NCBI GenBank assembly: GCA_905160935.1
Contig: CAJHZI010000815.1
Coordinates: 284,001-348,000 of the forward strand
Length of the DNA stretch: 64,000 nt
Source of the DNA: Enchytraeus crypticus
Taxonomy: Eukaryota; Annelida; Clitellata; Enchytraeida; Enchytraeidae
Direction of reading: 5' to 3'
Shown here: piece after piece, positions 1-64,000 of the stretch
Layout of the letters: each line of letters opens with the position of its first letter
Numbering within the stretch: position 1 is the first letter of the stretch
Translations under genes and position numbers: made by a program
The notes under the pieces: model-generated
Database searches by the model: none
The model's input: the letters and a program-made list of their open reading frames with translations, nothing else
What the model was told of the DNA's origin: nothing

Positions 1-97
1 TCCAAGGTGGTCACCCACAAAGTACTAACCGAGGTCGATGCAGCTTAACTTCGATAATTGACGCGCAACTAAACCAAGTGCACTAATCCCGCAGTCT
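1..97 (-). repeat. 5S rRNA-derived repeat, 3' part, cut by window start
   Basis: Read on the minus strand, this matches the internal and 3' half of metazoan 5S rRNA. The key pieces are CGAAGTTAAGC, GGTTAGTACTTTG and GGGTGACC, in the order expected for the 5S promoter region and 3' stem. The remainder is diverged, so it is not a functional 5S gene. A second copy of the same unit lies at 13780-13880, which marks it as a dispersed 5S-derived element (SINE3-like) or pseudogene. Confidence 0.7.
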
Positions 98-840
98 TTT
101 ACTCGTAAGAGTCTGATAAGTCTTAAACAAGCATATAATTGCTTCCTGGCTCTGTAATGGTATGTTAATCTCTATAGTAATGTGTGTAAATATGTTGCGT
201 TGCAATTGCAGATGATTGTTTGACTGAGTTTACAAGCAAGAGTATATTCTACAAGTCATAATTACCTTTAATGCGTAATGTCTAGCAAACCATAGCGATC
301 TTCAATGCGTATACAGTAATTGCCATGATTGTTACTATCGTAAGTCATAATGACACGTTCAATTGTCATGTTTCATCAGTCATAATGCCATGTGTAATTA
401 TCATTCTTTATCAATCATAATTACATATGTGCAATTATCATTCTGTATACGTCATAGCTAGCGTTGCTACGACTATCATATATCTCCCGTAGAATGATCG
501 GTTAGGTTGTCGTCTAGAGACGATGCATGGTTCATACTCAATGCTTGTCCCTTAACTGATGTGATTTTGAGGCACTAAATGGACGTTATTCTCGACATCA
601 GCTTTCTATAGGTCTCACCTCTATGTCCACGAAGAATGAAACTTAATCACTTTTTTGGTGTTTAACCGGATAGGATGCCATGCGTCCTCTTTGATGGCCT
701 AGTTTTTATTCAATTTCTTAAGCACATTTTTTGCACTTACTGGACGTATTTGCACTTTATTTAGATTCTGATAATGCCTATTTAAATTTTTTTCACGCGT
801 TCACTGATTACTCTGTGAGATTTTGTGAAAATTAAACATA
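98..840. other. Intergenic, no gene seen
   Basis: AT-rich DNA with no supported coding exon. Between about 340 and 455 there is a degenerate repetition of a TCATAATnnCATGTGnAATTATCATTCT-like phrase, probably an old tandem duplication. Confidence 0.4.
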
Positions 841-879
841 TTTCTCTTCTTCTTCTTCTTCTTCTTCTTCTTCTTCTTG
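841..879. repeat. (CTT)n microsatellite
   Basis: About a dozen uninterrupted CTT triplets. Confidence 0.9.
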
Positions 880-1512
880 GTGATTAAATAGGCTAATTGC
901 TTTATTTCAATAGCATATGCTAAAGAAAGCGAAAACGAAAAAAGGTTTAGAGTTGAACGACTGTTGCTTAGATATGAGAAAATCTAGTTGAAACAATTTC
1001 ATACTGCAGCAAACTATTGAACAGCTTATTTCAAATCTTCTGGTTGACGGTGACTAAAGCCACCATTGATGAGAATTTACTCAGCTATTACTGTGACATC
1101 TGGCGAAGTTGCGAATAAATCATTTAACTATTTGTTCTACTGTAAAGGTGTTTCGATACTGGTTGGATTCATATGGTCAACGATTAATGATAAATAATTA
1201 GTGATGAATTATAATTATTAATAATTCATGATTAATGATGTGATGATTAGAGTGGTCGACGGAGCGCTATACAGAATGTGAAACTATTTTATTTGACGGT
1301 GCAGCTAAAGAGAAAGTCGTTCGAATCCTGTTAATATCTCTTATGATACACTTGAGACATGGAAACCGATGTTAAACGTATCTTCTTTCAGATTTTATTT
1401 TCTATAGAACAGCCAGTATTCAAACATAAACCAATCAATTATCCTTAGTACTCAAATTATTGTTTAAAATATCCTCCAAGACTGCATCCTCCGCTAGTGC
1501 ATCCTCCTTGGA
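880..1512. other. Intergenic, no gene; possible tRNA-like SINE relic near 1250-1385
   Basis: No coding exon is supported. Around 1250-1385 a B-box-like GTTCGAATCCTG is followed by a GGAAACCGATGTTAAACG tail. That resembles the shared LINE/SINE tail of this genome, so a decayed SINE is plausible but weakly supported. Confidence 0.3.
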
Positions 1513-1650
1513 CTGACCACCCGGATTTGGCTTGCACCGTTTTTGGACCCCTCACTCTGCTCATCGGTTGTAATTTGGTTCCACAGTGTTCGATGTTGTC
1601 ATGGACAACAGTAGCACTCTAATTGTATTGTTGTTGTTGTTGTTGTTGTA
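1513..1650 (+). mobile_element. LINE 3' end, family C, with (TTG)n tail
   Basis: This 3' UTR segment (TTGCACC..TTTTGGACC, then GTTCGATGTTGTCAT.. and AGCACTCTAATTGT) recurs at 10920-11065 on the plus strand and at 37345-37480 on the minus strand. Each copy ends in a trinucleotide run, here (TTG)n. Its LINE nature comes from the 10.6-11.1 kb copy, where recognisable C-terminal reverse transcriptase protein precedes the same UTR. Confidence 0.65.
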
Positions 1651-1799
1651 CAGTGAGCCCTCAGTTTCAAGGCATACTTACATTTAATTGATACGCCTTT
1701 TGGCGTCGCTTTTATCATTTAAATGCAATTTGCATCTCGGAGGCAGTGAACTTTACACTACTCGTGGTTTTCAGCCCGGCATATACAATATATAGCATA

Positions 1800-1830
1800 T
1801 CTTTCTTCTCTCTCTCTCTCTCTCTCTTTC
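1800..1830. repeat. (TC)n microsatellite
   Basis: About 28 bp of TC dinucleotides. Confidence 0.9.
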
Positions 1831-2020
1831 TAAATGTTTGCTTAATGACAACTCCTAAAGAAGCTTAATATTCCTACACCTAATTTGCTTTTCGTTCACT
1901 AGGCGAACGTCATCGATCTCAAATCTTTTTCCAATGCAATGGCTTTGACTTTAAACCGGAATCTTAATATTAGCCGCCTTTGATTTGAAACAGATATGCC
2001 TTGTGACTTATTCACCACTT

Positions 2021-2465
2021 CATTAAGCACTTAGCCGAAGCACTTATGCCAAGCATCTCAAGCCCCAAGCAATTGTTCCAAGCATCTCAAGCCCCAAGCA
2101 CTTATCCCAAGCCTCAAGCACTTATCCCAAGCCTCAAGCACTTATCCCAAGCTCCAAACACTTATCCCAAGCACTTATCCCAATCACTTATCTCAATCAC
2201 TTATCTCAAGCACTTATCCCAAACAGCCGAAACACTTATCCCAAGCCCCAAGCAATTATCCGAAATCCCATGCACTTATTCCAAGCACCTATCTCAAGCA
2301 CTTATCCCAAGCACTTATTGCAAGCACTTATCCCAAGTACTAATCCCAAGCACTTATCACAATCACTTATCCCCTGCACTTAGCCCAAGCACTTATCCCA
2401 AGCACTTATCACAAGCACTTATCCCCAGCACTTATTCCCAGCACTTATCCCACTCACTTATCGGG
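2021..2465. repeat. 13-bp minisatellite
   Basis: Roughly 30 degenerate copies of AAGCACTTATCCC with substitutions and small indels. A 153-codon frame (2046-2507) stays open through it only because the 13-bp unit has no stop in any frame. The peptide repeats with period 13, as expected for a non-coding repeat read through, so no gene is called. Confidence 0.85.
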
Positions 2466-2691
2466 CTAATGGGCAGGTACATTCAGAAAGGTCATTCAGT
2501 GGCGTAGTCCACACAATGTTAGAAAGGACGCATGTTTTTATTTTTGAAAAATTAGTTGGGAAGTGGAAAAAGATACTAGAAAAAGTAGCTATCTACGGTA
2601 AATAGCGTTACTGTATTTGTCTACTACCTAGTACAGCTTATATTTCCAAACTTACAGAGGCCTAGCTGCTTCATTGATTGTAGTCTTTTAT

Positions 2692-3015
2692 TACTGGCTG
2701 GAGCCAGTGGCGACGTCGGTAAGATACTCGATAATCATTTTTATACAACATTAAAGGTTTACCTCAATATAATACAATGGCAAACTTTTTTAATTATTGT
2801 ACGAATAATCAAATAATGATTTATAAAAATGTCCCATCTTCATTTCTCATTTATGCGAAATATGAGTTCTGGTACTTATGCATTAATCAGAACTGCTTAA
2901 TTGAAGTCTCCCTCTCTCTAATCGCGGATGAGTAGGAGTGGGGTTCAAATCCTGGGCTCGCCTGTCACTGACATCGCTTTCGAGTAAGGAAACTGACGTT
3001 AACCTTAGTTTTTCC
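2692..3015 (+). mobile_element. tRNA-derived SINE, family 1, split by a 185-bp segment
   Basis: The SINE head (GCTGGAGCCAGTGGCG.. to GGTAAGATACTCG) is at 2697-2730. The B-box-like GGGTTCAAATCCTGGG and tail (GGAAACTGACGTTAACC) are at 2921-3012. Between them lies a 185-bp segment that is also present at 3172-3360. Other family members are contiguous over about 125 bp, so this copy has been interrupted. Confidence 0.75.
2742..2927. repeat. Direct repeat, copy 1 (inside SINE)
   Basis: It starts ACAACATTAAAGGTTTAC and ends TTAATTGAAGTCTC. It matches 3172-3360 over its whole length, at about 80 percent by eye. Confidence 0.75.
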
Positions 3016-3171
3016 AGATTTTACTAAGCCACTTCATTCTCCACATGCCCATTTAACTCTACTGTGTTATGATGCATCGTACTGTGTTATGATGCATCCA
3101 TTTCAACATCATGATGTTGGGACTATAATATGCATGGATTGATTGATCAATTAATCTCGGGCGAATTAATA

Positions 3172-3360
3172 TTTACGCCTACAACATTAAAGGTTTACAT
3201 CAATATAATACAGTGACGAAATATTTAGATTATTATGGTACAAATGATCAAATACTGATCGATAAAAATATCCCATCTCCAATTCCTAATTATGCAAAAT
3301 ACGAGTTCTGGTACTTCTACATAAATCAGAACTGATTAATTGAAGTCTCTTTCCCTCTAA
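3172..3360. repeat. Direct repeat, copy 2
   Basis: Second copy of the segment at 2742-2927, same orientation. The SINE body and 150 bp of other sequence lie between them. A small tandem duplication (ACTGTGTTATGATGCATC, twice) is at 3060-3098. Confidence 0.75.
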
Positions 3361-4506
3361 TTGGATTAAGGACAATATCTAGCTGGGAAGTGAGGTATTG
3401 TATCTACATGTAATTAGTAGCTACTTCAATTTCGGTAGTAGTTTAAGGGGCTTTACCACATGAAATTATGAACTTATTAACTGTGAAAGTTATGATGTCA
3501 ACGAATCGAAACTGCAAACTGTTGAACTAGGCTGCCAGCTACTACTGCTGGTTATAGCGCAAATTGTTGTGAACAAATGGATATTTCCACAGCCTATTAG
3601 TTGAATAACAAGGACAGTTTGTTGAGAGAACTTGAGATGAGTTTCAATTCAGTAATTCCTAGCTTCCTTTATTTTCAACCTACGATATAATTTGTATTGT
3701 AAATCCCAAGATAAAATTTTATAATAACAAATAAGAAAGTTGATGAAGTCATTGATTTTAATTTATTGTAAACACCAGTAATGAGAGTCTAACAACCCTG
3801 GGCTGTGAACATAAAACTGCCAATTCAGCATGAAACAAACGTCAACTGAACCAATAATTATGGCGAATCAGGAAGCATAAATTATGCTTATAATATTTCT
3901 AAATTATAATCGAAAAGCGCAATATAATGGATCTTAGGAACGGATTTATTGAATTTGTGCATACTTGTAATTAGCTAAAACTGTTTGATTAACCAAAATT
4001 TGCAAAAATTATTATTCCTAGTGAAAACTGTCTTAATAATTAAATTTTACTCTTTGATCTCTTTACTCCTATAAATTGACTTTTTCATTGATTATGCAAA
4101 CATTCAGTTTGTTAATATTTTCAAATTTTTTGAATTGTGTTTATTTTGATAATTATTAATTTTATACCCTTCGTCATCTTCACTGTCATGCAAAAGTTGC
4201 GGTCACAGCAGATAATGCAGAAATATGCAGCGACGTCTGCGATAGCCAAGTAAAACTAATAGCTCCTGTTTCTTTAGCTCAGCCTATTCAAAACGACAAA
4301 ACTGATAGCGTTAGAGTTTTTCCTAGCTATTGATTCTATGTACCGGTTGGATGATAGAATGGATAGCAAGCCTTATCTGAAATGCAGGAAGCCATCTGTT
4401 AGAATCCCAGCCCGACAACGATTTATAAGTATATAAAATATGACAACGGATCTATTTGATATCAATTTTATGTATTTAAGTAATCGGATTACTGAGACGA
4501 AAAAAA
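3361..4506. other. Intergenic, no gene seen
   Basis: AT-rich and without a convincing exon or long repeat. A tRNA-like relic (..GTTAGAATCCCAGCCCGAC) is possible near 4350-4420. Confidence 0.35.
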
Positions 4507-4645
4507 GTAAACACGCATTATAGTGAAATGATCAACTGTGTTGATATCCATCACGTTTTAATACCACATGTTCAAACCGTTAAGCAATTTAGACCATTAC
4601 CCGTATAACCAGTCCAGTGAATGTTCGCCAATTACTCTCATAAAA
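4507..4645 (-). mobile_element. tRNA-derived SINE, family 2, 3' half only
   Basis: It carries the family-2 tail read in reverse (ATTATAGTGAAATGATCAAC, TTGATATC, ACCACATGTT, CCGTTAAGCAATTTAGACC) through to the region before the tRNA-like head. The head with its B box is missing, so this is a 5'-truncated copy. Confidence 0.75.
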
Positions 4646-4796
4646 AGCAATAGCTAAGATGCGTGACATTGTAACTGGTGCTGACTGTGAATACGGAGAA
4701 ACAGCGAAAGCTTCACGATTCCTGTCACCGTAAAAATTAATGAAAGTCTAGCAGAAAAAATAAAACTCATATATAAGGGTTCTTGTACAGACGAGA

Positions 4797-5092
4797 CAGT
4801 CAGATATGTGCCACTCAGATATGTGCCACTAGATATGTGCCACTAGATATGTGCCACCCAGATATGTGCCACTCAGATATATGCCACTAGATATGTGCCA
4901 CTGGATATGTGCCACTCAAATATGTGCAATGCAAATATTTGACACTCTGATATGTGCTGTTAGATATGTGCCACTCAGATATGTGCCACTCAGATATGTG
5001 TCACTAGATATGTGCAATGCAGATAATTGACATTCAGATATATGCCACTCAGATATTTGCTACTAGATATGTGCCACTCAGATATTTGAAAA
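4797..5092. repeat. 15-16-bp minisatellite
   Basis: About 18 copies of AGATATGTGCCACT with an optional CC or TC spacer; drift is stronger toward the right end. Confidence 0.85.
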
Positions 5093-5692
5093 TCATCTTT
5101 GAGAAGAGCAGATATGAAATACACAAGGCATGACAATCTTCAATGTAATTATTGTTTCTACTGTACTTATTTACCTCGATAGAGTTTGTCATATGATCTT
5201 TAAGATATTAATGAAGTTAAATAGTTACGAATAAAGTTAAAAGTTACTAATAGAGTTAAAAGAGGATACTGATCACGGGGTGATTTTCTCCTAAGATTTC
5301 TAGCTTTTCACACAAATACAAAACACATCTTTAATAGAGATGAGAAAATAACTTCCATTATTCCTAATTGTTTAAAGTCAAATATAGATTAGAAATAACT
5401 CTTTAGAGCCTTTACATTCATTGTCAAATCCGCCTTGGAGTTTAGCTCGAAAGTCTGGCCATAGTACCTTAAATATGATGTTGATCTGATAAAATCAATC
5501 CAAAAATGATTTATCAAACGATTAAATACAAGCTATTGTTGACGATTCGCTAGAGCTACGTATGTGACAAACAGTTTGAGTACACATTATAAAATTATGA
5601 AACGATTTGTCGTGTGATGAGTTTTTCTTGTTTTAATTAAACAAGGAGTCACTCGTACTCCTACTAATGGTACTACCTTAAACTTAATTACT
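5093..5692. other. Intergenic, no gene seen
   Basis: AT-rich, with no supported exon or repeat. Confidence 0.35.
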
Positions 5693-5881
5693 GTGTTTAT
5701 AATGCTGAGCATTATAATTTTAGTACAAGAAACGTTAAAATTTTGGAACTATCTGCCATCCAGCATTGTCATGGCTTCCTCATTGAATACTTTTAAGAAG
5801 GTTTATACAAATCTGATTTTTGTAAATTTCTTAAGTCTAGACAATAATCTGATATTTTTATATACATCAAATGCTTATTGA
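5693..5881 (+). pseudogene. LINE reverse transcriptase, extreme C-terminal fragment
   Basis: The frame reads LKFWNYLPSSIVMASSLNTFKK. This is the standard C-terminal block of CR1/L2-type LINE ORF2 (pattern: F or L, W-N-x-L-P, then S-x-N-x-F-K). Only about 60 codons remain. It is a 5'-truncated, dead insertion rather than a host gene. Confidence 0.6.
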
Positions 5882-6027
5882 TGCTAGATTTTCTTTTTAA
5901 ATGTTCTATATTTTGTAACTATTATATTAAAAAATATATATAGTAAAAATGATAATGTGTAGGCCTATTAAATATCTTCAATTTTACTTTTTACTTGTAG
6001 TCGCTGCTTTTACAATTTCTTTTACAA

Positions 6028-6410
6028 ATTCCAAAACCTGTATATGAAGTACACCAAGTATCTATAAACCTGCATATGAAGTATACCAAGTATCTTCAAA
6101 CCTGTATATGAAGTATACCAAGTATCTTTAAACCTGTATATGAAGTATACCAAGTATCTATAAACCTGTATATGAAGTATACCAAGTATCTTCAAACCTG
6201 TATATGAAGTATACCAAGTATCTATAAACCTGTATATGAAGTATACCAAGTATCTATAAACCTGTATATGAAGTATACCAAGTATCTTCAAACCTGTATA
6301 TGAAGTATACCAAGTATCTATAAACCTGTATATGAAGTATACCAAGTATCTTCAAACCTGTATATGAAGTATACCAAGTATCTATAAACCTGTATATGAA
6401 GTATCCATAC
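6028..6410. repeat. 32-bp minisatellite with alternating variants
   Basis: About 12 copies of a 32-bp unit containing AAGTATACCAAGTATC and AAACCTGTATATG. Two main variants differ at TCTATAAACC versus TCTTCAAACC and largely alternate. Long minus-strand frames of 107 and 74 codons are by-products of the repeat. Confidence 0.9.
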
Positions 6411-6417
6411 CTTATAT

Positions 6418-6418
6418 A

Positions 6419-6455
<37 letters not shown>

Positions 6456-6466
6456 TATATAAGGTA
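6418..6466. repeat. (TA)n within a short inverted repeat
   Basis: A TA run flanked by CCATACCTTATATA on the left and TATATAAGGTATGG on the right, so the whole could form a hairpin. Confidence 0.8.
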
Positions 6467-6469
6467 TGG

Positions 6470-6587
6470 ATAAGGCATAGACTTTGTGAAGAGATTAACT
6501 TATTGATCTAAGGAGTGCTCTTATGGAGTGAGAAAACAGACTTTGAGTATGAATATGTATCTTGAACCTGCCACTTGGCAATGCACT

Positions 6588-6622
<35 letters not shown>

Positions 6623-6625
6623 ATA
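6470..6625 (-). mobile_element. Dispersed repeat F, with (GA)n
   Basis: It shares AGACTTTGTGAAG, GGAGTGCTCTTATGGAGTGAG and ACCTGCCACTTGGCA with 16955-17275 (opposite strand) and 29280-29500 (same strand). It ends in a GA run of about 33 bp. It is probably the 3' end of a retroelement, but I see no protein in it. Confidence 0.65.
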
Positions 6626-7185
6626 TGAAGTGCCGCCACGGTCCTTACACATATGAGTGATCTTTCAGTCTTGGATGCACATAAGCCTATGTAGCCTATC
6701 TCGGAATTGCACATGTATAAAATGAAATGGATAAAAAAAATTAATCGAGAGCAAATGAAAAATATCGGAAAAGAATAATTAGAAGACGAATTATAAGATA
6801 TAATCATATAGTCATTGTTGAAAAATTTTGATTTTCTTCAATTTACGCACTCAAGAAATTAAGATACCGATACGAAGTTCGTAATTTATCTAAATTAGAT
6901 ATTTAGAATATAGATTTGAAGGGTGATTTGATAAAGTACTTGTCTGATAAATAAGAGACTACTGGCTACGGGTTCGAAACCTAGTCTCACCGTGTTCATT
7001 GCACTAAAACGTGATTCGTCTGAAAGTCTTATAATTGAGTCTGCAGTGCGTCAGGCAGCTTTGCAGACTGTGACTGATCCTGATGTTCATTAAAGTCCAG
7101 CGAGTGAGATCTATTTCCTGATAAACCTAGAAATGCAATAAACTGATTCATGGTAGAAATATTAGGTGAGAAATGATTGATGTTG
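6626..7185. other. Intergenic; weak tRNA-like relic
   Basis: No exon is supported. At 6950-7045, GGTTCGAAACCTAGTCTCACC followed by a GAAAGTC-type stretch may be a further SINE relic. Confidence 0.3.
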
Positions 7186-7292
7186 TCATCACTCGACTGC
7201 GGATCAGTATGTGCGGGTTCAAATCCTGGGCTCTCCCGTCACTGACATCCGTTTCAAGTGAGGAAACTGGCATTAACCTTAGATGTGCCAGC
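7186..7292 (+). mobile_element. tRNA-derived SINE, family 1
   Basis: Begins mid-head at ACTCGACTGCGGATCAG. It has the B-box GGTTCAAATCCTGGGC, the linker CCGTCACTGACATC and the tail GTGAGGAAACTGGCATTAACC. The 5' head is missing. Confidence 0.85.
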
Positions 7293-7934
7293 TTTATTGC
7301 ACATTTCATTAGCATATAGAGCGTATTGTATTGTTTTGATATTTAAGGGGAAACGTTTAGTAAACTTTTGCGGTAGAGCGCCTTCATTAAACTTGACAGT
7401 GTGACGTATTGGGCAATTAAAGTGAAATTGAATCGTTTTAACATTCTCTCAGTTTAGGTAATAAAAGCATCAACTAAATAATACAGAAAGAAGCGATTGG
7501 ACTGCATAGTGTAGCCTCAATGGGTTTAATTACGACAATAAAATTTTTATTAAATAGTTTTATTAGAATTTTAATGCAAACTAAGTTGCGTAAATGGGAA
7601 GTGGGTATCGGTACAATCGAAACCTGGTTATTAAACTGTACAGCGTTGATGCTGGTAATATAACGGTTATATCCTGTCTTCTATAACTATGTGCTTTTAT
7701 GAATGTGTCTGACCTACTTACGTGTGGGTCAGACACATTGCTGTTATGCAACATCATATGCATAACAACAGATAGTCCGTGAAAGCTTTACAGCTGGTAA
7801 TAAAAGAAAGTTCAAAATGTCAACACAAATAATCTAAAATATCAACGCTGATAACATAATATATCTTACAAAATGTAAGCTTACAAGTATTAGAGATATG
7901 CAATTTCAGAATAAAGCTAAAAAGTAAAAGATAT
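7293..7934. other. Intergenic, no gene seen
   Basis: AT-rich, with no supported feature. A short inverted repeat around TGTCTGACCTACTTACGTGTGGGTCAGACACA (7708-7738, two arms) could form a hairpin. Confidence 0.4.
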
Positions 7935-8053
7935 GGTTAACGTCAGTTTCCTCACTCGAAAGCGATGTCTGTGACGGACGAACCCAGGATTTGAACCCCA
8001 CATGTACTGATCCGCGATCGAGTATCTTACCGACATCGCCACTAGCTCCAGCC
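7935..8053 (-). mobile_element. tRNA-derived SINE, family 1, near full length
   Basis: Read on the minus strand it has the head (GGAGCTAGTGGCGATGTCGG), a box-A-like region, the B-box GGTTCAAATCCTGGG and the tail GAGTGAGGAAACTGACGTTAACC. Confidence 0.9.
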
Positions 8054-8062
8054 CAGCCCCGT

Positions 8063-8077
8063 ATAATATATATATCG

Positions 8078-8124
<47 letters not shown>

Positions 8125-8265
8125 TAATATTTAATAACAATTTTATTCCCACCATAAATATATAATAATATATTTAGAAATAATATATACAGTATATATA
8201 ATAATATATAATATATATAAATATAATATAATTATATGTGTATATATATATATATATAGATATAG

Positions 8266-8310
<45 letters not shown>

Positions 8311-8320
8311 GACCTATACG
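8063..8320. repeat. AT-rich simple repeats
   Basis: Several (TA)n runs separated by TAATAATA-rich spacers. Confidence 0.9.
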
Positions 8321-10184
8321 AATGGTTAGATTGCAAAGCCGAGAGTCGAGCAGTAATTAGCACAGTGTAATTCTCTCACAACCGCGTCAGAGTTGGCTTG
8401 TTTCGCTTTCATTTTATCGCGTTTAACCAGAGCAGTACTATATATAGCAAGGTCATCACGACTGCAGCTACATTATGAACGCTAATGAATTTGTATGCAT
8501 AAAGGGATTTTGCACTCCCTCCGAATTTCGCAGAAGCTATATTTTACTTTCCAATTATTTATACAGAATAACAGAAAAGCAAGCATATTTCGTCACAAAC
8601 CGGTACCGGTTAAGTATTGACTCTTGCCCCCCCCCCCAAATGAAAAATCTGGACGTCTTATTACGTCATTTGATTCGTGGACCTACTGAATCAATTCCAA
8701 GAATTTATCCTCATTGCCAGAACTTCAGCACCATTGTCACGCCACAAAGTGGTGGTGGAGACTCGAATCCTAGGGCGTAGTTCAGTTAATTCTCTGAAAT
8801 ATATTAAAATATATCTGAAATATATTTCTGCCAAATATTAAAATATTGACACCTACATGTAGCGGCGGGCTGAACAATTTTATTCCCATCATTTAATTTT
8901 AATAAATTATAGTGACCTTCTCATAAAGTTAACAAGATAAAGTCCATAGCTCGCGCATAAGATATCGGATTGTCTCGATATCGGGTAGCCCTCCTCTCAA
9001 AGCCACTCAACCATATCTAGAATTTGAAAGTTTGGGTTGTGTGAGCACCTCTGAGCGTATATGTCCATTTTCATACACTACTTTAATTGTACTTTATTGA
9101 TGAGGGAACTTCCGGGAAATAAATTCTACTCAGTTTTAAATTTATTCACTTTCTCTTCATAAAAGCTCTACCTATTTCAAACCTTAATGTAGTATCATCA
9201 ATTACAGTTTACATGTGGTAGAAATGAGAATGTTCAAGTCAAAAATGTTCATGTGAATGTTAAGTCTAATGTGTGATAAAACTAGAAAAGACTGAATGAA
9301 AAATGAATGTGAGGATAAATTAGAGTTTGAGGGGATTAGGGATAGGTTGGCTCAGGGATAGATTGAATGCAACTTCAATATTTCAGTCATGAAAATATGA
9401 AATAGAGAATTTCATAAATTCTCTAATCTTAAGCAGAAGCATCTGACGCAGGCAGTTCATGTCTCAATTCATTTCTCCCTCTTTCTCTTTGTTTAGTCTT
9501 CTGCCAAATAGCAGACTCAAAGCAAACAATCATACTTTCCCAGTCTGCTCACAAAATCGAAAATAATAATCTGCCTATAAAATCAAGGCACATCTGTATC
9601 TTAATATGTTTACTTTAGCTTATAATATAGATATCGCTTCAGAGATGGTTTCCCATTGTCTTCCTAAGTTATTGCTTGGCCAACTATTATTAAAATATAT
9701 GTAAGTTTTTTGAACACATATATTGACCCACAAACTCCTACGCTACAATTACTGTAATTTACATCTAAACTCCTACGACGCATTCATTGTTGATCTGCTA
9801 TATGTATCATTTCAAATGCCCTGTTGCTAATTTAGAATACCACCTAATCTATATGACGTCGGTAAGTTACATTTAGCAGATTGTGTGTATATTGCAGTCC
9901 TCCTAAAATGGTCTAGTAATAAACTAATAATAGCTCGGTTGACTTTCGACTGCCCTAACTGTCTAATTGTCTAATTGCCGAACTATCCTGTACATAAATG
10001 ATAAAAATATCTTTTAATAGAAATATCTTTGCCAAAGATCCTACGGGCCTACCAAATACAAAATGCCAAAGATCCTATAGGCCTACCAAATACAAAATGC
10101 CAAAGATCTATATACATAATCTATATACCAAAGATATATATATATATATAATATACCAAATGCCAAAGATCTTTCAACAGAAAG
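8321..10184. other. Intergenic, no gene seen
   Basis: It contains a C10 run at 8628 and short duplications of ATGCCAAAGATC near 10030-10170. A 101-codon frame at 8475-8780 has no recognisable domain and ends in tRNA-like sequence, so it is not called. Around 9640-9680 a phrase of repeat F (GGTTTCCCATTGTCTTCCT) occurs. Confidence 0.35.
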
Positions 10185-10493
10185 ACCTTTGTTCTCCCGT
10201 TTGGTCGCCTTCGACACTTTCAGATATCTTACGACTAGAATCTGTTCAGTGATCTTTCACCAAGGCTTCAGAGCTTCCAACCTGTCTTATGCTGAACGTC
10301 TCCTGTGACTTACATACCCTGGAGTTTATCTGTCTCAGAGAAGATCTTTTAATGTTTTATAGAATGGCGAGTAAATTAGTTGATAATAAACTTGAGAAAT
10401 TCTTTGTCCCCTTGAACCTCCAACACCCGTAGGAATAGTTGTCGCTTTGACGTCCCTGACATCATCTATGGATGAGGAAACGGGCGTTAAACC

Positions 10494-10527
<34 letters not shown>

Positions 10528-10530
10528 TAA
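10185..10530 (+). mobile_element. LINE C-terminal fragment plus tail A and (ATT)n
   Basis: Broken frames give SVIFHQGFRASNLSYAERLL, the N-C-A-T-Y-x-x-R-L-like block found near the end of CR1-type ORF2 proteins. It is followed at 10450-10495 by the tail GACGTCCCTGACATCAT..GAGGAAACGGGCGTTAAAC, then a 30-bp (ATT)n run. It appears to be inserted within the older LINE of 10560-11080. Confidence 0.65.
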
Positions 10531-10559
10531 GCCACCTAAGTTGCACCTCAATGTTTCGT

Positions 10560-11080
10560 TGCATACCTTTTTCATAGCTCCATCAAATTGTGGAACTCGC
10601 TGTCTGAGACAATAATATCTGCAAAGTTACTTTCATCTTTTAAAAGTAGCATAACTTTAGAAGTTTTTAGTATTCAAATAAATTTCATTTGATAATTACA
10701 GCCATATGTTCATAATTAATTTTATCTCATTTCGTGGCTTAGAACTGCTTAAATTTGATTTTAATGTCTTATTTAATGAATTTTGCTATTAATGTGCACT
10801 TTCTTACTGTGTTTTTAATATTTTATGATTGACTTTTGTAGATTTTCGAACCGAATATTTTTCATGTCAAATGAACAATTGACACGTATATCTGCTTACT
10901 GTCACGCCTATTAACTCCCTTTACTTTGGACTGAATTTCTGGATTTTTGAATTTGCACCGCTTTTGGACCTTCTTTTGTTTTGCTCGCCGGCTTGATTTT
11001 GTCTCAATAGTGCTCGATGTTGTCATTGATGACTGTAGCACTCTAATTGTTGTTATTATTATTATTACAATTATTTTTGA
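10560..11080 (+). mobile_element. LINE family C: ORF2 C-terminus and 3' UTR
   Basis: At 10577-10680 one frame reads SSIKLWNSLSETIISAKLL followed by SSFKSSITLEVF, a classic LINE C-terminal motif. The 3' UTR from 10900 (TTTGCACCGCTTTTGGACC, GCTCGATGTTGTCATTGATG, AGCACTCTAATTGTTG) ends in (ATT)n and matches copies at 1513 and 37345. Confidence 0.7.
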
Positions 11081-11840
11081 GAACTTCTATTTTGGACCCT
11101 TCTAGTAACTAGAGCATTACGTCTACCCAGTGTTAGTTATTTCATGTCTTATTACTGTAAACTTGTGACATTTTTAGAAGATAACAACATTAAACATCAA
11201 AATTGTAAAACTGTCAGCGTCGAAACTCTATGTAAACGGACGGGGTTTTATGCGCATGAATCATCCTGTGTACGGCGGTGGAGATTCATGAACTTAAAGC
11301 GGTAGAATATCGCATCTGTCCCTGGAACTTGTCTTAGGTGGTTTACAGAGCAGTAAAACCATCTACTTATATGTTCTTTCAGAAGGCACATTCATTCTCA
11401 ATGCCTCTCCAATTTCACATCACACTCATGGCCGCCTACAATATGAGCTAATATAAATTTTGAATGACAACATGTAAGTTACAGTTTTATAATTATGCTA
11501 ACTGAGAATCAGTTAAAATCTTTTGACAGGGTGCTTAACAGCTTATAATGCTTTTTGCTAGTGATCGAAGTAGTTTACAATCCTATGTTAGTAAATTATT
11601 CAGAGTACCAGATTATTGTGTTAGTGAGAGCAGCAATTATTTGATACTTAAACAGTAAACTCGTTAGGCTAAATAGAGTGTATTTATGTAGAAATATAGA
11701 AATTTAGTAATAATATAGAAAACCCTCCATTCTAGTGCCTTAACGTACTAATCATATAGGCTCTGCTAATGTTTCTTTAAATTGAAAACTAAGATTTGTT
11801 TTAAAAATAAATCAATTCGGGCTTAGCTAAGAGATAAAAA
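11081..11840. other. Upstream region of gene A, no further feature seen
   Basis: AT-rich. It would hold the promoter and 5' UTR of the mucin-like gene starting at 11841, but I see no convincing TATA box or other site at a defined position. Confidence 0.35.
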
Positions 11841-11910
11841 ATGCCTTCCAATTCTGTTTGTATGCTTTCGTCGATGATTTTCTACATCGCTGTTATATGC
11901 GCGGCAAGAG
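11841..11910 (+). CDS. Gene A exon 1: signal peptide
   Basis: ATG followed by 22 codons and one extra base. It encodes a hydrophobic signal sequence, and the donor GAG|GTAAGA is strong. The exon is too short for ordinary ORF detection. It was found because its phase and reading continue precisely into the mucin exon, giving ..ICAARA-HPVTT across the junction. Confidence 0.8.
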
Positions 11911-12140
11911 GTAAGACTGCCTAAAATATTCCAATTGACAATTTTAACTTTTAAGCCTAAATCATTTTATAAGCTTATTTGAGTTTAGTTTTTTCTGATT
12001 GGACAGGCCAAGTGGTGGATAGGTTTCTGACACGATCTTAATTTAAAATAATTAATAATCAAACATTTAAAGTATGGCTATATTCAGAAAGTCACATTAA
12101 CTTAAAAATACGGATGGAAAAATTTGAGTGGTACAATGCT

Positions 12141-12203
<63 letters not shown>

Positions 12204-15200
12204 AATGTATATGCCTATGCCTTGTAAGTAAGAAGTCGCAAGAAATGTAAAACAGTATAACAGTATAATTCCTTGACCAATATGCTCAGTCCAATAATGA
12301 TCGGAGGGTCCAGATTTAACTTTCGATGAATTCAATCGGAGATTAAGATGTCAGACATACGCACGACCAACAAATGTATCAAACCATTCGTTTAAAGTTA
12401 ATAGTAAGTGGCAGATAATATGCAGGATGAAAACTGTAACTGAAAGGGTAAACCAGAATTCGTCGAGCAGAATACTTATCTAGTCCTGATACATAGCAGA
12501 ATGATGAATTATTGCAGAATACAATGCAGAATTATTTATTATTTATTATGAAGAATTATTGCAGAAGTATAAGTTTATAAAACGCAATTTATCACGATAC
12601 CAGAAAACACAGACGCTTAAGAGATATAAGGTAGCATAGAAGTTTTGAATGTTATTATAATATTAGAATACGCTGAAGTTAAAGTAGCTACATAAGAAGC
12701 TGGTTTCAAAATAAGTTTTAGTATTAATTTAGAATTTAAGGTTTGAGCTAGGTTATAATGTTATGCTAGGGCATACCCACAGTTTTGGCCGTGTCACTTT
12801 AATACATTTCGGCCATACATTAAAAATTGAATGTCTCAATAGGGTAATGGTAACGTCATGAAGTTTAAAATGACAGATCCTGAGGTGAATTGAACTCTCG
12901 TGGGTTCGAATCCCAGCCGCGCGGATCTAAGAGTAAAATCTCGGATATTCACTGAACTGGTTATACGGAAGAAGGTTTAAAATACCTAACGGTTTAAACA
13001 TGTGGTATTAAAAGTTATAGATATCAACATAGTTCATCAATTCACTATAATGGGTGTTTACACGCCATGTGTTATAGTTACAGATAGGATGAATTTATAA
13101 TGTTAGAATAGAGTTTTAGGACTTATAATTGAGTTTAATTTAGTTTTAACGAGTTTGTATTGCAGAATAAAATCACATGTATACATTAATGAGACATAAA
13201 ATAGCAACGACAGGGTAAACCTTGGGCTTCATGCAGTCACTTACCAGGACCCTCAGAAGGAATTCTGTAAACTTGATCAGCGTTTATAACGCTTATAAGC
13301 AGTAAATAAGCAGTACTAATAAGTAAGAAGGCCTAAAATGATCATCATTTGACATAATAAACATAGTTCGAATGATTGCAAAAGCATATCAAAAATGAAA
13401 AAATCATGATTACTAAAATAAAATGAGAACATCATTGACAGTTCCATTTGCTAAAAACATCAACATACCGAGTAAATTTATTTCAAGCCATGAACTCAGA
13501 TAAACTTAGTTATAAACACATTGCTTCTCATTGTTTTCGAGTAAGACTAATTTGAAAACCAAAAAGTCGGATAAAACCTCCGAAGTTAAGCTACTCATAA
13601 CAGCACACTGGGTCAGGAAGCACAGATGCTTGTTTTAAGACCCATTTCCTCCTTCCTCTCCATTGTTATTAGTAATCGTTGTCTTTTGATGGCGCATCAA
13701 TTGCAGCCGGCGCGGATTTCATAATAACCTTCCATCATCCTGGGAATTTTTCCTTCCTAAGCTTTTACCAACACTCGGTCTTCCAAGATGGTCACCCACA
13801 AATTACTAACCGAGGTCGATGCAGCTTAACTTCGACAATTGACGCGCAACTAAACCAAGTGCGCTAATCCCGACGTCTAAGCTTAACTTAAAGCTTAACT
13901 TAAAGCTTAACTTTAGCTTAACTGAACTTAACTGAACTTAAGCTAAAACCTTTAGCTTAACTGAACTTAACTGAACTTAAGCTAAAAGATGTAAGTGACT
14001 TAGCAGATATGGTCATCTCAGATATGGAGTTTCATACCTTAGGTTGTGTCACAATGCTATGTAGTTGGTTCTTAATAGTATGATAGTAATTTTAATATTA
14101 TTATCATATAGTGGGTATCTAAAACATTCCTTCAAATCATTTTCGAGCGAATATCGTTTTGCTACGTAACTGGTATATAGGCTGCCGTTTTTGTTGATAT
14201 ATTTATTGTTTCTCTATTCTAAGCTAATTAAAGGTTATTAAAATATGTCAATACTGGTAGGTTGCTATTGTAATACTGTAATATTGTAGTAAGTTAAATT
14301 ACGCTGGCATTTCGAATTAAAATTTACTGTCAATGCAAGCTTACATATGTATAGTATAATACTCTAAACTACATAGCAAATATAATAATATCGTACTAAT
14401 ATTTCGTTCAGATAATTCAATGAACTCTTAATCAATGTATTTACTTATTTTATATTCTACTAACAGCTCATCCCGTCACCACTGTGCCTGCTACTAATAA
14501 ATCTATAATCCTCTCGACTTTGACGAGCATTCCCTCCGTTATATCTCACCAAGTGACCACACCCATACCTTCTGTAGCTTCGCCTACCCAGTCCACTGTG
14601 GTCACAAGATCTATCCCAGTGACCACACCTCCTCTCTCTACTAATCCGTCTACCAGAGACATGGTCGTTTCGTTACCGAATATCTCACTAACCTCAGGAG
14701 CTTTCAATTCAAATTCGACCAAGTCTACGAACAAATCAGCCATGGACACTTCAGTGTCTGATAATGACACATCTCTACCTAAATTAACTCACATTGATGC
14801 CGGCCTTGATCACTCAACAGCCAGTAATCTTTTTATTACTGATCAAACTCTGGTTAAAAGTGATGATAGCATTACTGTGGAAAATGCTACTAAACAATAC
14901 GATGTTGACCGTAGGGAAGACAGAACTGCAACTAGTACATCAATATCCAATGTCACTGCTATAAAATCCTATATTGACAATAAGACTGCAGACAAACCCC
15001 TCAATAGATCTACAGTTCACTCAACTAATGCGCACACAACTACTACTTATTTTACTGGTGTGCGCGCAACCGAGGCACATACAACTGATGTGCACCCAAC
15101 TGTTGCACATACAAGTGATGTGCACCCAACTGAGGCACATACAACTGATGTACACCTAACTGAGGCACATACAACTGATGTGCACCCAACTGCTGCTCAC

Positions 15201-18200
15201 GAAGTGTCTTCCACTCCTTCGACCAGCAGAATTTTTCCAAGTGAAACCACAACAACGTCTGGCACAAAAATCTCGCTAATGTCCACAACGACCGTTCTGA
15301 TTAACTCATCTCGTCAAGTGTTCACTATTAAAATGCTCAAATCAATCGATATCAATTCCTTGTTAAACGATGGATTCTTCGATATTGTAGTTTCTACGAA
15401 GCGTATCACAATATTTGTGAAAAATGTTTTCCTTAAAATGGCAATCTCAACTCATCTTACTCTACAGCTGAAGAAAGACGTTGAATATACTGGAATGTCT
15501 GCCCGAGCGACTGCAAGAGTACACCTGATCGCTTTTAACACATTGACACCTGTACAACTAAGTGTTGTCTCTACTTTTCATATCTATGCTTCAGTTAATG
15601 ACACTCTGACGAAGTACAGTCACAATTCTACAGTGACCATTCCGGTTATGCCACCCGACGACAATTTGCCAGTTAAAACATCACCAGGAATAAAGCTGGA
15701 CATAGATACTTATAATATATCTTCTGGAGCTAATGACACTTTTGAAAATAAAATGGATGTCATTACACCTAATTCTACTGGCGCGTTTGAGAAAGCAACT
15801 GATACCACTACTTCAGCCATTAATGACGCCACTGACAACGTCACTGACATCACTACTTCTTTAATTAATGACACCACTGAGAACATCACTGATACCACCA
15901 CGTCTGTCATTAATGACAACACTGACAACATCACTGACATCACTACTTCTGTCATTAATGACATCACATACAACGTCACCAATATCAGTACTTCTGTCAT
16001 TAATGACACCATTGACAACATCACTGATATCAGTACTTCTGTCATTAATGACACCATTGACAACATCACTGATATCACTACTTCTGTCATTAATGACAAC
16101 ACTGACAACATCTCTAATATCACTACTTCTGTCATTAATGACACCATTGACAACATCACTGATATCACTACTTCTGACATTAATGACACCACTGACAACA
16201 TCACTGATATCACTTCTGTCATTAATGGCAACACTGAGAACATCACTGATGCTCTCTCGACTGATATTCCTGGTCATACTCTAACACCCGGCTACTGGTC
16301 GAATGTTTCTGATAACCCCACTGATTCCCCTCTAACACCCAGTATTATCTCTACAAGAACTCATAGCATCACCTCTACAGTAACCCCTAGTGTCACCTCT
16401 AAACTAACTTCTACTAACACCTCTACTTTAACATCGAGTCACACTCCTCTGACGATCACTGACTCAACTGCGTCATTCACTGTGTTCACCACAGAGGGGA
16501 CAGAGGCAGCGGCGGTCAGGACTGGGTCAACACCACAGGATCTCTCTAACTCGTCTCCATCATTCACTGTGTCCACCACAGAGGTGACCAAGGCAGCCAG
16601 GACAGGGCTGACACAACAAGAGCTCACTAGCGTGTCTCGTCTCCTTGAAGAGCTGAACGCCACCAGAGTCATGTACTCCGAGGCCTTCAACCAACCGGTA
16701 AGTGGCTACATACATTCAGTTTACTGTGATAGTAATTTACTAATGTACATTTGAGGTGTAAGATTCGAGAAATTTGACAATATAATAAAAGCAAAGCCAA
16801 ATTTAACGTCAGATTCCTTCTCGAAACAGTGGCGGGAAGAGCACTGGATTTTAATCCTGCACCTACTTATCCGCTGTCGAATAAAACGCCAACAAGCCAT
16901 TGGCCTAGACTAAGCGAACTGAAATCTGCAGGTATATGTAAAGAAACGATTCTCTTTCTTCAGTGCACTGCCAAGTGGCAGGTTCAAGGTACATATTCAT
17001 ACTCAAAGTCTGTTTTCTCGCTCCATAAGAGCACACCTTAGATCAACAAATTAATCCCTTCACAAAGCCTATGCCTTATCCGTATCTTATGTAGCCTATA
17101 TCTTGGGAAAAGTTGGCTTCTGAGGTGGTTTCCCGTTGCCTTCCTCAGTTAGGTGGATCAATTACTATATAATCCTGGGGAAAATATTTCATGGTGAGAT
17201 GGGTCCCCTCTTGCCATCCTCAGCTCCTGCCTTTAGTCGCCTCTTACTTACACGCGGCAAATTGTTTGCGGCTGCCCTATTAAATAAATAACACGCATTG
17301 TAGTGAAATGATCAACTATGTTGATATCTATCACTTTCAATACCACATGTTTAAACCGTTATGCAATTTAAACCACTTTCCGTGTAACCAGTCTAGTGAA
17401 AGTCCGAGATTTTACTCTCAAATAAGCGCGGCCGGGATTCGAACCCACGAGGATTCAATTCACCTCAGGATCTGTCATTTAAAATTTCATGACGTTACCC
17501 CTACGCTATTAAGACATTCAATTATCTGCAGTGGTCCAACCACACCCGAGCATAACGCGAGGAAAGACAGTAACAAGAAAGTGACGGGGAAAGAAACGAT
17601 TAAAGCAATTCAAATAACTAATGGAAAAATTAAAGACAACATAATTACGAATGCCATAGTAACAGTTAACTACTATGTAGCTTTTAGCCATAGTTTGCAT
17701 ATTGCAAACTCCAATTTAAAATCTTTGTAACTGAATACAATCATTATAACGCAATTACATCGCATGCCTTAATGTAAATCCTATTTCAAATCCTAAAAGA
17801 AACTATTAGAATCTCGAGCTGAGATGCAGTTTATATTTATGTCTTCAAGATGCTAAATTCAAATCGTCTGGAGCCGGTGGCGATATCGGTAATATGCCCG
17901 ACTACACATCAGTATGTGCGGGGTTCAAATCCCAGGTTCACCCGTCACCGATATTAAATTCGAGAGATGAAACTGACTTTTACATCAGCTTTACAGCTTT
18001 TTTAGATGCCGCTGATATATGTTGAAAATTGATTTACTCAAATTGATCTAAACTCATCACCTAGAAAGCGTCACGCTCATTTACGTGTTTAGCCGCTGCA
18101 CCATCTCTCTCACTTCATTCTGCATCAGTAATGGAGAACTATCCATATAAGGGAGCGCTCACTAAAATACACTCATTCGACCTCATGATCTAATGGAAAC

Positions 18201-19373
18201 GTCGTCAAACCTTTATAAACGCATGGGTTTTAGTTATGAAAAAACATGATGTCATTTTACTCATTTTCAAATTCAAGTTCGTTACGATGGAAATGTCAAG
18301 CATAAGCATATTGGACTTAATTTAAATCTAGTATCATTATCAAGGTTGACATTATGTATAAAAGCGTATCATAATCATAAACTTACGTCAAGCCTAATAT
18401 CCTTTGGTATTATTTGAATAGAATTGTCTCTTTGAGGGAGGTATTAGACGATAGTATAGCTGACCTATATAGAGATGCCATTAAATTCCCATTTGTTAGA
18501 GAGTCTAATTGATCCAACATTCTCACTGATTTGCAGAATAATAATAATACTAATAATACTAATAATACTAATAATACTAATAATACTAATAATACTAATA
18601 ATACTAATAATACTAATAGTAGTAGTAGTAATAATAATAATAATAATAAATAATAATAATTATAGTAGTAATAATATTAAAAATAATAATAATAAAGGTT
18701 TAACCTCCGATTAAAGAATCACCAGTTTGACAAACTTGCCATGATAGCAACATGACTAATTAAAACATCGTAGAATAAAATTCCCTAAATGCGAGTAAAA
18801 CTAATCAAAATATTACCACAGTGAACTCATCGGATTAAGAACGTAAATTTTTAATAATAAGAATAATGAATATTTACCAAAAAATTATAAGCTTATTCAT
18901 TGTTAATTAGTGTACTGTCATTCTTACGGGTAGCTTTGGTATAGTATTTGCTCTGTTGACTCCTTAATAAGCAAATTAATTATAATTATTAACGGAATTA
19001 ATTACGCCCGATCGTATATATATGTATGGTATATACATAGGCCCAATATATATATACATGTATATATATATATATAATGTGTATATATATATGTATATGC
19101 TGTATGTATATACATATATACATGTATATATATACATACTTATACATATACATGTATATATATGTATATATATGCTGACATAAAAATGTATTCGTATATT
19201 TACAAATATATTTTTCTATCTAATTATATAAACATGTATAATGTGTAAATATATATATATCATATAGGCCTACATGTATAATTGTATATACATATACTTA
19301 TATATATAGGCCTACATGTATATATAGATTCTATAGCATATATGTATATATATGTGTATACTAAATATATAGA

Positions 19374-19435
<62 letters not shown>

Positions 19436-20604
19436 GTCCTCATTACAATAATGGGAGATAATAACTGATGATGGTGGGAAATGTGAGACTTAAATTTATA
19501 CTATTAATTTATTTTATTTTATTTAAATTTATAGGATTGACAAAGAAAGAAGGCCTTGGGTAATTGGAAATAATTTTTAACAAAGAGTCTAAAGAAAGAC
19601 ACAAATATAAAGATAGTGAAACTTTGATATGGACCACGCTATTATATGGCTGCAAATCATAGACCTTGTGGAAGGAATATATCAGGAAATTTGAAGCGTT
19701 AGAAATGTGGATATGGAGAAAAATGAAAAAGATTAGCTAGACTAAAAACGTGAAGAGGTTCTGGAGAGAGTTGGTACAGAGAGTTGGCAAATTCTTTACG
19801 AAATAGGAAGAAAAGATGGATAGGACATATTATATGGGTAGAAAGTTTATTTAAAAAGGCCACAGAAAGTAGCATGGAAGGAGAGACAGAAGCAAACTGA
19901 AGTTAGGAATGAGTGATTTAAAGATCCACTTGTATGTACTTGTTCAAGAAAACGGAAGACAGAGAAGAGTGGTGACATTATAGGTCATGGACCTGCCAGT
20001 AGGCAGTGCACTTAGAGTTAAGTGTTTCATACATGTGAAGGCTGGCATTTATTGTGCAATATGGACGGTTGTGTAATATACATGTTTATCTCGTGGCAAT
20101 TTCTGTTGAGAAGTTCCATTGTTTTTGTCTGCTTACAAAAGCTGAAGTCGAGTTTACCTTGCGTAGTTTTATACCTCCCCATTTTATCAGTGATGGGTAT
20201 GCCCGGAATTTGAATTCACCACATAGGCTCTTGATCCTCTGGCGGTTACATGACCGAACATGCCGCTGTGTCAGTCAGAGTCTAACACTATGCAGGCACA
20301 CCCCATAGAGTTAAATATTTCTTTAAAGATTATTTCTTCTGGTAAGCCAAGTTTAACTGAAGTTGCATGTATTTTATAACTTCTATGCTATTTCATAATA
20401 CAGATAGACATTAATCTTGGAATGATCTTTGAAACTACAAACTTGTATAGCAAGTCGCTAATCTGTTCACATAAAGCTCAGAAGCACTTCCCCTTGCTTA
20501 AGATAGAAATCTCTTCGTCTTGCTTCATATAGAGATCTAATCCTCTTACTTCAGATAGTGATCTATTCCTCTTACTTCAGATAGAGATCTAATCCTCTTA
20601 CTTC

Positions 20605-20643
<39 letters not shown>

Positions 20644-22711
20644 CATATTATAGTGAAATTATCAACTATGTTGATATCTATCACTTTTAGTACCACATGT
20701 TATATCCGTTAGGCAATTTTGTCCATTTTCCGTGTAGCCAGTCCAGTGAATGTCCGAGATGTTACTCTCAGATCAGCGCGGCTGGGATTCGAACCCACGA
20801 GAGTTCGATTCACCCCAGGGTCTGTCATTTAAAACTTCATGACGTTATCTACACCCTTAACCATTGCGCTATTGAGACATTCAATAGTATCAATATATTA
20901 GAGGCTCAGTGGGTAAATCTCTAATAAGCGCGTTAGGTAACGGTATGATGTTTTCTATGACGGATTTAACATATGGTATTAATAAATGTGATAGAAATCG
21001 ACACAGTTGATAATTTCACTATAATGCATGTTTACATAATTATCTTATCTGATATTACCAGCCGATCTCAAATTCTCTTAATTTCAATAACTATCTGTGT
21101 TCAGATAGAGATCTATTCCTCTTACTTCAGATAGATATCTATTCCTCTTACTTCAGATAGATATCTATTCCTCTTACTTCAGATAGAGATCTATTCCTCT
21201 TACTTCAGATAGAGATCTATTCCTCTTACTTCAGATAGAGATCTATTCCTCTTACTTCAGATAGAGATCTATTCCTCTTACTTCAGATAGAGATCTATTC
21301 CTCTTACTTCAGATAGAGATCTATTCCTCTTACTTCAGATAGAGATCTATTCCTCTTACTTCAGATAGAGATCTATTCCTCTTACTTCAGATAGAGATCT
21401 ATTCCTCTTACTTCAGATAGAGATCTATTCCTCTTACTTCAGATAGAGATCTATTCCTCTTACTTCAGATAGAGATCTATTCCTCTTACTTCAGATAGAG
21501 ATCTATTCCTCTTACTTCAGATAGAGATCTATTCCTCTTACTTCAGATAGAGATCTATTCCTCTTACTTCAGATAGAGATCTATTCCTCTTACTTCAGAT
21601 AGAGATCTATTCCTCTTACTTCAGATAGAGATCTATTCCTCTTACTTCAGATAGAGATCTATTCCTCTTACTTCAGATAGAGATCTATTCCTCTTACTTC
21701 AGATAGAGATCTATTCCTCTTACTTCAGATAGAGATCTATTCCTCTTACTTCAGATAGAGATCTATTCCTCTTACTTCAGATAGAGATCTAATCCTCTTA
21801 CTTCAGATAGAGATCTAATCCTCTTACTTCAGATAGAGATCTATTCCTCTTACTTCAGATAGAGATCTATTCCTCTTACTTCAGATAGAGATCTATTCCT
21901 CTTACTTCAGATAGAGATCTATTCCTCTTACTTCAGATAGAGATCTATTCCTCTTACTTCAGATAGAGATCTATTCCTCTTACTTCAGATAGAGATCTAT
22001 TCCTCTTACTTCAGATAGAGATCTATTCCTCTTACTTCAGATAGAGATCTATTCCTCTTACTTCAGATAGAGATCTATTCCTCTTACTTCAGATAGAGAT
22101 CTATTCCTCTTACTTCAGATAGAGATCTATTCCTCTTACTTCAGATAGAGATCTATTCCTCTTACTTCAGATAGAGATCTATTCCTCTTACTTCAGATAG
22201 AGATCTATTCCTCTTACTTCAGATAGAGATCTATTCCTCTTACTTCAGATAGAGATCTATTCCTCTTGCTTCAGATAGATATCTATTCCTCTTACTTCAG
22301 ATAGAGATATCTGTATGTCGTCTGCACTGTTCTCAGCTCTCAGCTGCTTAAGATCTCTTCCATTGTTGCTTCTTAATGCCTGTAGATTTGACATCCATCC
22401 CTTTTTTAGACATCCAACCATAAACTAATATTTAGTTTAGTACAAGGGCCTGAAAATCGACTTTTTATGCGCTTTATTCCGTCTTTGGATGGCTATTATA
22501 AAATTTCATTAGATTTACGAAATAGCCGACACTTTGCTTTTAGTATAAGTTTGCAATCACTAGAAATAATTGTTGATTACAGTAAATATTTGTAATTTTG
22601 CTATAATGTTTTAGAGCTTGAAGAGGTACCACAAGGGCCTAAATGAAATCGTAAAGTTTCAAAACACGGAGGTACTTATCCCTCTCTTCTTTTCTCTCTT
22701 TCTATTTCACT

Positions 22712-22742
<31 letters not shown>

Positions 22743-25524
22743 GTCTCTCTATCTCTCTGTCTGCATTTAATATAGGCTAAATATGAATCAAATGCACATA
22801 TAGTATAATTTTGCAGCAGCAACTAATTGCTATGTCATAAATTTTCAGCAACGGTAATTATCCTCATCGAGTAGTGAATAAATGACGTAATTAATAATTT
22901 TAATGGTGAATATTTGATGACGTCATTGATTATTCTGCGCATCAACTTAGAAATTACTCATTTCAGTTCAACCCTTTGAACTAAATATGATAAATACGAT
23001 GGATTGTGAACTTAAATTTTCATTTCGCTATTCACAAAAATTAGCACAGATTTTTGAGGATGACATTTCATGTGCCCCTTGACGAGTATTACATGTACGG
23101 AATTATTATTCAACATTCTACAATGTTACAGTACCTATGACTGCGTGTTAATATCCTATTAAGCAACCGTAAATTATACTACATGTCTGTGTGACTGATT
23201 GCTTTGATACCCTATTAATGTATCGCTAAATACGCTTCAAACGTATCATAAATACTTCGTGGTTTCTGTCAATTTAATTTAAATTAATCGAAAATAGCAT
23301 TTACGTTTATATTTTAAATAGACTTGTGTCTACTTTACATGTCTACTTTATGACTACATCGTAGACAGCTAAAGTAGTCATTGTTGCAAAATACTTCTCA
23401 TAACTGTACTTCTCTAACTTCCAAGAAATTATGCAACTAAGTACGCTGCTCAATTTTAATGGAATATGTTTAATATTTTTATGCTGTTGATTTCAGACTC
23501 AGTCATTCGACCAAGTGATCTCTTTTTTCAGTGAGAAATGTGTTAAGCCTCTCGCTCTTAAACTGTCTCAATTTCACAAAGAAGAAGAGAGGCTATGTAA
23601 GTCAGAACATTTTCAGCATAATTAATAGACGCACATAGTAGATATTAAATTTAATCAGTCAATCAATCAACCACCTCATTAATCAATCAATTAAACAAAT
23701 AATAAATAAATTAATAAATCAAATCAACCTGTGAATCTATAAAGCAATTTATTAAGTGCCTAATCATTTACAGTTTTTACATTGATTTTCATGGCGTATA
23801 TTTGTAACTGCCATTGTAAAATACTTCCATATCTATGTAGTAGCCTAACCATATAAAGTGCTTCCTTTTCTTTTACTCTTCTATGCTTAATTCCCTTAAA
23901 TTTTATCCAGTTTAATTTATTGTTTCAATAGAGGATGTGTTTGTAGCTAATTATCCATCATTTCTAATTTCTCTTATAATTTTGTAGTATTGCATCATTC
24001 TTACCTCAACATAGATGTACAGACCAATAGCTAAAGATCAGTATACAGTATAATATGTATATAGTAGTCTATTCAGCAAATGGTATACAGAATGTCTTAG
24101 TAGCGTAGGGTAACGCCATGAAGTTTTAAATGACAGACCCTGAGGTGAATTCAACCCTCGTGTGTTCGAATCCCAGCCGCGCTGATCTTAGAGTGAAATC
24201 TCGGACATTCACTGAATTGGTTATACGGAAAATGGACTAAATTTCCTAACGGTTTAAACAGGTGTTATTGAAAGTGATAAATATCAACGTAGTTGATCAT
24301 TTCACTATATTTCGGGTTTACTTTTTTATGTAGTGACCAAAATTTAAACCAGTATATACATGTAGTGTATATAAACCAGTATATAGGCCTAGTGCTATAG
24401 TACAGATCAATATACTGTATGTTCAAGTACGCGCGATAGTATGTACGTGAATTGATTCCATTCAGGGCACACGTTAGTGTTTGTGTGGCCTTTGTGTCCT
24501 ATTTCACTTCATCTCGTGTATATCTTGCGTATATTATCTGAAGTGAAACAAACATGATTCAATTTAAGTGTACATTATAGGCTAATCGATCAGTGATCAG
24601 TGAATCAATCAATCAGTGAATTGGTGATCAAGAAATCAGTGATCAATGAATTAGTGATCAATAAATCAGTGAACGATGAATCAATCTATAAATAAAACTA
24701 TGTCGTGACCTTTTTCTCTGTTCTGTTTTCTCTCAAGGGAACGGACAGCGTCGCGGAATTATGTTAACTTTACACTTAACTTTTCTTTGATATTTTCAGC
24801 TGTCATGCTAAACCTATCAACTTTTACCAGCTGCGGCAACAGCTTTTACGAATGCGTCAGCCGAAACGCTCACATTGGATCTCTATGCAAAATCTATCAC
24901 CTGCTCGGTACCTTCATCACACCTAATTCCTCTGACGCTATATACTATCAAACTTTCCATGCTTTGTGTCCCAGCGAAACAAACAAAGAAGACCATACGT
25001 CGCAATACGACGACGAGCAGGATTACGATGGTGTATCAGAAGTCATCAGTCATGTCACTAACGAGCGGAACAGAGATGATGTGGACTCTGAAGCAGCAGA
25101 GTTCAACGACGATATGGATTATAAAGGATACAATGATAGTGATCATATGAATACTCACAGGACTGCTTCAGAGGAACATCGCGAGAGTAGTGATGGAGTT
25201 GTTCCAGGCTCCTCTCCGAAGGTCAGCGAAAGAATTGTCAAGCGGTCAGAAAGAAATGTTGAACAAAATCGAAATAAGGATAAATTTCTTTCGTCATCTA
25301 CCGGTAATCGGATTGGGACTGGAAGATTGTCTGATGTTCTGGAGAAATCAAGATCCAGGCAGACATTCTCTTCCTCTGCTTGGAGAGTGAAGAGGGCTAA
25401 CACTTACGAAGACAATGTCAGGATAGTCAATTTCTTGGCAGGATCTCTCGCACTTCTTAGAGGCTGCTCAAATTACTTACAGCTTTCTATCAATACAGGT
25501 ACCACTGGGCAGTTTAACTCTTAA
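11841..25524 (+). CDS. Gene A: secreted mucin-like protein with Cys-rich tail (4 exons)
   Basis: Proposed exons are 11841-11910, 14467-16697, 23497-23596 and 24800-25524. Phases fit throughout (1, 0, 1), with GT-AG junctions and strong GTAAG donors. The predicted protein is about 1041 aa. Residues 1-24 are a signal peptide (hydrophobic [10 protein letters not shown] core). Residues 25-767 are Thr/Ser-rich without any cysteine. They include a 10-aa repeat ([10 protein letters not shown] type, about residues 220-268), a non-repetitive stretch at about 295-405, and ten 15-aa repeats of [15 protein letters not shown] type (about 463-620). The last 274 residues contain six cysteines, an acidic middle part and an RVKR furin-type site near the C-terminus. 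No transmembrane helix was seen. The likely role is a secreted, heavily O- and N-glycosylated mucus or matrix component. I do not recognise a named family. A weak donor-like CAG|GTACC near 25499 leaves open a further exon. Confidence 0.8.
12144..12201. repeat. (TA)n microsatellite in gene A intron 1
   Basis: About 57 bp of TA. Confidence 0.95.
12836..13062 (+). mobile_element. tRNA-derived SINE, family 2, full length
   Basis: Head with TAATGGTAACGTCATGAAG and the B-box GTGGGTTCGAATCCCAGCC, then ATTCACTGAACTGGTTATACGG, CCTAACGGTTTAAACATGTG, and the tail TTCACTATAATGGGTGTTTAC. Lies in intron 1 of gene A in sense orientation. Confidence 0.85.
13560..13880. mobile_element. 5S rRNA-derived composite repeat
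   Basis: The right end (13782-13860, minus strand) matches 5S rRNA over CGAAGTTAAGC..GGTTAGTAATTTGTGGGTGACC. The left end (13575-13640, plus strand) also starts CCGAAGTTAAGC and then diverges, so the two ends are roughly inverted. The middle (GCAATTGCAGC..GCGCGGATTT with flanks) recurs at 47740-47855, and the right end recurs at 1-97. This suggests a mobile unit, possibly SINE3-like, rather than a 5S gene. Confidence 0.6.
13881..13990. repeat. AGCTTAACT tandem/hairpin repeat
   Basis: Short copies of AGCTTAACTTAA, then a 40-bp unit present twice that starts TTTAGCTTAA and ends TTAAGCTAAA. The ends of each unit are perfect 10-bp inverted repeats. Confidence 0.75.
13991..14466. other. Rest of gene A intron 1
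   Basis: AT-rich intronic DNA. The acceptor CTAACAG is at 14460-14466. Nothing else was recognised. Confidence 0.5.
14467..16697 (+). CDS. Gene A exon 2: mucin domain
   Basis: A 2231-bp exon encoding residues 24-767. It is rich in Thr, Ser, Asn and Asp, with many N-glycosylation sequons and no cysteine. The frame opens at the acceptor and there is no ATG near its start, which is why the signal exon at 11841 is needed. The donor CCG|GTAAGT is strong. Read past the donor, the frame stops 19 codons later (16754). Confidence 0.85.
15062..15195 (+). repeat. Coding 30-bp minisatellite in gene A
   Basis: About 4.3 copies of a 10-residue unit ([10 protein letters not shown]). Its threonine-rich composition fits O-glycosylation. 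Other-frame ORFs here are shadows. Confidence 0.9.
15788..16255 (+). repeat. Coding 45-bp minisatellite in gene A
   Basis: Ten units of 15 residues (last one 14). Each contains an N-[IV]-[TS] sequon at the same place, and several have a second sequon, N-D-T. The antisense and other sense frames are also open over this stretch because of the repeat. Confidence 0.9.
16955..17275 (+). mobile_element. Dispersed repeat F, longest copy
   Basis: It starts at CAGTGCACTGCCAAGTGGCA and includes TCGCTCCATAAGAGCACACC, CACAAAGCCTATGCC and GAGGTGGTTTCCCGTTGCC. It is related to 6470-6625, 29280-29500 and 29720-29930. It is probably retroelement-derived and lies in intron 2 of gene A. Confidence 0.65.
17285..17522 (-). 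mobile_element. tRNA-derived SINE, family 2, full length
   Basis: Reverse-orientation copy with the tail at 17290 (ACGCATTGTAGTGAAATGAT) and the B box read as GGGATTCGAACCCACGAGG at 17433-17452. The head ends at CGCTATTAAGACATTC. Confidence 0.85.
17866..17995 (+). mobile_element. tRNA-derived SINE, family 1
   Basis: Head TCTGGAGCCGGTGGCGATATC, B-box GGGGTTCAAATCCCAGG and a diverged tail (GAGATGAAACTGACTTTTAC). Confidence 0.8.
17996..18536. other. Gene A intron 2, unremarkable
   Basis: No exon or repeat was recognised. Confidence 0.4.
18537..18692. repeat. (AATAATACT)n and related trinucleotide runs
   Basis: About eight copies of a 9-bp unit, followed by TAG and AAT runs. Confidence 0.9.
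19010..19432. repeat. TA/TATG-rich simple-sequence block
   Basis: Alternating (TA)n and TATGTATA phrases ending in a 55-bp TA run. Confidence 0.9.
19590..20010 (+). mobile_element. LINE family G, ORF2 C-terminal fragment
   Basis: Frames with stops and shifts give blocks typical of RT-containing LINE tails: KCGYGEK ([12 protein letters not shown]), [11 protein letters not shown] (KRRWIGHILR-like), ESSMEGETE (IEGRMEGKR-like), and finally a D-L-P-V-G-like end at GGACCTGCCAGTAGGCAGTG. The same 3' end occurs at 35560, 46305, 46960, 59315 and 60955. Confidence 0.75.
20515..20605. repeat. Left outlier of the 26-bp satellite
   Basis: About three and a half copies of the unit (AGATAGAGATCTAATCCTC type), cut off from the main array by an (AAT)n run and SINE sequence. 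Confidence 0.85.
20640..20886 (-). mobile_element. tRNA-derived SINE, family 2
   Basis: Preceded by an (AAT)n run (20606-20640), which is the SINE tail in reverse orientation. B box GGGATTCGAACCCACGAG at 20790; it ends in GCGCTATTGAGACATTC. Confidence 0.85.
20905..21045 (+). mobile_element. SINE family 2, partial, inverted relative to its neighbour
   Basis: Contains GCGCGTTAGGTAACGG, ACATATGGTATTAA and the tail GATAATTTCACTATAATGCAT. It forms a head-to-head inverted pair with 20640-20886. Confidence 0.6.
21098..22313. repeat. 26-bp satellite array, about 46 copies, in gene A intron 2
   Basis: The unit CAGATAGAGATCTATTCC plus TCTTACTT is repeated head to tail almost without change. The only variants seen are AGATAGATATC at both ends, a few ATCTAATCC units (about 21785-21815) and one CTTGCTTC near 22265. 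Each unit contains AGATAG, a match to the WGATAR core of GATA factors. The homogeneity implies recent amplification or gene conversion, or a collapsed or expanded assembly region. Confidence 0.95.
22314..23496. other. Gene A intron 2, 3' part
   Basis: It holds a (CT)n run at 22708-22762 and otherwise unremarkable AT-rich sequence. Acceptor TTTCAG at 23491. Confidence 0.5.
23497..23596 (+). CDS. Gene A exon 3
   Basis: A 100-bp exon reading [20 protein letters not shown] then [13 protein letters not shown]. It carries the first cysteine of the tail domain. The phase is 0 in and 1 out. Donor CTAT|GTAAGT. It was identified from phase continuity and its amphipathic, charged composition. Confidence 0.75.
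24098..24322 (+). mobile_element. tRNA-derived SINE, family 2, full length
   Basis: Head TAGCGTAGGGTAACGCCATG, B box GTGTGTTCGAATCCCAGCC and a tail ending TTTCACTATATTTCGGG. It lies in intron 3 of gene A. Confidence 0.85.
24590..24690. repeat. Degenerate AATCAGTGATCA repeat
   Basis: About seven imperfect copies of a 12-14-bp phrase. Confidence 0.7.
24800..25524 (+). CDS. Gene A exon 4: Cys-rich tail with furin-type site
   Basis: Encodes the last 241 residues after acceptor TTTTCAG. It has five cysteines ([20 protein letters not shown]). A long acidic, polar middle contains two dibasic sites; the second, WRVKR followed by ANTYED, fits the furin consensus R-X-K-R. Cleavage would release a 42-residue C-terminal piece with one cysteine. 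The frame closes at TAA, 25522-25524. Confidence 0.8.
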
Positions 25525-25978
25525 GAACGACTGTAAATGAGAGGATATAAAGTGATAGTTGTTTTAACGGATGATCATTCTGATATAAATATACAGTGCA
25601 TACAATTTATTTTAAAAATGAATTAGAATCAGTGCCAGTATTTACTAGAAGAAGGAAGTGGTGGTAAATTGCAAGAGATATTCATCCATCTACTTAACTA
25701 TGGAAGGAGGCTATTGAATGGTCACCCTATTTAACGATTGAAGTAAGTTGTTAAAGGGTAATTTTATTTAACGATTAAAAGAAGTTACTGGAGATTTACC
25801 CAATTTAAAGATTTGAGTGAAGTTACTGAAGTGTTACCATATTTAAAGTTTGAGGAAAGTCACGCTGGAGGGTTACGATTGAAATTAACGATGAAGGAAT
25901 TAATCTTAGTCAGAATAACAAACTAAGAGAGATAACAAGAATGAAGGAAAGAGAGAGAATGCTAAAGCTAAAAAAGCT
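25525..25978. other. 3' flank of gene A
   Basis: Presumed 3' UTR. No canonical AATAAA was seen. Around 25720-25880 there is a degenerate repetition of GTTACTGnAG and TTTAACGATT-type phrases. Confidence 0.4.
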
Positions 25979-26100
25979 AAGGCTAACGTCAGTTTCCTCA
26001 CTCGAAAGCGATGTCAGTGACAGGCGAGCCCAGGTTTTGAACCCCGCACATACTGATCCGCGGTCGAGTGCCTTACCGACTTCGCCACTGGCTCCAGTCA
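25979..26100 (-). mobile_element. tRNA-derived SINE, family 1
   Basis: Full-length reverse copy: tail TAACGTCAGTTTCCTCACTC, B box as GGTTTTGAACCCCGCACA, head ending CGCCACTGGCTCCAG. Confidence 0.9.
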
Positions 26101-26107
26101 GTGAGAG

Positions 26108-26185
26108 TCACATATATATATATATAATATATAATATATATTATATATATATATATTATATATATTATATATAATATAATATAGA

Positions 26186-26238
<53 letters not shown>
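26108..26238. repeat. (TA)n followed by (GA)n
   Basis: A TA-rich block to about 26178, then about 52 bp of GA. Confidence 0.95.
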
Positions 26239-26241
<3 letters not shown>

Positions 26242-26629
26242 CCTTCCTATGTACTGTATTTTCTACGTCTGCCGTAGAGCAAATAATTTTAACACTTAAA
26301 AATGTAACCTACGAAGCACCGTTAGGAGTTGAGTTTCGTATATCTAGGATGAACTCAGAGCTGCTGCTGGCGTTATTGCTGCTTGATTATCGGGTAAGCA
26401 TTTATACGGGAATATTCACACGGGCATAGAATACGGGCATTTCGATTATTCATTATTTTAAAATGTTTTTGTATTTGACTATTTTTGAGCATAATGTGGC
26501 TTATTTTGTGAAAATTTAAGCAGACATAATTGATCAATCGATGTCTATTGGCTTGTATATTGACATTATTTTAGTGTTATATTTCATGTTCTGAAATTTT
26601 TTTAATCTCTTTATTTCTTACCTCGGGTG

Positions 26630-26745
26630 TAAATAACCCGGTGCTAGTTAAAAGAGATACGAGCAAATACTTTTTGAATCACCGCCCGGGTACGTGAGGT
26701 CATCCAGCTGCTTAAAAGAATTATTGAAGCAGACTATATTAAAAT
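26630..26745 (+). mobile_element. Dispersed repeat H, copy 1
   Basis: Shares GTGTAAATAACCCGG, CACCGCCCGGGTACGTGAGG and GCTTAAAAGAATTATTGAAG with 36705-36840 (plus) and 31150-31300 (minus). It is a short interspersed unit of about 120 bp with no coding potential. Confidence 0.7.
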
Positions 26746-26850
26746 TTAAATTTAATTTAAATGTTAACGTTAAATTAAAGCTATTAGTTTATTCTTATTT
26801 GACAATAGACATAGCCACAATTAGAGGCCGCTGTAAGGCTGTAAAGCCAA

Positions 26851-26978
26851 TGTTTAACGTCAGTTTCACCTCTCGAAAGTAATATCAGTAACGGGAGAGC
26901 CCAGGTTTGAATGCGGCCCATTGATCCGCGGTCGGTTATCTTACCTACAACCGCGGTCGGTTATCTTACCTACAGTGA
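26851..26978 (-). mobile_element. SINE family 1, rearranged at its head
   Basis: Tail TTTAACGTCAGTTTCACCTC and a B-box region are recognisable. The 24-bp CCGCGGTCGGTTATCTTACC segment with TACA is then present twice in tandem (26927-26974) before the palindrome that follows. Confidence 0.75.
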
Positions 26979-26979
26979 T

Positions 26980-27032
26980 ACTTTATGTATCACTGGCGGG
27001 AGCCACTGGCTCCCGCCAGTGATACATAAAGT
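26980..27032. repeat. Perfect 26-bp inverted repeat with 1-bp spacer
   Basis: The left arm 26980-27005 is the exact reverse complement of the right arm 27007-27032. The centre reads GGAGCCACTGGCTCC. The SINE head sits at the centre of the palindrome. Confidence 0.95.
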
Positions 27033-29279
27033 GATAGATTTTAACACCATTAAATTATTGAGATTATGATTACAATGTTATTTAAATATATCTAAAGCTG
27101 TACGGGAAGCCATTAGCTCAACAGATTATATTTATTGTATTTAATAAATTTAATCTGCGAAAGATATCAGATAATAGCTAGAAAGTAGATAGTAGATCGT
27201 GTTTTATTCTACTTGTTATATTTCTAAATATTGCATTTCCGTGTATCTTGGTCTATATCAGAGCTGCGTAATTTTTACAATGGTTTGTAGATTGTGAAAC
27301 GTTGCCGCACAACAAATTGGAACCATTGATGCGAATGGCTATTTCAGGCCCGAAACAGACTTAGTAATAATGATGTCATTAATAGTGATGTAAATAATAT
27401 TTCTCTTACATTTTTCTTGGTAAAGAATTTAACAAAATAAGCATCTTGAAAAATATGTTTCCAAAAAGAACTTATTTTTTGGAAATTTAACATTTTGTTT
27501 TAATTCTATTCTGGTTAATTCATGTAGACCTACACGCCTCAAAACACAAGGAAGAAAACCAAGAAGTTTATTATGGGTTTAAAATCTGAAACCAATAGGC
27601 CATCTCAGCGAATAAGATCCTTTTCATACTGTTTGTTTTCACAGTTGTTTCAAAATACTCAAGATGACGATTTAGCTAAATATTTAAACAATAAACTATC
27701 CAGCAATTAAAACTTTGCTTCTCATGTAGAGAACGACGCGATAGTCCGCGGTAATTCATGGTAATTACCGCGGTAAAGGTTTTAGTCTGACGGGACTACT
27801 ATCTTAACGGTTATACAGTTGGAATGTTAACGCGTGGGAGGAGAAAATTACTACAGCGGATTGCTCTATAAAAATTCCTATTCAGAATTTCAACCGTCTT
27901 GTCACCGTCATTGTTTTTCTTGATAATTGTTGGTCTATATTATTCATTTATGTTTCTGCTGTTAAATATTTTTAGTAACAATATTCCACTTTAATAAATA
28001 TTCTACTATTTAAAAAATAATTTCAAATTTATTTTATTAAAAATTGTATAAAATTAGTTTGTATGTATAAATTACCGCGGTAATTATCTCGGCAATCCGT
28101 GGTAATTACCATAGTAGGTCTTAGTCTTTACGGTACTTCGAGGGAACGGATTAAAAATTTGACATACACCGCGGTGAGGGGCAGTAACGGATTTTTCTTT
28201 TTTTAGGAACGGGACGGAGACGTAGACAAAATATTCTTCACTCTCTATTTTGCTGCTAAAACGTTTTAAGACAAAATATGATAATTGTCTATTCTGTATT
28301 TGAAAGGTTAATTATTGTAAGGATATTTATTGTTTAATATTTTAACATGTTGCATTGTATTGCATTTTATTTCGTTAGAAGCTGCTGCTTGATAGGAACA
28401 TTTTTATCAGATGAACTATGAACTTAGCGGATTCCCTTACACCATTCTTATAAGTTAAATCTTTATTATTACAATATTGACTACTGAGATTGCATTCTCT
28501 TATTTAAGGCAACATCTAAGTTATACATTTTAATAAGTTATAATCATTCGCTGCAATTTAAGTTATAATTGCATCTGTAGTTGCAATTTCACGATGTGCC
28601 TGTGTTTAGAATATCGTGTATGATGGTCTGAGCATTTTGATACATTATTGTATTAATTTCTTGCCTTAGTTTCTTCTGTACAATTGCAAATTGATAGAAA
28701 ACCTTGTTACTGTTGGACAGAGTAAGTGCATAACCAAATACAATACAAAATTCTGTCTTCTTCCAAAGGAGCGCAATATTTGCAATAGCAATTAAACGAA
28801 TTTTCAAAATTTTTGAAAAAAGCTATAAATTGCAGCTATAAATTATAAGTTTGAGCACTTTTAATTAAATAATAATTTTTCACAACTAGATCGCTATTTG
28901 TTGATTTTATAGACTACGTGTTTTGATTTGGGATTTTTTCTAGACCTTTGTTACTCAGTTTGCACAATCATTTTCGTTATGTTGGTTGTTAATATTAAAG
29001 TCGCACAGTAAAAATGTATGCAATGTATCGATTAAATGTATTATTAAATATCAGTATTACTCAGTATGCTAAGTCTAATATTGTATATTTTCATCAACGT
29101 TTGAATATCAATTCGAATACCAGTTGAAATGTATTTAAGAATGTCCTTCCGATTTGAAACAGGCTTTAAACATACTTTTATAACCTTATGCTGTCCTTTC
29201 GTGTTCCCGTTTAGTGTCCGGATACTGAAAAATATGAAGAATAGAACAACAGAACAACAGTTAATTAAACCTGATTAAG
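27033..29279. other. Intergenic, no gene seen; CCGCGGTAATTACC motif pair
   Basis: Two related segments, 27745-27800 and 28065-28140, each carry GGTAATTACC near CCGCGG, then TCTTAGTCTTTACGG or TTTTAGTCTGACGG. CCGCGG also recurs near 28171. Nothing else was recognised. A 72-codon minus frame at 28589-28807 lacks any domain or splice context and is not called. Confidence 0.4.
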
Positions 29280-29500
29280 AGGCGAGTGAGAAAGAACTGA
29301 GGAAGTCAACGGGAAACCACCTCAGAAGATATATAGTCCCTAGCTGTAGGATACATAAGGTACGAATAAGGCTTAGACTTTGTGAAGGAATAATCTTGTT
29401 GATCTATGGAGTGCTCTTCAAAGAGTGTGAAAGCAGACCATGAGTATGATTATGTACTTTTATCTGCCACTTGACAGAACACTAGAGAAAGCGAGATCGA
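29280..29500 (-). mobile_element. Dispersed repeat F
   Basis: Reverse copy of the 16955-17275 unit: CAACGGGAAACCACCTCAGA, GGCTTAGACTTTGTGAAGG, GGAGTGCTCTTCAAAGAGTG, CTGCCACTTGACAG. Confidence 0.65.
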
Positions 29501-29637
29501 GATACTTTCTTTGGATTGCTTCTAATTACTGGTCTGAGATAAATCTTCATATGTGTTACCTACTGCTTCGTTCATTTTAAAATCTTCTGTGAAAAAATTA
29601 CTTCATGGAATCATAGAGTTAAATTTATTCCAAGTCC

Positions 29638-29930
29638 CTCTCTTTATCTCTCTCACTCTCTCTCTCTCTCACTCTCTCTCTCACTCTCTCTCTCTCTCTC
29701 TCTAATGCTCTTCCAAATGACAGGGCCAAGATATAGATTTAGAGATAGGTACTCAATATACATATTCAGTCAAGCGCTGTAAACAATACTCTTTGGATCC
29801 ACAAGTTCATCTCTTCGCAATTATATTCATCCCATATGTAGCCCACAGCTTTAAAAATATGGTTTCTGTGGTGGTTTCGCGTTTTTTCTTCAGTTTTGGT
29901 TTAGTCACCCCTTAGGACACGTGCAGATAA
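29638..29930 (+). mobile_element. (CT)n plus diverged repeat F
   Basis: A CT-rich run at 29638-29703 is followed by a diverged plus-strand copy of repeat F (CATATTCAGTCAAG, GATCCACAAGTTCATCTC, GTGGTGGTTTCGCG). Confidence 0.5.
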
Positions 29931-31149
29931 CGGTTGGTCTATTCTTCAGTGTCCCGGGCATCATACAGGAATTAATCTACGTAAATGTAAAAAACGAAAA
30001 TATGACGGCTTCTAAAATAAATCACTTATTATGTTCAGCTTATTGTATTATTCGAAATTATTACGAAACACGTTCCGGTCTACAGTTAGATTATTCTCGA
30101 AGTTTTTGAATACAATAAATCACACAGGATGTCAGGGACCTGATTCTACAATTTTATCTGAGATAATATGAGATCCTGAGATTAAATGTTGCTTTGCTTA
30201 TATTCCTAATAATATTCCTATTATAATCATTTTGGAATTTTTACCTGTCCTCGATTTTTGACTGAATCTTGATATCCTACTAATCTATTTATGAATTCAA
30301 CGACTGTATTGAATTAATTCTTATGAAATTCTTTTTTATTCTTCCTGTCAAGTGTTGACGAATAAAGAAGTTGATATTATATATTAATTAAATACTAAAA
30401 GAAATTAAATAATACACGGATATACAGTAGAACAAAAATTTCAACGATTTCAAATGTAAGCGAAATTCGTAGAATTTAAAATAATACTTTTCTACCCAAC
30501 TGCTGTTCTCATAAAATTGTTTCAAAAGAAAGCACTTTACTTAAAATACAATTTCTATCGACACACAAATTACTACAACGCTCTTTAGCACAAATTCCTA
30601 CACTTTACTTTCCTCTCGACAGCTCGCCTACAAGGATTCCTTCTAATATAGTCCCTAGGTTAGAATATATCGGTGGAATACTCTTCCCAGTTTGATCATC
30701 TTCAGATCTTTTCACATCGACTGTTCGATGGACTACAATCAGTTCTACTAACCGAACTCTGCGAATTACGCTTGAATTCGGCTACTACTGAGATTCTTCA
30801 AATCTACTAAATCTATATCCAACATGGCACATTTAACGTCCTTGTTGTCACGGTTTCATCTTGAATCCCACTCTCTACTTACTGTCTAGGCATGCCCTCA
30901 TTGGTCACTTGCCTCAGCTTAGCTACCGCCTAGGATCACACTTTCATAAAGCACAATACTTTTAAATCTTTACTTATGCAGCAGTAATATGAAGTACTTT
31001 TCTTGAAAAACAAATACCATACATCATGCGCAAAATATATCGAATCAAGCTTTCACACAGGAAAAATTCATCGCAATGTTTGAGCACTAATATTGTACTA
31101 AGGATACAAAAGGAAGTTTTTAAAAAGCGAAGAAAATTAAGGCAAATGA
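29931..31149. other. Intergenic, no gene seen
   Basis: No exon or repeat was recognised. The 30640-30960 stretch is less AT-rich than its surroundings but has no open frame. Confidence 0.35.
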
Positions 31150-31300
31150 GCAATTTTACTAAATTTAATTGCATAAAGCATTATTTTAAGCATTCTTTTA
31201 AGCAGCTAGATGACCTCGAGTAGCCGGGCGGCGATTTAGCACGTATTGCTCGAATCGTTTTTATCAAACCTCGTGTTCTTTGCACCCGGGGTAATAAAAA
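31150..31300 (-). mobile_element. Dispersed repeat H, copy 2
   Basis: Reverse complement of the units at 26630 and 36705: TTCTTTTAAGCAGCTAGATG, GCCGGGCGGCGATTTAGCAC, CTTTGCACCCGGG. Confidence 0.75.
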
Positions 31301-31619
31301 AATAATAATATAATTAATAGACTAAATTCTAACTTTAAGGTGATTCAAATAGCCCTACATTCTCTAAGGAGATGGATAGACGGTGTTAACGAGACTATAA
31401 GAGATTTGTGGCTGGGTGCTATAAGGTTTTCAATTACAAGATTTTCCCACAAATTGCAAATAACCTTGTGAAGATGATTGCTAACTTTTTCTAAAGAAGT
31501 TCATTACTTTCATCAAATCGTACTCATTTTCAATTTATCTTTTGTTATTTTCAGTTCTTGAAATAAACAAAATATTAGTTTTCACAAAGAGGGACATTAT
31601 ATGACCTAATTCGACTTAA

Positions 31620-31768
31620 TTTACCGAACCGGCACCGTTTAGGATCTTTTTCTTTCTCTACAGCACATGCTTTTCAGATCGTTTGAGGTGAATCCTTTTG
31701 TGGTGACATGTGATGGTAGGACGTCCCTGACATTATCCTTGTATGAGGAAATGGACGTTAAACGTTTA

Positions 31769-31808
<40 letters not shown>

Positions 31809-31812
31809 GCAA
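31620..31812 (+). mobile_element. LINE family A 3' UTR with (ATT)n tail
   Basis: Matches the 3' UTR of the LINE at 34720-35325: ACCGGATCGGCAC-type start, GTGGTGACATGTGATG, then GACGTCCCTGACATTATCC and TGAGGAAATGGACGTTAAAC, then (ATT)n. It lies just downstream of the DUOX stop, antisense to that gene. Confidence 0.8.
31765..31770 (-). promoter_or_regulatory. Candidate polyadenylation signal for gene C
   Basis: AATAAA on the minus strand, 120 bp past the DUOX stop codon, located in the LINE tail. The position is plausible, but usage is inferred only. Confidence 0.3.
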
Positions 31813-31889
31813 TCAGTTTATAATTAATTAGCATCTATTATATTATTAATATTATTATTATTTTAAATAAATAAATCCATCTATGATGA

Positions 31890-33242
31890 TTAAAAGTTTT
31901 CGTGACGATGAACGAAGAGCACATCGCTGGTGTAGGCGTTGTCCCTGGAGCAAGCCTGCTCAACGCTGCGAGTGAGGGGAGATGGTCCACGGCTGAACAC
32001 CTCGAATACATTAGTCGATGGATGCTCCTTCATGACGACTTTCAGGACTTCCGGGAAATCAGGTCGACCAAAGTGAATGGTGGACCTCAAACAAATGAAC
32101 AGACTCCTGTCTGAGATCTTCTGGAAGTGGCGCTCACATATGTACAGCATGGTGGTGCGGAAGTCAAACTTTCCCTTGAACTGTGTGATGAAGGTGTTAA
32201 CCACCACAATGTTGGAATGATCTTTCTGCTCCATCTCTCTGATGATGTCTGTCATCCACTCGAAGTGGCGCTGGGTGCGAGTCACCCAGATGAAGTAAAC
32301 CTTTTTACACATCATGTCCCGATTGCCTCTCTTCGACCTGTGAGCAATATCCTTGAGGATAGAAGCGAATGGAAAGACTCCAATGCCTCCACCAATCAAT
32401 ATGGACACCTCGTATTTACTCCAGTCGTGATGTCCTAATCCATAGGGACCGTCCAGATACACCTTGGGCAGGGGTTTCTTGACCAGCTGACGGGGGTCGT
32501 AAAGCTTTCGAATATTTTTCGTCCAGGGACCCACGGCCCTGACATGTATGCTGAGGTGGTTCTCGTGGGGCGCCGAGGTTAGGGTGAGGGGGTGGTACTC
32601 ACTGCCGCTGTGAGCCAGACAGGCTAGACGCACCCACTGCCTTGAGCGGTACTCGAAATTAGAAGGCTTCCTTAGCTCCAGGTATGTCACGTCCCGGGAG
32701 GTAGAAGTGCGCTCAGATTCCCCTCCCATCTCGCTCATCTCCAACTCCGATATCATAGAAAATTGATCCCCCCCAGTATCAATCAGCTGACTGATGCGCT
32801 CCTGCCTCATTCCCGCAGCACCAGGCTGCTGTTGATGTAGCAGTGGCGAACCAAACTTCTGCTGATCAGATCTCGTGGGAGCAGACTGAGCTCTACCGAG
32901 AGGCTGTATCAGAGCGTTGATCTTTAGACTGGACGGACGGTTGACGTGGAACGGTGAGAGCAGGTCAGCCGTGGGTTGAACGAAGCCATCCTGCGGCGGC
33001 TGAGAGGTGGCGGTGACAGGACGCAGATGAACCTGAGGGGTCAACCCAGCCGGTGAGCCGATCGGGTTCTGCGGGAAGCGACCCATGAGCATCCACGTTG
33101 ATCGCCTCACTGCGGAGTCACCCCTCGCAGTGACCAGGCTTGAGAGCAGAGGCCCTGCCCTTCGCAGAGGTATGTGGGTCGTGGAGAGCGGTGGGGGCAG
33201 GGAGCCAGAAGATCCTGGTGGGCTCACGGTTAACACTATACG
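31890..33242 (-). CDS. DUOX-like: Gene C last exon: linker, FAD and NADPH domains
   Basis: A 450-codon open exon ending at the natural DUOX-type C-terminus. The first 180 codons are low complexity; DUOX homology covers the remaining 270 without stops or shifts. Conserved pieces include KVYLDGPYG, KKVYFIWVTRTQRHFEWMTD, TTMLYICERHFQK and HFGRPDFP. A second possible acceptor (33277) is phase-incompatible with the upstream exon, so 33242 is preferred. Confidence 0.9.
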   Translation of the reverse strand, partial: RIVLTVSPPGSSGSLPPPLSTTHIPLRRAGPLLSSLVTARGDSAVRRSTWMLMGRFPQNPIGSPAGLTPQVHLRPVTATSQPPQDGFVQPTADLLSPFHVNRPSSLKINALIQPLGRAQSAPTRSDQQKFGSPLLHQQQPGAAGMRQERISQLIDTGGDQFSMISELEMSEMGGESERTSTSRDVTYLELRKPSNFEYRSRQWVRLACLAHSGSEYHPLTLTSAPHENHLSIHVRAVGPWTKNIRKLYDPRQLVKKPLPKVYLDGPYGLGHHDWSKYEVSILIGGGIGVFPFASILKDIAHRSKRGNRDMMCKKVYFIWVTRTQRHFEWMTDIIREMEQKDHSNIVVVNTFITQFKGKFDFRTTMLYICERHFQKISDRSLFICLRSTIHFGRPDFPEVLKVVMKEHPSTNVFEVFSRGPSPLTRSVEQACSRDNAYTSDVLFVHRHENF

Positions 33243-34353
33243 CTGTCGATCAAAGATGATGATGTTGTTGTTGCTTCTGGAGATTTAAATGAAGCACAGG
33301 CTGAATCTGAAGCCTCCACGACTGCAACTTCTTCTTCTGTTTTTTATGAAGTGTCTGATGGCTGCGATTATCAATCGGTCATGCTTCTCACGCTGTAGGC
33401 GATGATTTTCAGCATGATGATGATTTTCATGATGATTTTCATCACGCTGCAGTTCATGATGCTTTTCAGCACCGAGCTGTTCATAATATCCTTCAGCACC
33501 TTGCTGTTCATGTTGATCATCAGCACCGAGCTGTTCATGATCATCTTCAGCACTAATCTGTTCATAATGATCTCCAGCACAATGCTGTTCATGATGATCT
33601 CCAGCACCGGTCTGTTCATGAAGATCTTCAGCACCGTGCTGCTTATGATGATCTTCAGCAACGAGCTGTTCATGATGATCTTCCCTTTTGCTGATCATGA
33701 TCAGCACAGCGATGTTCATGATGTACGTCGGCACTATATTGTCCAAGATGATCTTTAGCACCATATTGATTAGGATCACTTTCATGGGCTTCCGCTAATT
33801 GTTTTTCTCTCTCTTTTCTCTTGAATACTAGCAGCTTATCGCATTGTTCTATGCAAAATTTTGTACTTCCATTGATCTTCTCGTCAGATACACTTACCGC
33901 GGACCCTGGAGTTAGATACGTGAGGTTGCTACCTTGACTCTCTCCCAGAACTGACTTGATACAGGTAACAGCCGCCTGTGAGGCCGTCAAGTTGCCCTCG
34001 AAAGGGTAGATTAAACGCACTTCAGACTCACGTATCATTGGCTTCATTCCAATTTCTAACCCTGACGCACCGAGCACAGCTGGCGTACCAAAAAGAGGTG
34101 CCTGCTCAAAAGTTGGAATCGGAGTGTCTCTCCCCACCTTAACTTCTGAGGAGTCATCGATGAACAGAGATATGCAATCACTACTAGACTGGTTGACTGG
34201 GATAGAACCGGCAAATCCAGACTTTCTCTTGTCGGACTCGGATTCCTGTAGGATCAGTTGATTGAACTGATGTTCTGAAGATCGACTCGGGGAGTCCACC
34301 TCCCGGTCTGCATTAGAAACGAACGCAAGAGCTGCGTTGACTACCACTGTATC
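31890..34353 (-). CDS. DUOX-like: Gene C: dual oxidase C-terminal (FAD/NADPH) region, partial gene
   Basis: Two exons are proposed on the minus strand: 34353-33898 and 33242-31890. Both junctions are phase 0; the donor is GCG|GTAAGT and the acceptor ATCGACAG. From VTYLELRKPSNFEYRSRQW to the terminal RHENF, the protein is co-linear with the ferric-reductase-type FAD and NADPH domains of metazoan DUOX. DUOX makes extracellular hydrogen peroxide by passing NADPH electrons through FAD and haems. Upstream of that region, about 330 residues of Ser/Pro/Gln-rich sequence replace the short linker normally expected. Key motifs are altered: HPLTLTSAP for HPFTLTSAP, GGGIGVFPF for GGGIGVTPF, and SRGPSPL where the NOX/DUOX CGP motif should be. 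Haem, EF-hand and peroxidase exons were not found. It may be a divergent DUOX, a partial duplicate or a decaying paralogue. Confidence 0.85.
33243..33897 (-). other. Gene C intron with 30-bp minisatellite
   Basis: The 33440-33790 part repeats a 30-bp unit (minus strand GATCATCATGAACAG, GGTGCTGAA) about 11 times. It stays open in several frames and reads as HHEQxGAED peptides. The upstream frame runs into it and stops at 33670; a different frame resumes. That is explained if this is intron rather than a frameshifted exon. Confidence 0.7.
33898..34353 (-). CDS. Gene C upstream exon: disordered region
   Basis: A 456-bp exon after the acceptor GTCGTCCAG and before a strong donor GCG|GTAAGT. Encodes 152 polar residues (..NADREVDSPSRSSEHQ..) with no recognised domain. 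It is joined in phase to the DUOX exon. Assignment to the same gene rests on phase, strand and splice sites, not on homology. Confidence 0.6.
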
Positions 34354-34371
34354 CTGGACGACGTAACATAA

Positions 34372-34373
<2 letters not shown>

Positions 34374-34432
<59 letters not shown>

Positions 34433-34440
34433 GTTATTGT
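34374..34440. repeat. (ATT)n microsatellite
   Basis: ATT run with a few GTT units, directly upstream of the gene C exon on the minus strand. Confidence 0.95.
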
Positions 34441-34719
34441 TAATTGTGCAGAGTCTTGACGTGGACTTATTAAAACTTTCAATCTTAGACAATTTCATTT
34501 ATTCAATATTACTTTAAAGACATATAACTTCGTTATTCGAGATTAAAATACGAGTCTAAGAAATCGTTGACAGCAGTCAAGACTTCTTGGGCATAATATT
34601 AGAATTTATTACAAATTATTATTTTTTATTAATCGAGTAATAGAATTAACTTTCAATACGCAAATTAATTATTTAGGTCGAAGTACTAATTAGATGTTAA
34701 GATTCATTGCTATATGGCT
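34441..34719. other. Presumed gene C intron or 5' flank
   Basis: AT-rich; nothing recognised. Confidence 0.35.
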
Positions 34720-35325
34720 TACCTTTTTCTCTCATGCGTTTGCAACGCGTTCAGAATACTCTAGCACGTGTTATCTGTCGATCCTCGAGGCTTCAGGCCA
34801 CCTCTAGTTCCTAGCTTAATAACCTTCATTGGCTTCCCGTAGTTCAAAGAATTAAGTATAAAATTGCTCTGTTAACTTTCAAAACACTTCTTTTTGGTAA
34901 ACCTTCTTACCTTTCTGATTTCCTAATCCAATACCAACCTTCTCGTAAGCTTCGTTCTTCCGATACCAAACTGCTAAAAATTCCTAATATTCTCACTCCG
35001 TTAGGTAGACGTTCATTTTCTTTCTCCGCTCCTACTGTTTGGAACTCTCTGCCTCCTGATCTTCGCTCATGTTCTACTACTTCCACTTTCCGTTGTAAGT
35101 TGAAAACACATCTCTTCCCACCATAGATATTATTTCATCTTACCTGACTGTTTTTTTGATCACCGGATCGGCACTGTTTAGGATCGTTTATTTCTCTTCA
35201 GCACGTGTTTTTTCAGGTCGTTTTGGGGTGAATCGATTTGTGGTGACATGTGATGAGGGTACGTCCCATACATCATCCTTGTATGAGGAAACGGACGTTA
35301 GACCTTCATTATTATTATTATTAAG
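34720..35325 (+). mobile_element. LINE family A: ORF2 C-terminus, 3' UTR, (ATT)n
   Basis: Broken frames give LNNLHWLPVVQRIKYKIALL, KPSYLSDFLIQYQPSRKLRS, PTVWNSLPPDLRSC and FRCKLKTHLFPP. This is the conserved C-terminus of CR1/L2-like ORF2. The 3' UTR (35160-35310) matches 31620-31812 and ends in the shared tail (TGAGGAAACGGACGTTAGAC) and ATT. Confidence 0.85.
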
Positions 35326-35559
35326 ATGTAAACTTCAAATTTAAATTTTACTTAAATGTAAAACCAAAGCTCAGTTCAACGTCAGTTGCCTGCTTGGCAA
35401 TATGTCAAAGCCAGGGAAAGCACTGAATTTGAAGGGGAAAGCACTGAATATGAATCCTTCACCTACTGATCCGCTGTCTAACAACATGCCAACAAGCCAC
35501 CGGTTTAGCTCAAATATTAGAATATAGAATAATATATAAATGTAATAAGAAAGATGAAT

Positions 35560-35812
35560 TAAGAAATAGGCAGAAGAGTTGGATAGGATAGATTCTAAGG
35601 GGAGAAGGTCTATTAATTGAGGTCATAGAAGGTAGAATGGAAGGAAAAATAGGCAGAGTCAGGCCGAGATTAGGTATGTTAGACGATTTAAAGACCCACG
35701 CATGTGAACATGAAGAGGAAAGCGAAAGACACAGAAGAGTGGAGGGGTTATATACCATGGACCTGCCAGTAGGAAGTGCACTAAGAGAGAGAGAGAGCGA
35801 GAATAATAGATT
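35560..35812 (+). mobile_element. LINE family G, ORF2 C-terminal fragment with (GA)n tail
   Basis: A clean 63-codon stretch reads MEGKIGRVRPRLGMLDDLKT and ends [15 protein letters not shown]. It is the best-preserved copy of the family-G C-terminus. The GA run that follows (GAGAGAGAGAGCGAG) sits where the tail is in the other copies. Confidence 0.8.
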
Positions 35813-36704
35813 CACTAGTTCCTATTAGAGAGAAATTTAACTAGTAATAACTGTGTCCATATCTAATAATCTTAACATAACTTAACAATTCTACAATACC
35901 CAATCTTATAAGCGGAAAGATATTCTCGCCGATTTCAATCTCTACCATTTGACTTTATCCTCGAGATAACTACAAATCTGCTTCTTGCATCTTATGAAAC
36001 TTTTCTTTTCTCAACTTTATCTTGAGCCTGTTATGTCATATTTCCAAGAATTCAAAACGTTTGCGCGGATTTCGCGCTCTCCTATTGGCTGGAGCCACCT
36101 GCGACGGTTGAAAGTCAGCCTCCTGGCGACGACTTTGTTTTAATCTAACGATGACATTATCCGCTCAATCTCGACAAGATATATAGTTCCGTCACATGTA
36201 GCTGAAATCAGCTCAGATGCCGAGCGACATCTCGTTCATAGTATGCAAAAGCGACTTTCGGCGACGATATCGTTTTGATTGAAGCTTCATAGGATTGCGT
36301 ATCATAAGACAACTGGACGTAGTATAGCCTACTTCATCGGATTATATACAGACCTTACAGTGTAGCCTATGTTAGTAACAAATCTGGAACTAGCTGTTGC
36401 CTGTTTGAAAGGAGAATATTTATTGAATTCTTGCGCAATCTTCTTAAAGATTAAGATAATCCTTAAAGACCGGTATGCTTATTACTATTCTTAACTGCTC
36501 ATTCTGAAGTGTTTATGATTATGATGATGACGATGATTATGATGATTATTATTATTTTTAGCACTGGGCTGTATAGAGCACTGGGCTAAAGAATTAAATA
36601 AAACGAGACTTTAATTAAAAGTGAATGTTTTTATTTATATTTATTAATATTATTTCATGATTAAATTAAAAGTTATTATTATTATAATATTATTATTTTT
36701 TTAC
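35813..36704. other. Intergenic, with a less AT-rich block
   Basis: 36050-36330 is less AT-rich and has an inverted CCAAT-type motif (CTATTGGCTGG, 36083) and several GACGA phrases. It could be a promoter-like segment, but no adjacent first exon was identified. Confidence 0.3.
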
Positions 36705-36840
36705 ACCGGTGTAAAGAACCTGGGGTTTGATAAAAACGATTCAAGCAATACGTGCTGAATTGCCGCCCGGCTAATCGAGGTCATCAATCGGCTTAAAAGA
36801 ATTGTTGAAGCAGACTGCATTAAATCTTTGCAAAAGTAAT
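36705..36840 (+). mobile_element. Dispersed repeat H, copy 3
   Basis: Best-preserved copy: CACCGGTGTAAAGAACCTGG, GATTCAAGCAATACGTGCTG, CGCCCGGCTAATCGAGGTC, GCTTAAAAGAATTGTTGAAG. Confidence 0.75.
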
Positions 36841-37344
36841 GGAAAGCCTTTGCCAAAGAAAAGAGGTCTCTCGCTTATCGCCGGTTTGCTCTGCAATAAG
36901 TCTGCCTATGCCATTAATAAAGTCAACTTCTTCGGGATTCACCGGGGCCTTATTATTAGTCCTATTATTATTATTATTATTATTAGTAATTATTATTATT
37001 ATTAGAATCGGGAACTTAGCGACTCTCCATGAGCAAAAAATACTTTTACCAAAGACTTGCCTATACGTCAGATAATGATTTTTTATTTTACTCTCTGACT
37101 AACTTGACCTGGATTTGATCCCACGACCTCAGGTATAGCCATTTAGAAATTCATGGCCTAACTTTTCGCTCTACACACTAAGCGATTGAGAAACTCAATA
37201 GCTATATTGCAGTATCTACATGTATAGTCAAGTTTGTTGTACCTTTAGTAGTCATATTTTGCTACGAGTTGTGAAGAATTGCGAGATCTAGATTTTACGC
37301 AAAATGTTAAATTGACGAAAGCTATCAAACGTAATAATAATAAT
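36841..37344. other. Intergenic; (ATT)n and tRNA-like relic
   Basis: ATT run at 36963-37004. Around 37090-37200, GGATTTGATCCCACGACCTC and CTAAGCGATTGAGAAACTC resemble a reversed tRNA-like head, so an old SINE is possible. Confidence 0.35.
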
Positions 37345-37480
37345 AATAACAACAATTAGAGTGCTACAGTCATCAATGACAACATCGAGCACTATTGAGA
37401 CAAAATCAAGACGACGAGCAAAAATGAAGGTCCAAAAATGATGCAAATTCCAAAATCCAGAAATTCAGTCCGAAGTAAAG
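37345..37480 (-). mobile_element. LINE family C 3' end
   Basis: Reverse copy of 10920-11065, with the simple repeat (AAT)n first, then AGAGTGCTACAGTCATCAAT, CAACATCGAGCACTATTGAG. Confidence 0.75.
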
Positions 37481-37975
37481 TAAGCTAATGATATTAACAT
37501 TTAAAATACTTATACATCGTTTAGCTCGACTTTTCATGTCTAAACGATAAAGAGCTACGTCACGCTAGAGGGATTAGCTCTATACTACAGCTACACAGGG
37601 CTTTACTCAATACCACTGTAACTCTGCGACAACTCCCAGAGTAATTATGTGCCTCACGTCGCGCAGTGTGACGCGAAGAAGGCCTAACTCGCTTCAATGC
37701 GTGCTAGATCATTGGCATCTTATGCTTGTAAAGCTTTAGGCCTGAGAAAAAGTAAGGTGCGCAATAGTATTACTTGTATAGTATAGCAGTGCTAGACTTA
37801 CGTTACTGATTTACACTTTAGATTTACATTTCCATTCAGCTTTTATTAAGATTTTATTTTATTATTTTATTAGTGTTAATAGCATTTTGTAAGGACCTAG
37901 AAATTGAGTGCGGCATAATAGAACTTTATATATGTTGGGTTTTTTTATGTATATAAATTTACGCATATGTACAGT
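37481..37975. other. Intergenic, no gene seen
   Basis: No recognised feature. Confidence 0.35.
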
Positions 37976-38098
37976 TTGGATGTCCGAATGAATAACACAT
38001 GCTTGCATGAAAAGCAGGAGGCCATCGCTTCGAATCCCAGCCGGACCGTCTCCGACAGTATCCCTTGAAAAACAAAGCAGACGTTAAACTTAGCTTCA
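37976..38098 (+). mobile_element. tRNA-like SINE relic, third type
   Basis: Has a head with ATGAATAACACATGCTTGCA, a B-box-like GCTTCGAATCCCAGCCGG and the shared tail form AAAGCAGACGTTAAACTTAGC. It is distinct from families 1 and 2 in its head. Confidence 0.5.
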
Positions 38099-39186
38099 CC
38101 TCTATTGCGAATGCAGTTTCTCAACAACATCCACGCTCCATACTTTCGCGAAAGCTACAATACTAATATTATTAGTTACAGTAGTAATATTATATATTAG
38201 TAATATTAATATTATTAATATAACAACATATATTAATATAACTAATATTATTATTATCAGAAGCTGACAGATAGTTTGATAATTTACAATGAAAATATAT
38301 TCCTGATGAATAGCGTCAAAAATGTCGATAGACTTCGAGGATAATAATATTGGCTAGATTTCTGAAATCTGGAAGGCAAAATATATTACCCGTAATAATA
38401 TTAGACTATTAATATTTTTAGATCTTTAGTCATGTGCGCATTAAAAAATATCCTCCTAGCACAATTGCGATAGCTTAGTCAATTCTTAATATTTCGCCTT
38501 GAAATTTTAAGGTTCTCTTGTCGAGGAATTTAGCCCCAAGCTGACCAAATTTTGTAAAAATATTTTTAAGGGAACCGGAGTTATCCAAGTTTTGCTAAAA
38601 AATTGATTTTTTTTCATTTAACACGTAACGTAAAACGTCAATTTTAATTTGCGCACCCTGTATACATATTGAGATATACTACACTTAACTATATACTTAC
38701 TACTATTTATTTGATCTTTAGTCGTATATACATATTATAACATATTAAACATATTACACAATCGATGTTAGACTACTACTATTTATTGGATATTTAGTCT
38801 TGAAAGTCAACAGTATCAACGCTACGAGTGAGAGTTCCATTTGGTTCTCATTGACTAACATCTCTCAAGCTGGTTTAAAGAATCATATAACGTGCGAAAG
38901 GAATCCCTGTTTTAATATAAATTCTCATAATTATTCGAACCCTCTCTTCGATATTATGATGTTATACATTTTCAATGGCACTTAAGAATATATTGGCAAC
39001 AGTGTAAGCTTATGTCCATGGGCCGACAAGTCGTTAAGGCATGTTAGCTAACGGATTATGTCTTACATTTGCATTGTTTATTTTTAGATTAGAGAATACA
39101 GCTGGTTCATACAGCGAATACATTACTTAATTTCAAATAGATAGAATAGTTACGTTGGGTACATCAGTTAAAGCTGGTGAGAAAAT
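38099..39186. other. Intergenic, no gene seen
   Basis: AT-rich. A 61-codon frame at 38800-38985 has no recognisable features. Confidence 0.35.
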
Positions 39187-39358
39187 CAGGTTAATCAGGT
39201 TAATCAGGTTAATCAGGTTAATCAGGTTAATCAGGTTAATCAGGTTTATCAGGTTAATCAGGTTTATCAGGTTAATCAGGTTTATCAGGTTAATCAGGTT
39301 TATCAGATTAATCAGGTTTATCAGGTTAATCAGGTTTATCAGGCTAATCAGGTTTAAC
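39187..39358. repeat. 9-bp minisatellite with 18-bp higher order
   Basis: About 19 units of AGGTTAATC. The right two thirds alternate AGGTTAATC and AGGTTTATC, giving an 18-bp super-unit. It lies about 500 bp upstream of gene B. Confidence 0.9.
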
Positions 39359-39850
39359 CTAACTACTAGATTTTACTAGCTTTAATCAACATGAAATGTA
39401 ATACAAAAATAAAAATGTTGCACATTTGGAGTAATATTGTGTCTGAGGCTTCTGTGACCTAATTATATATTATTTTAGTTATATCTAGCTATATATCTAC
39501 GTTTCATCTCTTTTATCTTATTCTATGATATTAAATTCTAGCTCAAAATTTCCAGTAGAGATTTAGTGGATTTACTTAAATTAAGTGTTTCGGTATCGAA
39601 CTTCGTTAACATGAAGAATTCAGATGGTGAATTATTCCGAAGAGCTAAATTTTCACATCAACAGATCCGGATAATGAAGTTCATGTGAAATTGCTCAAAT
39701 CTAATCGGATTCATACGGATAAACCTATTGTAAAACAACAATTATCGCTTATAAATACGTATTATAATTTAATCAGCAACCAATCAGGATTCATTATATT
39801 TTCAAGATGATTCTAGAAATAATCCTGTAATAATCATAACTGTCCGAATC

Positions 39851-40105
39851 ATGCCACTGGACTCATACCGGACTCATACACTGGGAGAAGTCTCTTTAGA
39901 TAAGAACTCGAATGTTATACTAACCACCCCCCAATGTTCAACACCCGCCACCTTCAGGTATCTCTCCACCCCGGAATCCCCGTCCTCAGGGGATCCTGAG
40001 TCCCCGGAAGTTCTATTCGGGGGACCTGGGGTCGTCTCTAGTCCATTTCGTCCCCCAACCAAGTCAGAGAGGCACAAGAGAAGGCCGGCTTCTGACTCAT
40101 ATCAG
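39851..40105 (+). CDS. Gene B exon 1
   Basis: 85 codons, Pro/Ser-rich (STPESPSSGDPESPE), ending SDSYQ with donor CAG|GTAGGG, phase 0. The next exon begins DEYSVTYS, a natural continuation. Confidence 0.7.
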
Positions 40106-43100
40106 GTAGGGTAGTTTAATAAATCATAATAATAAATTAACCAATCAATTAGATAAAATTGAATAAATAAAACAGTAAGTATTCAGCCAATCAAGCATCC
40201 CATCTAGCAGTCAATCTAACACTTACAGTTGTTCAGACTGTAAATCGATTAGTTGGTCAGTCTTAAGTCAGTGAGTCAGAGAAGCAGTCAATTATCTTTC
40301 GCAATGGTTTTCACAATGACGTGCTTTGCTTTCCCCTTCTGTTTTTCTTATTGTGTAGCGGTTCGTCACTGACTTTAAAATGTATTATGATTCACTCATT
40401 ACTGACCTATGTAGCCAATCTAATAAGCAGGCGACCATAATAGTGACCGGTGATGGAAGAGATTATAGGAGATGGACTGATAATGTGGTGACAGACACGA
40501 GCGGAAAGAGTCTATTCGTATCCCGATCCCGGTTAAACTGGGATTAAATGAAAGATGATGATGACGATGATGATGATGATGATGTGATTGTGATTAACGG
40601 CATAACAGCGCTGGTATGCCGTTAACTGCCCTCTTATTTGTACAGTTGAGATTCAATTTGTAATTTTTCTTAATCTTATAAAAAGTAAAGTAAACACTCA
40701 TTATAGTGAAATTATCAACTATGTTGATATCTATCACTTTTAATACCACATGTTTAAACCGTTAGGCAATTTAGACCATTTTCCGTGCAACCAGTCCAGT
40801 GAATGTCTGAGATATTACTCTCAGATCAGCGCGGCTGGGATTCGAACCCACAAGTGTTCAATTCACCTCAGGATTTTTCATTTAAAACTTCATGACGTTA
40901 CCCTTACGCTATTAAGACATTCTATATGGGTTTTGTCTGATCAAATAGTGCGAAGGGCATCAGATTTAGTCATAACATTTTAAATGACCAATCCTAGGTT
41001 CCTTAAAATCCCGAGGGTCAAATGTCTAAGAATTTCATGTGACCTAATACGGGCAATGGCATAAACTGCCAATAATATTATAACATGCGGCATTGAAGGT
41101 GATAGATGAATATCATCTAAAAAACTGGTAAAGCTAAGGTTAACGTCAGCTTCCTTACTCGAAAGCGATGTCATTGATGGGCGATCCCATTATTTGAACC
41201 CCGCACATTATGATCCGTGGTTGAGTATCTTACCGATTTCGCCACTGGCTCCAGCCGATTATCATTGCTTGATATTGGAGTTTTCGTATGCTATCTGTCT
41301 CGATAACTATTTTACTATAAATAATAGACTAAACGACTACTTCTGGTGTCACAAGAGTCGAATAAAATGGGGCTAGGGTAGGATCTAGACACAATGCAAA
41401 GCCACATCCGGTGCTATATTTTTCAAATGAATAGCTACATTAAGATTTGAGAAAGTAATTCACCGGTAAAAGTATAAAAGCTAACGTTAACGTCAGTTTC
41501 CTCACTCGAAAGCGATGTCAGTGACGGGCGAGCCCAGGATTTGAACCCCGCACTTACTGATCCGCGATCGATTATCTTACCGACATCGCCACTGGCTGGA
41601 GCCAGTGGCGATGTCGGTTGATCAGATCAACCCATTGATTGATAATATGTTCTTCAACCTCTTAGAAAGTTGGCCGAATTACACAATTACTTTGAATTTG
41701 ACAGAACAATAAAGCGATTGCTGCAGTGTGTTGCAAGGTAACGCTTGAAACTGAGAATTTAAATCATAATCTGCACGTCTGTTTATCAGTCAGTTAAAGT
41801 CATTGACGTCAGTAAAAGCCAGTGGATATTAGAAAAAGTCAGTAAACATAAGAAAAGTCAATAAACGTCAGCTAAGTCTGCAAGAGACGTTCCTGACATT
41901 GCCATATGGCGAGAAACCGGACGTTGGATTCTTATAGATTGATTAATAAAATCAGTAAATGTCAGTTAAAGTCAATAAATATCGGCTAAAGTCAGAAAAC
42001 CTAAGTTAAAGTCAGAAAGCGTCAGCTAAAGTCAGTCAACGTCGGCTAAAGTCAATACTGAAACGTCAGTTAAAGTCAATAAAAGTCAGTTAAAGTCAGT
42101 AAACATAAGTTGAAGTCAGTAAACGTCACAAACCTAAATAGATCCACAGTTTGAACTTTACCGATGCTAACATATTCTCAGCCAATTCTGTTTATTCTAC
42201 TTTTAAATTTATTTCATTCATCAAAATGTATTTCAATTCTGAGAAATAAAAAAGAAACGTTCTCGCAAACCTGTCACTTAGATTGATGGCTACTACAAAT
42301 TCAACCATTACAAAACTAAGTGTAGAGGTTCCCTGCTCACAACCCATATCTCAATTCATTGGACCTACAAAAGAAATCAAAAACTCTAATTTTTCTTATA
42401 TCATTTAGTTGCCAAACCGAAATCTTCTGTAAGGCTGCTTTAACCTTTTGATCAAAAATTCTGGTGTCCTTGTTCATAACTCTTGCACCATTTCAGTAAT
42501 ATTAGACTGATTTATGATGTAACTAGTGTTCTATGTTTGTATTACAATCTCTATTATATACCTTTAGCTCTGCTTTTCTGTCATAAAGCACTGGTGGAGA
42601 TTCATTGGGCTTTTCACACGTTCTTTCTATCCAACAAGTTGATTGAAACCCTGCACGCATGAGTAACTCTGTATTGCAGGCTTCAAGTCATCGTCAACTT
42701 TAACTTAAAGACCAACTGTAGAGATATTTACTCTCAAAATAACATTGAAAACATCTCCTCCGCAATTCCAAAATATATGAGGGATATTGGAATATGTGAT
42801 ATGAAATACAATACTCTTAAGTATATGATTAACCAATGCATCATTTCTTTGGTCATGCGGTAAGAGGTAAGTCCTAAACACGAAACTTAGCTGAATGGCT
42901 GAAGCTACAGTCGTCGTTGATTCAGTCACGAGTAAAAACTAAAGCTAAAGTTAACGTCAGTTTTCTCACCCGAAAGAGATGTCAGTGACGGGAGAGCCCA
43001 GCATTTGAACCCCACACAGACTGATCCGCGGTTGAACATCTTACCGGCATCGCCACTGGCTCCAGCCAGTGGCGATGTCGGTAGTGCAGCAATGCTAATG

Positions 43101-46100
43101 TGTCAATAATTTATGTGCTCTTTTATTGTCAATTTTGGCCATTAAGAAAGTTGTGCGTATCACGTGTGCCTGTAGTTTTGGTCAATCACTCTTTAATATA
43201 TCACTGTGTGCATAGAATGAAATTGTGTCATACACAGTAATATTAATTGTTTTTGCACTTGGCTTTTTGAACTACGCACTACTTTGTATTTTAATATAGA
43301 TTTATGTGTTTTAATTTTATTGTTTTTACTCCTTACTTTACTTGTAGTTTCCATATGATATTAAATAAAATAAATAGTTATGTGAAATTTACGTGATTCA
43401 TGAAGTATTTCGAGACAACAATTTACCTTCAGGCAATTAGTATTTAAAGTAAACTGAATTGAATAAGATTTCTTTTGTTGTGCAGCGGAAAACGAAAATT
43501 TAAAAGAAATGTAATTAAAATACTTTAGATATTGAAATGTATATATGTGATTTGTTTGATATTTATATAAATTTCACTGGCTCACTGTGTAGATCTCTTC
43601 GAAAGGTTGCAGAATTAAAATTCGATGCTACTCTCTTCCTGTTATATAGATGTGAAACGGACGTTAAACTATTCTTTCGCAATAGCATTAACTTTTAGGT
43701 TGATTTGAACACGTAGCTGATTGTTTATCTATATAAAACAGGATGAATATTCGGTGACCTACAGTACAGATGGAGGACGACATAAAGCAGTCTCGAAGAC
43801 CTCAGACTCCCTTCAGGGCTCTCAGCGTCCTCGCTACCTACAGCGGGCCCGGGTAGTGTCGGGCGGCAGCTCCCAGGGAGGCTGCGACACGGCCTCGACC
43901 AGCCTGCCCGGTGGAGGCACCCTGAGCACCCGGGGCTCGTCGAGCCTGGCTAGGCGGGTCAGGCGCACCCAGTCGATGGTGCCCGCTAGTCTGGAGAGAC
44001 GAGCGGAGGGCGGGAAGAGGCGGAGACTGGAACTGGAGGGATACCACGAAGCTGACGTCATGTTCCATGATAACCCCGCCTTCAATATCGACAAGCATCC
44101 TGTGTATGGTTAGTAGATCTTTAGTAGGCTTTTCTCGCAGAATCCGAAAAACTGAGATTAAACCAGCTGTTAATTTCATTTTGATTGAGATGCGACTAAC
44201 CCAGTTATGACAATGAATAAGCATAGTAGATATTCGGTGTCGCGGTATTGATCACATTGGTTAGTCCGAGCAATTAAGCTAAGCCACTGTTTTTAGAACG
44301 CGGCCGCTATAGAATGCAAATATGCGTTATTGCAATTAACATACTAACATTACAATCTACTATCTTCAGCACTCCAGTTCATTCAGACTGGAGAGTGGAC
44401 ATTATTTCTCACCAGTCTTCCTTTTAATTACCAACTTTAACTTTAACACTTTAACTTATTTGCGCTTTGCGCAGAGCTGCAACTGGAGCGGCAGGAAGCA
44501 AGGTTAGCTGCTGTGGTGGAGAAGGACAAACGACTCTCAGTCGACAGCGCGGCTTCGGAGGGCAAACTAAAAACTAAAGACGAGAAGAGCAAAAAACGAT
44601 CGAGTCAAGAGATAGATAGGAATAAAATTACCGGAGAAACAAATCCTAGAGACGATTCATCGAGTAAATCATCGAGTTTAACTAGGGGATTATTTGGTGG
44701 GAAGCTTTCTCTAGAGACACCCAGCGTCAAGTCATCGGGGTCCGGGTCTCCTAAGCGACGGAAGGCGAGGGGCAACCCCGAGGTCTCCCTGGACAGGCGG
44801 CCTCACTCCCGAGCAGGCGAGAGAAGCAGCTACCCCTCGAGGTTCGGCTCAGCGCCCAGGTCGAGAGGATATCAGGATAGACTGTCGTGGAACGGAGCCA
44901 GCGCTAGGTAAATATTAGTTAATTAATCAACTAATCGATGAGCAAATCAATCAATCAAACAATCGATTCATCATTTAGTCAGTCCGACGGTCGGTCTTTC
45001 GATGAATCGATCGCATCGATAATACAATGAATCAAAATCATTCATTCATTCGTTCGTTCGTGAATGACTGAGTCTGAGTAAGTGTAAGCGAGCGAACGAA
45101 CGAACAAAATAAAGAACGAACGAATGAACGAACGAATGAGTGAAAGAAAGAAATTGACTCTTTACTGAAGCACTTCAGGTACCTCTATCAAAGTGCTGGC
45201 GATTCAACAGGCCTATAGTTTGCAGATGCTACTGAGATGTCTCTGTCATAGTCTTCAGGTAAGAAAGCGGACGTTCAACATTAAATATACTGATGATTCA
45301 CGTAGACTTTGTTTATTTCAGATCTAAGTCGACGAGTAACGGGAGCGGCGGGCGCTCGAGGTCCAGTCACAGCAAGACGTCGGTCAGTCGCCTCAGCGTG
45401 GGACGCCCGCGCATGACGCCGGAGTTCGCGGCGCGGTTAGAGCGAGAGCGCGCGAACAGCGAGCGGCGCAGGACCACCAGGGACCTCGTGTTCGTCGGTC
45501 GACTTGGCAACGCCTTCACGGCCTTAAAACGCTATCCAATCACAAACGAGCATCTTCCTACAGTTTTATTTATAGTCTTGGGGGCGTTGCTGCTAGTTAT
45601 TGGCGTCATTAGAGTGGCGGCGACGTATTGGTCGCAGTATGGCAGTGACTTCTGGTCAGGATTTCTGGTTCGTTGGTTTTATTGTTTGTACGCACTGATA
45701 GAAACCCGGTGGTTTATTGCAGGCCTGCTGCATTTAGGCTAGGTTGTAGTCTTTACTAGTTCGATCTTTGGTCGTCGAGTTGCAGCCATTGCAAGCTGAT
45801 TTCCCATTCAAGAACTGTATAATATGTGAAGAACATGTGAAGTATTAATTCAATTTACGAGTATTAATTTAGAATATATTTTCCCCGTGTTGTGTCCGGG
45901 TTGTTTGAAGAATTGATCAACCGGTGACTGCACGTGTCGTAGAAAGGCGACTTAAGCACTAAGATCCATACCTAAGTCAGAAAGGGCATTCGGTTGGTGA
46001 ACGCCTATGCTCCAGAAATCGCTACAAAAATTTAAACAAATGGAAAAGTCTCAAATAGAGGATTGACTAATGGTGTTGTTTAGGACAGAGAGGATTTGAG

Positions 46101-49100
46101 ACAGTCTATTTGTATCCCGATCCTAGTTAAATTGGGATTTAAGGAAGTATGATGATGATGATGATGATGAATTTAGAATATATGAAGAATAAGTGAAGTA
46201 TTAAATGTAAATGTTAGTCGAAGATGAGGAAGGCACAGGGGTCCACCTCGTCATAAGTAGAAACCCTAGTAATAAAGGTATGTAAAAAATAACGTTATAG
46301 AGGATCCACTCGTATGTGGACATGTGGCGGTGTGGCTAGAACCAGTGGCGATGTCGGTAAGATACTCGACCGAGGATCAGTATGTGCGGGGTTCAAATCC
46401 TGGGCTCGCCCGTCACTGACATCGTTTTCGAGTGAGGAAACTGACCTTAACCTTAGCTTTACCAGCTTTACATGAAGAGGAAACGGAAGATATAGATGAG
46501 TGGAGTCGTTATATACTAGACCTGCCAGTAGTCAGTGCACTATGAGAGAGAGAGATAGAGATGTGAAGTATTAATTAAATTTTCAACTGTTAAAAAACGT
46601 TAGTTATCAAGAACTTTGGCTGTTATTGGCTGGTTCAATTTTAAAACCAAACCGGTCCCTCAAATATTCCCTTAATAGAATTTCTTGCTTAGCATTACTT
46701 CAATCTAGTGACAGAAATGCATATTATTGTATATGAAATAAAAAAGCTTTACAAAAAAAGCTTTAACCGTAAGTTAAATGTCATAATTGGAGGCGTGATG
46801 GCTTCAATATAAAGCGCTCGGAAGATTCAATATTCGCTCCCGCTACCGAAAATATATTAGCTAGCAAATGCCTTCCCACCCAGACAGCAGTAATTAACAG
46901 TAGCCTTTTCAACAATATTATTAATACTAGTAGAAAGTACGATTATTAACATATCTCTCTTTCTTAGTGCACTGCCTACTGGCAGGTCCATGGTTTATAA
47001 CGTCTCCACTCTTCTCTGTCTCCCTCTTTCCTCTTCATTTCCATATATGCATGTGTCTTTAAAACATCGAACATACCTAATATCGGCCTGTCTCTGCCTA
47101 TTTTCCTTTCCATTATACCTTCTATGACCTCTATTAATAGACCTTCCCTAATTAGGATGTGTCCTATCGAACTCTTCTTCCAGTTTCTTTATACATTTTT
47201 AATTATGAACATGTTTTTAATACATTTTTAATTAACATATATTTTTTAATAATATGATATACTTAATAGTAACTGTAGATATTTCTTTTTAAAAATCTAC
47301 TCTCAACTTGGTGCTATTTCTTACTGCACAGATGCTGGTCCTCGGTTGTTTGGGGTTCTGGCATAATAAAGACTACTTTAGTAAATTAAAAGTGAGTAAA
47401 ATTTTAATACCTTTTATTATGTTTTCACTTAGCACTAATAATGAATAATAAAAAGCTTCACCTACTAAATAGTGTACTTCTATTTTATTTCATAATACTT
47501 CTAGCAAGGCTGTACAGCTAGAACCAATTATACTTATTTGCCGTTGTATGCTAAATCGTGAACGTGCTGCTTTAAACTCATTCACTTTGACTTATTAAGA
47601 CAACTACAATTAGTTGCAAGTCACAGATCTGAATACCTCTAAAAATTCTTGATTTTCTATTCTAGACTCGGAGGCATTTTTTGTTCTCCTACATTTACAA
47701 ATGCCATTGCGCACGTATTGACTGAGTTCCCCTGCTTAGTCACAGTTCTTGTAGTTTTCATTATTTCTTCCTTCTTCTCTGTGATACATAGAATCGTTGC
47801 TTTTTGACAGAGCAATTGCAGCTAGCGCGGATTTAAGAGTAATCTTTCAACACTCTAGAAACAGCTGTTTAATCTCTAGGCAAATTGCAAATTCAAATTA
47901 CAAATCAATAACTAACTACTAATTCATTCCTGAATTGAAAATAATTGTTTATGATTTGGTGATGTTTGCAGAATACGCTGTACATAATAACGGGTTGCTT
48001 AGCATCAATATCTGTATTGGTCGCCCATGGATTCAGTCTGTTAGTTCTAGTCCCAACAATCCACACTCTCATCCATACAGGGCCTGTCTCAGATAACACA
48101 ACTCTGAGGCAGTATCTTCTAGGCAATGCTTCCTTCAGTCTAAAGAAGTCTACCTATGAGCCAGTGTGAGTTCTAATATCTTAGATTTTACTGAGTTCAT
48201 TAGGAATTAATTATATAAATAATTAACTTTATAATGTTTAATTCCTAACTTATTAGCTCCGCTAATAAAGAGTGTATAGCTCTGCGATAAATTGATATAT
48301 CGAATGTGTTAAATGATCGGTTGATTTCAACCTTCGATGTTATTACTTTATTCTGGTTGTGAGATTAAGCTGTAATAATACATGTATATTAATAATTTAT
48401 TGCTTGTCTTATAAACCCCCGCTCTTAACTTAAGCAGTGTGAATTCACTGAAGTTAGTCCACGAGATAAAAATTGAAGAATGAAACAAATGAAGGACTGG
48501 TTCATTAAGGTCCATGTAAATTTTCAGTAGTTGTCCAAAGACACTTTCCTATCGAAGATCTCTACAACTCAAGAATATTGACGAGCTATTGAACACAAAT
48601 CAGAGCACTTCTACAAGATAACTCGCGGCTTGTGGCGAGGAACCGGACGTTAAATTCTTATTGATTGATTGATTGATCGATAACTCCTCAAGTTTCCAGT
48701 TCAGTCTTTGTTAGACGATTATTGAACTAGAACAGCTCTCGATGGCGTCACTGTTAGTGAATTTAGTTATAATTAAATTTGTAACTAAAGCAATTTAAAA
48801 CTACTGCCCAATTTCTTTCAGCTGGCGGCAGATCTGTATTTCCTTTGTGATTTCTACACTAAAATAATGACAAAATTGGACTTTGGAGTCTTTTTACAAA
48901 TTATTTTTATTCTACCATTTCTTTCAGCTTCCAAGGCGGTTGGCGGCGAATCTGAAAATACTTGAATCTCTCTAACTGTAGACTAAGCCAGAGTGGTAAA
49001 ATCGCTTACCGACTTCACCACTAGCTGGAGCCAGTCGGTAAGACATTCGACCGCGAATCAGTATGTGCGGGGATCAAATCCTGGGCTCGCCCGTCACTGA

Positions 49101-52100
49101 TCGCGCTTTCGAGTGAGAAAATTGACGTTAACCTTAGCTATTTTAGCTTTTTAGGTTCTGACTTATTTTCAGTAGGGTCAAGGTAAAATCAAATGTTAGT
49201 TCCGTCACTTACATACTTTCTGGAACTGACGAGTAAGCTTTAATGTAGTTATTCGTATTGATGTTACAACAGATCTGTAGATTTGAACCTGGTGCGGCTT
49301 AACCTCGCTCTGGATGTCATATCACTTGTACTACTCGCCGTGTCTCTGCATTCTCAAACATCCACTCTCGTCGCTCTAGACAACCACTGGGAGGCGGTGT
49401 ACGACATGACCGCTAAGGTATGAATACACCGTAATATAAGACATTTCAAAAACAATAACACAATTAAACCTTCAAAAGCTGAATACCTTCTCATCAGCAC
49501 TCCACAGCAGCGTAATAAAATGTCCAGTCAACCCGTAACATTAAAAAATGTCCCCATAATACCTACAGATTCTGCACGTAACCTTTGTGTAATTTTAAAA
49601 AAAATCTAAACTTTAAAACAAATATTTTAGTAGTCTGTCGTTCTTCTTTTTTCCATATCCGTCAATTACGTAAAATTTGTAAGTCCCTTGATATCAATTC
49701 TGCCACTGTATTAACTAATGCTCTTGTCTATTCTAAACTTAATTATTGTAACTCTCTACTGATTGATCTCCCGAAGACCTCTCTAATTTGTCTCCAACAC
49801 GTCCAGTATTCTCTTTCTCTAGTCGTCTGTAATTTTAAAATGTTCAAAACCCACACTTCTTTTCTTCGTAAGAAACTGCACTGGCTTGCAGTCTCTGAAC
49901 GAATAAAATTCAATATAGCTTCCTTGACTTTCAAAGATTTAAATTATGCTAGACCATCATATCTGTCTGATCGCTTATCAATCTATCAACCCTCTCGTAG
50001 TCTTCGTTCCTCTAGTAAAAATCTTCTCACTGTACCAAACATTAAACATTAAATCTGCCATTTGCAGATTTGATGTTTTCTGTTTCCTTCATATTTTCTG
50101 GTCCGACATTATGAAACTCTCTGCCGCAAGATCTTGGTACTGGTACTTTCCGTGGCAAGCTAAAAACAATCTCTTTCCGCCATAGGTTTAAATTTGACGC
50201 GCTTGCCTTGGATCTTGGACTTGCACTGTTTTTATCTCGCTTTCTCTTGTGGTCTCTCTGTACACAGTCGTCATCGTGTGGTGCTTTGGCGCCTCATTGT
50301 GTAGAGTCTGCAAGAGACGTTCCTGACATTGCCTTATGGTGAGGAACCGGACTTTAAGTTCTTATTGATTGATTGATTATTGATGGTTTGATTGATTGTA
50401 ATAGTATTGAATAACCTGCTTCCTATGTTCTTCTTTAGTTGCGAATCACTTTGTGCAGTCAATGAATTAATTGATATATATTAGTTGCCCATTAGTATCC
50501 CGACCCTAGTAAAACTGAGATTAAAGGGAAGATGATGATGATGATGATGATATTAGTTACTCATAATGTGCATGTACTGCAGTAAGTGTGTTGAAATTTT
50601 AGAATAGCTCATCACATTAAATATCCTAGGACTTTATGATGTGCATGCTAACATATTTGTACAATCTGTCATCATGCTAACATATTTGTACAATTCCTGC
50701 CTCCGACTAAAATATGTACCTGTATGCTTCAAAATTGCAAAAATTATCATGTTAAAGAAACCTGATAAGCCAGCTGAACTAGTAACGTCATATAGACCCA
50801 TCTCGTTGTTACCTGCAATCTCTAAATTGTTTGAAAAGTTATTGTTGAAACGACTCAAACCACTGGTCAACATTCCAGATTTTCAATGTGGGTTCAGAGC
50901 CCATCACTCGACAATCGATCAACCAAATCGGTTTGGTTACATCGCGTAATCAAAGTAATCGAATGCGCGTTAGAGGAAAAAAATACTGCTCTGCAGTTTT
51001 TCTGGATGTCTCCCAGGCGTTTGACAGAGTCTGGCATCAAGGCCTCATTCATAAAATGAACAAATTATTACCACAAAACTATTGCCAACTCTTGGAATCG
51101 TTTCTATCAAATCGTAAATTCACAGTATCACATGAAGAAGCATATTCTAACCTATATGAAATTCAAGCAGGAGTGCCGCAAGGAAGTGTAATTGGTCCTC
51201 TACTGTACCTCCTCTATACAGCAGATATTCCAACAACAGAGGGTACGTTTATGGGAACTTTTGCAGACGACACTGTAATAATGGTAACTGATGCTTGTCA
51301 GTTGAAGGCTGTCAGGAATTTGCAACTTGCTCCCGATGAAGTAAGCAGATGGACAAAAGATTGGAAAATCAAACTCAATGAGACAAAATCGGTTCATGTA
51401 ACATTTGCATTGGGCCATAGGAGCAACAATATTTACACTTACCTCAATGACCTACAAGTTCCTCAGGCAGATTCAGCTAAATACCTTGGCCTACACTTGG
51501 ATGCGAGATTGAACTGGAGATACCATGTCAAACAAAAAGCTGAGCAAATCCGGCACAAACAGCGAGAAATGTATTGGCTAATTGGACGCTACTCTAAACT
51601 CAGCCTGAGCAGTAAAAGGTTGATATATCAATCAATCATCAAGCCAATTTGGACATATGGTATTCAGCTTTGGGGTTGTACAAAGCAATCAAACCGGGAC
51701 ATTATTCAAAGAACTCAAAATAACTTCCTTAGAATGATTACTAATGCTTACCGCTTTGTAACCAATCAGGAGATACATAGCGACCTGAGTATCAAAGGAA
51801 TCGATGGCGTAATCCGAGAATACTCAGCAAAACATGAGAAACGTCTGCTAAATCATACTAACGTTGAAGCCATTCAGCTGCTAGATACTACCTGTGAATT
51901 GAGACGATTGAAAGAATCAAACCTCAAGAACTCGTTTCCTAGCCACTGGGGACTGCATATCATGCAAAGACGCTTGGGAGCTGTACGCTGGTTCAGCAAA
52001 CCCGCACACGACTGGCTTAAACTAATTATGTCCACTTCAAAAATAGTGATAAATTAACAAACGTTAAGATTGCCCTAAGCATATCCGATTAAGGATGTTT

Positions 52101-55100
52101 AAAAAAAAATTCTGTAATTTCTGTAATTTTCGAATTGCTAGAATAATATTTACTTTAAGCAATTGGATTGCAAAAGGAAGATACCGACTACGGTTTAGTT
52201 GTGCAGTGAAAAGTGCATTATAAAAAGCTAACACTAATACCTCGTTTAACATCAGTTTCCTGCTCGATATCGCATCAGTGACAGAAAGATAAAGCGTAAT
52301 ATAACGAATAATCTCGTTTCGTTTTTCTGTAAGATAAAGAAAGATATCTTACAGAAAAAATTCTCTTCCAAAATCCTTTGAGAATTGATGTATTTAAGAC
52401 CATCGTGGAATTTTGCTGACATTTTATATTTCACTTGTATCTCTTCTTTTCGTTTATGATTCTGCCGTTTTGCTGCTGGAGTAAATATCACTGTTCGCAT
52501 GGTGTCGTGAGAAGGCTGGCTAAGGTGAGTAGGCTATAAGTCTGCTTACGCTATGATTACGGAAGCAGCTCTTCCACAGATATATCCCAGCTCTTCCACA
52601 GATATATCCCAGCTCTTCCACAGATATATCCCAGCTCTTCCACAGATAAATCCCAGCTCTTCCACAGATATATCCCAGCAAAATCTCTTTTTCCAATTTC
52701 GCAGTTGCTTCAGTTACGTAATCTTTCATCGAGGGCTTAATGATCTGGAAGATGACTAGCACAAATTTACCATTCGTTTTTCAGATGCCCTATATATTTC
52801 TGTGGATGAGATGATGTAGGACAGAGAGAATTAGACACAGTCTATTTGTATCCTGACCCTAGCTAAACTGTGATTCAAGGGAAGATGATGATGATTTGGC
52901 CCCTATTTATTTCTATGTTTTGATGTTGTCTTAACCTCAGAGCTTTCAGTTGCTTTTATGTGCCCACGCTTGCAGTGCGACCACAGAGGTAACCCAGCCT
53001 ACTTCAACCCACTCGAGCAGATGACTCTAGGTCAGGTCGCTACGTACGTGGGGATAGTTCAGGTGATCACGTGGGATCAGGTCAGACTACATCCGAGCAA
53101 CGTCCTCAACGACTGGCATCATCGTGGCTCTCCCATATGGTCCGGAGCTCTGGTATGTGCCTCTACCTTAGGGCAGGGGATATGGCGTAACTGTTAGAGT
53201 GTTCGCCTCGGATACAAGTGGCCTGGGTTCAAAGCTCAGGTCGTGTCACGTAATGATGGATATCCCCTTCGGCCCATGGAAGGTTAATCTTGTATCGGAG
53301 CTTGCTGCCGATTGGCGCTATCAATAGCAAAGATATGATTAACCGTGGAAAGGATTAATAATAACATGCCAGGAACCTGTAAAAATGACACGAGTTGCCT
53401 AACGGCTTAAATATGTGGCATTAAAATTGATAGATATCAGCATGGCTGATCATTTCACAAAGATGTGTGCTATTATGATTTTGTTTTTGCTAGAAAAATA
53501 TAATTTTAACTCAGTTTCAAAATATGCACTTGATGTAGGTGCTGACACAGCTGAGCTTCAGCTTAATGGTTACTAAAGGCTGTAAATTTTGCACCAGTTG
53601 CCAAGAGCCCTGTTGATAGCACTCTTGCTCAATAGTTAAGAAGCCATGGCTTCCAAATCTTGCATATAATCTCTGGCAGTACGGATACTGAAACGAACGT
53701 TAACTAGAGTTTGTCTTAAGTATATTTATATATTTATATATTTATATATTTAGTTGTCTAGTTGTTTTAGCTTGTAGAAAACTACTTGAAAATCAGTTTA
53801 AGTTTGTTTAAAAGTTTTATTTAGCCCGATAGAAAATCTGAATCGAAACCTTCTGTTAAATAATTCATGTTGGTAGATTGCGTATTGTAAATAATGCAGT
53901 GATCATTGTACCCGGTGCAAGCAGTTAATAGTTCAAAACTAAAAGATAGTTTCTTCACTGAACGAGATTTGACTTTACCTTTCACAATTTAAATTCTAAT
54001 ATCGTGCTTGTACAAGTGTGAGTTGGCTAAAGCTATTAGACAATTATGTTTAGTCAACTTATAAAAAATGTTACTCGGTTTCACAAACGTCAGCTTCTCA
54101 TTAAAGTTTCTTGGTTCGTCTGACCTTTGTCCATTCTAAAGACATATGTCAAAAATTTGAAGTCTGATGTTATATTAAGATTTCAATTTTCTATTTCTTT
54201 TATATTCTCAATGTCATAGTACATGTAATTCAACAAAATATGATACTATCAAACTAAATAACATGTTTTTAAATATTTTATAATAAATTTTTAAATATCA
54301 AAGATTTTCATATTGTATCATCCATATTCCATATTGGTAGTTTAATATTCTATTTTATAGAATGTTTTTAAACAATTCTTTGAAATCAAAGAATAAATAA
54401 GACATTTTAAGACATGACAATATTCTCGTTGAGATTGAACGTGCTGGTGTTCGCACACGTTGCAGACGATCCTCGCCGGGCTGACGAGCACGCTGTACGG
54501 CAAGAGATCAGACCTGCAGCTCCTGGGGGTGATCGCTATAGTCCTGGAGGTTCTCTCTCTCGTCGCCAGCATCGTGGCTGTTGTCTTCAGCACCGCCAGT
54601 CTCGCCGCAGCCCTACGTGAGTGATATAATACTTCCATCATACTTCTTGTTTAACCCTCATACGTGTGGTTCAACCCATCATACTTCTGGTTTAACATAT
54701 CATACTTCTGATTCAACCCATCATTCTTCTGGTTTAACCCAGCATACTTCTGGTTCAACCCATCATTCTTCTGGTTCAATCCAGCATACTTCTGGTTCAG
54801 CCCATCATACTTCTGCTTCAGCCCATTATACTTATGGTTCAACCCATCATTCTTCTGGTTCAACCCATCATACTTGTGGTTCAATCCATCATTCTTCTGG
54901 TTCAGCCCATCATACTTCTGATTCAACCCATCATTCTTCTGGTTTAACCCAGCATACTTCTGGTTCAAACCATCATATTTCTGGTTCAACCCATCATACT
55001 TCTGGTTCAGCCAATCATACTTCTTCTTCAACTCATCATACTTTTGGTTCAACCCATCATACTTCTTCTTCAACCCATCATACTTCTGTTTTGCTAGAGT

Positions 55101-55321
55101 TAAAACTAAGGCCTATAAAAATTGCGGTATTTAATTTGCTCTATATAAACTTGGATTTTGCAGAGAACAAGGCCCAGATAGAGAAGGATGACGTTGGAGT
55201 TCTTTGCTTCTTTCACTTGACTTTCATCATCATTTCTATCGTAGGCGTGGTGTATGTGGTGGGCATTGTGTTTCGTCAAATCAAGCAGATGCTCTTTTCA
55301 TCCTCTGATAGCAGGGCTTAG
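39851..55321 (+). CDS. Gene B: multi-pass membrane protein with tandem CD20-like units (10 exons)
   Basis: Exons: 39851-40105, 43742-44108, 44475-44907, 45322-45667, 47332-47391, 47972-48165, 49273-49417, 52976-53152, 54466-54616, 55164-55321. All phases match, giving about 761 aa. Residues 1-429 are hydrophilic, basic and Ser/Arg-rich, so likely cytosolic. Then come hydrophobic segments at about 430-452, 462-477, 489-513 and 561-577. After a polar loop, further segments follow at about 616-633 (weak), 654-669, 679-700 and 720-746. In both halves the second helix starts with an aromatic or Ile plus W-S-G (FWSGFL at 462, IWSGAL at 654), as in CD20/MS4A and ENTREP-type tetraspan proteins. A role in membrane organisation or signalling is only inferred. 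I do not recognise an exact orthologue. The start codon is the first ATG of exon 1; an upstream exon cannot be excluded. Confidence 0.8.
40440..40590 (+). mobile_element. RTE-like LINE 3' end with (GATGAT)n tail
   Basis: Short 3' terminal fragment: GAGTCTATTCGTATCCCGAT, AAACTGGGATTAAATGAAAG, then GATGAT repeats. The same end occurs at 46055, 50485 and 52795, all in gene B introns and on the plus strand. Confidence 0.7.
40686..40926 (-). mobile_element. tRNA-derived SINE, family 2, full length
   Basis: Tail at left (ACTCATTATAGTGAAATTATC), B box read as GGGATTCGAACCCACAAG, head ending TACGCTATTAAGACATTC. Confidence 0.85.
41126..41256 (-). mobile_element. tRNA-derived SINE, family 1, full length
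   Basis: Reverse copy: GGTTAACGTCAGCTTCCTTA, TTTGAACCCCGCAC, CGCCACTGGCTCCAGCC. Confidence 0.9.
41476..41619 (-). mobile_element. SINE family 1 with inverted head duplication
   Basis: A full-length reverse copy whose head (ACCGACATCGCCACTGGCT) is followed, after GG, by its exact 19-bp reverse complement (41601-41619). Confidence 0.9.
41790..42130. repeat. 20-bp minisatellite (AGTCAGTAAACGTCAGTTAA), interrupted
   Basis: About 15 degenerate copies. The array is interrupted at 41877-41955 by the last 75 bp of a LINE (GAGACGTTCCTGACATTGCC, GAAACCGGACGTTGG, GATTGATTAAT). Confidence 0.8.
41877..41955 (+). mobile_element. LINE family B tail inside a minisatellite
   Basis: An extremely 5'-truncated insertion consisting only of the 3' tail. 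It matches 50305-50390 and 48620-48690. Confidence 0.75.
42131..42940. other. Gene B intron 1, unremarkable
   Basis: No exon was recognised. A 74-codon minus frame at 42705-42929 is not supported. Confidence 0.4.
42941..43082 (-). mobile_element. SINE family 1 with inverted head duplication
   Basis: Reverse copy ending CATCGCCACTGGCT, then CC, then AGCCAGTGGCGATG. The 20-bp arms have one mismatch. Confidence 0.9.
43083..43741. other. Gene B intron 1, 3' end
   Basis: AT-rich. A shared-tail-like GTGAAACGGACGTTAAAC is at 43652-43669. Acceptor AAAACAG ends at 43741. Confidence 0.45.
43742..44108 (+). CDS. Gene B exon 2
   Basis: 122 codons plus one base: Ser/Arg/Gly-rich (RRVRRTQSMVPASLERR), ending FNIDKHPVY. 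This exon is much more GC-rich than its surroundings. Donor TATG|GTTAGT, phase 1. Confidence 0.8.
44475..44907 (+). CDS. Gene B exon 3
   Basis: Begins ELQLERQEARLAAVVEKDKR across the junction, a short charged helix. It then becomes Lys/Ser-rich (EKSKKRSSQE, GSGSPKRRKARG). Donor CTAG|GTAAAT, phase 2. Confidence 0.85.
44930..45165. repeat. AATC/GAAC tetranucleotide-rich stretch
   Basis: Loose CAATCAAT and then GAACGAACGAAT repeats in intron 3 of gene B. Confidence 0.75.
45322..45667 (+). CDS. Gene B exon 4: end of basic tail, first helix
   Basis: Reads RSKSTSNGSG.., a charged helix (EFAARLERERANSERRR), then the hydrophobic VLFIVLGALLLVIGVIRVAA and FWSGFL. The proposed donor CTG|GTTCGT is weak. 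It is chosen because it joins in phase to exon 5 and gives an uninterrupted helix, FWSGFL-MLVLGCLGFW. Confidence 0.8.
45740..46054. other. Gene B intron 4, unremarkable start
   Basis: If exon 4 were not spliced, the frame would close at 45742. Nothing else was recognised. Confidence 0.4.
46055..46175 (+). mobile_element. RTE-like LINE 3' end, (GATGAT)n tail
   Basis: GTTTAGGACAGAGAGGATTT, CAGTCTATTTGTATCCCGAT, AAATTGGGATTTAAGG, then ATGATG repeats. Confidence 0.75.
46305..46560 (+). mobile_element. LINE family G 3' end split by a SINE
   Basis: GATCCACTCGTATGTGGACATG (46311-46332) resumes after the SINE as ACATGAAGAGGAAACGGAAG (46470 onward) and ends GACCTGCCAGTAGTCAGTGC with a GA run. The repeated ACATG at both borders looks like a target-site duplication. 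Confidence 0.8.
46333..46466 (+). mobile_element. SINE family 1, full length, inserted in LINE G
   Basis: GCTAGAACCAGTGGCGATGT, B box GGGGTTCAAATCCTGGGC, TCGCCCGTCACTGACATCG, tail GAGTGAGGAAACTGACC, then TTAGCTTTACCAGCTTTACA. Confidence 0.9.
46561..46959. other. Gene B intron 4, middle
   Basis: A possible tRNA-like relic lies at 46790-46860; otherwise nothing was recognised. Confidence 0.35.
46960..47195 (-). mobile_element. LINE family G 3' end
   Basis: Reverse copy: TTAGTGCACTGCCTACTGGC, TCTTCATTTCCATATATGCA, CCATTATACCTTCTATGACC, ACCTTCCCTAATTAGGATGT. Confidence 0.8.
47332..47391 (+). CDS. Gene B exon 5 (60 bp)
   Basis: Twenty codons, MLVLGCLGFWHNKDYFSKLK, between acceptor TGCACAG and donor AAA|GTGAGT. 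Completes helix 2 and the short charged turn to helix 3. Phase 0 on both sides. Confidence 0.75.
47392..47971. other. Gene B intron 5, with part of the 5S-composite repeat
   Basis: 47740-47855 matches the middle of 13640-13770 (ATCGTTGCTTTTTGACAGAG, GCAATTGCAGCTAGCGCGGA). The 5S-like ends are not obvious here. Confidence 0.5.
47972..48165 (+). CDS. Gene B exon 6: helix 3 and first loop
   Basis: NTLYIITGCLASISVLVAHG and FSLLVLVPTIHTL form helix 3. Then comes a polar loop with sequons (NTT, NAS), ending TYEP. Donor AGT|GTGAGT, phase 2. Sequons are consistent with an extracellular loop. Confidence 0.85.
48166..49003. other. Gene B intron 6, with LINE B tail
   Basis: 48620-48690 (GGCGAGGAACCGGACGTTAA, then GATTGATTGATTGATC) is a solitary LINE family B 3' tail. 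The remainder is unremarkable. Confidence 0.55.
49004..49151 (+). mobile_element. SINE family 1 with inverted head duplication
   Basis: The plus-strand SINE begins GGAGCCAGTCGG and is preceded by its inverted head (CTTACCGACTTCACCACTAGCT, 49005-49026, imperfect). It has B-box-like GGGATCAAATCCTGGGC and tail GAGTGAGAAAATTGACG. Confidence 0.85.
49273..49417 (+). CDS. Gene B exon 7: helix 4
   Basis: SVDLNLVRLNLALDVISLVL continues into LAVSLHSQ, then a polar stretch DNHWEAVYDMTAK. Acceptor ACAACAG, donor AAG|GTATGA, phase 2 in and 0 out. Confidence 0.85.
49425..50395 (+). mobile_element. LINE family B: ORF2 C-terminal region and 3' end with (GATT)n
   Basis: From 49440, broken frames read KAEYLLISTPQQRNKMSSQP, then SARNLCV, then RKICKSLDINSATVLTNALV, YSKLNYCNSLLIDLPKT, LHWLAVSERIKFNIASLTF and RPSYLSDRLSIYQPSRSLRS. 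This is the standard order of the CR1/L2-like ORF2 C-terminus. The 3' UTR ends GAGACGTTCCTGACATTGCC, GTGAGGAACCGGAC and (GATT)n. Multiple stops make it a dead copy. It starts only a few bases after exon 7. Confidence 0.85.
50485..50548 (+). mobile_element. RTE-like LINE 3' end, (GATGAT)n tail
   Basis: TAGTATCCCGACCCTAGTAA, AACTGAGATTAAAGGGAAG and GATGAT repeats. It abuts the jockey relic. Confidence 0.7.
50641..52057 (+). pseudogene. Jockey-type LINE reverse transcriptase, frameshifted
   Basis: Two overlapping frames (50641-50949 and 50888-52057) together cover most of a reverse transcriptase. Visible blocks are KPDKPAELVTSYRPISLLPA (finger), FQCGFRAHHST, CSAVFLDVSQAFDRVWHQGL (first catalytic Asp), QAGVPQGSVIGPLLYLLYT, and FADDTVI (catalytic pair, usually YADD). 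The jockey-like C-terminus includes YLGLHLDARLNW and IKPIWTYGIQLWGC. The frameshift lies near 50900-50945. No endonuclease precedes it, so it is 5'-truncated. It sits in intron 7 of gene B, same strand. Confidence 0.9.
52058..52559. other. 3' flank of jockey relic
   Basis: A9 at 52101 and, at 52225-52285, a reversed SINE/LINE tail fragment (GTTTAACATCAGTTTCCTGC). No exon was seen. Confidence 0.45.
52560..52682. repeat. 22-bp minisatellite
   Basis: About 5.5 copies of AGCTCTTCCACAGATATATC plus CC. Confidence 0.95.
52795..52895 (+). mobile_element. RTE-like LINE 3' end
   Basis: GATGTAGGACAGAGAGAATT, CAGTCTATTTGTATCCTGAC and GGGAAGATGATGATGA. Ends about 80 bp before exon 8. Confidence 0.75.
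52976..53152 (+). CDS. Gene B exon 8: second unit begins
   Basis: 59 codons: CDHRGNPAYFNPLEQ, the weakly hydrophobic MTLGQVATYVGIVQVITW, a polar loop and SPIWSGAL. Acceptor TTGCAG, donor CTG|GTATGT, phase 0 both ends. The exon boundary falls just after the WSGxL, exactly as at the exon 4-5 junction. Confidence 0.85.
53165..53470 (+). mobile_element. SINE with different tRNA head but family-2 tail
   Basis: Head GGGGATATGGCGTAACTGTT, AGAGTGTTCGCCT and B box CCTGGGTTCAAAGCTCAGG. The 3' end (TTGCCTAACGGCTTAAATAT, GATAGATATCAGCATGGCTG, ATCATTTCAC) is that of family 2. Confidence 0.7.
53471..54465. other. Gene B intron 8, remainder
   Basis: A shared-tail-like GATACTGAAACGAACGTTAA is at 53687-53706 with a tRNA-like segment before it, probably another SINE relic. 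The rest is AT-rich and featureless. Confidence 0.4.
54466..54616 (+). CDS. Gene B exon 9: helices of second unit
   Basis: TILAGLTSTLYGKRSDLQLL completes helix 2' and its turn. GVIAIVLEVLSLVASIVAVV then forms helix 3'. Acceptor GTTGCAG, donor CTAC|GTGAGT, phase 1. Confidence 0.85.
54650..55088. repeat. 21-bp minisatellite in gene B intron 9
   Basis: About 20 copies of TCATACTTCTGGTTCAACCC plus A. Because 21 is divisible by three, both strands are open throughout (THHTSGS and NQKYDGL peptides). The plus frame happens to join exon 10 in its true frame but not exon 9. Confidence 0.9.
55164..55321 (+). CDS. Gene B exon 10: last helix and C-terminus
   Basis: QNKAQIEKDDVGVL leads into CFFHLTFIIISIVGVVYVVG and a short basic tail FRQIKQMLFSSSDSRA, TAG at 55319. 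Acceptor TTTTGCAG. Confidence 0.85.
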
Positions 55322-56740
55322 CGCTTCTTCTGTATTATTATGTTGTGATGTTCTGCTAATATATGTAATCAGACGTTAAATTCAAGTCGGTTTCGAATGT
55401 ATTTGTCAGTGCTCGAGCTTTTTGTCAAGAGCTAGTCTTTGTATGTTTTCCATAACGAGCTCTGCATGACTTCAACATCAAAATTTCTTGATAATTAAAT
55501 TTAGTGAGATTTTTAAATAAGATTTTTAACCAGATTTTTAATGATAATTAAATTTAATAATAAGTAAATTAAATAAGATTTAAAATATGACTTTCGCGCT
55601 TATTGTATCGGTCTAGATGGCTGCGTTACTTTGTAACATTGCTTGAAGATGTCATTGGTATAAGTTTGATCCGCACTCTAATAGTCTCTGATGGGTGCTG
55701 TAGCCATTCTTGCAAGTAACAGAACTCAAACATAGCTCTTTCGAGACAAATTAAAATTCTCTGTGAGTATTCCGAGGTCATTCTGAATCTATGCTTATCT
55801 GCTTTACGCGAATATTTCGTCACACTTGTCGTTCTCGATGAATCTATTTTCAAGTTTTCCATGGTCGACAGTATAGCAGTATCAAACTCTAAGTCTTAAT
55901 TTCTTTAACTTTGTACTCAAAATTTAATTTTACATACCGCTAAGGAAACTCTTAGAGAAGTTCTGACAGGGTTTCAAGCCGATGACTTTCTTCCTATCAG
56001 GCAAGCGTTCTAGCTTGTAACAGCATTTACAGTGATGAAACACGAATTAATTGATGCCAGTAATTGTTGTAGCAATTGATGATGTTAGTGCTTCAATTAT
56101 TATCTCGTCACTGTAATAGATTATTAAATGTTGTGAGCGCATAACTGATAATAGTATTTAGGTCAGAAGATACCTTGTTCAACTGCTAAATTATGTTTGA
56201 CTGATATTAAATGAGAGATTAGTTAATTGCTATTTGGTAATGTTGAATTGCCATTTACTCTTTTAATAATTTTTCATTAATAAATTATAATTAACATTTT
56301 AAAATTTGTCATTTGTTTGTGACTTGTGTCAAGTTAATTTAATTTACTGTGTAACTTCTATGACCTTAAAACTTTGATAAGATAATGAGGCCATAGAAAT
56401 ACAGGTTTAAAGTCTGTTAGCGCAGAGTTAATAATTTTCTCAGAGATGATATGGAATGGAATTCGAGCCGTTGGCTTGCTTCATATCAGGCAAGCCTGCT
56501 ATCGTGCAATTTAGTTGTGCAATGTGAGATATTACGGCTAGGTTAACTTTAATATGTTCTTTACTTCTCAAAATTTTTAATATTATTCAAATCAATACTA
56601 CTGTAATTCTTAGTTTAATGTACGTTTAATTATTGTACTATCAGATACAATAATGTATTTAATACATTATTGAATCTGATAATACATGATTGTATATGAT
56701 AACTGAGATAGTGATTAACTACAGCTGATTGATTAGATAC

Positions 56741-56741
<1 letters not shown>
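55322..56741. other. 3' flank of gene B; duplicated 70-bp segment
   Basis: No clear AATAAA follows the stop. Segments 55965-56035 and 56460-56530 are related (TCAAGCCGATGACTTTCTTC versus TCGAGCCGTTGGCTTGCTTC, then TATCAGGCAAGC), probably relics of one tRNA-like SINE. Confidence 0.4.
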
Positions 56742-56771
<30 letters not shown>

Positions 56772-56800
56772 CCCTCTCCCTCTCTCTCTCTCTCTCTAGC
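56742..56800. repeat. (CT)n microsatellite
   Basis: CT run with CCCT interruptions. The AGGTCCAAGGTATT and following bases suggest a LINE G or repeat F tail in reverse. Confidence 0.85.
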
Positions 56801-57742
56801 TCTCTGTTGTTCTACCATGTTGCAGGTCCAAGGTATTCAATATGTTATCACGCTCCGTACTGAACACTCCATAGATTAATAAGTTAATACAGCCTTTATT
56901 GAAGAGAAAAATTGTCAATCGAGTTTCCCAAGCTATAGGCTAAAAGGCTACACTCTTTAGCCTATAGCTAGGAAAATTTCAGATTCTGAGATGTTTTTGT
57001 CTTTAACTATATAATTATAACCCACGCAGTATAAGGTTGGTCTAGTCTTAACTTTCTCGGACACAACACGTGAGCATTGATTTGATAATGAAAGCATTAT
57101 ATTTTGATCTCGATGATCTTAGATATCAACAAAAATCTCAACAAGCAAGGAAAAGGATTCATCTTCCAGGCACCTGCATAACCTCCGATCGCACAGTCTT
57201 TTACTAGGTGTCCATAGACTTACTACATGACCTACATTGTTGAATGGACATTGATTTCTACTCATAAATAACGTAATCAGATCAAATTAAATCAGCTAAT
57301 TTGAAGGTGTTTAAGCAAAGTAATTAAATAGTCGTGTCTCATCCATGATAATATCATAAATATACATCTCTACAAATCATCTTTAAATTAAAGGCAATCC
57401 TCTTTTCCATAAACTTGCTAAATATCTAAGAGATACTATTAGACCTGTTTGAGAAATCATTAGTCGCCGATATGACATTTTCATGTCATATGATCGCCCG
57501 TACAAAAGTAAACCTGCCAGGGTTTATTGAACCGTAGACGGGGACACCTAACAGCCCCCCCTGATTTGAACACGATTTACTATTCGATCGTTTAATAATG
57601 TCTTCAGCAATTAGTCTATCGTGAACCAATTCAAGACGTTGAACATTTGAGACGAGTCATTGTCCTTCTTTTTGTCTGAGGTCAGTCTGACATTCATGGA
57701 CTCGGCAATTGATCAGTGGTTCCAGCGGGTGAATGCATTTAA
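56801..57742. other. Intergenic, no gene seen
   Basis: A CCCCCC run occurs near 57556; nothing else was recognised. Confidence 0.35.
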
Positions 57743-57870
57743 AGGCTGGAGCCAGTGGCGAAGTCGGTAAGATACTCGACCGCGGATCAGTTGATGCGGG
57801 TTCAAATCCTGGGCTCCCACGTCACTGACATCCCTTTCGAGTGAGGAAACTGACGTTAGCCTTAGCTTTT
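57743..57870 (+). mobile_element. tRNA-derived SINE, family 1, full length
   Basis: Canonical head GGCTGGAGCCAGTGGCGAAG, B box GGGTTCAAATCCTGGGC, tail GAGTGAGGAAACTGACGTTA. Confidence 0.9.
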
Positions 57871-58219
57871 TTTATTCGGACACATGGTGGACACATTGAA
57901 CATTTTTTAAATTAAATCTCAATTCATTTAGGACATCGATAGAAACTGCAATGCGCTTTTTGAAATTGTTAAGGCCCAATGTATAATCTTGAATTCTTGA
58001 TTTTTAGATTTTGATTTTTCACGCAATTTCATTGAAAATGACATATCGGCGACTAATGATTATTTTTCAGACATGTGTAATAGTATCTCTTAGATATTTA
58101 GCTAAGTTAGTTAATAGAAAAGAGAGAATTGTCTTGAATTTATTGTATCAAGTAGGACGTTTGGATAAAAAATTTCTAAGTTATTATCCTTCAAAGTAGT
58201 TTTATTTATTCCGGACCAC
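57871..58219. other. Intergenic, no gene seen
   Basis: Ends with CGGACCACCCTGTATA before the TA run. A similar GCACCCTGTATA occurs at 38655, perhaps the end of a DNA transposon or other repeat. Confidence 0.3.
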
Positions 58220-59224
<1,005 letters not shown>

Positions 59225-59293
59225 GATTAATAATAATAAATAAATAAAGGTTTAACGTCCTTTTCCTCATCCAAGGATGATGTCAGGGACGTC
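59225..59293 (-). mobile_element. LINE family A tail
   Basis: TTTAACGTCCTTTTCCTCAT and GATGATGTCAGGGACGTC are the reverse complement of the family A tail, preceded by an AAT-rich run. Confidence 0.75.
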
Positions 59294-59299
59294 GACATT

Positions 59300-59378
59300 A
59301 AGGAAAGACTGAGGATGGAATTGGTTGGAGAAGTTCTGTGCCATGGACCTGCCGTTGGGCGGTGCTTTAGAAGGAGAA
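59300..59378 (+). mobile_element. LINE family G terminal fragment
   Basis: GAAGACTGAGGATGGAATTG and CCATGGACCTGCCGTTGGGC, the D-L-P-x-G end. Confidence 0.65.
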
Positions 59379-59379
59379 A

Positions 59380-59760
59380 ATTAACATTAAGAAGTTGTCA
59401 TTTAAAAGCTTTAGCATTATTACTTAAAACCATATAATCAGGAACCATATAATCAGGCAATGAGTTCCAAGGCTCACATATTCTAGAAGCAAATTTATAG
59501 CGTTACTTCTCGATATGTTTATGATTAATTTAAAGGAATCCCCCGTGATTTCAGGGTTGACAATAAAAAGGTCGAAATTTTCAATAGAGGCAGCTACGTG
59601 GCTATTTAGAAATTTGTAGCAAAGAACTAAACCTGTATGAAGCCCCCTGAGTTAAAGACTTTTAAGTTCAAGAATTTTAATCTGTCAGGAAATATATCCA
59701 ACAGCACAAATTCTCCTAGTCCCATTCTCTTGGTCTTGGATGCGTACCGGAGATATTCAA
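59380..59760 (-). pseudogene. LINE ORF2 C-terminal fragment
   Basis: The minus strand reads RYKFASRICEPWNSLPDYMV, a short in-frame duplication of PDYMV, then LSNNAKAFK. Upstream, frames with stops give DRLKFLNLKVFNSGGFIQV. This is the usual block order of CR1-like C-termini. Confidence 0.7.
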
Positions 59761-59804
59761 TTCACCTCTGGGATCTACTATATAAATTGATCATTTAGGA
59801 TGTC

Positions 59805-60035
59805 TAAATAGTTCAGTGTGTAACCGCGTTAGGTCGTGAAATGTTAAATGACGGTGCCCGAGATCCTGGGATCAATTTCAAGTAGAGCTCAAAAAGTAAA
59901 CTCTCGGATATTCACAGGTCTGATAGCAAATAGATCTATAAAATATTGACTAGACTGCCTGTAATGGTTAATAACGTGATATTAAAAGTGATAAATGTCA
60001 TTTTAGAAGATCATTTTATTCGCAACAATGGTTTT
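59805..60035 (+). mobile_element. SINE family 2, diverged
   Basis: GTAACCGCGTTAGGTCGTGA, CTCTCGGATATTCACAGG, GATATTAAAAGTGATAAATG and a tail with GATCATTTTATTCGCAAC match the family-2 order but at low identity. Confidence 0.6.
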
Positions 60036-60954
60036 AACTTTTAACTTTTCACTGCATTATTGAGCTTGTTAATAGGACGAGAAAGTTATAGTGCTATTTA
60101 TTTTAATGGCGCAAAATGAGCCGTTATTTAAATCAAATAACTTTAAGATTCTAGGAAACATTAGTTTATTTTCTAATTAGTGAACAATAGTAACTTTCTC
60201 ATTTAGGCTGATGATAGTTTTCTACTATATCGACAAGTTTAACAAGGGCTTTGATAGCGAAAGTAAAACTAATTAGATTAGTACAGGCGTAAATCGACTT
60301 ATCTGCTTGTTCGTACCTGTTTATCTTACAATTGGACTGAGCAAGATTTGAACTACAGACTTTCAGATTTGAACATTAAGCCTAGATCATTCAAAGCTGC
60401 GTAAATCTGAGTTATAAGAGACGAGGAGAGAAATGAACGGTTGAGGATTGTATACAGGGGCGAAACCAGACCATAGTAATTGAGGTTGTTCAAGAAATTT
60501 GGATAAATAGTGCTAGTACTACCTGCACCGGTATCAAAACCAGTACAGGCTCTTCAGAGAACAAATAGGTTTCATAAAGAACCTCTTTGTAAAAAAAACT
60601 CTTTTTATTCTTGCACACACTAGTCTACTCTGGATTATGACTCAGGTCGAATAAGCATCAACGAGCTACACAACACCTGCATCGAGTGAAAACTAGGCAC
60701 ACCACTCTTCCTCCCTAAAGACCAAGTCTCAGGATTTGCATGAATTGCGTGGGTCACTTTTTCAGAAGTGGGGTTGTTTGAACAATCCCAAACAACCCCG
60801 TGGCTTCGCCCTTGACTGTATAGTAACATTTCTCATAGGATGTTAACAAGTCAACTTAACAGGATAATGTTATCTATTAATCAATCGATCATTATTTTAT
60901 TTATCCTGCGTTTCCTCATCCGAAAGCTAAACCAAACCCCTCAAGTTGAATCTC
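60036..60954. other. Intergenic, no gene seen
   Basis: No recognised exon. CCCCACTTCTGAAAAAGTGACC-like inverted phrases occur near 60755. Confidence 0.3.
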
Positions 60955-61218
60955 TCTCTCTCTCTCTCTCTCAGTGTGCACTGCCCGCTGGCAGGTACAT
61001 CGCATATAACGCCTCCACTCATCTCTGTCTTCCGCTTTCCTATCATTTCCACATATGCTATGCGTGTGTCTTTAACATCTTACATACCTAACCTCCACCT
61101 GCCCCTGCCTCTTTTCCCTTCCATTATCATTATCAATATTCCCTTCTATGACCTCTATTAATAGACCTTCCCACTTAGGATGTGTCCCATCCAACTCCTC
61201 TTCCTATTTCTTAATACA
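60945..61218 (-). mobile_element. LINE family G 3' end with (TC)n
   Basis: Reverse copy: TC run (the tail), GTGCACTGCCCGCTGGCAGG, CGCCTCCACTCATCTCTGTC, CCTTCTATGACCTCTATTAA, TTCCCACTTAGGATGTGTCC. Confidence 0.8.
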
Positions 61219-61774
61219 TTAGGTATTAAGAAGTATTACTCTTTGTATTCTTAAAAAAAGTTGAATCGAGTTTACATTAAACTGAAATAAGTTTCTAACG
61301 ACTAGCGATATCCATATTATATCTGGGAGAGGATATCTACGATGATGACCTATACTTGAGAGATGGTCTTTTGAAAAGTGCCTCCCGACCTCCACATGGC
61401 TCGAATATGCTACAGTATTATACATAATATATAATATACATTATATATAATATATAATATATGGTCAGAAAACTGGCGATTGTTTAGTTCTAAAACAATA
61501 TTTACATTCACAAATAAATTAGATGCCAATCGAACACAAAACTGAGGGGAATAAGAATTTAACAAATTGCTAGATGGTATCTACAGTCCACCAATTGACT
61601 GTCCTAAATCATATGTGTAACTTATGGATGAAAGTTTAATTACACAGAAACAACATCACAGACTAATAAGTTGCGAATATTCTAGGCTAGTTTTACAACT
61701 GAAACAATGACTTGTTGGCTAAGCATTTAGAGATAATATACAACCTTCACAAGCAGTTCAGGTGCAATTTGCGA
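61219..61774. other. Intergenic; AT palindromic stretch at 61420-61462
   Basis: TATAATATATAATATACATT-type sequence that can fold on itself; otherwise featureless. Confidence 0.4.
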
Positions 61775-62022
61775 AAAAGTAAAGTAAACACGCATTATAG
61801 AGAAATGATCAACTATGTCGATATCTATCACATTTTAACACCACATGTTTAATCCGTTAGACAAATTAGTCCATTTTCCGTGTAACCAGTCCAGTGAATG
61901 TCCGAGATTTTTTTCTCAGATCAGCGCGGCATGGATTCGAACCCACGAGGATTCACTTCATCAATTGATCTGTCATTTAAAAGTTCATGACGTTATCCAT
62001 TGCGCTATTGAGACATTCAATT
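61775..62022 (-). mobile_element. tRNA-derived SINE, family 2, full length
   Basis: Tail ACGCATTATAGAGAAATGAT at left, B box GGATTCGAACCCACGAGG, head ending TTGCGCTATTGAGACATTC. Confidence 0.85.
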
Positions 62023-62748
62023 TAAGTTTTTTTTTCAATTTCAGTGTGAAACAGATATAGTATTTTGGAGTTTATTTTACTATTTCCGGTTGCATTTCCT
62101 TTATTTCTACATTTATTGATCATTTATTTATGATATTTGCATTGGTGTTAATTTTTTTAATATTTTAATATTTTCATTTTCTAGTCATTTATTTATTATT
62201 GTATTTATTTGTATATTTTACCATTAAATTGTCTCGTACTCATCGTATTCCGGATGTTAATTGAGTTTTCTCCTCTAAATGTTGATTTTGATTAGCTCAT
62301 ACTGAATCTAGCGCGAAGTTAGGAAATGTTAAAATCACTTCCGGATCGTCTATTATGTATGTTAATCAGCAAGTAACTCTTAATTCCAACTCAATGGATA
62401 AGCCAACATTTTCTAAACGTTATTTTAGCCTCTCTCGTAGGAACATTTTCGCTTCTAAAATTCTTCACATTACCTTTTTAATTAAATTCTTGCTTACTCG
62501 TCTTTTTAGAAAACCTAAATAAAGTTATTGAGTTGATTTATACTCTTTAATTCAGTTATACTCTTTTATACCCATTCATTGACTCTTTTATACTGAATTA
62601 TTTATAATTTAAAAAAGAAAAAGATGACGTCACGTAAAATGGCGGTTGTTTATTTTTGAAATATAAATAAATACCGTTACTAATTTATGCTCATTTATTA
62701 CTATTAACGAACCAGAAGGCTGTTCTATACGTTATCGAGAACTGCATC
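62023..62748. other. 5' flank or 5' UTR of the terminal LINE
   Basis: AT-rich, with no open frame. The LINE may begin near 62690, but its 5' border cannot be placed by eye. Confidence 0.35.
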
Positions 62749-63840
62749 ATGACGGACACTACCTGTGTAACTGTTAATGAGCTGTAATGCTTCGTATCTA
62801 ATAACGTAAATGCCCAAGCAAGACAAGCTATAGTTACTCAGCCGATTGGTTTCTACAACACGGAGGAGATTGCAGAGGCTAAAAATGTGCTCTTTGAGTT
62901 TTTAGATAAGTGTAGGAGCAATGACACTATAAAAACCGCTTTGCCTAGGAATATAGCTCGGCGTGTTACAGAAAATGAACGATAGCTCGACGCTGAGGAT
63001 ATATTGGACGCATGGATGGCGGCAGATATCAACAAGCTGGATATGCCCAAGTTCGCTGCCCTTGATCTCGACTCTCTGCGATGATCTTCGAAATGAGGTC
63101 TCAAATGGATAGCTTTGTGGTTAAAAAATAAACTCTATGGAGGAGTTTATAAAGAAGCCGGCCCCCAGTTCTGATGTTCAGTCTACTCTGGGTGAGAGGT
63201 TCGGTATTATAGACTCTAAGATAGACGCCATTCTACATGGGTTGGATAAGGGTCCTCCGATCTCTCTCTTGCCTTCGTCCAGAACTCAAACTATGGATTC
63301 GTATAAGTCGCATGAACCCCCTAACAAGGATCGTATCCGTGCTCCTAATAGTCGTGATGATGTTGCCGTTCATAAGACAGCTTGGGCAGACATAGTTAAT
63401 TCGCCCTCCCCGCAGGCCCCTGTGCAACGTTCAATCTCACAAAAGAAGCCTACTAATCTGGAGAGAACATCTTCACACCCTAGTTCCAACACTGGGGACC
63501 AGGATGGCTTTCAGCTCGTCCAGAGGAAGAAGCCTAGGCCTTCACATTTGATCGGGGAAAAAACTACAACGAGTGACTCAAAAGTTAAAGCTATTGCCAA
63601 AAGAATGACAATTTTTGTTGGGAGTTGGAGAAGGAAACAACTACTGATGTTATAATGGAGTTGCTAGGAGCCAGTGAAATCCAAGGCTGCGTCTGTAAGA
63701 AATTGTCAGGGTTTAGTAAGGATGGTCGTGAATACAAATTCAGTATATTCATTGTCACCTGTGATGTTAATACAAAGGTGATATATTAGATGCAAATATA
63801 TGGCCTGAAATCTCTGTAATTAGGGAGTGGTGGTATAACC
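62749..63840 (+). pseudogene. LINE ORF1 (nucleic-acid-binding protein), decayed
   Basis: An ATG at 62749 opens a frame with two in-frame stops (first at 62785). It reads PIGFYNTEEIAEAKNVLFEF, and later DAEDILDAWMAADINKLDMP. After small shifts near 63085-63135 it continues from 63137 as MEEFIKKPAPSSDVQSTLGE, a polar Ser/Pro-rich middle. A further shift near 63625 leads to EKETTTDVIMELLGASEIQG, CKKLSGFSKDGREYKFSIFI and a stop. The order (N-terminal helical block, disordered middle, RNA-binding-like C-terminal block) fits ORF1 of CR1/L2-like LINEs, with ORF2 following directly. Confidence 0.7.
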
Positions 63841-63874
63841 AGAAATAAAGATAGCCTATATCTTATATTTAACA

Positions 63875-64000
63875 ATGGCAATTAATATTGCGACTTTTAA
63901 TATGCACGGTTTTAACAATGGTGCAGCTATGCTAAAAGAATTAGCAATAAAGCATTGTATAATTGCAGTACAAGAACACTGGCTCAGGGAAAACGAATTG
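63875..64000 (+). CDS. LINE ORF2, start of AP-type endonuclease (runs off window)
   Basis: ATG at 63875, about 35 bp after the decayed ORF1 ends, open to the last base (42 codons). MAINIATFNMHGFNNGAAML and later IIAVQEHWLRENEL match the N-terminus of the APE endonuclease in LINE ORF2: the Asn of the first strand and the catalytic Glu of the QE-H motif. ORF2 would cleave target DNA and reverse transcribe the element. Whether the rest is intact cannot be seen. Confidence 0.85.
   Translation, partial: MAINIATFNMHGFNNGAAMLKELAIKHCIIAVQEHWLRENEL

Follow-up and report, generated by a model that had tools for sequence, protein, structure and literature searches.

A candidate two-unit MS4A-type protein with a long basic N-terminal tail from a probable invertebrate

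Introduction

MS4A proteins are thought to act as dimers or as dimers of dimers. Among the closest described systems to the protein considered here are CD20 (MS4A1) and the beta chain of Fc epsilon RI (MS4A2), which share with it the Pfam family PF04103 (CD20-like) and a W-G/S-G/A motif at the start of the second transmembrane helix (TM2), and which differ in having one unit and short tails. Vertebrate MS4A genes possess a phase-0 intron four codons after the tryptophan of the WxG motif, a position that we write as W+4. Longer forms have also been described: PMC2826416 reports five long MS4A genes, from chicken, platypus, and opossum, whose products contain at least two units in tandem, and takes such tandem proteins as support for dimer function. 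The same source concludes that invertebrates lack MS4A genes and suggests convergence; the CD20-like family is listed among metazoan-specific clusters in the later survey PMC5620054. ENTREP1/FAM189A2 likewise combines a CD20-homologous region with a long cytosolic part but, according to PMC8811627, is a single-pass protein with PPxY motifs in its C-terminal cytosolic tail.

Here, we analyze a locus within a 64-kb window (the whole stretch of DNA under study), which is part of a 524-Mb genome. A first-pass annotation of the window had held that known members of the superfamily have one unit, a claim that is contradicted by the tandem proteins of chicken, opossum, and platypus described in PMC2826416. 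Tandem MS4A proteins are thus already known; what this locus presents is a variant with two units and a long basic tail, from an animal that is probably an invertebrate. The window protein resembles the published tandem proteins in carrying two or more MS4A units per polypeptide; however, those are vertebrate proteins whose units resemble particular human MS4A proteins, whereas the units of the window protein are far diverged from each other, are preceded by a basic tail of 430 residues, and come from what is probably an invertebrate host. No invertebrate tandem CD20/MS4A protein appeared among the literature matches listed.

Results

Gene model

Splicing by reading of the sequence yields ten coding exons on the forward strand (39851-55321) that encode a protein of 761 residues, all introns being of the GT-AG type with matching phases (donors are written exon/intron):

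39851..40105, + strand: coding exon 1, with an inferred start ATG at 39851 in an open frame and donor CAG/gtaggg; start of the basic N-terminal tail
43742..44108, + strand: coding exon 2, N-terminal tail, including FHDNPAFN
44475..44907, + strand: coding exon 3, N-terminal tail, Ser/Arg-rich
45322..45667, + strand: coding exon 4, end of the tail, TM1 of unit 1, and the first part of TM2 as far as FWSGFL, followed by the W+4 intron (phase 0)
47332..47391, + strand: coding exon 5, unit 1 TM2 exon, 60 bases (20 codons), phase 0 on both sides
47972..48165, + strand: coding exon 6, unit 1 TM3 and a large loop bearing the sequons NTT and NAS
49273..49417, + strand: coding exon 7, TM4 of unit 1 followed by linker; phase-0 donor
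52976..53152, + strand: coding exon 8, linker, TM1 of unit 2, and the first part of TM2 as far as IWSGAL, followed by the W+4 intron (phase 0)
54466..54616, + strand: coding exon 9, unit 2 TM2 and TM3 in a single exon, without a TM2-TM3 intron
55164..55321, + strand: coding exon 10, unit 2 TM4 and a short C terminus; stop TAG

The seven exons spliced in the first-pass annotation were all recovered in place, with GT-AG borders and consistent phases, and the three further coding exons upstream supply the tail. In these splice sites, which were picked by eye, G occupies position +5 in 8/9 donors (versus 22% of the 878 GT sites in the region), and all nine acceptors read CAG (versus C before AG at 28.5% of 912 AG sites). 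Coding sequence has a GC content of 54.5%, as against 36.4% for the introns. The donor after FWSGFL is weak (CTG/gttcgt) and, on reading of the bases, is the sole phase-0 option nearby. Exon 5, which is open in just one frame, is likely the counterpart of a 57-base TM2 exon found in single-unit genes of the same genome (see below).

From the sequence, one transcript probably spans both units. The competing arrangement is a pair of neighboring single-unit genes, the first ending after TM4 of unit 1 and the second beginning near unit 2. Read-through of the exon 7 donor (49418-49514) meets a stop after one codon (AKV*), and an AATAAA follows roughly 100 bases later, at 49514; exon 8 is closely preceded by an in-frame ATG (MCPRLQCDHRG); and the intervening intron is 3.6 kb long and contains a retroelement, all of which would suit two genes. 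Against this, exon 7 has a good donor (AAG/gtatga) and exon 8 follows a CAG acceptor, both in phase 0, and no separate first exon for the second gene was seen on reading the region by eye; we regard the two-gene arrangement as unlikely. A one-unit short form, produced by alternative polyadenylation after exon 7, is possible.

Several other elements were recorded in the window. Intron 7 holds, between the units and outside the protein, the reverse transcriptase reading frame of a retroelement (50849..52057, + strand, sense; RVT_1, E = 3.3e-24), and intron 9 is, by eye, mostly filled by an imperfect short tandem repeat of the cttctggttcaacccatcat type (54640-55090). On the reverse strand, positions 31890-33284 encode FAD- and NAD-binding domains (PF08022 and PF08030) that probably belong to the C-terminal portion of a gene of the NADPH oxidase type. 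A 776-residue open frame (14424-16754), Thr/Ser-rich with repeats and mucin-like by eye, matches no Pfam family with an E value of 0.1 or lower.

Layout of the protein

The tryptophans of the two WSG motifs (W463 and W655) lie 192 residues apart, in line with the earlier estimate of about 190, and each motif stands at the start of helix 2 as previously described (FWSGFLMLVLG and IWSGALTILAG). The basic character claimed for the 430-residue N terminus is also borne out: residues 1-430 have a pI of 10.5, with 78 K+R versus 47 D+E. Hydropathy gives five strong predicted helices (TM1, TM3, TM4, TM3′, and TM4′, primes denoting unit 2) and three weak ones (TM2, 1.25; TM1′, 1.03; TM2′, 1.03); human CD20 likewise has a rather weak TM2, at 1.44 versus the 1.25 and 1.03 of TM2 and TM2′. 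The MS4A topology comprises four transmembrane helices with an outer loop that is short between the first pair and longer between the second. By hydropathy only, the second outer loop measures about 40 residues in unit 1 and about 11 in unit 2, and both sequons present in the membrane part (529 and 539) map to the outer loop predicted for unit 1. The units are connected by a linker of about 35 residues.

The tail, which is predicted to be cytosolic and is probably disordered, contains 11 R-x-x-S sites and one NPxF motif (NPAF at 196), whereas NPAY at 606 lies in the linker; such sites may point to phosphorylation or an adaptor role. Since the 761 residues include no PPxY motif, the kinship with ENTREP (FAM189) that had been proposed for this protein was not supported; the long cytosolic part also sits at the N terminus here, in contrast to the C-terminal tail of ENTREP1/FAM189A2.

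Matches to CD20-like families

Against the PF04103 cutoff of 27.9 bits, scores above threshold were obtained for the full-length protein (34.9 bits) and for unit 2 alone (32.3 bits; match at 648-715, across exons 8-10), whereas unit 1 alone falls below it (15.7 bits, E = 0.016). Unit 1 in fact scores better with DUF2157 (21.2 bits, likewise below the cutoff of that family, 32.4). Because shuffled unit 1 sequences match other families at E values down to 0.00053, the PF04103 value of unit 1 is weak, and profiles alone do not place this unit; among 25 listed of the 28 families matched by 20 such shuffles, CD20 is absent. We thus term unit 1 MS4A-like, rather than Pfam-assigned.

Comparisons to vertebrate proteins follow the same pattern. 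With a small vertebrate MS4A profile (CD20 plus two Fc epsilon RI beta chains), the score of unit 2 is matched by 0/3,000 shuffles and that of unit 1 by 43/3,000; adding unit 2 to the profile makes the result for unit 1 worse (413/2,999). In pairwise alignment with human CD20, unit 2 stands out (59/5,000 shuffles), and unit 1 is not significant (801/5,000). A sequence search of solved structures gave best E values of 0.18 for unit 1, 0.11 for unit 2, and 1.1 for a joint profile: the Fc epsilon RI beta chains ranked second and third for unit 2 (E = 0.5 and 1.1) and first for the joint profile (E = 1.1), which is not significant alone, and the three matches to unit 1 included no MS4A protein. 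A search of viral and prokaryote contigs returned no relatives of the units, as expected.

Single-unit relatives in the same genome

A search of the 524-Mb genome with PF04103 returned nothing at an E value of 0.001; with the limit relaxed to an E value of 10, it gave six weak matches to exons, none of which attained the cutoff. One of these (L009) reads, by eye, like a tetraspanin, and four (L010-L013) look, again by eye, like low-complexity or unrelated frames; these five were rejected. The remaining match (L014) proved to be a genuine exon of the MS4A type and encodes TM2 in a single-unit gene on contig C108:

C108, 963851-966661 (L014 and L015), - strand: single-unit MS4A-type gene; joined TM1-TM3 exons score 47.6 bits with PF04103 (E = 2.5e-12)

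Searching the genome with this gene produced 18 matches (E = 8.5e-29 to 2.2) on five contigs: C108 (six matches), C562 (three), C586 (two), C100 (six), and C385 (one). The six C100 matches are TM1 exons spread along about 175 kb. The C562 gene exceeds the PF04103 cutoff (34.6 bits), and two C100 genes, each represented by its joined TM1-TM2 piece, are under it (17.1 and 17.8 bits). Searches for close copies of the units themselves recovered four matches for unit 1, all its own exons, and four for unit 2, three being its own exons and one a locus with repeat-like frames by eye (L004, E = 1.67).

GT directly follows W+4 in 10/11 TM1-exon loci of single-unit genes (nine detected by script, plus L031 after frame correction), which is consistent with an intron at this position, although the intron is uncertain in L025, where the frame runs on; the exception, L020, looks frame-disrupted. 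In all four genes examined (C108, C562, and two on C100), the W+4 intron is joined to a TM2 exon of 19 codons (57 bases), placing a second phase-0 intron at W+23; for C562 and the C100 genes, the scan for this exon allowed 18-21 codons. Contig C586 shows the same 57-base exon. The single-unit genes of C108, C562, and C100 therefore share the W+4 phase-0 intron and the small TM2 exon with the window gene and differ from it in having one unit, a TM2 exon of 57 rather than 60 bases, and no long basic tail in the exons read.

Codon 112 of human MS4A1 we take to be W89+23, using a CD20 sequence consistent with five of the junction motifs in the published splice-site table. In that table (Table 1 of PMC4774009), the canonical splice sites are read as falling after codons 53, 112, and 191, all in phase 0. 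The position of intron 4 of MS4A1 was not found in the accessible parts of PMC4774009, PMC3628892, PMC12732648, PMC13079139, PMC8776166, and PMC11899878.

The phase-0 intron reported just after WSGxL in both halves of the window protein is present as described, at W+4 in units 1 and 2. A second phase-0 intron occurs at W+24 in unit 1, and unit 2 has none there. The W+24 intron of unit 1 lies next to the W+23 position of MS4A1; its exact homology is likely, if short of certain, given a possible insertion in this turn of unit 1.

Comparison of the two units

Local alignment of the halves scores 67, as against 34.5 ± 5.5 for segment-preserving shuffles of both, with 6/20,000 shuffles reaching 67. 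The only gap in the alignment precedes TM2, and no further gap interrupts it from shortly ahead of W455/W647 to TM3 inclusive; both units carry the motif WxxxGSxxWSGxL. The earlier expectation that the halves align above chance holds for part of their length: by segment (5,000 shuffles), the fractions are 0.0134 for TM1 and 0.0002 for the loop plus TM2, whereas TM3 (0.67) and TM4 (0.18) are at chance. With both WSG motifs masked, 593/10,000 shuffles attain the masked score, and the alignment signal is thus narrow; unconstrained global alignment is likewise weak, its score being attained by 12/1,000 shuffles.

These limits bear on whether unit 1 belongs to the family at all or is instead a hydrophobic stretch of other origin whose WSG arose by chance, leaving unit 2 as the only CD20-like unit. 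The subthreshold Pfam score, the failure of TM3 and TM4 to align, the effect of masking, and the chance-level comparison with CD20 all favor an unrelated unit 1. However, both phase-0 introns of unit 1 match the positions typical of the family exactly or to within a single codon, which makes a chance resemblance unlikely, and low shuffle counts recur against the single-unit gene C100a (0/2,000), unit 2, and the vertebrate profile. We therefore consider an unrelated unit 1 improbable. The claim of two CD20/MS4A-type units in one protein stands in so far as PF04103 matches the whole protein and unit 2 and both units resemble C100a, and falls short in that unit 1 alone is under the cutoff; on the sequence evidence, a two-unit MS4A-type protein is likely.

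Comparisons with paralogs were uneven. Scores with C108 were marginal for both unit 1 (188/5,000) and unit 2 (301/5,000). An HMM of the genome's own TM1 exons gave no support above shuffles for unit 1 (4,521/4,970) or unit 2 (412/5,000), this being a model that awards human CD20 just 2.4 bits, omits L020, and contains a misread row for L031. Over TM1-TM2 (z scores, plain shuffles), unit 1 scores 8.6 with C100a, 5.5 with unit 2, 4.7 with C108, 4.2 with C100b, 3.7 with CD20, 3.5 with C562, and 2.1 with Fc epsilon RI beta; the corresponding values for unit 2 are 7.8 with C100a, 7.4 with Fc epsilon RI beta, 5.5 with unit 1, 3.5 with C100b, 3.5 with CD20, 2.4 with C108, and 0.7 with C562. For both units, none of 2,000 shuffles reached the score with C100a; however, these scores are the best of 13 comparisons, and C100b, a near twin of C100a, does not equal them. 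They should therefore not be relied on in isolation.

Duplication or fusion

That the shared phase-0 intron reflects an exon-block duplication, as first proposed, holds only in part: the intron is real, but the same intron occurs in single-unit genes of the genome, and we rejected it as proof of duplication. An intron common to the halves is a family trait and supports membership rather than internal duplication as such; a fusion of two separate family members would show the shared intron too.

Such a fusion, in which two different MS4A-type genes were joined with no internal duplication, is a serious if less favored alternative. Over TM1-TM2, each unit scores higher with C100a than with the other unit; the second intron of unit 1 is absent from unit 2, the introns between TM3 and TM4 differ in phase (2 and 1), and, apart from the WSGxL intron, no introns of the two units coincide. 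There is also a precedent, in that one tandem protein of platypus has unlike subunits, according to PMC2826416. Pointing the other way are the WxxxGSxxWSGxL motif common to both units, a whole-unit score between the halves (67) that exceeds those of units 1 and 2 with C108 (51 and 44) or CD20 (42 and 52), and a TM1-TM2 z score (5.5) above five of the six other pairings of unit 1 and four of the six of unit 2. Taken together, the sequences lead us to lean slightly toward internal duplication over fusion.

Discussion

We favor, with a probability of roughly 0.6, the reading that the locus is one gene encoding two tandem MS4A four-helix units behind a long basic tail, with a built-in dimer and a role in organization or trafficking. 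At the level of sequence, this reading draws on the gene model, the family match, and the conserved intron positions.

How such a protein would work can be sketched more tentatively, as a covalent MS4A pseudo-dimer with cytosolic ends, which is the mechanism we put forward, though as possible rather than probable. Each MS4A unit is predicted to start and end in the cytosol, and the linker of about 35 residues would tie the two protomers together, such that the dimer is built in and the halves could have diverged. Unit 1 would retain a glycosylatable outer loop, and the outer loop of unit 2 would be very short. The protein would most likely organize partner membrane proteins or trafficking, and the basic tail would bind lipid or cytosolic partners.

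More speculative still is that the locus represents an old invertebrate MS4A subfamily (a fused dimer with specialized halves and a long basic N-terminal tail) that arose independently of the vertebrate tandem genes, in which case the MS4A unit and its exon structure may predate jawed vertebrates. The single-unit genes of C108 and C562 in this probable invertebrate, which are over the PF04103 cutoff and have a W+23 phase-0 intron as in human MS4A1, bear on the view that invertebrates lack MS4A genes, and the introns bear on the origin of the MS4A family. A natural fused dimer, if this is what the gene encodes, would reveal the surfaces through which MS4A protomers meet and whether two such protomers can take different roles.
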